A stretch of 38,594 bases of DNA. Origin: Pseudomonas eutrophicaquae. Its GTDB lineage: Bacteria > Pseudomonadota > Gammaproteobacteria > Pseudomonadales > Pseudomonadaceae. Position 1 is the stretch's first letter. Every line of letters begins with the position of its first letter. Under the pieces are notes generated by a model, which saw only the letters and a program-made list of their open reading frames with translations, ran no database searches and was not told the DNA's origin. Made by a program: the position numbers and the translations under genes. The stretch covers positions 1 to 38,594 of the forward strand of contig NZ_JAMJEZ010000021.1 in assembly GCF_023544715.1 (NCBI RefSeq), written 5' to 3'. Shown piece after piece: positions 1 through 38,594 of the stretch.

Positions 1-89
1 TTCGGCCTGAGCCAGGGTTGAACAGTAAAACCGAACAACCGGTTCGATCAACCGGAGCGCTTGGCGCTTCGCATCAATCGAGGCCGCAG

Positions 90-150
90 ATTCTACAGCA
101 GCCTTGCTTCCTGTCAAGCATCTTTTCGAAGAAATTTCCTTTCGAATTAA
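90..150 (-). promoter_or_regulatory. Strong sigma70 stable-RNA-type promoter with AT-rich UP-like element
   Basis: On the minus strand there is -35 TTGACA (112-117), a 16-bp spacer and -10 TAGAAT (90-95), followed by a GC-rich discriminator. Just upstream (about 118-150) is an A/T-rich stretch rich in TTCGAA and AAATTT, like an UP element. GC-rich discriminators and UP elements are typical of rRNA and tRNA promoters. Both promoters share a CAAGGCTG block in the spacer. The leader then holds small hairpins (39-55, stem CCGGTT/AACCGG; 56-68, stem AGCGC/GCGCT). No boxA or mature RNA is reached before the window ends. Confidence 0.7.
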
Positions 151-207
151 CCACTTGCGTTCAGCACTTGCTGCGTCAGCTGGTGTGCTACTGCAGCGAG
201 GTGGCGA

Positions 208-235
208 ATAATACAGCCTTGAAAATCGCTGTCAA
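208..235 (-). promoter_or_regulatory. Strong sigma70 promoter (distal of a tandem pair), reading off the left edge
   Basis: On the minus strand there is a perfect -35 TTGACA (230-235), a 16-bp spacer and a near-perfect -10 TATTAT (208-213). It begins right after the cysG stop codon and reads away from it, so it serves something left of the window. Together with the second promoter 118 bp downstream it resembles the tandem promoters of Pseudomonas rRNA operons. The rRNA identity is inference, because the transcript lies outside the window. Confidence 0.7.
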
Positions 236-254
236 CATCGAAAAGGATATTTTC

Positions 255-1649
255 TCAGCACGCATCGCCCTGACCTTCGAACCAGGCCAGCTTGTCACGC
301 AACTGCACCACTTCCCCCACAATCACCAGTGTCGGCGCATGCACTTCATGCTCTGCGACCAGCTGCGGCAGGTTCGCCAGCGTCCCCGCAAACACACGCT
401 GATTACGGGTGGTGCCCTGCTGGATCAGCGCAGCCGGTGTGTCGGCGCTTCGGCCATGGCGGATCAACTGCTCGCAGATCACCGGCAAACCGACCAACCC
501 CATATAGAACACCAGCGTCTGCCCCGGCGCCACCAGATCCTGCCAGGGGAGATTGGTGCTGTCGTCCTTGAGATGCCCCGTCACGAAACGCACTGACTGA
601 GCATGATCGCGGTGGGTCAACGGGATTCCCGCATAACTGGCGCATCCGGAAGCAGCTGTGATGCCAGGCACCACCTGAAAGGGCACGCCCTCCGCCGCCA
701 GCTCTTCAATCTCCTCGCCACCGCGTCCAAAAATGAACGGATCTCCGCCTTTCAGGCGCAGCACACGCTTACCCTGCTGCGCCAGACGCACCAGCAGCTG
801 ATTGATCTGCTCCTGCGGAACCGCGTGTTCGCTACGACGTTTGCCCACATAGATACGCTCGGCATCACGCCGGCACATATCGACGATTGCCGGCGCCACC
901 AGGCGATCGTAGAGCACCACATCAGCCTGCTGCATCAGACGCAGTGCACGGAACGTCAAAAGATCCGGATCCCCGGGACCCGCGCCCACCAGATAAACCT
1001 CACCGAGCGCCCGCTCCTGACTGCCCACCAGCTTCTCGGCCAATAGGTGCTCCGCCTCGCTTACACGCCCGGCCAGTGCCCGCTCGGCGATCGGTCCCTG
1101 AAAGACCTCCTCCCAGAACACCCGGCGCTGCTGCACATCACTGAAGCGTTGCTTGACCGCCCCGCGAAAACGCTTGGCAAGACCAGCCAGACGGCCATAC
1201 GCCGCAGGAATCATGGTCTCCAGACGCGCCCGCATCAGCCGGGTCAGGACCGGTGCATCCCCCCCACTGGAGACCGCAACCATCAGCGGCGAGCGATCGA
1301 CGATCGCCGGGAAGATCACGCTACACAGCTGCGGCGCATCCACCACATTGACTGGCAGGTTGCGTGCGCCGGCCTCCCGGGAGACCAGCGCGTTGAGCGG
1401 CAAATCATCCGTTGCGGCAATCACCAGCACACAGCCCTCCAGGTCAGCCACCTGATAGCCACGCAGCCGCAACTCCCCACCGCAGCGCACCACCAGCTCC
1501 TCCAGCGCCACCTCGATGTCTGGCGCCACCACCCGCAGGCGCGCACCGGCCTCAGCAAGCAGGCGCGCCTTGCGCAGAGCAATTTCGCCCCCGCCAACCA
1601 CCAGCACCAGGCGATCGCGCAGATTGTGGAACAAGGGAAGAAACTCCAT
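255..1649 (-). CDS. cysG: Siroheme synthase CysG
   Basis: Trifunctional enzyme making siroheme from uroporphyrinogen III for sulfite and nitrite reductases. The N-terminal half has the NAD-binding motif [15 protein letters not shown] (about residues 17-31) of the precorrin-2 dehydrogenase/ferrochelatase domain. The C-terminal half has the SAM-dependent uroporphyrinogen methyltransferase motif [15 protein letters not shown] and a later [13 protein letters not shown] signature. At 464 aa it has the usual CysG length. I chose the ATG at 1649 ([10 protein letters not shown]), preceded by GAGGT, over an in-frame ATG ten codons upstream. It follows serS on the same strand, an arrangement common in Pseudomonas. 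No hairpin terminator is visible after it; the outward stable-RNA promoters start almost at once. Confidence 0.96.
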
Positions 1650-1767
1650 GGCGACCTCACCCGGATAACAGCCAAACAACAGCGGCTGACCCTACCGGAT
1701 CAGCCGCGCATACCCAATCAGCCACGCACTTTGAGTGCCACACCGACTACAAGGACTCAGTAACCGC

Positions 1768-3216
<1,449 letters not shown>

Positions 3217-3344
3217 TCATCGGCAAAAGCAATATCTACAGGATGGATGGCACCCTGCAGGGCAGCATAACGTGTGAAAATAGCACCCTGCACGGCGCGG
3301 CGCTCGAATCCGCATCCGGCCAACAACAATAAAAGGTTCAGGCA

Positions 3345-3443
3345 ATGCACAAATCACCCGCCCGCTGGCGGCACCTGACGGTGGCCGTCTTCGCCATCAC
3401 CCTGCTGCTGGTTCTACCCAACCTCGGCTGGCTGTTTCGCTGA
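3345..3443 (+). CDS. Hypothetical 32-aa single-span membrane peptide
   Basis: A short frame, MHKSPARWRHLTVAVFAITL and onward to LGWLFR then TGA, has a basic N-terminus followed by about 17 hydrophobic residues: the profile of a small inner-membrane peptide. An AAGG stretch sits about 10 nt before the ATG. It lies between the divergently transcribed serS and the plus-strand SulP gene. I do not recognise a family. It could be a real small protein, a leader peptide for the transporter, or chance. Confidence 0.4.
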   Translation: MHKSPARWRHLTVAVFAITLLLVLPNLGWLFR

Positions 3444-3553
3444 AGCCAAGCAGCGTTCCATCGCCCACGTGCCTGGTGGGCCGGATCGCCAACAGGTCGG
3501 CAGCGATGCTGGCCAGCCCATGGCAGCTTGCGTAGCATTTCGCCCTCCCCGAA

Positions 3554-3574
3554 CCCCGCACACCCGGTGCGGGG
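3554..3574 (+). promoter_or_regulatory. Perfect hairpin in the leader of the SulP gene
   Basis: CCCCGCAC and GTGCGGGG form an 8-bp stem with a 5-nt loop, ending 22 nt before the SulP start codon. There is no T-tract, so it is a weak terminator candidate for the small ORF upstream. A role as leader-RNA structure is also possible. Confidence 0.4.
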
Positions 3575-3595
3575 GCAGCAACGCAAGGTTTTCCC

Positions 3596-5041
3596 ATGTC
3601 CCTCAAACGTCTGCGCGCCGATCTGCTGGCCGGACTCACCACCTCCTTCGCCCTGGTGCCCGAGTGCATCGCCTTCGCCCTGGTAGCCCAGCTCAACCCG
3701 CTGATGGGCCTCTACGGCGCTTTCATTATCTGCACCCTCACCGCGCTGTTCGGCGGCCGACCGGGCATGGTTTCCGGCGCGGCCGGCTCGATGGCAGTGG
3801 TCATCATCGCACTGGTGGTGGAGCACGGCGCCCAGTATCTGCTGGCCACCGTGCTGCTGGGCGGGCTGATCATGCTGGCCTTCGGCCTGCTGCGCCTGGG
3901 CAAGCTGATCCGCATGGTGCCGCACCCGGTGATGCTCGGCTTCGTCAACGGGCTGGCGATCGTCATCGCCCTGTCCCAGCTGGAGCACTTCCAGAGTGAG
4001 GGCGCCTGGCTGAGCGGCGCCTCGCTGTACCTGATGCTGGCCCTGGTGGTCGTGACCATGGCCATCGTCTACCTGCTGCCGCGCCTGACCCGCACGGTGC
4101 CGCCGGCGCTGGTGGCCATTCTTGGCGTCGGACTGGCGGTCTGGCTGCTGGAGCTGCCGACCCACACGCTGGGCGACATGGCCAGCATCGCCGGCGGCCT
4201 GCCCACCTTCGCCCTGCCGGACATCCCCTGGAACCTGCAGACACTGCTGATCATCGCCCCGTATGCCTTCCTGATGGCGATGGTCGGCCTGCTGGAAACC
4301 CTGCTGACCCTCAACCTGACCGATGAAATCACCCAGAGCCGCGGCTATCCGGATCGCGAGTGCACCGCGCTGGGCGCCGCCAATATCGCCTCGGGCCTGT
4401 TTGGCGGCATGGGCGGCTGCGCGATGATCGGCCAGACGATGATCAACCTCGGCTCCGGCGGTCGCGGCCGGCTGTCCGGCGTGGTGGCCGGGGTGATGAT
4501 CCTGCTGTTCGTGCTGTTCCTCGCGCCGCTAATCGAGCGCATCCCGCTGGCCGCGCTGGTCGGGGTGATGTTCGTGGTCGCCCAGCAGACCTTTGCCTGG
4601 GCCTCGCTGCGGGTGCTGGGCAAGGTGCCGCGCAATGATGCGCTGGTGATCGTGGCGGTGACGGTGATCACCGTGTTCACCGACCTCGCCACCGCCGTGC
4701 TGTGCGGCATCGTCATCGCGGCGCTGAACTTTGCCTGGCAGCAAGCGCGCGAGCTGTATGCCGATGGTGACCTGCAAGCCGATGGCAGCAAACTCTATCG
4801 CCTGCATGGCACGCTGTTCTTCGCCTCCACCACGCCGTTTCTCAACCTGTTCGATGTGGCCAGCGATCCCGAGCGGGTCACCCTCGATTGCCGGCATCTG
4901 AGTTTTGTCGATTACTCGGCGATTGCCTCGCTGAAGACCCTGCGCGAGCGCTACAGCCGGGCCGGTAAACATCTGCGCGTGCTGCACCTCTCCGAGCGCT
5001 GCAAACAGCTGCTGCGCCGCGCCGGTGTGCAGCACGACTGA
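3596..5041 (+). CDS. SulP-family anion transporter with STAS domain
   Basis: Predicted inner-membrane carrier of the SLC26/SulP family, whose members move sulfate, bicarbonate or other anions. The N-terminal motif LLAGLTTSFALVPECIAFAL matches the family's first membrane segments. Many hydrophobic spans follow to about residue 375, then a soluble STAS domain (about 385-481) with the segment VTLDCRHLSFVDYSAIASLK. At 481 aa it is a short SulP. The start has AAGG about 8 nt upstream. It is monocistronic between a leader hairpin and a strong hairpin after the stop. The substrate cannot be read from sequence. Confidence 0.92.
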   Translation: MSLKRLRADLLAGLTTSFALVPECIAFALVAQLNPLMGLYGAFIICTLTALFGGRPGMVSGAAGSMAVVIIALVVEHGAQYLLATVLLGGLIMLAFGLLRLGKLIRMVPHPVMLGFVNGLAIVIALSQLEHFQSEGAWLSGASLYLMLALVVVTMAIVYLLPRLTRTVPPALVAILGVGLAVWLLELPTHTLGDMASIAGGLPTFALPDIPWNLQTLLIIAPYAFLMAMVGLLETLLTLNLTDEITQSRGYPDRECTALGAANIASGLFGGMGGCAMIGQTMINLGSGGRGRLSGVVAGVMILLFVLFLAPLIERIPLAALVGVMFVVAQQTFAWASLRVLGKVPRNDALVIVAVTVITVFTDLATAVLCGIVIAALNFAWQQARELYADGDLQADGSKLYRLHGTLFFASTTPFLNLFDVASDPERVTLDCRHLSFVDYSAIASLKTLRERYSRAGKHLRVLHLSERCKQLLRRAGVQHD

Positions 5042-5046
5042 GCCAC

Positions 5047-5075
5047 GGCGCTGCCGCGCGCCGTGCGGCAGCGCC
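5047..5075 (+). terminator. Terminator-like hairpin after the SulP gene
   Basis: GGCGCTGCCGC and GCGGCAGCGCC form a perfect 11-bp stem with a 7-nt loop, 5 bp after the SulP stop codon. The stem is strong, but no T-run follows, so intrinsic termination is likely rather than certain. Confidence 0.6.
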
Positions 5076-5260
5076 CCCAACGGCGCATTGCGCGAAAGAC
5101 GCGCGCCAGCGCGGGCGATTCTGCTACTGTCCGGACGACCCTCTGTGGAAGCCTGAACATCCTCTCGCCGCATTCCCCCTGCTAGGCCGAGGGCCAGGAG
5201 GCGGGTCAAGGCGAGGCAAATGCCCTTGATTTAAGTCTGGATGCCTATACAGTTATCCGT

Positions 5261-6565
5261 ATGGAACGGCGCAAAGTCACCTTCAAGCTCTATCCCACGG
5301 CCAGCCAGCGCAAGCGGCTGGACGGCTGGGTGCGTCTGCACGCCGAGCTGTACAACGCCGCGCTCCAGGAGCGCATCGAGGCGTACCGCAAGGCCGGCAT
5401 CTCGATCAGTTACTACGACCAGCAGAACACCCTGCCGGCCATCAAGCAGTTCCGCCCGGAGCTGGTGGAGCTGGGCAGTCATGCCTTGCAGGAAACCCTG
5501 CGCCGGCTGGATCGGGCCTTTCAGGCCTTCTTCCGCCAGGTCAAGGCCGGGCAGACGCCGGGTTTCCCGCGCTTCAAATCCAGCGCCCGATTCTCAGGGT
5601 TCACCTACCCCGATCCCTCCGGCTGGAAGCTGCTCCAGCAGGGGCCGCGTGATGGCACCCTGCGGCTGGGCAGCGGTAAGGACGCCATGATGATCCGCCT
5701 GCGCGGACGCCACCGTTTTGCCGAGTTCACGCCCAACGACCTGACCCTCAGCCGTCGACGCAACCTTGCTACCGGAGAGGACCAGTGGACGGCCTCGATC
5801 ACCCTGCGGGTGCCCGCGTCGGTCTGTGCGCGGCAGCGCACAGGCGACGAAGCCGTAGGCGTCGATTTCGGCCTGGAGCACTGGGCGAACTTCGACGATG
5901 GCTCCACCCTCGACAACCCGCGCTGGCTGCGCGAGGCACTACCCCGGCTGGCCGCCCTGCAACGTCAACGGGCTCGGAAGCGGCGCGGCTCACACCGTTA
6001 CCGCCAGCTGTCCCAGCAGATTGCCCGGTTGCATCAGCGCATCGCTGACCGACGCCGGGACTTCATCCACCGGGAAACCTCGGCCCTGGTGCAGCGCTGT
6101 GCGCTGATCGCCACCGAGGAACTGACCCCGAAGAACATGAGTCGCAGCGCCAAGGGCGCGGTCGAAGCACCGGGCCGGCGCGTGCGGCAGAAGGCTGGGC
6201 TCAACCGGGAGATCCTTTCGGTCGGGTTCGGCATGGCGCACCAGATGCTCCAGTACAAAGCGGCAGAAGCTGGTACTCGGCTGCATCTGGCCTTCACCCG
6301 CCAACTCAAACCCTCGCAGCGCTGCTCCGGCTGCTGGGCCGTGGTGCCCAAGACGCTCAACGAGCGCTGGCACCTGTGCCCGCACTGCGGTTGCTCACTG
6401 CCGAGGGATCAGAACAGCGCCAGGGTCGTATTGCTCGACGCCTGGACGCCGGGACACACGCCTGGGACGGGCGTGGCGGCGAGACTCAAGCCTCTGCCCG
6501 CGCAAGCGGCCAAGCCCAGGTCGAAGACCCGCGAAACCCCCACTACAACCGCAACAGCGGTTTAG
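5261..6565 (+). CDS. tnpB: TnpB RNA-guided nuclease (IS605 OrfB family)
   Basis: TnpB proteins are omega-RNA-guided DNA nucleases, ancestors of Cas12, that help IS605-family elements persist. All RuvC catalytic positions appear intact: D202 in GVDFGLEHWA, E286 in IATEELTP and D383 in PRDQNSA. The target nucleic-acid-binding zinc finger is present (C355, C358, C373, C376). The N-terminal motif KVTFKLYPTASQRKRLDGW is typical. Length 434 aa is normal to slightly long. The C-terminal about 45 residues are low-complexity and basic; they probably reflect the overlapping omega RNA rather than a folded domain. No clear Shine-Dalgarno is seen before the ATG. With no tnpA nearby, mobility would need help in trans. 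Confidence 0.93.
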   Translation: MERRKVTFKLYPTASQRKRLDGWVRLHAELYNAALQERIEAYRKAGISISYYDQQNTLPAIKQFRPELVELGSHALQETLRRLDRAFQAFFRQVKAGQTPGFPRFKSSARFSGFTYPDPSGWKLLQQGPRDGTLRLGSGKDAMMIRLRGRHRFAEFTPNDLTLSRRRNLATGEDQWTASITLRVPASVCARQRTGDEAVGVDFGLEHWANFDDGSTLDNPRWLREALPRLAALQRQRARKRRGSHRYRQLSQQIARLHQRIADRRRDFIHRETSALVQRCALIATEELTPKNMSRSAKGAVEAPGRRVRQKAGLNREILSVGFGMAHQMLQYKAAEAGTRLHLAFTRQLKPSQRCSGCWAVVPKTLNERWHLCPHCGCSLPRDQNSARVVLLDAWTPGHTPGTGVAARLKPLPAQAAKPRSKTRETPTTTATAV

Positions 6566-6579
6566 TGGCGGGAGAGTTC
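6430..6579 (+). ncRNA. Probable omega RNA (reRNA) scaffold of TnpB
   Basis: In characterised TnpB systems the guide scaffold is made from the 3' end of tnpB through the element's right end, and flanking DNA forms the guide. Here the 3' end of tnpB runs into an AACCGC-AACA-GCGGTT hairpin ending near GAGAGTTCA at 6579. If that is the boundary, the guide would be the first codons of the downstream LuxR gene. Placement is by analogy; the 5' limit is a guess. Confidence 0.5.
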
Positions 6580-9252
6580 ATGCCGATGTCCGCCCTGCCG
6601 CTCGATCCCAGCCAGCACCGTCCGCCCTGCCTCGCCCCACGACTGCTACCACGCAGCCGCCTGTTGCACCTGCTGCAGGAGGCCGGCGAGCGTCCTTGCC
6701 GTCTGATCCTGCTCAGCGCCCCGCTGGGCTATGGCAAAAGCACGCTGCTGGCCCAATACGCCGAACGCCTGTCCACGCCCTGGGCCTGGTATCGCCTGAG
6801 CGCCGCCGACAATCAGCCCCAGCATCTGCTGCGCCAGCTCAGCCAGGCCTTTGGCCTGCCATTTGCCGATCCTGCCGACTCCAGCCGCGAGGCACTGACC
6901 CTGCTGTGGCGGCGTCTGCTGCAGCATCTGGAGACGCTCGGCCCGTTCACGCTGCTGCTGGATGACCTGCAGCGGCTGCGTCACCCGCAGGCCTGCCAGT
7001 ACCTCGATCAGCTGCTGCGCTTTGCCCCACCCTCGCTGCAACTGATCGCTGCCACAGAGGGCACCCCCGCGCTGCCCCTTGAGCACCTGCGCTGTCAGGA
7101 GCGGCTGGCGATCGTCGAGGCCAGCGAGCTGAGTCTGGACAGCGAGGAGCTCCATCACCTGGCCCGCCTGCGCGGCCTGACGCTCGACAGCGACCTGCTG
7201 CACCGCCTGCGCGCCGCCAGCGAGGGCTGGCTCACTGGCCTGTTGTTCTGGCTCAGCGCGCACCGTGAGCTGGCACCCACCGCCGCCGCCCCGGAACTGC
7301 TGCGCAGCGTCACCCAGCAGGCCGACACCCACCTGGCGGCCTTTTTCGAGGAGGAACTGTTCGCGGGCCTGCCTACCGAGCTGCTCGCATTCATGGAGCA
7401 GACCTCGGTGGTCCAGACCTTCGAGCCGGCGCTGGCCGATCTGCTCAGTGGCCGTCACGACAGCGCCGCGCTGATCCGCACGCTGCTGCGCCGGGATCTG
7501 TTCCTCGAGCCGCGTCCCGGTGCCGATAACGAGCTGCGCTACCACGGCATTCTGCGCGCCGTGCTCTATCGGCGCCTGCAGCAGCGCGACCAGGCGGCGT
7601 GCCTGCAGCTGCACCGCCAGGCCGCCGACTGGCTGCTGGCACGGCGCCGCTACTCGGAAGCCATCCACCAATACGGCCGCGCCGGCGATTTTCATGCCGT
7701 GCTCACGATTGCCGAGCGGCACACTTTCGATCTGCTGCGCGACGGCCAGGTCAATGCGCTGGTCGACCTGCTCGGGCAGGTCGAGGTCAACGGCCAGCCG
7801 GGCAGCGATCACTTCACGCTGGCGATCAGCGAAGCCTCGATCGTGCTGGTCACCAATAACCTCGCGCGCATTCAGGGCTGCATCCAGCGCCTGCGCCAGC
7901 TGCAGCGTCAGGGCATCGTCAAGCACCCCGAGCGGGTCCAGCAGACCATCACCTACCTGCGCACCCTGCTGGCTTTTCTCGGCGGCAACCTGCGCCACGG
8001 GCTGGAACTGGCGGACCGGGGACTGCTGCAAGCGCCGACGCGCAATGCCGCCCGGGCCGTGCTGCACCTCAACCGCGCGCGCTGTTTGTTTGCGCTGGGG
8101 ACGCTACAGCATGCGCGAGAGGCGGCGCAGCAGGCACTGGAGGACTTCAGTGCCTTCGGCTTTAGCGGCTTCATCAATATCCCGCACCTGTTGTGCGGAC
8201 AGATCGAACTGGCACAAGGCGACAGCGCCGCTGCCATGCGCCGCTTTCTTGCCCTGGAGCAGCAGTCGCCAGCCACCGCCTCGCGCAATGTCTATGAAGT
8301 CTTCCATCAGCTCGGCCTGGCGCTGGCATTGATTCAACAGAATCACCTCAAACCGGCGCATCAGCGCCTGCTGCGGGCTGAAACCCTGGCGCTAGGGTTT
8401 CCCCATTCAGCGGCGCTAGCGCTGGTGCTGCATCACCAAGCCTGCCTGCACGATGCACTGGGCGAGACCGCACGCGCCCGGGCGCGCTGGGATGAGGCGC
8501 GGCGGCTAGCCCGCACGTTCCGCCAGTTCGGCCTCTACCGTCTGGCCGGCGCCTGGCGGGCGCGGCTGGCGGTGCGCGAGCGTGACCAGGCGTTCATTCT
8601 CGACTGGCTGCAGGAATGGCACTGGTGCCAGCGTCACTATGGCGAGGATCTGATGCCGGACGAGTGGCTGGCCTATGCCTGGGTACAGCGTCATCTCGGC
8701 CAGCCGGCCGTCGCCACGCAGATACTCGACCGCCTGCAGCCGCAGGCCAGGAGCGAGCGAAACCTGCGCCTGCAGCTGGATCTGTGGCTGCTGGCCGCCA
8801 CCTTGCAGCAGGATCGCGGCGAAACGCAGGCCGCGCTGGTCAGCCTGGATCAGGCCCTGCAGCAGGCGCTGAGCCATGGCTTTGCCCAGCTGCTGCACTA
8901 TGAGGGGCGCACACTGGAAAGCCTGCTGCGCCAGCTGCTGCAACCTGCGCTACGCCGTCAGGCCGGGTTATCTACCCCCCTGCCGGATGCCGCCGCACTG
9001 GCCAGCCTGCTGCCGGCCTTGCCCGGCGCGGGCCTGCCCGCCCAGCAAACCCTGCTCGAGCCGCTGACCCGCCGCGAACTGGACGTGCTGCGCTACATGG
9101 CGCGCGGCTACACCAACCAGCAACTGGCCGACAGCCTGTTTGTCAGCCTGAGCACGGTGAAGACCCACATCAACAACCTGTTCCGCAAGCTGGAGGTCAG
9201 CGACCGCGACGCCGCGCTGCAGAGCGCCCGCCAGCGGCGCCTGCTCGACTGA
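6580..9252 (+). CDS. MalT/LAL-type LuxR-family transcriptional regulator
   Basis: Large ATP-binding LuxR regulator (890 aa from this start). It has a Walker A motif APLGYGKST (about residues 47-55), a Walker B segment LLLDDLQRL, a long helical TPR-like middle, and a C-terminal LuxR helix-turn-helix (LTRRELDVLRYMARGYTNQQ, then STVKTHINNLFRKLEV). Members sense small ligands and activate catabolic operons. The start could be 6580 or 6586 (MPMS). The Shine-Dalgarno GGGAGAG comes from what appears to be the right end of the TnpB element. The frame is open further upstream into tnpB, but that part is not LuxR-like. The FadB-like and thiolase genes follow on the same strand and are the likeliest targets. 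Confidence 0.9.
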   Translation: MPMSALPLDPSQHRPPCLAPRLLPRSRLLHLLQEAGERPCRLILLSAPLGYGKSTLLAQYAERLSTPWAWYRLSAADNQPQHLLRQLSQAFGLPFADPADSSREALTLLWRRLLQHLETLGPFTLLLDDLQRLRHPQACQYLDQLLRFAPPSLQLIAATEGTPALPLEHLRCQERLAIVEASELSLDSEELHHLARLRGLTLDSDLLHRLRAASEGWLTGLLFWLSAHRELAPTAAAPELLRSVTQQADTHLAAFFEEELFAGLPTELLAFMEQTSVVQTFEPALADLLSGRHDSAALIRTLLRRDLFLEPRPGADNELRYHGILRAVLYRRLQQRDQAACLQLHRQAADWLLARRRYSEAIHQYGRAGDFHAVLTIAERHTFDLLRDGQVNALVDLLGQVEVNGQPGSDHFTLAISEASIVLVTNNLARIQGCIQRLRQLQRQGIVKHPERVQQTITYLRTLLAFLGGNLRHGLELADRGLLQAPTRNAARAVLHLNRARCLFALGTLQHAREAAQQALEDFSAFGFSGFINIPHLLCGQIELAQGDSAAAMRRFLALEQQSPATASRNVYEVFHQLGLALALIQQNHLKPAHQRLLRAETLALGFPHSAALALVLHHQACLHDALGETARARARWDEARRLARTFRQFGLYRLAGAWRARLAVRERDQAFILDWLQEWHWCQRHYGEDLMPDEWLAYAWVQRHLGQPAVATQILDRLQPQARSERNLRLQLDLWLLAATLQQDRGETQAALVSLDQALQQALSHGFAQLLHYEGRTLESLLRQLLQPALRRQAGLSTPLPDAAALASLLPALPGAGLPAQQTLLEPLTRRELDVLRYMARGYTNQQLADSLFVSLSTVKTHINNLFRKLEVSDRDAALQSARQRRLLD

Positions 9253-9377
9253 GCGCCGCCCGCAGCCTCTCAGGCGTCCACCCACGGCGCCCCTCTCCAC
9301 CTGGCAAATCCACCCGCAGTTCGACGCACAGCGGACCGGCAACTTGCTACAAACCAGGCGTCCTATCCTGCAACCGA

Positions 9378-9397
9378 CCGGCGTAGCCAAACGCCGG
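9378..9397 (+). promoter_or_regulatory. Perfect hairpin before the FadB-like gene
   Basis: CCGGCGT and ACGCCGG form a 7-bp stem with a 6-nt loop, ending 22 nt before the start codon at 9419. It could be the terminator of the LuxR gene (no T-tract) or leader structure of the next operon. The offset equals that of the hairpin before the SulP gene. Confidence 0.4.
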
Positions 9398-9418
9398 CTC
9401 AACTGACAAAGGTTCGCC

Positions 9419-11527
9419 ATGCTGCCGCTGATTGATTACCGCCAAGCCCCACCCCTTGCCCTGATCGGCCTGAACCGCGCCCCGGTCAACGCCCTCGGCC
9501 ATGCCTTGCGCCAGGAGTTACAGGTCGCCGTGCGCCAGGCCTGCGCCGATCCGGCCATCCAGGCCGTAGTGATTCACGCCCCGGCGCTGCCGTTCAGCGC
9601 TGGGGCCGATATCAGCGAGTTCGGCCACAGCCGCTTCACCGCGCAGCCCAGCCTGCCGGAGCTGCTCATTGAGCTGGCGGCCAGTCCCAAGCCGCTGATT
9701 GCCGCCATCAACACCCTGGCCTTGGGCGGCGGACTGGAGCTGGCGCTGGCCTGCGGCTATCGCATCGCCGCACCGAATGCGCGCCTGGGGCTGCCGGAAA
9801 TCAGCCTGGGACTGCTGCCCGGCGCCGGCGGCACCCAGCGCCTGCCGCGCCTGATCGGGGTCGAGCCGGCGCTGGCCCTGATGCAGAGCGGCCAGCCGAT
9901 CTCGGCGGCACGCGCGCTGGAACTGGGGCTGGTCGATTGTCTGGCCAGCCGCGCCGAAACCCTGCCGGACGAGGCCTGCGCCTATGCCCATGCGCTGCTC
10001 GCGCGCCAGGCCGCCCCGTTCCCGGACTACCCCCATCCCGACCCCGGCCAGACCGTGAGTGCGAGCTTCTTCGCCGACTACCTGCACCAGCACCAGGGCA
10101 GCTGGAAAGGCCGCGAGGCGCCGCGCACGCTGCTCGAAGCGGTCCACACCGCCTGCCAGCAGCCGCTGGCAGCCGGGCTCGCCCATGAGCAGGCACTGTT
10201 CATGGCGGCGATCGACTCCCCACAATCCCAGGCGCTGCGGCACCTGTTCTTTGCCGAGCGCGAGGCCGGCAAGGTGCCGGGCATCGAGGCGAGCCTGCCG
10301 CTGCGGCCGATTCGCCAGGTGGCGGTGATCGGCGCGGGCACCATGGGCGGCGGCATCGCGATGAACTTTGCCAACCGTGGCCTGCCGGTGGTGCTGCTCG
10401 AGCAGACCCGCGAGGCGCTGGATCGTGGCCTAGCGCAGATCCGCAATAACTACGAGATCAGTGCCCGGCGCGGCAAACTGAGCGCCGCCGAGGTCGAGCA
10501 GCGTATGGCCTGCCTGACCGGCAGCCTGGATTATGCCGATCTGGCGGAGGCGGATCTGGTCATCGAGGCGGTGTTCGAGAGCATGGCGGTCAAACGTCAG
10601 GTGTTCACCACCCTGGATGCCGTGTGCAAGCCCGGGGCGATCCTCGCCAGCAACACCTCGACCCTGGACATCGACGCAATCGCCGCCTGCACCCAGCGGC
10701 CGCAGGACGTGCTGGGGCTGCATTTCTTCAGCCCGGCCAACGTCATGCGCCTGCTGGAGGTGGTGCGCGGCCAGGCCACCGCGCCGGACGTGCTGGCCAC
10801 CGCGCTCAAGCTCGGCAAACAGCTCGGCAAGCTGCCGGTGGTCTCTGGGGTGTGCTACGGCTTTATCGGCAACCGCATGCTCGAACCCTACTCCCGCGAG
10901 GCTTACCATCTGCTGCTCGAAGGCGCCAGCGCTGCGCAGATCGACCGAGTGCTGACCGAGTTTGGCTTCAACATGGGCGTGCTGAGCATGTACGACCTGG
11001 TCGGTATCGACGTCGGTTATCTGATCCGCACGCCGATGCGCGCCATCCTGAGCCAGGACCCCAGCTATTGCCGGCTGGCCGATGAGCTGTACGCACTGGG
11101 GCGCTACGGGCAGAAGAGCGGCCGCGGCACTTATCTGTATGCCGGCCGCGAGCGCCAGGATGATCCCGAGGTGCAGGCGCTGGCCGAGCGCCTAGCCACC
11201 GAGCTGGGTATTACGCGCCGGGAAATCAGCGATCAGGAAATCCACGAGCGCTGCCTGTTCATGCTGATCAACGAGGGGCTGAAGATCCTCGATGAGGGCA
11301 TCGCCCTGCGCGCCGGGGACATCGATCTGGTGTGGACCTGCGGCTACGGCTTCCCCGACTGGCGCGGCGGCCCGCTGCACTACGCCGAGCAGATCGGCCT
11401 TGCGCACGTGCTGGCGACGCTCCAGAAGTACCGCACGCAGCTGGGTGACTATGGCGCGCTGTGGTTCCAGCCGGCCGCGCTGCTTGAGCGCCTGGTGGCC
11501 GCCGGGCAGACGCATATCAGCCGCTAA
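9419..11527 (+). CDS. Bifunctional enoyl-CoA hydratase / 3-hydroxyacyl-CoA dehydrogenase (FadB-like)
   Basis: Catalyses two successive beta-oxidation steps: hydration of trans-2-enoyl-CoA and NAD-dependent oxidation of 3-hydroxyacyl-CoA. The N-terminal crotonase domain has the oxyanion and catalytic segments GGGLELALACGYR and LPEISLGLLPGAGGTQRLP, with both glutamates. The dehydrogenase half begins at about residue 300 with the Rossmann motif VAVIGAGTMGGGIAMNFA and has the catalytic histidine in LGLHFFSPANVMRLLE. Length 702 aa is typical. The start has AAAGG upstream. The thiolase gene lies 30 bp downstream, so the two probably form one operon and one enzyme complex. Chain-length preference cannot be read. 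Confidence 0.94.
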   Translation: MLPLIDYRQAPPLALIGLNRAPVNALGHALRQELQVAVRQACADPAIQAVVIHAPALPFSAGADISEFGHSRFTAQPSLPELLIELAASPKPLIAAINTLALGGGLELALACGYRIAAPNARLGLPEISLGLLPGAGGTQRLPRLIGVEPALALMQSGQPISAARALELGLVDCLASRAETLPDEACAYAHALLARQAAPFPDYPHPDPGQTVSASFFADYLHQHQGSWKGREAPRTLLEAVHTACQQPLAAGLAHEQALFMAAIDSPQSQALRHLFFAEREAGKVPGIEASLPLRPIRQVAVIGAGTMGGGIAMNFANRGLPVVLLEQTREALDRGLAQIRNNYEISARRGKLSAAEVEQRMACLTGSLDYADLAEADLVIEAVFESMAVKRQVFTTLDAVCKPGAILASNTSTLDIDAIAACTQRPQDVLGLHFFSPANVMRLLEVVRGQATAPDVLATALKLGKQLGKLPVVSGVCYGFIGNRMLEPYSREAYHLLLEGASAAQIDRVLTEFGFNMGVLSMYDLVGIDVGYLIRTPMRAILSQDPSYCRLADELYALGRYGQKSGRGTYLYAGRERQDDPEVQALAERLATELGITRREISDQEIHERCLFMLINEGLKILDEGIALRAGDIDLVWTCGYGFPDWRGGPLHYAEQIGLAHVLATLQKYRTQLGDYGALWFQPAALLERLVAAGQTHISR

Positions 11528-11538
11528 CTCACGTTCAA

Positions 11539-11546
11539 AACAACAA
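11539..11546 (+). promoter_or_regulatory. AANAANAA (Crc/Hfq-type) motif before the thiolase gene
   Basis: AACAACAA lies just 5' of the AAGGA ribosome-binding site of the thiolase gene. Hfq with Crc represses translation in Pseudomonas by binding AANAANAA motifs at this position. The assignment is by motif only. Confidence 0.5.
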
Positions 11547-11557
11547 GGAATCTCTCC

Positions 11558-12748
11558 ATGCAACAGCGTGAAGTCGTGATTGTCAGCGGTGTGCGCACCG
11601 CCGTGGGTGACTTTGGCGGCAGCCTCAAGGAGCTCTCGCCGAGCGCGCTCGGCACCCTCGTCACCCGCGAGGTGCTGCAGCGTGCCGGTATGCCGGGCGA
11701 TGCGGTCGAGCAGGTGGTGTTCGGTAACGTCATCCATACCGAGGCGGTCGATATGTACCTGTCACGGCTGATCGCCCTGAACAGCGGCCTCAGCGCGCAC
11801 AGCACCGCACTGACCCTCAACCGCCTGTGCGGCTCGGGCCTGCAGGCCATTGTCACCGCCGCGCAGAACATCCTGCTCGGTGATGCGGACTGCGCGGTGG
11901 CCGGCGGCGCCGAGAGCATGAGCCGCGCCCTGTATGGCGTACCCGCCCTGCGCTTTGGTGCGCGAATGGGCGATGCCGGCCTGATCGACATGATGGTCGG
12001 TGCCCTCACCGACCCGCTGCACCAGGTACACATGGGCATCACCGCCGAGCATGTGCGGCGTACCTATGGCATCTCGCGCGAGGCGCAGGACGCGCTGGCG
12101 GTAGAGTCGCACCAGCGCGCCGCCCGTGCCATTGCCGAGGGCCGCTTCAAGGCGCAGATCCTGCCGGTGACGCTGAAGACCCGGCGCGGCGAAACCGTTT
12201 TCGACACCGACGAGCATGTGCGCGGTGCGGTGACCTGTGAGGAGCTGGCGCGCCTGAAGCCGGCCTTCGAGCGCGACGGCGGGACTGTCACTGCCGGCAA
12301 CGCCTCCAGCCTCAACGACGGCGCCGCTGCCCTGCTGCTGATGGAGCGCGGGGCAGCCGAGCGCCGCGGCCTTCAGCCGATGGCCCGGCTGGTTTCCTAC
12401 GCCGTGGCCGGCGTCGATCCACTGCACATGGGCATCGGCCCTGCGCCGGCCACCCGGCTGGCCCTGCAGCGCGCCGGGCTAAGCATCGCTGATCTGGATG
12501 TGATCGAAGCCAACGAGGCCTTCGCCGCTCAGGCCTGTGCGGTAATCCAGGAGCTCGGGCTGGACCCGGCCAAGGTCAACCCCAACGGCTCCGGCATCTC
12601 GCTGGGCCACCCGATCGGTGCCACCGGCGCGATCATCACCGTCAAGGCGCTCTACGAGCTGCAGCGCACCGGCGGCCGCTATGCGCTGGTGACGCTGTGC
12701 ATCGGCGGCGGCCAGGGCATCGCGGCGATCTTTGAGCGCCTGCCCTGA
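11558..12748 (+). CDS. Acyl-CoA thiolase (acetyl-CoA C-acyltransferase)
   Basis: Cleaves 3-ketoacyl-CoA with CoA to acetyl-CoA and a shortened acyl-CoA, the last step of beta-oxidation. The active-site nucleophile lies in NRLCGSGLQAIV (about Cys 90), the histidine in SGISLGHPIGATGA and the second cysteine in VTLCIGGGQGIA. The N-terminal motif EVVIVSGVRTAVGDFGGSLK is typical. Length 396 aa is standard. It has a good AAGGA site and follows the FadB-like gene by 30 bp, giving a FadB-FadA type pair, though both differ enough from textbook fadBA that I leave the symbol blank. Confidence 0.94.
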   Translation: MQQREVVIVSGVRTAVGDFGGSLKELSPSALGTLVTREVLQRAGMPGDAVEQVVFGNVIHTEAVDMYLSRLIALNSGLSAHSTALTLNRLCGSGLQAIVTAAQNILLGDADCAVAGGAESMSRALYGVPALRFGARMGDAGLIDMMVGALTDPLHQVHMGITAEHVRRTYGISREAQDALAVESHQRAARAIAEGRFKAQILPVTLKTRRGETVFDTDEHVRGAVTCEELARLKPAFERDGGTVTAGNASSLNDGAAALLLMERGAAERRGLQPMARLVSYAVAGVDPLHMGIGPAPATRLALQRAGLSIADLDVIEANEAFAAQACAVIQELGLDPAKVNPNGSGISLGHPIGATGAIITVKALYELQRTGGRYALVTLCIGGGQGIAAIFERLP

Positions 12749-12840
12749 TCCACCCGCGACCTCGGCGCAGACTCGGCTGAGGTAGCGCGGTCCGTAGCTA
12801 CACCCGGGCGAGAGGCCATCTTCAGCCTCCCGCCTGCGGC

Positions 12841-14619
12841 TCAGAACTGCCCTTCTTCCAGCAGATATAGGCTGGCGCTACCGGCCTTGACCGAGGCACT
12901 CAGCGAGTGGATGCGCGGCAGGATGCGTGCAAAGTAGAAGCGCACCGTGCCGAGCTTGGCCACGTAGAAATCGTCCTCGTCTTGCCTCGCCTGCGCCACC
13001 TGCGCCATCCGCGCCCACAGCCAGGCGTAGACGGTGTAGCCCATGACCTGCAGATACTCGACCGAGGCGGCGCCGATTTCATCGGGATTGTCCTGGGCCT
13101 GCGCCAGCACCCAGGCCGTCAGTGCATCCAGATTGTCCAGCGCCGCCTTGAGCGGCTGGGTGAACTCGGCCAGCTCCGTCCCGGCGCTCGCGATGAAGGC
13201 GTTGATCTCTTCGGAGAGGACCTGATAGTGGCTGCCGCCACTGCCCACCACCTTGCGCCCCATCAGATCCAGCGCCTGGATGCCATTGGTGCCCTCATAG
13301 ATCTGGGTGATCCGGCAGTCACGCACCAGCTGCTCCTGCCCCCACTCACGGATATACCCATGCCCGCCCAGCACCTGCTGGCCATGCACGGTGGTCTCCA
13401 GCCCCATATCGGTGAGAAACGCCTTGGCCACCGGTGTCAGCAGGGCCACCAGTGCTTCGGCGCGCTGACGGGCGGCGTGATCTTCGCTGTAGCGGGCAAT
13501 GTCGAGCTGCAGGGCCACGTAGCTGGAAAACGCCCGCCCACCTTCATTCAGCGCCTTCATGGTCAGCAGCATGCGCCGCACATCCGGATGCACGATCAGC
13601 GGATCGGCCGGCTTGTCCGGCTGCTGAGCGCCGCGTGGCGCACGGCTTTGCAGGCGCTCGCGCGCATACTCGATGGCACTCTGATAAGAGCGCTCCCCCA
13701 GCGCCAGCCCCTGGATACCCACCCCCAGACGCTCGTAGTTCATCATAGTGAACATCGCTGCGAGCCCCTTGTTCAGCTCGCCGACCAGATAGCCGGTAGC
13801 ACCATCAAAATTCATCACGCAGGTCGCCGAGGCCTTGATACCCATCTTGTGCTCCAGCGAGCCACAGCTGACCGCATTGCGTGCGCCGAGCCGGCCCTGC
13901 TCGTCAACCAGCACCTTGGGCACCAGGAACATCGATATCCCGCGGGCACCGGCGGGGGCATCCGGGCGCTTGGCCAGCACCAGATGGATGATGTTTTCCG
14001 TCAGATCCTGCTCGCCCCCGGTGATGAAGATCTTGGTACCGGTAATCCGGTAACTGCCATCGGCCTGCTCCTCGGCGCGGGTGCGGATCATGCCCAGATC
14101 GGTGCCCGCGTGCGCCTCGGTCAGGCACATGGTGCCGGCCCAGCGGCCTTCATAGAGCGGCGGCAGGTAACGGGCCTTGAGGGCTTCGCTGGCGTGACTG
14201 AGCAGTGCCAGGCAGGCGCCGGCGGTCAGCATCGGGTACAGGGCAAAGGAGAGATTCGCCGAGTTGATCATTTCCTCGATCTGGGCGCCGATCACCTTGG
14301 GCATGCCCATGCCGCCAAATTCGGGGGCACCGCCCACACCGACCCAGCCACCCTCGGCATAGGCGCGATAGGCCTCAGGGAAGCCTTGCGGGGTCTGTAC
14401 CTTCCCCTCCTGCCAGTGGCAACCTTCCTCGTCCCCGCTGCGATTGAGCGGCGCGAGCAGCCCTGCGGCGACCTTGCCGGCTTCCTCGAGAATGGCGCGG
14501 GCGGTGTCCGGATCGACCACCTCGGCCAGCTCGGGAAACGTGGCCCAGTGGCGTGCGACCGCCAGCACGTCATGGAGAACGAAATCGATATCCCGCAGGG
14601 GAGCTTTGTAATCGGACAT
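12841..14619 (-). CDS. Acyl-CoA dehydrogenase (long 592-aa FadE-like type)
   Basis: FAD enzyme introducing the trans-2 double bond in acyl-CoA, first step of beta-oxidation. The N-terminus MSDYKAPLRDIDFVLHDVLA and the long C-terminal extension match the about 590-600 aa Pseudomonas acyl-CoA dehydrogenase group. Signatures include MCLTEAHAGTDLGMIRTRA (FAD/substrate region) and IYEGTNGIQALDLMGRK, with the catalytic glutamate. It is convergent with the thiolase gene, with 92 bp between stops. It lies on the same strand as, and downstream of, the lap cluster, beyond the ferredoxin gene. It could complete a beta-oxidation set with the FadB-like and thiolase genes. Confidence 0.93.
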   Translation of the reverse strand: MSDYKAPLRDIDFVLHDVLAVARHWATFPELAEVVDPDTARAILEEAGKVAAGLLAPLNRSGDEEGCHWQEGKVQTPQGFPEAYRAYAEGGWVGVGGAPEFGGMGMPKVIGAQIEEMINSANLSFALYPMLTAGACLALLSHASEALKARYLPPLYEGRWAGTMCLTEAHAGTDLGMIRTRAEEQADGSYRITGTKIFITGGEQDLTENIIHLVLAKRPDAPAGARGISMFLVPKVLVDEQGRLGARNAVSCGSLEHKMGIKASATCVMNFDGATGYLVGELNKGLAAMFTMMNYERLGVGIQGLALGERSYQSAIEYARERLQSRAPRGAQQPDKPADPLIVHPDVRRMLLTMKALNEGGRAFSSYVALQLDIARYSEDHAARQRAEALVALLTPVAKAFLTDMGLETTVHGQQVLGGHGYIREWGQEQLVRDCRITQIYEGTNGIQALDLMGRKVVGSGGSHYQVLSEEINAFIASAGTELAEFTQPLKAALDNLDALTAWVLAQAQDNPDEIGAASVEYLQVMGYTVYAWLWARMAQVAQARQDEDDFYVAKLGTVRFYFARILPRIHSLSASVKAGSASLYLLEEGQF

Positions 14620-14746
14620 TGGACACTCCAGCTGAACTCAGGTTGTCATCGCAAGAGGTGCGGCCTTCTTGGCGCAGCCCCTTGCTTCTTTGTAGCAAGT
14701 TCCACGCGCTCAGAACGTCCAACCCGGGGTGGATTTGCAGGTTGAC

Positions 14747-15118
14747 CTATACAGGAGGCTGGGTGGAGGCAGCGCTGCCAGCAACCCCGGCGCCCAGCAA
14801 GGCCCCCGGCACGGCCCGACAGACCGCCTTGTGCAGCTTGCCAACTACCCGAAGACTCAGAGCGCTCTGGGCCTGGATACAGCAGGCCAGCACGGTGCCC
14901 TGCGCCTCATCCTCCTGGCTGACATGCTGGCGGCTCATGGCGCGGACCGTGCAGTAGTCGCCTTGGGTCACCTGCACCTTGCAGACACCACAACCGCCAC
15001 CCCGACAGCCCACCGGAATCCCCTTGCGCCCGAGCTTAGCCATGCCCAGCAGCACGGTTTCCTGCTCATCACAGGGATAATGCTCGCCGGTGTCCTCGAT
15101 ATGGATATCGTATTTCAT
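14747..15118 (-). CDS. dmpQ: XylT/DmpQ-type [2Fe-2S] ferredoxin
   Basis: Plant-type ferredoxin. In XylT and DmpQ systems it donates an electron to re-reduce the iron of catechol 2,3-dioxygenase after inactivation by substituted catechols such as 4-methylcatechol. The cluster ligands are visible in PVGCRGGGCGVCKVQ and the later VLACC. The start MKYDIHIEDTGEHYPCDEQE at 15118 overlaps the upstream SDR fragment by four bases (ATGA), implying translational coupling. At 123 aa it is slightly longer than XylT, with an alanine/glycine-rich tail. It lies beyond the terminator after lapG rather than between lapP and lapB as in dmp, so its expression may differ from the main operon. Confidence 0.88.
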   Translation of the reverse strand: MKYDIHIEDTGEHYPCDEQETVLLGMAKLGRKGIPVGCRGGGCGVCKVQVTQGDYCTVRAMSRQHVSQEDEAQGTVLACCIQAQSALSLRVVGKLHKAVCRAVPGALLGAGVAGSAASTQPPV

Positions 15119-15372
15119 GCTCGATCCCCCTCCGACGCACCCGGCATACGCGCGGCGACCGCCGCCGCAATCACCGCCATCGACGCATCGGTGGCCAGAT
15201 CCGCCACACAGCCACGCACCCCCGACTGACGGGCGGCCAGCGCCTCGAGCGCTTCGGCATGGCGCGCCACCGCGAGCACTTCCAGACCACTGGCGCAGAG
15301 TCTCGTCACGATCGCCTGGCCAAAGGCCCCGGTAGCCCCGACGACCACGGCCAGTTCTTTGCGTACTTGCAT
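15115..15372 (-). pseudogene. Truncated short-chain dehydrogenase/reductase (N-terminal fragment)
   Basis: An 85-aa frame begins MQVRKELAVVVGATGAFGQA, the glycine-rich NAD(P)-binding motif (VVGATGAFGQAI) of SDR enzymes, followed by the first Rossmann strands. SDR enzymes are usually about 250 aa. The catalytic YxxxK region and all of the C-terminus are missing. The frame ends in TGA overlapping the ATG of the ferredoxin gene. It looks like a remnant of an SDR gene whose 3' part was deleted. It may now act only as a translated leader for the ferredoxin. Confidence 0.7.
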
Positions 15373-15380
15373 GGCTCACT

Positions 15381-15421
15381 CCCCAAACAAAAACGCCGGA
15401 CGGGTTGCCCCGTCCGGCGTT
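15381..15421 (-). terminator. Rho-independent terminator after lapG
   Basis: A perfect 13-bp stem (AACGCCGGACGGG with CCCGTCCGGCGTT, 15392-15421) has a 4-nt loop. On the minus strand it is followed by a T-rich tail reading TTTTTGTTT. It starts 5 bp after the lapG stop codon. This is the end of the lapCEHIFG transcript and separates it from the SDR remnant and ferredoxin. Confidence 0.9.
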
Positions 15422-15425
15422 GAGA

Positions 15426-16475
15426 TCAGGCGCTCTTGAGCAGCCCGCGCTCCTTGGCCATGGTCATCGCGGTGTCGAGGATCATGTCCTCCTGACCGCC
15501 GATCATCTTGCGCCGGCCCAGCTCGACCAGAATATCGCGGGCCGAGACGCCAAAGCGCTCAGAGGCGCGCTTGGCATGCAAGAGGAAGGTCGAGTAGACC
15601 CCGGCATAGCCCAGGGTCAGCGACTCGCGGTCCACGCGCACCATGTGCTCCATCATCGGCACGATGATGTCCTCGGCAACATCCATCAGCTTGAACAGAT
15701 CGACGCCTGTCTCGATGCCCATGCGCTCACACACCGCGGCAAACACCTCCAGCGGGGTGTTGCCGGCACCGGCACCAAGGCCTGCCACCGAGCCATCGAT
15801 ACGGCTGGCGCCGGCCTCGATGGCAGCGATCGAATTGGCGATGCCCATGCCCAGGTTGTGGTGGCCGTGGAAGCCGATCTCGGTTTCCGGGTTGAGCACC
15901 TCGCGCAGGGCCGCCACCCGCTCGCGCACATCCTCGGGCAGCATGTAGCCCGCCGAGTCGGTCACGTAGACGGTCTGCGCCCCGTAGGACTCCATCAGCT
16001 TGCCCTGCTGGGCGATGCCGGCGGCGTCGTTGAGGTGGGACATCATCAGAAAACCGGTGGTGTCCATACCCAGCTTGCGGGCAAAGGCGATGTGCTGCGG
16101 CGAGGTATCCGCTTCGGTGCAGTGGGTCGCGACGTGCACACTGCGCGCGCCGCAGTCATACGCCGATTGCAGCTCCTTCATGGTGCCAAGGCCTGGAATC
16201 AGCAGCACCGAGACCTTGGCCTGCTTCATCCGCGAGGCCACCGCGCTGATGTATTCCTCGTTGCTGTGCGGGGCAAAGCCGTGCTGGATCGAATTGCCGC
16301 CCAGACCCGCACCGTGGGTGACCTGGATATAGGGCACACCGGCATCATCCAGCGCGGTGGCAACCTTGATCATCTGCTCGACACTGATCTGCTCACGCTT
16401 GGCATGCATGCCATCGCGCAGGCACATGTCATGGAGAATGACCTTGCGGCCTTTGAGGCTGTTGGACGGGCTCAT
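15426..16475 (-). CDS. lapG: 4-hydroxy-2-oxovalerate aldolase (LapG/DmpG)
   Basis: Last ring-derived carbon cleavage: splits 4-hydroxy-2-oxoalkanoate into pyruvate and an aldehyde. HMGL-like TIM barrel with [12 protein letters not shown] near the N-terminus, the metal-binding [15 protein letters not shown] segment, and the family's [13 protein letters not shown] and [17 protein letters not shown] segments. 349 aa is normal for DmpG. I chose the ATG at 16475, overlapping the lapF stop as TGATG, over an upstream GTG. DmpG forms a channelling complex with DmpF, which fits the tight lapF-lapG coupling. Confidence 0.95.
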
Positions 16476-17389
16476 CACGCGACCTCCGCAGTGGGCAGCA
16501 CCAAGGTGCCATTGAGGATTTCTTCGGCAAACATCTCGGCAGTCCGGGTCGCCGCGGCGGTCATGATGTCGAGGTTTCCGGCGTAGGTCGGCAGGTAGTC
16601 GCCGAGGCCGGCCACTTCCATGAACACCGCGACCTTGTTGCCGTCGAACAGCGGGCCGTTGACCAGCCGGTAGCCCGGTACATACTTCTGCACCTCGCTG
16701 ATCATCGCCAGGATTGAGGCGGTGATCTTCTCCTGATCCGGCTCCTCGTCGGTCAGGCAGGAGATGGTGTTGCGCATGATCATCGGCGGCTCGGCCGGGT
16801 TGATGATCGCCAGCGCCTTGCCCTTGCGCGCCCCGCCGACCCTCTCCAGCGCGCTGGAGGTGGTGTAGGTGAATTCATCAAGGTTGGCTCGGGTGCCCGG
16901 GCCGATGGATTTCGAGGCGAGGCTGGCGACGATCTCGGCATAACCGACGCTCTGGATCCGCGACACTGCATTGACGATCGGAATGGTCGCCTGCCCGGCG
17001 CAGGAGATCATGTTGACGTTCATCTCCAGCTTCTGGGTGTGCTCCTTGAGATTCACCGGCGGCACACACAGCGGGCCGATGGCCGCCGGGGTCAGGTCGA
17101 TCATCAGCACGCCCAGCGCATTGAGCTTGCGGCTGTTCTCAGCGTGCACATAAGCGCTGGTGGCATCAAAGGCGATCTGGATGTTGTCTTCCAGTACATG
17201 AGGCAGCAGGCCATCCACGCCCTCGCTGGTGGTCTTGAGGCCCATCTCGCGGGCGCGCGCCAGACCCTCGGAGGCCGGGTCGATCCCGACCATCCATACC
17301 GGCTCCAGCACCGCGCTGCGCTGAATCTTGTAAATCAGATCGGTGCCGATGTTCCCGGAGCCGATCAGCGCACAACGAATCTTCTTCAT
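16475..17389 (-). CDS. lapF: Acetaldehyde dehydrogenase, acylating (LapF/DmpF)
   Basis: Oxidises the aldehyde released by LapG to acyl-CoA with NAD and CoA. NAD-binding motif [15 protein letters not shown] at the N-terminus and catalytic cysteine in [12 protein letters not shown]. 304 aa is standard. The start overlaps the lapI stop as TGATG. For 4-alkyl-substituted substrates the aldehyde would be longer than acetaldehyde; the product would then be a longer acyl-CoA that could enter beta-oxidation. Confidence 0.95.
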
Positions 17390-17595
17390 CACTTCTGCTC
17401 CAGCAGCGCGTCACGCTGCGACTTGGTCATGCCGCCGACATAAAATTCCTCGCGTCCGTGCTCGGTGATCAGGATGCGCACGGTTTCCGGGCTGCAATCC
17501 AGGCTCTCGGCGACCGCGGCGGTAACGGCGGCGGCGACGCGCTGCTTCTGCTCCACGGTGCGGCCTTCGATCATGTGCATTTCGATGATGGGCAT
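17389..17595 (-). CDS. lapI: 4-oxalocrotonate tautomerase (LapI/DmpI)
   Basis: Small tautomerase converting the enol to the keto form of 2-hydroxymuconate. After Met removal, Pro1 ([13 protein letters not shown]) is the catalytic base. Arg at the family's position 11 (EGR) and the VRILITE arginine (position 39 in the family) are present. 68 aa, a few residues longer than the usual 62-63. A CA-rich AANAANAA motif precedes the AAGGGGA ribosome-binding site. Confidence 0.93.
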
Positions 17596-17610
17596 TGGAA
17601 TCCCCTTCTG

Positions 17611-17622
17611 ATTGTTGTTATT
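17611..17622 (-). promoter_or_regulatory. Crc/Hfq-type CA motif before lapI
   Basis: On the minus strand AATAACAACAAT gives overlapping AANAANAA matches. It overlaps the lapH stop codon and lies just upstream of the lapI ribosome-binding site. Confidence 0.5.
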
Positions 17623-18421
17623 CGATGAAGCGCATCGACACGGAACCGAGTTCCTGAAAACGCGCGACCACGCTGTCGCCCGGCTTGACCGGCACGGCCT
17701 CGGTGATCCCGCCGCTCATCACAAAGCTGCCGGACGGCAGCGTCTCACCGAGTTCCGCGAGGATGTTCACCAGCATCGCCACCGCTTCAGCCGGATGCCC
17801 CAGCACCGCAGCGCTTGCCCCCATGCCGACGATCTCGCCGTTCTTTTCCATCACCACGCCCAGGGTGCGCAGGTCCAGATCCTCGACGTAGCGCGGACGG
17901 CCACCGCCGACAAAGCGCGCCGAGGAGCCGTTATCGGCCACCACGCTGGGCAGGTCGAACTTGAAGCCGGAGAAGCGCGAATCGATGATTTCCACCGCCG
18001 GCAGCACGTAGTCGGTAGCGGCCAGCACGTCAGCCGCGGTGCAACCCGGCCCCTGCAGGTCGGCCTTGGTCACGAAGGCGACTTCGCATTCGACACGCGG
18101 ATGCACCAGATCGCCGGTGGCGATCGCCGAGCTTTCCGGACGCGCCATGCGGTCGGTCAGAAAGCCGATCGAGGGCACGCTGACGCCCATCTGCTGCATC
18201 TTCGCCTTGGAGGTCAGCCCGGCTTTCCAGCCGACCAGCTTGTGGCCCTGGGCGAGGAAGCGCCGGCGCAGCTCGCTCTGCACGGCGTAGCCATCGGCGA
18301 CGGTCATGTTGGGGTATTCGTCGGTCAGTTTGGGGATCGCGTAGGCGTAGGTCTGCGCGCCTTCGACGCGCTCGCACAGGCGCACGATGTCCTCACGGGA
18401 CAGGGTCAGGTTGCTGCTCAT
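17618..18421 (-). CDS. lapH: 4-oxalocrotonate (2-oxo-3-hexenedioate) decarboxylase (LapH/DmpH)
   Basis: Decarboxylates 2-oxo-3-hexenedioate (or its alkyl homologue) to 2-hydroxypenta-2,4-dienoate, working in a complex with the hydratase LapE. Hydratase/decarboxylase family features: VGWKAGLTSKAKMQQMGV, PRVECEVAFV, LPAVEIIDSRFSGFKF and a C-terminal GSVSMRF. 267 aa, as expected. The start overlaps the lapE stop (ATGA), typical for this obligate enzyme pair. Its sequence is related to LapE, consistent with an ancient duplication. Confidence 0.94.
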   Translation of the reverse strand: MSSNLTLSREDIVRLCERVEGAQTYAYAIPKLTDEYPNMTVADGYAVQSELRRRFLAQGHKLVGWKAGLTSKAKMQQMGVSVPSIGFLTDRMARPESSAIATGDLVHPRVECEVAFVTKADLQGPGCTAADVLAATDYVLPAVEIIDSRFSGFKFDLPSVVADNGSSARFVGGGRPRYVEDLDLRTLGVVMEKNGEIVGMGASAAVLGHPAEAVAMLVNILAELGETLPSGSFVMSGGITEAVPVKPGDSVVARFQELGSVSMRFIE

Positions 18422-19215
18422 ACTGCGCTCCTCCCGGAGAATTTCACCCGGCAGCTACCGAGGCCACCGACCGTACACACCAGCTCGTCGCCATCGACCA
18501 CCGGCACCAGTGCCGACTGCGAACCGGAGAGGATCACCTCACCGGCCTTGAACGGAATACCCAGCTCACCGAGGGTGTTGGCCAGCCAGGCCACCGCGTT
18601 GGCCGGCGAGCCCTGCACCGCGGCGCCGACGCCGGTGGAGAACAGCTCGCCGTTCTTCTCCAGCACCATGCCAGCCAGCGTCAGGTCCAGCTTGCGCGGG
18701 TCACCCTTGGTCTTGCCGAGCACATACACGCCGCAGGAGGCGTTGTCGGCCACGGTGTCCTGGATCTTGATCTGCCAGTTCTCGATGCGCGAATCGACGA
18801 TCTCGAAGCACGGCAGCACATAGTCGGTGGCGCGGATCACGTCCATCGCAGTGATGCCCGGACCCTTGAGGTCGTGCTTGAGCACGAAGGCCAGCTCCGC
18901 CTCGGCCTTGGGCTGGATCAGGTCGCCGAGGTCGATGGTGTCGCCCTCCTGGTAGACCATGCCCGAGGTGAGGATGCCGAAGTCCGGCTGGTAGACGCCG
19001 AGAAAATCCTGCACCGGCTTGCTGGTGGCGCCGATCTTCTTGCCCACCACCGTCTCGCCGGCCTGCAGGCGGCGCGCGACGAAGCGCTGCTGGATGCGGT
19101 AGGCGTCCTCGATGGTGATCTCCGGCTCGCCGCTCAGCAGCGGCGGCACCGCACGGCGGGCGACGAAGGCTTCATACAGCTCGTCGCCGTACTGCTCGAT
19201 CTTGTTGTTGTCCAT
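18418..19215 (-). CDS. lapE: 2-oxopent-4-enoate hydratase (LapE/DmpE)
   Basis: Adds water to 2-hydroxypenta-2,4-dienoate to give 4-hydroxy-2-oxovalerate. Family motifs: VGKKIGATSKPVQDFLGV, QPKAEAELAFVL, LPCFEIVDSRIENWQIKIQD, TVADNASCGVYVLG. 265 aa matches DmpE. The ATG at 19215 (MDNNKIEQYGDELYEAF) has GAGAA upstream. The open frame extends far upstream antisense to no gene and inside lapC in another frame, so the longer start is rejected. Codons 2-5 contain an AACAACAA motif. Confidence 0.94.
   Translation of the reverse strand: MDNNKIEQYGDELYEAFVARRAVPPLLSGEPEITIEDAYRIQQRFVARRLQAGETVVGKKIGATSKPVQDFLGVYQPDFGILTSGMVYQEGDTIDLGDLIQPKAEAELAFVLKHDLKGPGITAMDVIRATDYVLPCFEIVDSRIENWQIKIQDTVADNASCGVYVLGKTKGDPRKLDLTLAGMVLEKNGELFSTGVGAAVQGSPANAVAWLANTLGELGIPFKAGEVILSGSQSALVPVVDGDELVCTVGGLGSCRVKFSGRSAV
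19202..19209 (-). promoter_or_regulatory. Crc/Hfq-type CA motif inside the first codons of lapE
   Basis: AACAACAA on the minus strand begins 6 nt after the A of the lapE ATG. Its position within the ribosome footprint fits translational repression. Confidence 0.45.
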
Positions 19216-19243
19216 GTCGTTCTCACAAGGCTTCGACGGGGTT

Positions 19244-19270
19244 GCCCCTCTCCCGCCATGTGAGAGGGGC
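19244..19270 (-). other. Intra-operon hairpin between lapC and lapE
   Basis: GCCCCTCTC and GAGAGGGGC form a perfect 9-bp stem with a 9-nt loop within the 62-bp lapC-lapE gap. No T-tract follows on the minus strand, so it is more likely an mRNA-stability or processing element than a terminator. Confidence 0.5.
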
Positions 19271-19277
19271 GCATGGT

Positions 19278-20738
19278 TCACAGCTTCACGCAGACGTTGC
19301 GCGTCTCGGTGTAGAACTCCAGCGAATGCACCCCGCCCTCGCGGCCGATGCCGGACTGCTTGGAGCCGCCGAACGGGGTGCGCAGGTCGCGCAGGAACCA
19401 GCTGTTGATCCAGGTGATGCCCACCTCGACGCGCGCCGCCATGCGGTGGGCGCGGGCCAGGTCGTTGGTCCAGATGGTGGTGGACAGGCCGTAGACGTTG
19501 TCGTTGGCCAGCGCGACCACCTCGTTCTCGCTGTCGAACGGGCGGATGTGGCAGCACGGCCCGAAGATCTCGTCACGCACCACCGAGGCGTTGTCAGGCA
19601 GGCCGGTCCAGATGGTCGGCTGCACCCAGGCCCCCGCCGTCAGCTCGCCCGGCATCTCCGGCACGCCGCCACCGGTAACCACGGTGGCACCCTCTTCCAC
19701 CGCCTTGCGGTAGTAGGACAGCACCTTGTCACGGTGCTCCTGGCTGATCAGCGGGCCGTAGTTGGCGTTGTGGTCGTCCGGGCGACCGAACTTCACCGCC
19801 TCGGCCTTGACCTTCAGCGCCTGCACGAAGCGCTCGAAGATAGGTCGCTCGACGTAGACACGCTCGGTGCCCAGGCACACCTGCCCGGAGTTGAGGAAGG
19901 CGGAGCGGAAGATGCCGTCCACCGCCGCGTCGAAGTCCGCATCGGCGAACACGATGCCGGCGTTCTTGCCGCCCAGCTCGAAGGACACGTCGCGCATGCC
20001 TTCCGAGGCGGCCTTCATGATCGCCGCGCCGGTGCGCGTCTCGCCGGTGAAGGTGATGGCGTTGATGCCCGGATGCTGGGTGAGGAACTCGCCGGCCGAA
20101 TCTGGCCCGAAGCCGTGCACCACGTTGTACACGCCCTTGGGAATGCCCACGGCGTTCATCACCTCGCCGAGCAGCGCAGCGGTCTGCGGCGACTCCTCGG
20201 ACGGCTTGACCACCACGGTGTTGCCGCAGGCCAGCGCCGGGCCGACCTTCCAGGTCATCAGCATGAACGGCGCGTTCCACGGGCAGATCACGCCGACCAC
20301 GCCCTTGGGCACGCGCATGGAATAGTTGAGCGCGCCGCGACCGTCCGGGGTGGCCATCTGGAAGGATTCGCTGGCGACGTTCTTGATCACGTCGGCGAAC
20401 ACCTTGAAATTCGCCGCGCCGCGCGGGATGAACACGTGCTTCTGGACGTGGGCGGGCTGGCCGGTGTCGGCCATCTCGGCCTCGACGAAGTCGTCGAAGC
20501 GGCGAGTGATCTCGTTGGCCACGCCGTACAGCAGCTCTACGCGCTGCTCGGTGGTCAACCCGCCCCACTCGCCGTTGAGCGCACCACGCGCGGCCTTGAC
20601 CGCCGCATCTACCTCGCCGCGCCCGGCCTCGGCGATGGAGGCGATCACGCGGTTGTCGAGCGGCGAGCGCTTGTCGAAGCGCTGCCCGCTGGCGGCGGCG
20701 ACGTACTCGCCGGCAATGAAGTTCTCAATCTTGCGCAT
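19278..20738 (-). CDS. lapC: 2-hydroxymuconic semialdehyde dehydrogenase (LapC/DmpC)
   Basis: NAD-dependent aldehyde dehydrogenase oxidising the ring-cleavage semialdehyde to 2-hydroxymuconate, entry to the 4-oxalocrotonate branch. The catalytic cysteine lies in NSGQVCLGTERV and the glutamate in FELGGKNAGIVF; the cofactor region VICPWNAPFMLMTWKVGPAL is clear. 486 aa matches the family. I chose the ATG at 20738 (MRKIENFIAGEYV) with GGAGTG upstream; 46 codons of open frame upstream do not look like ALDH. In this strain it is the first gene after the hipBA intrusion and the lapP terminator, so it needs its own promoter or read-through. Confidence 0.95.
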   Translation of the reverse strand: MRKIENFIAGEYVAAASGQRFDKRSPLDNRVIASIAEAGRGEVDAAVKAARGALNGEWGGLTTEQRVELLYGVANEITRRFDDFVEAEMADTGQPAHVQKHVFIPRGAANFKVFADVIKNVASESFQMATPDGRGALNYSMRVPKGVVGVICPWNAPFMLMTWKVGPALACGNTVVVKPSEESPQTAALLGEVMNAVGIPKGVYNVVHGFGPDSAGEFLTQHPGINAITFTGETRTGAAIMKAASEGMRDVSFELGGKNAGIVFADADFDAAVDGIFRSAFLNSGQVCLGTERVYVERPIFERFVQALKVKAEAVKFGRPDDHNANYGPLISQEHRDKVLSYYRKAVEEGATVVTGGGVPEMPGELTAGAWVQPTIWTGLPDNASVVRDEIFGPCCHIRPFDSENEVVALANDNVYGLSTTIWTNDLARAHRMAARVEVGITWINSWFLRDLRTPFGGSKQSGIGREGGVHSLEFYTETRNVCVKL

Positions 20739-20750
20739 GGTCACTCCGCG

Positions 20751-20758
20751 TTCTTGTT
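20751..20758 (-). promoter_or_regulatory. Crc/Hfq-type CA motif before lapC
   Basis: AACAAGAA on the minus strand (within ACAACAAGAA) lies immediately 5' of the GGAGTG ribosome-binding site of lapC. Confidence 0.5.
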
Positions 20759-20867
20759 GTAAGGGTGGCCCGCCGGGGCGACCGGGGTGGTGGTCGGGGC
20801 TGGGCCTTGGGAGTGAGGATAGGGAGCAGGGGTGATACCGGCTAATACTTTGTTTCTTCAGGCTGGA

Positions 20868-20880
20868 TACCTTCAAGGTA
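20868..20880. repeat. 13-base near-palindrome, copy 1
   Basis: TACCTTCAAGGTA, palindromic except for the central base. A second identical copy lies at 21590-21602, flanking the C-terminal hipA segment. Confidence 0.5.
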
Positions 20881-21059
20881 TCGATGTGAGTGAGTCAGCT
20901 TTTGACCAAAACTGCTTTCAACCGCTCAAAATCTGGGGATCGGTTCAAAGTCGGGGCGGTTCACTAGACCATGGCCAGCAAAGTCCGCATTCGCAGCGTG
21001 GAATCCGTTGCCGGCCAATATGCCCTGCAGGTCGAGTTCGGTATCGATAGTGCCTGGCG

Positions 21060-22160
21060 TCACTTCAGGCGCGCCACCTGCTCGGCAATCACCACGTGGA
21101 AGATGGTTCGCAGGCAGCGCAGTTCGCCAGCAAAGGTGGCCGCCAGCTCCGGGCGCTGGGCGAGCAGCTCGGCATTCCCCCGCTCGACCTGCGCATAGAG
21201 CGCCTGCGCCTCGCCAGCGATCTTGTCCTTCAGCCTGTCCAGCAGGCGCGCGACCGTGGCCGGCTTGATGCGCATGGCCTCCCCCGCCTCCATCAGGCAG
21301 CGGCGGTCGATCTCGGCGATCCGTGCACGACCCTCCAGCGGCCAGGCCATCGCCGTCGCTGCGGGCCAACGGGTTTGGCCGAACGCCGGCGTGTCGTACA
21401 CGGCGGTGCAGATCAGGTCGTAGAACGGCGCCAGCTGGATCCCGGTCGAAGACACCAGGAAGCTGAGGTTCTTCAGGTGTGCGTCGGTGTTGCCCACCAG
21501 CACGTTGAATACCAGCCACTGGAACAGCACCGTGCGCGCCACCGCTGTGCTACGGCAGACGGCGGCCAGTTAATCCAGCCGGCCTACGCTACCTTCAAGG
21601 TACTTGTAGGGATGCGGATGGTCGGGCTTGAGAATATGCGTCGAAGGCGTCCGCCCGGACGGCTCGAATAGCTCGCCGTCCTGTAGCACCACCGCCAGCT
21701 TGTGCTGCGCGCCAGCCAACGACATGCGCTTGAGCGCGCCTTCGACCAGCGGGACGCTGGGCATGGCGGCGATGCGCGCGCTCAGATCGACATCGCTCAG
21801 TGGCCGCAGACCACCCTCGGTCTGCTCGGCTCCCGGCGGCAGCAGGGTCAGCGAGCCGGCGGATTCCGCTCCGTAGTGGCCGAGCAGGCCGAAGGCATCA
21901 GCGCCATCGACCCTCGCGGCACTGGCCAGCAGCACCCGCTGGCCCTCCTCAGGCAGCAGGTTGTCGAAGTACCACTGCACCGGCCGCAGCGTGCTGCCGT
22001 CCTGCTGTTCCCCAGCCCGCAGGGGCAGGTCGGGACACAGGGCGAAGCGGCCAGGCGCCTCCAGCCAGACCGGTGCATAGCGGAACGACCAGATGCCGTC
22101 GCGGTCGCTCAGGGTGCCGATCTGCTGGCAGTCGATCCAGGCCAGCAGCGTGCGTTCCAT
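21060..22160 (-). pseudogene. hipA: Broken HipA-family kinase toxin (internal deletion plus in-frame stop)
   Basis: HipA is a Ser/Thr kinase toxin that phosphorylates aminoacyl-tRNA synthetases. The N-terminal part (196 codons) has the glycine-rich loop MSLAGAQHKLAVVL and the ATP-contacting lysine in HILKP. An in-frame TAA follows at 21570-21572, then the same frame continues to LFQWLVFNVLVGNTDAHLKN with the catalytic NxDAH motif and the YDL metal-site segment. From HILKP to DAH there are about 45 residues; HipA proteins usually have about 125, so roughly 80 residues are gone. A GTG at 21542 could start a C-terminal fragment. The start overlaps the hipB stop by one base. A functional kinase is unlikely. 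Confidence 0.85.
21590..21602. repeat. 13-base near-palindrome, copy 2
   Basis: A TACCTTCAAGGTA copy inside the hipA N-terminal part, just before the in-frame stop and the inferred deletion joint. The flanks of the two copies do not match beyond the 13 bases. Confidence 0.5.
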
Positions 22161-22462
22161 CAGCGACCTCCTTCCGGCCCGGCCTTCTTCGCGCGCTGCC
22201 TGCGGGCATGCAGCTGCTGCGCGGCAGCCAGCTGGTCGGCCGCTGCGTCGGGGACATCAAGGACAACCCGCACGCCCAACCCTTCCAGTACTTGAAACAG
22301 TTTGCCCCAGTGCACACTTGCGTCGCCGCTCTCGACCTTGCCCATGAACGACTCACTGACGCCAATGCTGCCGGCGGCATCGTCCTGGCGGATGGACTGG
22401 GCCTTGCGGCTGGCCCGCACGATGGGGCCGAGGGCGTCGGCTGAATCGAGCTCGATGTACAT
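22160..22462 (-). CDS. hipB: HipB-like antitoxin, XRE-family DNA-binding repressor
   Basis: 100-aa protein with a helix-turn-helix at about residues 22-62 (RKAQSIRQDDAAGSIGVSES, then FMGKVESG), typical of XRE/HipB antitoxins that bind both toxin and operator. It overlaps hipA by one base. Its C-terminus is helical and basic. Upstream lie three evenly spaced copies of ATCC-N12-GGAT, resembling the TATCC-N8-GGATA HipB operators of E. coli but with a longer spacer. The gene looks intact even though its toxin is broken. Confidence 0.88.
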   Translation of the reverse strand: MYIELDSADALGPIVRASRKAQSIRQDDAAGSIGVSESFMGKVESGDASVHWGKLFQVLEGLGVRVVLDVPDAAADQLAAAQQLHARRQRAKKAGPEGGR

Positions 22463-22468
22463 AATTAA

Positions 22469-22488
22469 ATCCCTGTGATTGCAAGGAT
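22469..22488. promoter_or_regulatory. Putative HipB operator O1
   Basis: ATCCCTGTGATTGCAAGGAT: ATCC-N12-GGAT with near-palindromic interior. It lies 7 bp upstream of the hipB start codon, where it would overlap the transcription start or ribosome-binding region. Confidence 0.7.
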
Positions 22489-22519
22489 TTTTAGCAGGCG
22501 CAAAGGTGTCTTACGCAAA

Positions 22520-22539
22520 ATCCTTGTGATCGCAAGGAT
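22520..22539. promoter_or_regulatory. Putative HipB operator O2
   Basis: ATCCTTGTGATCGCAAGGAT: the best palindrome of the three, with arms ATCCTTG/CAAGGAT. It starts 51 bp from O1. Confidence 0.75.
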
Positions 22540-22569
22540 CACATGCCAGACACACGGCGACAAGAAAGA

Positions 22570-22589
22570 ATCCATTCGATCGCATGGAT
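22570..22589. promoter_or_regulatory. Putative HipB operator O3
   Basis: ATCCATTCGATCGCATGGAT: arms ATCCAT/ATGGAT around a central CGATCG. It starts 50 bp from O2, so all three sites sit about five helical turns apart on one face. Confidence 0.7.
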
Positions 22590-22661
22590 TTTCTGTCCAA
22601 GCATCGCTGTGCGAGCAGGCGCACCTCAGTCATCACGGTGCAAAACCCCACTGAACACCGC

Positions 22662-22690
22662 ACAAAAAACCGGCCGCCCGTAGGCGGCCG
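22662..22690 (-). terminator. Rho-independent terminator after lapP
   Basis: CGGCCGCC and GGCGGCCG form a perfect 8-bp stem with a 4-nt loop (22671-22690). On the minus strand it is followed by GTTTTTTG. It lies 15 bp after the lapP stop codon, between lapP and hipB, and should end the lapBKLMNOP transcript. Confidence 0.88.
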
Positions 22691-22705
22691 CAAAGGGGTG
22701 GAGAC

Positions 22706-23767
22706 TCAGATCGCCTTGAACAGCGGGCTGCGCACTTGCTGCGCATCCGCGGCCGAGATGAACTTCTCGGTGTAGATATCCCGCTCGAACAGGCGACCCT
22801 GCATCAGAGTGCTGATGCAGGATTCGATCATCAGCGGCGGGCCGCACAGATAGGCCTTGTGGCCACGGAAGTCACCGGCGAAGTGCGCCTTGGCCGCCTC
22901 GTGGACAAAACCGCGGAATCCCTGCCACTCACTGCCTTCATCCTCATGGGACAAGGCCGGTACATAGGTGAAGTTGGGATACTGCGCGGCCAGGGCCAGG
23001 AACTCGTCGTGGTAATACAGCTCGCTGCGGTTGCGCTGGCCGTAGACCAGGGTGATCGGCTTGTCGAAGCCCTCGGCCAACAGGCCAAGAATCATCGAGC
23101 GCGGGCTGGACAGCCCGGACCCACCGGCCATGAACACCACCGGCACATCCGCTGACTTCTTCACGAAGAAGCGCCCGTAAGGACCGCTGATGCTCAGGCG
23201 ATCGCCGACCTTGAGCTGCTCATGTACATAGGTAGTACCGCGCCCACCAGGGACGATGCGGATGTTCAGCTCGATCTCGCCCGCCTCGCTCGGCGCGCTG
23301 GCAATCGAGAAGGCGCGACTGCCGATGTCGTCTGGCAGGTCAAGGTTGATGTACTGCCCCGCCTGGAAGCGCAGGCCCTCGGGCGCGTCCAGCTTGAGCC
23401 AGAGGCCTTTGATGGTCGGGGTCAGATCCTCGATGCGGCTGACGGTACCCGGGTAGTCACGCACGGGCAGGTTTTCGGCATCCGGATCTTCCTCGATCTC
23501 CGCCTCGATGGTCACATCGCTCTGCACGGTGGCACAGCAGGCCAAGCATTTCTGCTCCTCGCGCTCAAAATCCATCAGCGCGAAACTCGAGGCCTCACCG
23601 TGGTCGATCTCGCCATCGGTGACCTGCACCTTGCAGGTGGCGCACAAGCCGTGGCAGCAGGCGTGCGGCAGGTAGATACCGGCGCGCAGCGCGGCGTCGA
23701 GGATGGTCTGGCCTTCCTCGATCTCGATGGTCTGGCCCAGCGGCTCGATGGTCAGTTCGTAACTCAT
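22706..23767 (-). CDS. lapP: Phenol hydroxylase reductase component (LapP/DmpP)
   Basis: Passes electrons from NADH through FAD and a [2Fe-2S] centre to the diiron oxygenase. The N-terminal ferredoxin domain has HACCHGLCATCKVQ and CLACC ligands; the FAD domain has SRAFSIASAPSE; the NADH domain has VFMAGGSGLSSPRSMILG and ends near FKAI. 353 aa equals DmpP. The start MSYELTIEPLGQTIEIEEGQ at 23767 is chosen over a longer open frame. It follows lapO by 14 bp and is followed directly by a terminator. Confidence 0.96.
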   Translation of the reverse strand: MSYELTIEPLGQTIEIEEGQTILDAALRAGIYLPHACCHGLCATCKVQVTDGEIDHGEASSFALMDFEREEQKCLACCATVQSDVTIEAEIEEDPDAENLPVRDYPGTVSRIEDLTPTIKGLWLKLDAPEGLRFQAGQYINLDLPDDIGSRAFSIASAPSEAGEIELNIRIVPGGRGTTYVHEQLKVGDRLSISGPYGRFFVKKSADVPVVFMAGGSGLSSPRSMILGLLAEGFDKPITLVYGQRNRSELYYHDEFLALAAQYPNFTYVPALSHEDEGSEWQGFRGFVHEAAKAHFAGDFRGHKAYLCGPPLMIESCISTLMQGRLFERDIYTEKFISAADAQQVRSPLFKAI

Positions 23768-23781
23768 GGCGCGCCCTCCCC

Positions 23782-24138
23782 TCAGTTCACCGGCACCAGG
23801 CTGTTCAGGCCCGGAGTGCGCATGCGCAGGTGCTCCTTGTGGCCGATGCCGTTCTCGGCAAGGCTCGCAGCAAAATCCGGCACCCACGGCTGACCTTCCT
23901 TGATCCACTCGACCTTGCTCCAGTCCAGCGCGGCGCTGTCCGGATCAGAGGCCAGCAGCGGCATCAGCTGCTGCTCGATCAGATCACCAAAGCGGGTCTC
24001 TGGCGGCTGGCAGAACATGATGGGCGCCGCCACCAGCAGATGGTGGTCCCAGACGATGAACAGCAATTGCTTGCCGTCGAAGTTCTCCAGGCGATCACGG
24101 GGAATGCCGACATATTCTTTGCGGGCAGCTACGGTCAT
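23782..24138 (-). CDS. lapO: Phenol hydroxylase gamma subunit (LapO/DmpO)
   Basis: Small oxygenase subunit of the (alpha-beta-gamma)2 hydroxylase. The start MTVAARKEYVGIPRDRLENF and the segments FIVWDHHLLVAAPIMFC and LMPLLASDPDSAALDWSKVE match DmpO. 118 aa is normal. I chose the ATG at 24138 with AAGGA upstream. A CA-rich AANAANAA block immediately precedes the ribosome-binding site. It lies 130 bp after lapN, the widest gap inside the hydroxylase genes. Confidence 0.93.
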   Translation of the reverse strand: MTVAARKEYVGIPRDRLENFDGKQLLFIVWDHHLLVAAPIMFCQPPETRFGDLIEQQLMPLLASDPDSAALDWSKVEWIKEGQPWVPDFAASLAENGIGHKEHLRMRTPGLNSLVPVN

Positions 24139-24149
24139 GTTCGTGTTCC

Positions 24150-24162
24150 TTCTTGTTGTTCT
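24150..24162 (-). promoter_or_regulatory. Crc/Hfq-type CA motif before lapO
   Basis: On the minus strand AGAACAACAAGAA contains two overlapping AANAANAA matches and abuts the AAGGA ribosome-binding site of lapO. Confidence 0.55.
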
Positions 24163-24268
24163 GGAGGTGGCCGGCTGAACCGGCCCGGCCTGCCCCGCTG
24201 CATGTTGCAGGGAGGGTGCGGGCCTCTCAGCCACGCCCCCTCCCGCACGGGGTTGCCGCTAACTGCGA

Positions 24269-25789
24269 TTACTGGTTGGAGATGGACTGGTTACGCCACT
24301 GCTCGAAGTTCGCGCGATCGCGCGAGTCGGCATAGTCGCCGTTGTCCTTGCCATCGCGCAGGGATACCCAGTCCATCCAGCCGGCCAGATCGCCCTTGAG
24401 CGGGGCCTGCATCAAGCCGGGCATCGGCAGCCAGGCCTGGATGTACTTCTCCGGCTCGTTGTCGAAGATGTCCTTGCAGCCGTCGGAGCAGAAGTGATAG
24501 CGCTCGCCCTTGTAGACCGACTCGCGGTGGCACAGGGTGGTCGGATCGTCCGGCTCGGTGAACAGGGTCGGCAACTGGCAGCACTGGCAGAGCTGCGGCA
24601 GGCCGAAGTTGTTGAACGGCTTGCCCTCGGCCACCTGCTGCTTGATGTGCTGCCAGCGCGGGCGGTAGTACTTGTCGAAGGTATCCGGGTACTTCTTCGA
24701 CAGCCAAGCCATGTCCTCCTCGGAGGGGATCCAGGCATGGAAGGAGGTGCCGAATTTCCACTGATACAGTGCCAGCATGAACTGGTGGGACATGTGGTCG
24801 ATGGCCTTCTCCGCATCATCCCAGCCCTTGGGCGGACGGATGCCGTAGCGGGCCAGATCCTTGAACAGCGCGTTGCCGTTCTCGATGCCGTAGATGTTCC
24901 AGGCCTCGCGCCAGGACATCACACGCTTGGGCAGCATGTAATCCATCATGGTGCTGACCAGGCTCAGCACGCGGATGCCGCGCCAGAACCACTTGTCCAG
25001 CCAGGCCTGCACGATCGGCAGGTTGTCCGGGTCCTGCTCGAGCATGAACTTGATGCACTCAAGGCCCAGGGTCATGTGCCGCGCCTCGTCGGACTGCGCC
25101 GAGAAGCCGAAGGTCACGGTGGCCATGTCGCCGTTGTAGGCCGCACCGGACATGAACGGCACGAACAGCAGATTGGTCAGCACGTACTCGAAGCTGAAGC
25201 CAATGGCCATGATGAACTCGAACGGGCCACCGGACATGGCGTCGTCAAAGAACGAGCGGGCCACCGAGGTGTACCAGATACGGTCACGCTGATCGGCGAA
25301 GGCATGGAAGCCGTCGTAGAACTTGTTGTAGTTGGACAGCGCGTGGATCTGCGTCTGGGCGTGGCGAATCTCATCGATCGCCTGCATCTGGCAGGCCACC
25401 TGGGTGCCAACCCCCGGGAACTCACGGCCAATCCGGGCAAAGCCCTTGTGGGAGGCAAACTCGGCCGGGCTGATTGCCTGCAGGAACACCTTCAGCGCCG
25501 ACAGGTAACGGGCATCGGTGATGTGCAGATGGCCGTTGTTCTGCGCATGGGCGTCGATGATCGCGTAGAACTTGCGCTCCTTCTCGGCCTGGTACTTCCA
25601 ATAGGCATCCATGGTCAGGCGGAAGGGGTCTTCCCACTTGTCCCAGTCGTGGATCTTGATGCCTTCGTACTTGACGTAGGGGAACAGCTCATCGGTGCTG
25701 CGGTAGGTCGGTTCCCAGCCCAGATCCCGGGTGAACAGCTTGTACTTGTCTTTGAGGCTGAGTTTCTTGGCGGCGGTTTTCATGTCCAT
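24269..25789 (-). CDS. lapN: Phenol hydroxylase alpha subunit, diiron oxygenase (LapN/DmpN)
   Basis: Catalytic subunit that hydroxylates phenols to catechols. The diiron ExxH motifs are in QAIDEIRHAQTQ and SDEARHMTLG. Further landmarks are EGIKIHDWDKWEDPFRLTMD near the N-terminus, FGFSAQSDE and the C-terminal YHFCSDGCKDIFDNEPEKYI, a YHS-like segment typical of phenol hydroxylases. 506 aa is as expected. GAGGA precedes the ATG at 25789. Substrate-range residues cannot be judged by eye. Confidence 0.97.
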   Translation of the reverse strand: MDMKTAAKKLSLKDKYKLFTRDLGWEPTYRSTDELFPYVKYEGIKIHDWDKWEDPFRLTMDAYWKYQAEKERKFYAIIDAHAQNNGHLHITDARYLSALKVFLQAISPAEFASHKGFARIGREFPGVGTQVACQMQAIDEIRHAQTQIHALSNYNKFYDGFHAFADQRDRIWYTSVARSFFDDAMSGGPFEFIMAIGFSFEYVLTNLLFVPFMSGAAYNGDMATVTFGFSAQSDEARHMTLGLECIKFMLEQDPDNLPIVQAWLDKWFWRGIRVLSLVSTMMDYMLPKRVMSWREAWNIYGIENGNALFKDLARYGIRPPKGWDDAEKAIDHMSHQFMLALYQWKFGTSFHAWIPSEEDMAWLSKKYPDTFDKYYRPRWQHIKQQVAEGKPFNNFGLPQLCQCCQLPTLFTEPDDPTTLCHRESVYKGERYHFCSDGCKDIFDNEPEKYIQAWLPMPGLMQAPLKGDLAGWMDWVSLRDGKDNGDYADSRDRANFEQWRNQSISNQ

Positions 25790-25803
25790 GGTGGAGTCCT
25801 CGC

Positions 25804-26073
25804 TCAGTTGTCCCAGGTCAGGGTCAGGGTGTCTTCATCTTCACAGAGGTTGCCGGACAGCGTGATCAGGTTGACCTGCAGCTCCTGCAGGTTGAAGTCA
25901 CGGCCCATCTGCTCTTCGATGGTCTCCCTGCGGATCACCAGCCGGCCGGGGGCATTGATCTTGACCATGGCCGGTTCGCGATTGACAACCGCCTGGGGGT
26001 TGTCGAGTTCGATCGCCTCGATGATCGGGCGGGTTTCTTCGTTGGCTTGCAGGGCAATGAATACGGTAGACAT
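25804..26073 (-). CDS. lapM: Phenol hydroxylase effector/coupling protein (LapM/DmpM)
   Basis: Cofactor-free regulatory protein that binds the oxygenase and promotes turnover. 89 aa, MSTVFIALQANEETRPIIEA, with the family's QLQVNLITLSGN-like segment (LQELQVNLITLSGN). It sits between lapL (9 bp) and lapN (14 bp) in the standard order. Confidence 0.94.
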   Translation of the reverse strand: MSTVFIALQANEETRPIIEAIELDNPQAVVNREPAMVKINAPGRLVIRRETIEEQMGRDFNLQELQVNLITLSGNLCEDEDTLTLTWDN

Positions 26074-26082
26074 GGCGGCCTC

Positions 26083-27075
26083 TCAGAGTGCGATACCGGT
26101 TTTTTCGATGCGCACCTTGAAGGCGGCCACTTGTTCGCCGAGCAGCTCATCGGCTTCGGCACCAAAGGCCTGACCGATCACCGGCAGCAGGGCTGCGGCG
26201 GCGCGGTCGGTCCAGGCATTGATCCAGGTCTGTAGCTGGGCGCGGTTGTGCTCGGATTCAGCCGCAGCGACCTTGAGCACGGCATCAACCCACTTCTTGC
26301 TCTCATCGAACCAGTCGGTCATGAACTGGGTGAGCATGGCGACCGCACTGGCACCACGACCGGCCAGGTAGTCATCGACGATGCGCTCGTAGATCAGCGG
26401 ATAGAGCAGGCCATCGAGGGCGACGTTCTGGGCGATGAATAGCTCAAAGGGATCACGCACCGCCATGCTGTCTTCCACATAACGGCGCAGCGGCTGCCAA
26501 GCCTCAGCGCAGGTCCAGGCCTGCTTGGCGGTTTCCAGCGCTTCCGTGCCGCCCAGCAGCAGCCCCAGGCGCGACAGGTACTGGGCAATCCCCAGGTTAT
26601 CCATCGCGTGGTACATGCAGGGCTGGGTGAAGGTCACGCCATAGCCGTAGCCACAGATGAAGGTGTTGTTCTGGTTGGCGCCCCACGCCACATGGCGCAG
26701 CGGGATCAGCAGATCCAGCGCGATCTGGCGCAGCTCGCTGGGCAGCAGGTCGGTCAGACCGCGGTCCTCCACGAAGCTGAAGTTGGCCTCCATGCTGTCC
26801 TGCTGGCGGGCACGGGCCAGGGTGTAGGTGCTGTAGTAGAACTGGCGCGGGTCCTTGAGGGCGTACCAGTCCTGCATGACGATCTTGGTGATACTGGCGT
26901 CGTACAGCTCCTGATCCGGGTCCCAAGTCGGCCGGTAATGCAGGTTTTCGCTCGCCTGGATGTCGTAGCTGCCTTCCTGGTAACGGGAGGCCGGCTTGTC
27001 ACCAAAGCGGCGCGCCAGATGGTCGAAGGTCTGGCGCAGCGGCTGGATGCTTACCGTGCGAAGGTCGATTTGCAT
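26083..27075 (-). CDS. lapL: Phenol hydroxylase beta subunit (LapL/DmpL)
   Basis: Non-catalytic beta subunit of the hydroxylase, a four-helix-bundle protein related to the alpha subunit. 330 aa, beginning MQIDLRTVSIQPLRQTFDHL, with SRYQEGSYDIQASENLHYRP and DYLAGRGASAVAMLTQFMTD segments. An AGGAG site precedes the ATG. The 59-bp gap from lapK carries a CA-rich motif and a hairpin, an unusual amount of leader structure within an operon. Confidence 0.95.
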   Translation of the reverse strand: MQIDLRTVSIQPLRQTFDHLARRFGDKPASRYQEGSYDIQASENLHYRPTWDPDQELYDASITKIVMQDWYALKDPRQFYYSTYTLARARQQDSMEANFSFVEDRGLTDLLPSELRQIALDLLIPLRHVAWGANQNNTFICGYGYGVTFTQPCMYHAMDNLGIAQYLSRLGLLLGGTEALETAKQAWTCAEAWQPLRRYVEDSMAVRDPFELFIAQNVALDGLLYPLIYERIVDDYLAGRGASAVAMLTQFMTDWFDESKKWVDAVLKVAAAESEHNRAQLQTWINAWTDRAAAALLPVIGQAFGAEADELLGEQVAAFKVRIEKTGIAL

Positions 27076-27090
27076 GCTCGTTCTCCTGCG

Positions 27091-27111
27091 GGCGCTGGGG
27101 TGCGCAGCGCC
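27091..27111 (-). promoter_or_regulatory. Hairpin in the lapK-lapL gap
   Basis: GGCGCTG and CAGCGCC form a perfect 7-bp stem with a 7-nt loop between the CA motif and the lapL ribosome-binding site. It has no T-tract and may affect lapL translation or mRNA processing. Confidence 0.45.
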
Positions 27112-27112
27112 G

Positions 27113-27126
27113 TTCTTGTTGTTCTT
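27113..27126 (-). promoter_or_regulatory. Crc/Hfq-type CA motif before lapL
   Basis: AAGAACAACAAGAA on the minus strand holds three overlapping AANAANAA matches, the densest in the window, 9 bp after the lapK stop codon. Confidence 0.55.
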
Positions 27127-27134
27127 GTCAGTCT

Positions 27135-27425
27135 TCAGGCCTTGAAGCGGGTCTGGGTGGCGTTGGCCAGGGTCCAGTTCCAGTCGCTCGGACCGTCCTC
27201 CGGGGCATCGGGATCATGGGGCGGCAGCATCTGCACGCGATTGGCGGCGCAGAACTCGGCAAACGCCTCATAGGTCAGGATCATCTCCACGCACAGTTCA
27301 GGCTCCCCCACGGAGAACTCGAACTCGATGAAGCCATCCCCGCGCTCACCGGTGACGCGCACCCAGCGCTGGCGGGTATCTACCTCGGCCGGCACCATCT
27401 CCAGCGGTTGATCGGGACGTTCCAT
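27135..27425 (-). CDS. lapK: Phenol hydroxylase assembly subunit (LapK/DmpK)
   Basis: Small accessory protein; DmpK is reported to help produce an active, iron-loaded oxygenase and is not part of the active enzyme. 96 aa, with WVRVTGERGDGFIEFEFSVG and the C-terminal DWNWTLANATQTRFKA. It follows lapB by 10 bp, so the hydroxylase is translated after the dioxygenase from one message. Confidence 0.92.
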   Translation of the reverse strand: MERPDQPLEMVPAEVDTRQRWVRVTGERGDGFIEFEFSVGEPELCVEMILTYEAFAEFCAANRVQMLPPHDPDAPEDGPSDWNWTLANATQTRFKA

Positions 27426-27435
27426 GGCCAGCTCC

Positions 27436-28371
27436 TCAGGTCACGACGGTCAGGAAGGTGTCGTGCAGCTTGCGCTGTACGTAGTCCAGCCCACCGCCCT
27501 CGCCCAGCGCCTCGAAGGTCCAGGTCAGAGGCTCCTGATCCGGGTAGGACTGGCGGTCTTCCTTGAAGGTCTCAAAGCGGTTGCCCGAGGGGTCCCAGGC
27601 GTAGATGGTGCGCCCGCGGGTCACCCCGTGACGGGTCGGGCCGATGTCCACCGGGACCTTGTGCATGGACATGATGTCGCCGGCACGCAGCACGTCGTCC
27701 CAGCTCTCCATGGCAAACGAGCAGTGGTGCAGCTTGCCCGGCTCCGGGTATTCGGCGAAGGCGATGTCGTGGGACTTGATCGAGCAGCTCATGAACACGA
27801 TCAGGTTCGCGGTGCCTTCCGGGTTGAGCACCCGCTCGACCAGCGTAAAGCCCAGCACTTCGGTGAAGATCTTTGTCACTTCGGCGATGTTCGGCCCGTA
27901 CAGCAGCGCATGATCAAAGCGCAGCGGCGCCATGCCACGGATCGAGGCCGGGTCCCACGGAGTCGGATCGACCAGCCCGCAGCCATTGCCCACCGCGGTT
28001 TTCTTGGCATAGAGCTCGAACCAGTGACCGGACGGCACCTGAAAGCGCACACGCTCGCCGGTTTCCAGCATCTCACCGGAGGGAATCCGCGTAGTGGCAA
28101 TGCCGTAGGCATTCAGGTCCGCTTCCAGCTGGTCGAGCGTGGCCTCGTTGAGCACCTTGAAGCCGATGAAATCAAGGCCAGCCGCATCGGCTTCACGCAG
28201 CACGACGCTGTGGTGATCGACCTCCTCGCGGCACTTGAGGTAGACACGCCCCTCGGCATCGCGACCGGTTTCGATCAGCCCCATGATGTCCCGGTAGTGG
28301 TGGACAGCCTCTTCAAGATTCATCACGCGCAGCTGGGCATGGCCCGGCCGCAACACACCTGTCATCGCCAT
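27436..28371 (-). CDS. lapB: Catechol 2,3-dioxygenase (LapB)
   Basis: Extradiol dioxygenase cleaving catechols next to the hydroxyls. The type I fold has two vicinal-oxygen-chelate halves. Iron ligands are visible as His in FDHALLYGP, His in LHHCSFAMESW and Glu in NRFETFKE. 311 aa is close to XylE/DmpB (307). It lies upstream of lapK, directly behind the sigma54 promoter, instead of after the ferredoxin as in dmp; this is the lap order. GGAG precedes the ATG and a CAACAA run follows it closely. Confidence 0.95.
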   Translation of the reverse strand: MAMTGVLRPGHAQLRVMNLEEAVHHYRDIMGLIETGRDAEGRVYLKCREEVDHHSVVLREADAAGLDFIGFKVLNEATLDQLEADLNAYGIATTRIPSGEMLETGERVRFQVPSGHWFELYAKKTAVGNGCGLVDPTPWDPASIRGMAPLRFDHALLYGPNIAEVTKIFTEVLGFTLVERVLNPEGTANLIVFMSCSIKSHDIAFAEYPEPGKLHHCSFAMESWDDVLRAGDIMSMHKVPVDIGPTRHGVTRGRTIYAWDPSGNRFETFKEDRQSYPDQEPLTWTFEALGEGGGLDYVQRKLHDTFLTVVT

Positions 28372-28462
28372 TTGTTGTCTCCGTTATTTGGCTGGATGCG
28401 GTTTGTTTGCCTGCGTGGTGCCGTAGCGTGGCAGGCAATCCTGTGTTGGACGCCATTAACAA

Positions 28463-28478
28463 TGCAGAGACAGTGCCA
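28463..28478 (-). promoter_or_regulatory. Sigma54 (-24/-12) promoter of the lap operon
   Basis: On the minus strand TGGCAC is followed by TGCA, with exactly 10 bases between the GG and GC dinucleotides, as sigma54 requires. The -12 element is CTGC rather than TTGC, a mild deviation. It lies 92 bp upstream of lapB and downstream of DmpR-type activator sites, as at the dmp Po promoter. Confidence 0.85.
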
Positions 28479-28498
28479 GGTTTGCTAACTACATGATT

Positions 28499-28511
28499 TA
28501 TCAAGACTTTT
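28499..28511 (-). promoter_or_regulatory. Candidate IHF site between activator sites and promoter
   Basis: Read on the plus strand, TATCAAGACTTTT matches WATCAANNNNTTR except for the last base. It is placed between the sigma54 promoter and the activator repeats, where IHF bends DNA at related promoters. Confidence 0.5.
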
Positions 28512-28546
28512 TAGAGAAACTCTGCCCATCAGGGTTCGCCCCTACC

Positions 28547-28590
28547 TGACGCTTTTGTCCTGCAGTGCGTTTAACCTGACAAAAACGTCA
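28547..28590. promoter_or_regulatory. Paired upstream activator sites for LapR
   Basis: TGACGCTTTTGTC (28547-28559) and GACAAAAACGTCA (28578-28590) are inverted copies matching at 12 of 13 positions, with centres 31 bp apart (three helical turns). They lie about 70-110 bp upstream of the -24 element, the usual range for enhancer sites of XylR/DmpR activators. The sequence differs from the TTGATC-type DmpR sites. Confidence 0.7.
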
Positions 28591-28732
28591 AGTCGCTACT
28601 GTCTCCGCCACCAAGGCAAGCCCCTGGCCGGCGGCTCCTGCGCCTGAACTGGCAGGCACAGCCCCGCAGGCCGGTGCTCATCACGACACGGCAGCGAGAA
28701 TCGGGGCGAATAACGAACGGTGGCGAGGGATG

Positions 28733-28750
28733 GCTGACATCCCTGTCAGC
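28733..28750 (-). terminator. Small perfect hairpin downstream of lapR
   Basis: GCTGACA-TCCC-TGTCAGC: a 7-bp stem and 4-nt loop, 80 bp after the lapR stop codon. There is no T-run; it could be a weak terminator or a protein-binding palindrome. Confidence 0.4.
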
Positions 28751-28829
28751 AGAGGCGGGTCGATCGGGGTCGGCTGGGGCCGCCGTGGGGGTGATCGAAG
28801 GCGCGCGGGCGCGGCGCTGTACAATTTGG

Positions 28830-30524
28830 TCAGGTGATCTCGGGGCAATCCAGACTAGCCGCCTGGCCCTGCTTGAGCCGATAGGCCAGTTGCCGACGGC
28901 TCAGCCCCAGCAGGCGTGCGGCCTGGGTCAGGTTGCCACCGGCGCGGCGCACCGCCAGTTCCAGCAGACGATGCTCATGGGCCTGCAGGTCGAAATTCTC
29001 CTCCAGCAGGGTTTCATAGAGTGCCTCGCGGCGGGCCTCATCGGCATTACCGACCTGCCCGTTCTGATCGATCGCCACACCCGGGGCGCTCGCCGGGGCG
29101 CTGCCGGCAAACAGATGCTCCAGCTCGATCTGCCCACCCGAAGGCGCCAGCAGCACGGCGCGCTCGACCAGATTTTCCAGCTCGCGCACATTGCCCGGCC
29201 AGTCATAGCTCATCAGCGCCTGCAGGGCACGATCGGTCAGGCCCAACAGGGTCTTGTGATAGGCCGGCGCGTATTTCTCCAGCAGCGCATTGACCAAAAT
29301 CGGGATGTCCGGCTTGCGCTCGCGCAGCGGCGGGATCGCCACCGGATACGTGGCCAGCCGGTAATAGAGATCGGCGCGAAACCGCCCTTCGGCAATCGCC
29401 TTCTGCAAATCAACGTTGGTGGCCGCCACCAGCCGGACATTGACCTTGCGGGTCTTGTCATCGCCGAGGCGCTCCACCTCGCCGGTCTGCAGCACCCGCA
29501 GCAGCTTGACCTGCGCCGAGGGGGACAGATCGCCCAGCTCATCAAGGAATAAGGTGCCGCCATCGGCGCGCTCAAAGCGCCCCGGGCGCGACTGCTGGGC
29601 ACCGGTAAAGGCGCCCTTCTGCACACCGAACAGCTCGGATTCGATCAGATCATTGGGAATCGCCGCGCAGTTGACCGCGACAAAGGGCTGCTGGGCGCGC
29701 TCACTATTCTCGTGCAGCCACTGGGCAAACACCTCCTTGCCCACGCCAGTCTCCCCCAGCAGCAGCACGGTGATCGGGCTGCGCGCCGCCTTGCTCAAGA
29801 GATCAAAGGCGGTGCGAAACGCCGGTGAGCCGCCGACCAGCTTGCCGCTCGGCATCTGCTCGCGCTGCCGGCCACGCAGCTGCCACAGCTCCTGCGCCAG
29901 GGTCTGATAGGCGGTATCCGCCTCGGCCGGGCGACAGTATTCCAGATAGGCATCATCGCCCCAGGCCTCCACCGGCTTGCCGACCAGCACGCACTGATGA
30001 TCGCCCCGGCAAGTGCACTGGGTCTCACGGAACACGATGAAGCGGCGGAAGAAGCGGGTGACATATCCGGAGGCGTAACCGGCCAGCGTCCAGCAGGCGG
30101 TGTCCTCACCGATGCCGTAGTGCTGCAGGTGGGACTCGGCTTCCCAGGAGTTTTCACAGATCACCTCGCCGAAGAAGGTGCCCTGCTCCCAGTCGATCTT
30201 CGCCTCGGTGATGGTCGATTTGACCAGCCCCTCGAAGGCATGCAGCTCCGGGCCGATCTGGAACACATCGTAGTTGTCGCCCTCGCCGAGCAGCTTGGAG
30301 GCGCGCTCGGCGTCCTCCTGCCCGGCGGCAAACCCCATACGAAACAGCAGGCCGTGGGCGCGCTTGGCGCCCAGCGAGTCGATCAGTTCGCGGCGCAGGG
30401 CGCCGAGCGCCTTGGCGTGCAAGAGCAGCATGCGGCTCTCGTCGAGCCAGATCTGCCCATCGTCGATATTGAAGCGCAAGCGCGAGCGCAGGTTGAAGCG
30501 CTCCAGCGAGCGTTGTTCTGTCAT
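28830..30524 (-). CDS. lapR: Phenol-responsive sigma54 activator (LapR, DmpR/XylR family)
   Basis: Activator that binds phenols and drives the lap promoter with sigma54-RNA polymerase. The sensor domain (about 1-210, XylR_N plus V4R) has C144, E167, C170 and C178, the same spacing as the zinc ligands known in MopR/DmpR, and H95 in the spacing of the phenol-contacting histidine. The AAA+ domain has Walker A GETGVGKE and the sigma54-contact loop KGAFTGA. A Fis-type helix-turn-helix ends the protein (LTQAARLLGLSRRQLAYRLK). 564 aa matches DmpR. I chose the ATG at 30524. It lies on the same strand as lapB, unlike dmpR, which is divergent from its operon. Confidence 0.95.
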   Translation of the reverse strand: MTEQRSLERFNLRSRLRFNIDDGQIWLDESRMLLLHAKALGALRRELIDSLGAKRAHGLLFRMGFAAGQEDAERASKLLGEGDNYDVFQIGPELHAFEGLVKSTITEAKIDWEQGTFFGEVICENSWEAESHLQHYGIGEDTACWTLAGYASGYVTRFFRRFIVFRETQCTCRGDHQCVLVGKPVEAWGDDAYLEYCRPAEADTAYQTLAQELWQLRGRQREQMPSGKLVGGSPAFRTAFDLLSKAARSPITVLLLGETGVGKEVFAQWLHENSERAQQPFVAVNCAAIPNDLIESELFGVQKGAFTGAQQSRPGRFERADGGTLFLDELGDLSPSAQVKLLRVLQTGEVERLGDDKTRKVNVRLVAATNVDLQKAIAEGRFRADLYYRLATYPVAIPPLRERKPDIPILVNALLEKYAPAYHKTLLGLTDRALQALMSYDWPGNVRELENLVERAVLLAPSGGQIELEHLFAGSAPASAPGVAIDQNGQVGNADEARREALYETLLEENFDLQAHEHRLLELAVRRAGGNLTQAARLLGLSRRQLAYRLKQGQAASLDCPEIT

Positions 30525-30661
30525 GGTCGATCCCCTCTGGCCGGCTCGCGAACCTTCTGGGCAGACGGGTGGAGGGGCACGCCTGCACGCCGCAAGACGA
30601 TGACGCGCCCCCTTCTGCCCGGTTCTTGGCCGGCTTTGTCTTGTTGAAGCCCTCACAGAGT

Positions 30662-30697
30662 GCGGGCGGACAGTAACTTACGCGACTGCCCGCCCGC
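30662..30697 (-). terminator. Hairpin after the RND permease gene
   Basis: GCGGGCGGACAG pairs with CTGCCCGCCCGC (12 bp, one mismatch) across a 12-nt loop, 18 bp after the permease stop and before lapR. No T-tract; possible partial terminator separating the envelope operon from lapR. Confidence 0.5.
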
Positions 30698-30714
30698 CGG
30701 CCACCACGAAACGA

Positions 30715-33114
30715 TCAGGCCGAAGCCACCTGCCGCGGACGCAGCAGGAAGTGCGCCAGCGCCGGCAGCAGGAACAGCGCACCCAGCATGTTCCAGACAA
30801 ACATGAAGGCCAGCAGGATGCCCATGTCCGCCTGGAACTTGATCGGCGACCAGGCCCAGGTCGCGACCGCCAGCCCCAGGGTGATGCCGGTCAGCACCAC
30901 CACCTTGCCGGTCGAGACCAGCGCCCGGTAGTAGGCCTCGGACAGCGACTTGCCCTCACGCAGGCGCACCAGCGTCACGCTGAGGATGTACAGCGCATAG
31001 TCCACGCCAATCCCGGCGCCCAGAGCGATCACCGGCAAGGTGGCGACCTTGACGCCGATGTTCAGCCAGACCATCAGCGCCTGGCAGAGCAGCGAGGTGA
31101 TCATCAGCGGCACCACCGCGCAGACCACCGCCTGCCAGGAGCGGAAGGTGATGAAGGCCAGAATGATCACCGCGGCATACACCAGAATCAGCATGTCGCG
31201 ATTGGCCTTCTCCACCACGATGTTGGTGGCCGCCTCGATGCCGGCGTTACCGGCGGCGTTGAGGAAGCGCAGGTCCGCGCTGCCGTACTGGGTATCGAAG
31301 CGCTCCACGGTCTGCACCACGCTGGCCAGGGTGTCGGCCTTGTGGTCCTTGAGGTAGGCGTAGATGGTCAGCAGGTCGCAGTTCTGGTTGAACATCTCGC
31401 GCGGGGCGCGGGTGATGATCGCGTTGAGCATGTCCTGCGAGCGTGGCATCTCGAACCACTTGAGGCTGCCCTCGTTCATCCCGGCGTTGGCCACCTTGGC
31501 CAGGCCCGCCAGCGAACTGGTGCCCTCCACGCCCGGCAGCTGCTGCAGCTCACGCTCCAGCGCATCCACCGCCCGCAGGGTGCTGTAGTGGGCACAGGCG
31601 TACTGCGGGGTCTTGACCATGACGATGAACACGTCACTGCTGGCGGCGTAGTTGGCGCCCATGAAGGCGTTGTCGAGGTTGTAGCGCGAGTCGGCGCGCA
31701 GCTCCGGCGCCCCCGGGTTGGTATCCCCGACGCGGATCTGCGAGCCCACGCTCAGCCCCAGCACAGTCAGCCCAGCGCCGACCAGCAGGCCGATACTCGC
31801 CCATTTGCGCTGGGTGAACTGATCGAGGAAGGCCCAGAACGGATGGCGCTGGTGGCCACTGTCAGCGGCCTCGAGCTTCTCGATACGCTGGCTGCGCTCG
31901 GCCGCCGCGGCGCTGACGCCCAGATACGACAGCAGGATCGGCAGGAGGATCAGGTTGGTGATGATCAGGGTCGCCACCCCAAGGCTTGCGGTGATCGCCA
32001 GATCCTGAATCACCGGAATGTCGATCACCATCAGCACCGCAAAGCCGATGGCATCGGTGATCAGAGCGACCATGCCGGTGATGAACAGCCGGCGGAAGGT
32101 AAAGCGCGCCGCGATCAGCTTGTGGGTACCACGGCCGATCGCCTGCATGATGCCGTTCATTTTCTGCGCGCCGTGGCTCATGCCGATGGCAAACACCACG
32201 AAGGGCACCAGGATCGAGTACGGATCCAGCTCATAGCCCAGGGTCGGCAGCAGGCCGAACAGCCAGACCACCGCGGTCAGCGAGCAGAACATCACCAGCA
32301 GGGTGCTGCGCAGGCAGCGGGTGTACCAGTAGAGCAGCACGGTGCAGATGACGATGGCCGCGGCGAAGAACACCAGCACCTGCTGCAGGCCCTCGATCAG
32401 ATCGCCGACCACCTTGGCAAAGCCGGTCACGTGGATGCTGATGGCGTCCGACTCGTACTTGGCGCGCAGCGCCTCGATGCGCTGGGACAGCGCGTGGTAG
32501 TCGATGCGCTCGCCGGTTTCGGCGATGCGCTCCTGCAGCGGCACCAGGATGATGCTGGATCGGTAATTCTCGGCCACCAGCTGGCCGATCTCGCCGGAGC
32601 GCTCGACGTTGATGCGCACCTGCTCGAGGCTCTCGGCCGAGCCGTCGTAGTCGTCGGGGATCACCGGGCCGCCGTCCAGGCCGTCCTCGGTGACGCCGGT
32701 CCAGCGCACCGCCGGCGCCCACAGCGACTTCATGTACGGACGGTCGACGCCGGGCAGCAGGAACAGCTCGTCGCTGAGCTTGCGCACGGTGTCGAGGTAC
32801 TCGGCGTCGAAGATGTCGCCATCGCGGGCGGCCACCGCGATGCGCAGGCTGTTGCCGCCCCCGGCCAGCTGCTTGCGGTTGTCGAAGAAGTTGACGATGT
32901 ACGGGTGGCTGGTGGGGATCATCTTGTCGAACGCCGCATTCAGCGACAGTCCGAGCGCCTGGTAGCCGAGCACCAGGGTGGTGACCAGACAGAGCAGCAG
33001 CACCGCGGGGCGGTTGTTGAACAGCAGCCGCTCAAGCAGCGAGCCGGAGCGGCGGTCGAACGACTGCACGTCACGGATCACCGCTTCGTGGCCAATGGAC
33101 TGGACGTGACTCAT
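30715..33114 (-). CDS. RND/MMPL-family membrane permease
   Basis: Large inner-membrane protein (799 aa) with about 12 membrane spans. It has a first span after residue about 40, a large periplasmic domain, a block of five spans (QVLVFFAAAIVICTVLLYWY and onward), a second periplasmic domain and a final block ending LAHFLLRPRQ. The pattern fits the MMPL/sterol-sensing-like RND group that moves lipids or hydrophobic compounds. The ATG at 33114 follows the upstream stop by one base (coupled). No matching membrane-fusion or TolC gene is nearby; its partners appear to be the YCF48, DUF1329 and DUF1302 proteins encoded upstream. Confidence 0.9.
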   Translation of the reverse strand: MSHVQSIGHEAVIRDVQSFDRRSGSLLERLLFNNRPAVLLLCLVTTLVLGYQALGLSLNAAFDKMIPTSHPYIVNFFDNRKQLAGGGNSLRIAVAARDGDIFDAEYLDTVRKLSDELFLLPGVDRPYMKSLWAPAVRWTGVTEDGLDGGPVIPDDYDGSAESLEQVRINVERSGEIGQLVAENYRSSIILVPLQERIAETGERIDYHALSQRIEALRAKYESDAISIHVTGFAKVVGDLIEGLQQVLVFFAAAIVICTVLLYWYTRCLRSTLLVMFCSLTAVVWLFGLLPTLGYELDPYSILVPFVVFAIGMSHGAQKMNGIMQAIGRGTHKLIAARFTFRRLFITGMVALITDAIGFAVLMVIDIPVIQDLAITASLGVATLIITNLILLPILLSYLGVSAAAAERSQRIEKLEAADSGHQRHPFWAFLDQFTQRKWASIGLLVGAGLTVLGLSVGSQIRVGDTNPGAPELRADSRYNLDNAFMGANYAASSDVFIVMVKTPQYACAHYSTLRAVDALERELQQLPGVEGTSSLAGLAKVANAGMNEGSLKWFEMPRSQDMLNAIITRAPREMFNQNCDLLTIYAYLKDHKADTLASVVQTVERFDTQYGSADLRFLNAAGNAGIEAATNIVVEKANRDMLILVYAAVIILAFITFRSWQAVVCAVVPLMITSLLCQALMVWLNIGVKVATLPVIALGAGIGVDYALYILSVTLVRLREGKSLSEAYYRALVSTGKVVVLTGITLGLAVATWAWSPIKFQADMGILLAFMFVWNMLGALFLLPALAHFLLRPRQVASA

Positions 33115-33115
33115 C

Positions 33116-34228
33116 TCATTTGACTCCCGCAACAATGGCATCCGGCTCGACGCGGGTCAGCCCGCGCGCGCTGGAAATGATCAGAGCCCCGTCTGACGCC
33201 TCGGTCAGGCCGGTCAGCCCGGTGCCCGCCTCAACCGCCAGCGCGCTGAAATGCTGGCCCTCGTCGGTGCTGCGCAGCAGGCGGCCACTCTCGTCCGCCA
33301 GCAGCAGCGAGCCATCGCGCATCCGGTAACCGGCGCTGAGGGTCACCGGCTGGCCGATCTCCACCTGCTGCCAGGTGGTCCCGCCGTCGGTGCTGCGCCA
33401 GACATTGCCGCGCAGGCCATAGGCCAGCAGCGCCTCGCCGCGCAGCGCCAGGGCGCCGAAGAAGGTGCCGATATAAGGGGTGTTGAGGACGCTGAAAGCC
33501 TGCTCCTCACCCTGGGCCCGGAACAGTGCCCCTTGCTCACCGGCGATCAGCAGCGCATCGCCGTCGATCTGCAGCTGATAGAGGTGTTTGCCGCGCGGAT
33601 TGGGAATCCGCCCGACCAGCGACTGCCAGCTCTGGCCACCATCGACGGTGTACAGGGCGATGCCGTAGGCACCGATCACATAACCGCGCAGCTCATCGCG
33701 AAAACGCACGGCCAGAAACGGCTTGTCCGGGCCATCAGTGACCAGGTATTCGGCACTGCGCAGCTCGGCTGCCGCGCCCGGCTCACCGGCCTCGCTGCGC
33801 CGCTTGGCATCATCACGAATGATCAGCGCCGCCTGGCTGCCATCGAGCTGGCGCTGCCAGGTTTCGCCGCCGTCACGGCTGTGCAGCACCACGCCGCTGT
33901 GACCGACGGCCCAGCCGTGGCTAGCGGAGATAAAGTGCACATCGGTCAGCGCCACGCTGACCGGAACGCTACTGGCCTGGCGCCAGCTGCGCCCGGCATC
34001 GTCGGAGAGCAGCACCGTTCCGCGCTCACCAACCGCCACCAGGCGGCTGCCGGCGCGGCTGACGGCCAGTTGCAGGCTGCTGAGGGCGCGCGCGCTTTCC
34101 AGCGCAGGACGATCCAGAGGATCCGGTACCGTGGCCGCCGTGCTGGCCAGTACCGTGCCGCTCAGACAAGCCAGGGAGAACATGGCGGCGGCCAAGGCCG
34201 GCCGGCGCAATGAAATGGGCACATGCAT
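33116..34228 (-). CDS. YCF48/BNR-repeat beta-propeller protein, exported
   Basis: 370 aa with an N-terminal signal peptide (RRPALAAAMFSLACLSGTVL, cleavage near ALAS/STA region) and repeated SxDxGxxW BNR/Asp-box motifs: SDDAGRSWRQ, SRDGGETWQR, TVDGGQSWQS, STDGGTTWQQ, STDEGQHFSA. These build a beta-propeller like the photosystem II assembly factor YCF48. In this gene set it is probably periplasmic and may scaffold the permease, with which it is translationally coupled. No enzymatic function is implied. Confidence 0.85.
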   Translation of the reverse strand: MHVPISLRRPALAAAMFSLACLSGTVLASTAATVPDPLDRPALESARALSSLQLAVSRAGSRLVAVGERGTVLLSDDAGRSWRQASSVPVSVALTDVHFISASHGWAVGHSGVVLHSRDGGETWQRQLDGSQAALIIRDDAKRRSEAGEPGAAAELRSAEYLVTDGPDKPFLAVRFRDELRGYVIGAYGIALYTVDGGQSWQSLVGRIPNPRGKHLYQLQIDGDALLIAGEQGALFRAQGEEQAFSVLNTPYIGTFFGALALRGEALLAYGLRGNVWRSTDGGTTWQQVEIGQPVTLSAGYRMRDGSLLLADESGRLLRSTDEGQHFSALAVEAGTGLTGLTEASDGALIISSARGLTRVEPDAIVAGVK

Positions 34229-34361
34229 GGTACGTACTCGAATCGGTCCCCCTCCGCCGCTGCGCCGCTACCGGCTCGCCAGCGGGGAGGGAAAGTCGTG
34301 AGAGGGAACTCCGGCACCGCGCCCGGGGCGACGGTGCCGGTATTGCCGCAGGGCGCGTGAC

Positions 34362-35717
34362 TCAGCGCACGCCCTCGGCGGCGACCGCATCGCCGGTCCA
34401 GTGGGTCTCAGGCTTGCGCGGCACGATCTTGAAGGTGGCCTCGTTGAGCGACTGGGTGGTGCTCATGGTGTTGGCCTGCAGGTTGAAGATGTGTGCGGGC
34501 TTGAGCGCCAGCATCGGGGTGGCCGGCAGCACGAACGGGGTGATCTGCGCGGTACGCCACAGCTTGCCTTCGCTGTCGAAGCCATCGATCAGCAGGACCA
34601 TCCAGGAGTCCTCGTCGAAGTAGTACTTGCGCTTAGGCACGGCATGGCGCTTGCCGCTGGCCACGGTAGCTTCCACTTCCCAGACGCGGTGCAGCTCCCA
34701 GCGCACCTTGGCGGGGTTGAGGTGGTGCTTGCCGTAGGCCTCGTCCAGCGACGCGGTGACCACTTCGTTGGCGTTGTAGGGCACGTACATTTCCTTCTTG
34801 CCGACCAGCTTCCAGTCGAAGCGGTCGATATGGCCCATCAGCCCCTGCACTTCGTCGAAGTAGTTGGCACCGGAGGCCACGAAGTCCGGCGTGTCGTAGG
34901 CCACGGTCGGAGCGCGGCGCACACGGCGCTGGCCGACCAGATACTGCCAGGCCTGACGCGACTGCTTGACGTCGATGCTGTCGCGGAACACCAGCGATTC
35001 ACCGGCCTTGAACGGCGGCGCGATGGTGGCAAAGCGCTGCAGCCAGTACTCGCCGCTCCAGCTGCTGGCGGTCCCGTCCTTGTAGTAGTACGGATACTGG
35101 TTGTACTGATCGTTTTCCGTCGCCAGGGTGCGCGAGCCATCGGCGGTCAGCACGATGTTCTTGAAGTTGGCCACCTCGGTGGACTCGTTCTCCACCCGCA
35201 GCAGGTGGTTCCAGGCCACCTCGACCCCGGTCTTGGGAATCGGGAACGGGATGCCGCCGTAGCAGCCGGTCAGCGACAGGCCGTTGTCCTTGGTCTGGCA
35301 CTCGGTGGCGTTCTTCAGGGTGTTGTCATAGACATGCTGCGGCGCCACCGCGGTGCGGCGGGTCGGGTAGACATCGACCCGGAAGCTGTCCGGATACTTC
35401 CTCAGCAGTGCCTGGGTGCCCTCGGAGAGCTTGTCCAGATGCTGGGCCATGTTCTGCGCGGTGATCTGCAGGACCGGCTTGTCCGCGGCGAACGGCTTGG
35501 ACGGAATGTCGCCGACCTTGGCGGCCGAGCCGTCCACCTCCTGCTTGCCGGTCCAGGCCGGAATCGTGCCATCCGCATTGCCAGCCATCTCCCCGCCCAG
35601 CGGGTTGAGGGTCTTGCCCAGTGCGGCGGCCTCTTCGGCGCTGACTGCGGCCTGTACGCCTTGCGTGCCCATCAGTGCGGCAGCCAGTGCTGCCCACAAA
35701 GCCGTTTTCTTATGCAT
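34362..35717 (-). CDS. DUF1329-family exported protein (LolA/LolB-like fold predicted)
   Basis: 451 aa with a signal peptide (MHKKTALWAALAAALMGTQG, cleavage probably after VQA). The mature protein starts VSAEEAAALGKTLNPLGGEM, with GNADGTIPAWTG and RRAPTVAYDTPDFVASGANY typical of DUF1329. It is expected in the periplasm or at the inner face of the outer membrane. The ATG at 35717 is chosen over one three codons upstream because GAGG is then correctly spaced. It lies 32 bp after the DUF1302 gene; these two families occur as a pair in many hydrophobic-compound degraders. Molecular role unknown. Confidence 0.9.
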   Translation of the reverse strand: MHKKTALWAALAAALMGTQGVQAAVSAEEAAALGKTLNPLGGEMAGNADGTIPAWTGKQEVDGSAAKVGDIPSKPFAADKPVLQITAQNMAQHLDKLSEGTQALLRKYPDSFRVDVYPTRRTAVAPQHVYDNTLKNATECQTKDNGLSLTGCYGGIPFPIPKTGVEVAWNHLLRVENESTEVANFKNIVLTADGSRTLATENDQYNQYPYYYKDGTASSWSGEYWLQRFATIAPPFKAGESLVFRDSIDVKQSRQAWQYLVGQRRVRRAPTVAYDTPDFVASGANYFDEVQGLMGHIDRFDWKLVGKKEMYVPYNANEVVTASLDEAYGKHHLNPAKVRWELHRVWEVEATVASGKRHAVPKRKYYFDEDSWMVLLIDGFDSEGKLWRTAQITPFVLPATPMLALKPAHIFNLQANTMSTTQSLNEATFKIVPRKPETHWTGDAVAAEGVR

Positions 35718-35749
35718 TGTTATCATCCTCGACCCAGGGATATTCGGAC

Positions 35750-37411
35750 TTAGAAGGTGCGCTGTACGGAGAACGAGACAAAGTCACGGTCGCCGTGGAA
35801 GTTGTCATAGGAAAGCTCGGGCACCGCGGTGTCGTACTTGATGATCGAGCCACTGGTGCCGTAGTAGTGGGTAAAGCCGAGGCTGGCCTGCCAGGTTTTC
35901 TGATACTCCGCCTTGAGGCCGATGCTGATGTTGCCGCCGTTCTCCGCCGGGAACAGCGCGCCGTTGACCGAGGAGCGGCCGAACAGCCCGTAGCTCACGC
36001 CGATCGGCACCTGCAGATCGAGCCCCGGGGCCACCTGGAAGTATTCCGGGGTGAAGATGAACTGCAGCGCACCGGCATCGCGGGTCGCCAGCGGGTCCAG
36101 CTGGGCCTTGTTGTCGGTGATGCTCAGGCGGCGGTTGTAGGCAAATTCGCCGATGAATGATGCGCCATCCCACAGCGGGTTGGCTTCCAGTACGCTGATT
36201 GCCGAGAGGTTGAGGTGCATCGTGCGGCCTTTCGGGAAGGCAGCATCATCGCCACCATCGATCACGCCGTAGCCACCAGGGGCGATCACCGTGTTGCCGC
36301 TGGCCACCAACGGCATGTTGTCGCGGAACGACAGCTCGCCAGCGACGTTGGTCTCACCCACCAGGGTGCTGAAGCTGAAGCCGATGGTGCGGATGTCCTC
36401 GGCGTAGACCATCTCGTAGCGGCCGACACCCGGGTAGACGTAGAACTGCGGCATCTTGTCGTGGAACTGCGCCGCGTAGATGCCGTACTCGGTATCGCCG
36501 GACTTGAACTTGAGCTGTACGCCGCCCTGCCCCGAATCACGTGCCTCGATGTCCTCGGCACGGTTCACCGAGAAGCCGGGGCCGAGGATCAGCGTCTCGC
36601 CGCCCTCATCCACAAAGTCGGCAAAACTGAAGTAGCTGCCAGCCGCCGGCAGACGGCTCTTGCGCCATTCCAGCTGGTAATAAGCCCCTACCGAGACGTT
36701 CGAGTTGAGCTGCAATTGGGCGGACACCTGGCCAACCGGGCGCAGGATTTCCTTGAACTGCGAGTTGGGCACCGACAGGGCCTTGACCAGATCCAGCGAG
36801 GTCTGCGCTGCCGCGATGCCGTTGGAGCCAAAGAACAGGCTCTCGCCGTACAGCTGGGTGAAGCGGCCGGCCTTAAGGTTGAGGTTCATGTCGCCGGGGG
36901 CAAAGGTGCCGTAGACGAAGGCATCCAGAAGCTCCGCCTTGCGCCCGTGCAGCTTTTCGGTGTCCTTGGTGAACTCGTCGAAATCGGCGCTGCGCGAGTT
37001 TACCAGCGCACCGCCCAGCGCACCGGGGTTGTCGTTGGACTGGTTGTAGACATCGTCATACCAGGCGGCGGCGCTCAGGCGCAGGCCGTATTTGCGCTGG
37101 TAACGCAGATCCAGCTCGGAGAGCAGGTCCAGGCGGTTGGAGATCAGGCCGCGATCAAAGTTGAGGTCACCGTCGTTGGTGTTGGCCTGCGGGCCGATCG
37201 AGTTGTCGGCGACGCGGGAATCGGCATCGCGCAGTCGCCAGGCGGCGCTGTACTTGATGGTGTTGTCCCACGACAGGCGCAGGTCCGGGTTGCCGGTATT
37301 GATCTGGAAGGCCAGCGCAGGGGTTGCGGCCGAAAGGCCGGCCAGAGCGCCGGCAACGGCGAAGCACAGCTTCTTCAGGGGAAATCCTGGCCGACGGGTG
37401 CTGTTGCCCAT
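35750..37411 (-). CDS. DUF1302-family outer-membrane protein
   Basis: 553 aa with a signal peptide (LKKLCFAVAGALAGLSAATP, cleavage near ALA-FQ) and a beta-rich body. It ends in RTF, the C-terminal aromatic signature of outer-membrane barrels. The segment FQINTGNPDLRLSWDNTIKY at the mature N-terminus is typical. It is likely a porin-like or FadL-analogous channel for hydrophobic substrates. The start at 37411 (MGNSTRRPGF) has GAGGATG upstream; a longer open frame through the leader is rejected. First gene of the envelope operon, controlled by the divergent LysR gene. Confidence 0.9.
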   Translation of the reverse strand: MGNSTRRPGFPLKKLCFAVAGALAGLSAATPALAFQINTGNPDLRLSWDNTIKYSAAWRLRDADSRVADNSIGPQANTNDGDLNFDRGLISNRLDLLSELDLRYQRKYGLRLSAAAWYDDVYNQSNDNPGALGGALVNSRSADFDEFTKDTEKLHGRKAELLDAFVYGTFAPGDMNLNLKAGRFTQLYGESLFFGSNGIAAAQTSLDLVKALSVPNSQFKEILRPVGQVSAQLQLNSNVSVGAYYQLEWRKSRLPAAGSYFSFADFVDEGGETLILGPGFSVNRAEDIEARDSGQGGVQLKFKSGDTEYGIYAAQFHDKMPQFYVYPGVGRYEMVYAEDIRTIGFSFSTLVGETNVAGELSFRDNMPLVASGNTVIAPGGYGVIDGGDDAAFPKGRTMHLNLSAISVLEANPLWDGASFIGEFAYNRRLSITDNKAQLDPLATRDAGALQFIFTPEYFQVAPGLDLQVPIGVSYGLFGRSSVNGALFPAENGGNISIGLKAEYQKTWQASLGFTHYYGTSGSIIKYDTAVPELSYDNFHGDRDFVSFSVQRTF

Positions 37412-37430
37412 GTCATCATCCTCGAAATCA

Positions 37431-37441
37431 TTGTTGTTCTT
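37431..37441 (-). promoter_or_regulatory. Crc/Hfq-type CA motif before the DUF1302 gene
   Basis: AAGAACAACAA on the minus strand gives two overlapping AANAANAA matches, about 20 nt before the start codon and close to the GAGGATG site. Confidence 0.5.
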
Positions 37442-37463
37442 GTGTATTTCGCCCGGATCGCGT

Positions 37464-37487
37464 GGGTGCCGGGAGGTACTGGCACCC
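37464..37487 (-). promoter_or_regulatory. Leader hairpin of the DUF1302 operon
   Basis: GGGTGCC and GGCACCC form a 7-bp stem with a 10-nt loop in the presumed 5' untranslated region. Confidence 0.35.
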
Positions 37488-37565
37488 GCCCCACTACCGG
37501 CGGGGACCATTGACAAGCTATTGCCGCCGGAAATTACCGTCCAATACCATAAAGAGCCCCGAGCA

Positions 37566-37580
37566 ATACCTTTCGGGTAT
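37566..37580. promoter_or_regulatory. LysR-type operator ATAC-N7-GTAT
   Basis: ATACCTTTCGGGTAT is an exact ATAC-N7-GTAT palindrome, the recognition pattern described for BenM/CatM-type LysR regulators. It sits 29 bp before the lysR start codon in the divergent promoter region; a second ATAC half-site lies at 37544-37547, toward the DUF1302 gene, as expected for an activation site. Confidence 0.75.
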
Positions 37581-37609
37581 GAGCATCCCCCACGCACACA
37601 GGCACTTCC

Positions 37610-38524
37610 ATGGATCTTCGTCATCTTCGCTACTTCATTGCCGTGGCCGAGGAGCAGCACATCGGCCGGGCCGCCGCGCGCCTGCACATCTCCCAGCCGC
37701 CGCTGACCCGGCAGATCCAGCAGCTGGAGGAGGAACTGGGCGTGCAGCTGTTCAATCGCACGCCACGCGGCATGGAGCTGACCGGCGCGGGTGAGCAGTT
37801 GCTGGAGGAGGCGCGCAATATCCGTTTACTGGTCGAGCAGGCCACCGAGCGTACCCAGCGCGCCGGACAAGGCCGCTTGGGGCGGATGGATATCGGCATC
37901 TTCGGCTCGGCCATTCTGGACATCGTGCCCAAGGTGCTGGCGGCCTTTCGCGCGGCCTACCCGCAGGTGCGGCTGGTGCTGCACAGCATGGACAAGAATG
38001 AGCAGATCGAAGCCCTGCGCCAGCGGCGGATCAGCCTCGGCTTCAACCGTATCCTCACGCCGCTGCCGGACATCGCCTCAGAGCTGGTAACCACCGAATC
38101 CCTGCTGCTGGCCCTGCATGTGGAGCATCCGCTGGCGGCGCTGCCGGTGGTACCGTTCACCGCCCTGGCCGAACATCCGCTGGTGCTGTTCCCCACCGGC
38201 AGCCGGCCGAGCTTCATCGACCGGGTGATCGGGCTGTGCCAGCAAGAGGGCTTCGTGCCGCAGGTCGCGCAGGAGGTGGGCGATGCAGTGTCGGCGATTG
38301 CGCTGGTCGCGCACCGCTTCGGCGCCTGCCTGGTGAGTGAATCCAGCGCCGTGCTGCACATGCAGAATGTGGTGTATCGCCCGCTGAGCGGCCTGCCGGA
38401 TAACGCACGGATCGACCTGAGCTGCATCTTCCGCCACGATGATCGCTCACCGATGCTCGCCGCCTTCCTTGAGGTGGTGCGGCATTACCGCGACACCTCA
38501 CGGGAGCCGCGCGGGCCTTATTAA
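37610..38524 (+). CDS. LysR-family regulator (CatM/BenM-like subgroup)
   Basis: 304 aa. The N-terminal winged helix-turn-helix MDLRHLRYFIAVAEEQHIGR, AAARLHISQPPLTRQIQQLE and FNRTPRGMELT is very close to the aromatic-catabolism subgroup of LysR regulators. The effector domain (about 90-300) contains GIFGSAILDIVPKVLAAFR and RISLGFNR segments seen in BenM/CatM/ClcR-like proteins. Divergent from the envelope operon with an ATAC-N7-GTAT operator between. It probably senses an aromatic acid or pathway intermediate and controls the DUF1302 operon. Confidence 0.92.
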   Translation: MDLRHLRYFIAVAEEQHIGRAAARLHISQPPLTRQIQQLEEELGVQLFNRTPRGMELTGAGEQLLEEARNIRLLVEQATERTQRAGQGRLGRMDIGIFGSAILDIVPKVLAAFRAAYPQVRLVLHSMDKNEQIEALRQRRISLGFNRILTPLPDIASELVTTESLLLALHVEHPLAALPVVPFTALAEHPLVLFPTGSRPSFIDRVIGLCQQEGFVPQVAQEVGDAVSAIALVAHRFGACLVSESSAVLHMQNVVYRPLSGLPDNARIDLSCIFRHDDRSPMLAAFLEVVRHYRDTSREPRGPY

Positions 38525-38561
38525 TCCGGCAATAAGATAGAGCATAATCAGTATTTTCAAA

Positions 38562-38594
38562 ATGACCAACGATGCACGCAGCCTCAGCCCCCTG
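38562..38594 (+). CDS. Possible start of a gene cut by the window end
   Basis: An ATG opens the frame MTNDARSLSPL to the last base. No clear Shine-Dalgarno precedes it (TTTTCAAA), but the 37 bp before it are AT-rich, like a promoter. Too short to identify. Confidence 0.2.
   Translation, partial: MTNDARSLSPL

Follow-up and report, generated by a model that had tools for sequence, protein, structure and literature searches.

The 38,594-nucleotide stretch of Pseudomonas eutrophicaquae DNA analysed here (the window, contig NZ_JAMJEZ010000021.1) carries a four-gene cassette whose products probably form a trans-envelope transporter of the Ame type, with four components, that handles hydrophobic aromatics; it lies under a divergent LysR-family regulator and beside a phenol/alkylphenol cluster. 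The DUF1302, DUF1329, YCF48 and MMPL genes form a single array on the minus strand, from 37411 to 30715, upstream of the phenol hydroxylase and meta-cleavage cluster (Table 1). Pfam confirmed all four envelope genes where a first-pass annotation had placed them, and the families and models agree with its proposal that the set covers the outer membrane, periplasm and inner membrane.

Table 1. Features of the cassette, its control region and the neighbouring degradation cluster.
Feature	Position	Strand	Evidence
DUF1302 outer-membrane barrel (AmeA-like)	35750..37411	-	PF06980, E 5.4e-130
DUF1329 periplasmic protein (AmeB-like)	34362..35726	-	PF07044, E 8.2e-127
YCF48/BNR propeller, probably exported (AmeC/PhnL-like)	33116..34228	-	PF14870, E 2.7e-22; PDB Ycf48 2xbg, E 2e-19
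MMPL/RND pump (AmeD-like), TM4 Ser-His + TM10 Asp-Tyr	30715..33114	-	PF03176, E 1.6e-19
LysR-type operator ATAC-N7-GTAT (ATACCCGAAAGGTAT)	37566..37580	.	sequence
Divergent LysR-family regulator	37610..38524	+	PF00126, PF03466
XylR/DmpR/LapR-type sigma-54 activator	28830..30527	-	PF06505, PF02830, PF00158
Likely sigma-54 -24/-12 site before catechol 2,3-dioxygenase gene	28463..28479	-	pattern match, 2 mismatches
Catechol 2,3-dioxygenase (lapB-like)	27436..28371	-	PF22247, PF00903
Phenol hydroxylase L subunit	26083..27075	-	PF02332; letter from gene order
Phenol hydroxylase N subunit	24269..25789	-	PF02332, PF04945; letter from gene order
Phenol hydroxylase reductase (P)	22706..23908	-	PF00111, PF00970, PF00175

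The Pfam query ranges for DUF1302 and MMPL started slightly upstream of the listed genes. The MMPL gene probably starts at the ATG at 33114, a single base past the YCF48 stop, and the remaining intergenic gaps are 23 and 133 bp. N termini resembling export signals, as judged by eye, were present in DUF1302, DUF1329 and YCF48; a hydrophobic segment exceeded the hydropathy limit in DUF1302 and YCF48 but not in DUF1329. The 2.55-Mb genome containing the window gave one match each for DUF1302 and DUF1329. As had been proposed, the set has no classical membrane-fusion protein or TolC: a Pfam scan of 30 ORF ranges from the window found neither an HlyD-type adaptor nor TolC. This argues against an ordinary tripartite efflux pump of the HAE1 type whose parts have diverged, as do the porin-like model of DUF1302 and the 50 best Foldseek rows for the pump model, which included no AcrB-type chain. 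Such a pump is exceedingly improbable.

The fold class of the pump was assigned from its predicted structure (pLDDT 82.5), for which the best Foldseek matches were MmpL5 and MmpL4, followed by NPC1L1 and MmpL3. The model shows 12 long helices, with large loops at about 59-236 and 463-627, fitting the AmeD-type arrangement, in which 12 TM segments are combined with two large loops in the periplasm. The hydropathy count was also 12, though not one-to-one with the model, as TM4 was missed and helix 372-403 was split. The best NCBIfam model was HAE3 TIGR00921 (E 4.9e-48), with a score of 163.7 bits, below the cut-off of 351.9. The best-matching proteins (MmpL5, MmpL4, NPC1-type, MmpL3) are siderophore, sterol and lipid transporters. 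Across related pumps, a TM4 Ser-His pair was present in all 39 that are linked to YCF48; 15 of the 29 without this link carry Asp/Glu in TM4. In the window pump, numbered from the ATG at 33114, the TM4 His is H314 and the TM10 Asp is D705. The words histidine and aspart- are absent from the main text of the AmeABCD study (PMC6394551), and the TM4 signature is therefore not discussed there.

The DUF1302 protein is predicted to fold as a porin-like barrel. In the VIA list of 50 rows, the model was nearest to OprD/Occ channels and maltoporin, with OpdK with vanillate and a BenF-like porin among the near matches and no FadL-type barrel. By sequence, DUF1302 matched PF06980 alone at E up to 0.001, with no assignment to the OprD/Occ family. 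Solved-structure profiles gave weak, unconvincing matches for both DUF1302 and DUF1329. A broad literature search turned up nothing on DUF1329; the family has been placed in the LolA superfamily (PMC6394551).

The cassette recurs well beyond the window. A scan of genome contigs was performed and the best 80 related loci were retained; in 75 of these, the four genes were all present and shared both strand and order, with gaps below 1 kb. Four of the five incomplete loci (L009, L023, L044 and L046) miss cassette genes because the contig ends there, and the fifth, L054, has only YCF48 and MMPL. The order DUF1302-DUF1329-YCF48-MMPL was also found in all four plasmid regions examined, from 35 plasmid records with a match. 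Horizontal transfer would account for the presence of the cassette in distant lineages and on plasmids. The sets lie beside aromatic-compound degradation genes in related loci, as the annotation had anticipated.

The divergent promoter in the window contains ATAC-N7-GTAT, which we take to be the AphT/CatR/BenM-type form of LysR operator. Of 26 divergent regions between LysR and DUF1302 genes, 23 contain the exact motif, against 0.12 expected. Gene content, gene order and operator are all conserved features of the cassette, and the operator ties it to the regulator adjoining the catabolic cluster, which bears out the suggestion that the set is wired to that cluster. The AphT motif has itself been likened to those of CatR and ClcR (PMC6449761).

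Control of the cassette by sigma-54 was also considered and was rejected: when the 400 bp ahead of DUF1302 were searched in 12 loci, none had a -24/-12 site (0.66 expected). The site that was seen belongs to the hydroxylase operon. The sigma-54 pattern with 2 mismatches gave one match in the window, below the chance number for this pattern, and a single pattern of looser form matched nowhere in the whole window. The site is nevertheless likely real, because of its place and because comparable sites occur at the hydroxylase operon in 10 of 12 loci. The order of the degradation genes, R-B-K-L-M-N-O-P-C-E-H-F-G, resembles that of lap, and the best NCBIfam model for a regulator was MobR, under its cut-off. 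The phenol hydroxylase and meta-cleavage genes of the proposed alkylphenol cluster are present; the alkylphenol label itself draws on the lap-like order and the sub-cut-off MobR match, and sequence cannot separate phenol from alkylphenol.

The annotation had also singled out the set as the strongest candidate for an undescribed system. This was ruled out by sets published earlier, namely AmeABCD, the AphS/AphR/AphT targets, Delftia phnL and genes of P. putida (PMC6394551, PMC6449761, PMC3958437, PMC10866462). Its description of the mechanism as uncharacterised still holds, and extends to the direction of transport. The set is of a kind already described, with gene content and order matching AmeABCD of Castellaniella defragrans, where the same four families stand in the same order with catabolic genes adjoining; the likeness is one of family and order, and extends to the RND pump AmeD, accession CDM25262, which has 12 TM segments and a pair of periplasmic loops there as in the window model (PMC6394551). 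That set lies in a monoterpene island, rather than beside a phenol cluster. In Betaproteobacterial phenol regulons, the same four families (COG4447/COG1033/PF07044/DUF1302 operons) lie beside phenol genes and are predicted targets of AphS/AphR/AphT; as in the window, control there is of the LysR type (AphT), and the operon of Azoarcus BH72 includes a LapR gene. Such operons were interpreted, with no mechanism given, as a potential response to toxicity or solvent stress (PMC6449761). The hosts in that study are Betaproteobacteria, whereas the host here is a genome that was placed in the family of Pseudomonas-like genomes.

In P. putida, we take PP_2018 to be of the YCF48 type. PP_0765 and PP_0766 (DUF1302 and DUF1329) share a phenotype with the periplasmic protein and pump PP_2018/PP_2019, and are required on Tween 20 (PMC10866462). 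AlphaFold co-folding predicted contacts there, strong for PP_2018-PP_2019 only; the set differs from the present one in its substrate and, judging by tag numbers, in having its two pairs at different loci (PMC10866462). The ORM2a 'Nanopod' cluster, expressed in benzene degradation, combines a porin-like protein, DUF1329, YCF48 and MMPL, with no direction assigned; unlike the window, it belongs to an anaerobic member of the Desulfobacterota and has additional stress-protein genes (PMC13101534). The phn cluster of Delftia acidovorans Cs1-4, concerned with phenanthrene, has DUF1302, DUF1329 and YCF48 (phnL) under the consecutive tags DelCs14_1756-1758 (PMC3110197, PMC3958437); PMC13101534 instead names a DUF1329 gene DelCs14_1722, a number absent from PMC3958437.

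The Delftia work could point to a role in envelope remodelling, in which the proteins move lipid and outer-membrane vesicles cope with or reach hydrophobic compounds. The phnL mutant lost most vesicle production, its reported phenotype, and grew poorly on phenanthrene (PMC3958437), while nanopods contain DUF1302 and DUF1329 proteins (PMC3110197). Lipid or sterol transporters are also among the best pump matches. However, the vesicle loss may be indirect and DUF1302 is modelled as a porin-like barrel, and we consider this role rather improbable.

In the preferred reading, an Ame-type transporter, the pump would be driven by the proton gradient via the TM4 Ser-His/TM10 Asp-Tyr site, with the YCF48 propeller as its periplasmic partner. 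DUF1329 would ferry the hydrophobic ligand through the periplasm, or bridge pump and barrel, and the DUF1302 barrel would form the gate in the outer membrane. The chances are close to even that transport runs outward, cutting the membrane load of toxic phenols during growth on them. Uptake, with DUF1302 admitting hydrophobic substrates, DUF1329 shuttling them and the YCF48-pump unit delivering or releasing them at the inner membrane, is possible but somewhat doubtful. The likeness of the DUF1302 model to OprD/Occ channels would fit uptake, as would the NPC1-type proteins among the best pump matches, which take up sterols; MmpL pumps, however, are exporters, and phenol crosses membranes without help. 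Without ameABCD, cells grew less well on apolar monoterpenes and tolerated them less, leaving growth on acetate and perillyl alcohol unaffected (PMC6394551). The mutant failed mainly on limonene as sole carbon source; given acetate, it matched the wild type at limonene concentrations up to 5 mM, which fits uptake. Higher limonene inhibited it despite acetate, however, and HpnN carries hopanoids outward (PMC6394551).

Gene neighbourhoods revealed a two-module architecture, DUF1302-DUF1329 and YCF48-pump. DUF1302 adjoins 69 of 86 DUF1329 copies, and YCF48 adjoins every one of the 27 pumps in DUF1329-centred regions. A pump is near only 24 of the 86 copies; the other 62 have none nearby, as would be expected if the receptors were interchangeable, a point in favour of uptake. 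In a mirror-tree analysis of 14 sets with all eight genes (the window and 13 loci), distances of the four cassette proteins correlated at 0.57-0.89, and at 0.59-0.92 with those of two regulators and two hydroxylase subunits. The equal correlation with non-cassette proteins indicates shared inheritance only, and mirror-tree was discarded as proof of physical partnership. It is conceivable, though unlikely, that DUF1302-DUF1329 pairs act as interchangeable 'receptors', one pair per class of hydrophobic compound, and plug into fewer shared YCF48-pump units in a modular trafficking or import route. The ion coupling of these units would be distinct from that of other MMPL-type pumps, because a fixed TM4 Ser-His would face TM10 Asp-Tyr. 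If true, hydrophobes would follow a proton-driven pathway whose logic is like that of TonB receptors sharing one energiser.

The conservation of the LysR operator, the two-module split, the TM4 Ser-His signature and the predicted porin-like form of DUF1302 are findings of this analysis. There is no settled account of how Gram-negative degraders cope at the envelope with growth substrates that are oily and toxic, and such cassettes recur beside many pathways of this kind. The literature has read the system in three different ways, and it can be tested directly at three points, namely the LysR operator, the split into two modules and the TM4 His.

In the window, the four genes of the cassette are co-directional with short gaps, and the YCF48/MMPL junction is a single base; their positions bear out where the first-pass annotation had placed them. 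Genes for an XylR/DmpR/LapR-type sigma-54 activator, catechol 2,3-dioxygenase, phenol hydroxylase subunits and meta-cleavage follow on the 3′ side. The host genome (2.55 Mb) gave a single match each for DUF1302 and DUF1329. Elsewhere in the window, a HipA N-terminal-domain ORF separates the hydroxylase reductase and semialdehyde dehydrogenase genes and is preceded by a helix-turn-helix ORF of borderline Pfam score; together they resemble a HipAB-type insertion into the lap operon. The first part of a MalT/LuxR-type regulator ORF overlaps an IS605 OrfB/TnpB-like gene. Beta-oxidation-type genes adjoin the meta-cleavage genes and possibly serve alkyl side chains.

The pump query returned at least 590 loci, of which the best 80 were kept. 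The four genes had the same strand and order, with gaps below 1 kb, in 75 of these 80; four exceptions were cut by contig ends, and L054 carried YCF48 and MMPL alone. Within the fetched DNA, all eight genes (LysR, cassette, XylR-type, two hydroxylase subunits) were found in the window and 13/80 loci, from Stutzerimonas, Pseudomonas, Azoarcus, Pseudothauera, Zavarzinia, Alteromonadaceae and an unplaced MAG. Both Zavarzinia loci carried the XylR-type gene upstream of LysR. Two Aromatoleum loci (L006, L008) had LysR, cassette and activator, with hydroxylase absent from the fetched DNA; L010 had the cassette alone. A Zoogloea phenol hydroxylase cluster contains DUF1302 and DUF1329 genes (PMC7012976). 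Neighbours at other loci, named from one representative per gene cluster, were FAD hydroxylases, glyoxalase-family dioxygenase-like genes, fumarylacetoacetate-hydrolase-family genes or Rieske oxygenase. Two gene clusters represented by methyl-accepting chemotaxis proteins also recurred, at 14 and 5 loci, as did one represented by a universal-stress protein, at 9 loci. Matches occurred in 35 plasmid records, and cassette order was identical in all four opened: a P. putida plasmid (pobA and a chemotaxis gene nearby), a Cupriavidus plasmid (VOC and fumarylacetoacetate-hydrolase-family genes), a Massilia plasmid (hydroxyquinol dioxygenases) and a P. aeruginosa river plasmid (flanking transposase genes, no plain aromatic gene). 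Three further loci showed a variant gene order (table).

An exact ATAC-N7-GTAT was present in 23/26 divergent LysR–DUF1302 regions (window plus 25 loci), against 0.12 expected from mononucleotide shuffles, several regions being near-identical and hence not independent cases. The misses were L019, whose region spans 56 bp, and L039 and L040, with one mismatch each. Between activator and hydroxylase, a −24/−12 site (≤2 mismatches) occurred in 10/12 loci, where chance would give 2.44; L022 and L026 lacked it. None of these 12 loci had such a site ahead of DUF1302, against a chance value of 0.66. On this pattern, cassette and enzyme genes have separate predicted promoters, though transcripts of the cassette may run on into the activator gene.

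Ser-His in pump transmembrane segment TM4 and Asp-Tyr in TM10 were found in 81/81 pumps (window plus 80 loci), a set biased because loci were picked by similarity and one search peptide adjoined TM4. A wider set of 68 comprised 27 pumps of DUF1329 regions, the second pump of L053, and 40 hand-picked across the score range of the matches listed. Here the signature occurred in 39/39 pumps with a YCF48 neighbour, many of them close relatives, and in 1/29 without (L236, within the Ser-His clade). At this TM4 position, where alignment is less sure for the most distant pumps, the other pumps lacking that neighbour had Gly-His (5/29: L241, L242, L251, L256, L268), Asp or Glu (15/29, including the distant multidrug-type pump L267) or another residue (8/29). 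Ser-His pumps formed a single clade (FastTree, midpoint-rooted). The TM10 Asp-Tyr aligned with Asp-Tyr in both MmpL5 halves; HpnN had Asp-Phe in its first half and no Asp in its second, so uneven sites are not peculiar to this pump family. By analogy with MmpL-type pumps, the TM4 and TM10 residues may relay protons.

The 50 best Foldseek rows for the pump model (pLDDT 82.5, 47 sequences) included MmpL5, MmpL4, NPC1-type and MmpL3 structures, with HpnN at rank 49; in VIA-align, MmpL/NPC1/HpnN-type matches tied with AcrB-type and SecDF chains. DUF1302 was modelled as a porin-like barrel (pLDDT 85.6, 48 sequences), whose best solved matches among the 50 best VIA rows were OprD/Occ channels; maltoporin tied with these, and AlgE ranked lower. 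A common fold does not decide the direction of transport.

Regions around full-length DUF1329 matches were drawn from 200 Pseudomonadota genomes, the window's own and weak partial matches being excluded, and merged to 86 copies in 21 genomes. DUF1302 adjoined 69 copies, a pump lay near 24, all three partners accompanied 18 and none 14; L156 is a fetched copy scoring below the DUF1329 profile limit. YCF48 adjoined 27/27 pumps in these regions. Among the matches listed, G058 and G062, for example, had at least nine DUF1329 versus at least three pump matches, where at most 9 and 5 candidates, respectively, were scored, a hint that DUF1302–DUF1329 pairs outnumber pumps in some genomes. In P. putida, two unlinked pairs share one phenotype (PMC10866462), which fits a two-module arrangement. 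One array (L165) combines several receptor-like genes with one pump. In small genomes of family f26, weak PF07044 matches lay directly beside MMPL pumps, at L247 and similar places; no YCF48 was found near L247, and our DUF1329 profile missed its weak PF07044 protein.

Coordinates of features in the window and at related loci
Location	Feature	Coordinates	Strand
Window	DUF1302, DUF1329, YCF48, MMPL cassette	37411-30715	minus
Window	HipA N-terminal-domain ORF	21570-22462	minus
Window	IS605 OrfB/TnpB-like gene	5261-6565	plus
Window	MalT/LuxR-type regulator ORF	6376-9252	
Window	Hydroxyacyl-CoA dehydrogenase/enoyl-CoA hydratase, thiolase, acyl-CoA dehydrogenase	9419-14619	
L184	DUF1329-DUF1302-MMPL-YCF48	8134-14988	
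L191	DUF1329-DUF1302-MMPL-YCF48	3153-9780	
L234	DUF1329-DUF1302-MMPL-YCF48	5527-13103	
L165	DUF1302-DUF1329-DUF1329-DUF1302-DUF1329-YCF48-MMPL	5205-16731	
L247	Weak PF07044 match beside MMPL pump	G164:C26:3078-6069	

The proposal that this is an undescribed system does not stand: PMC6394551, PMC6449761, PMC10866462, PMC3110197, PMC7012976, PMC4109377, PMC13101534 and PMC3958437, taken together, already describe this kind of cassette, mutant phenotypes included. In these papers such cassettes are read in three ways: as serving export and tolerance, as transporters whose direction is left open, or as acting in vesicle formation. For the window, export and uptake are nearly evenly balanced. The system is probably a transporter like AmeABCD of Castellaniella defragrans, with a role in the transport of hydrophobic compounds.
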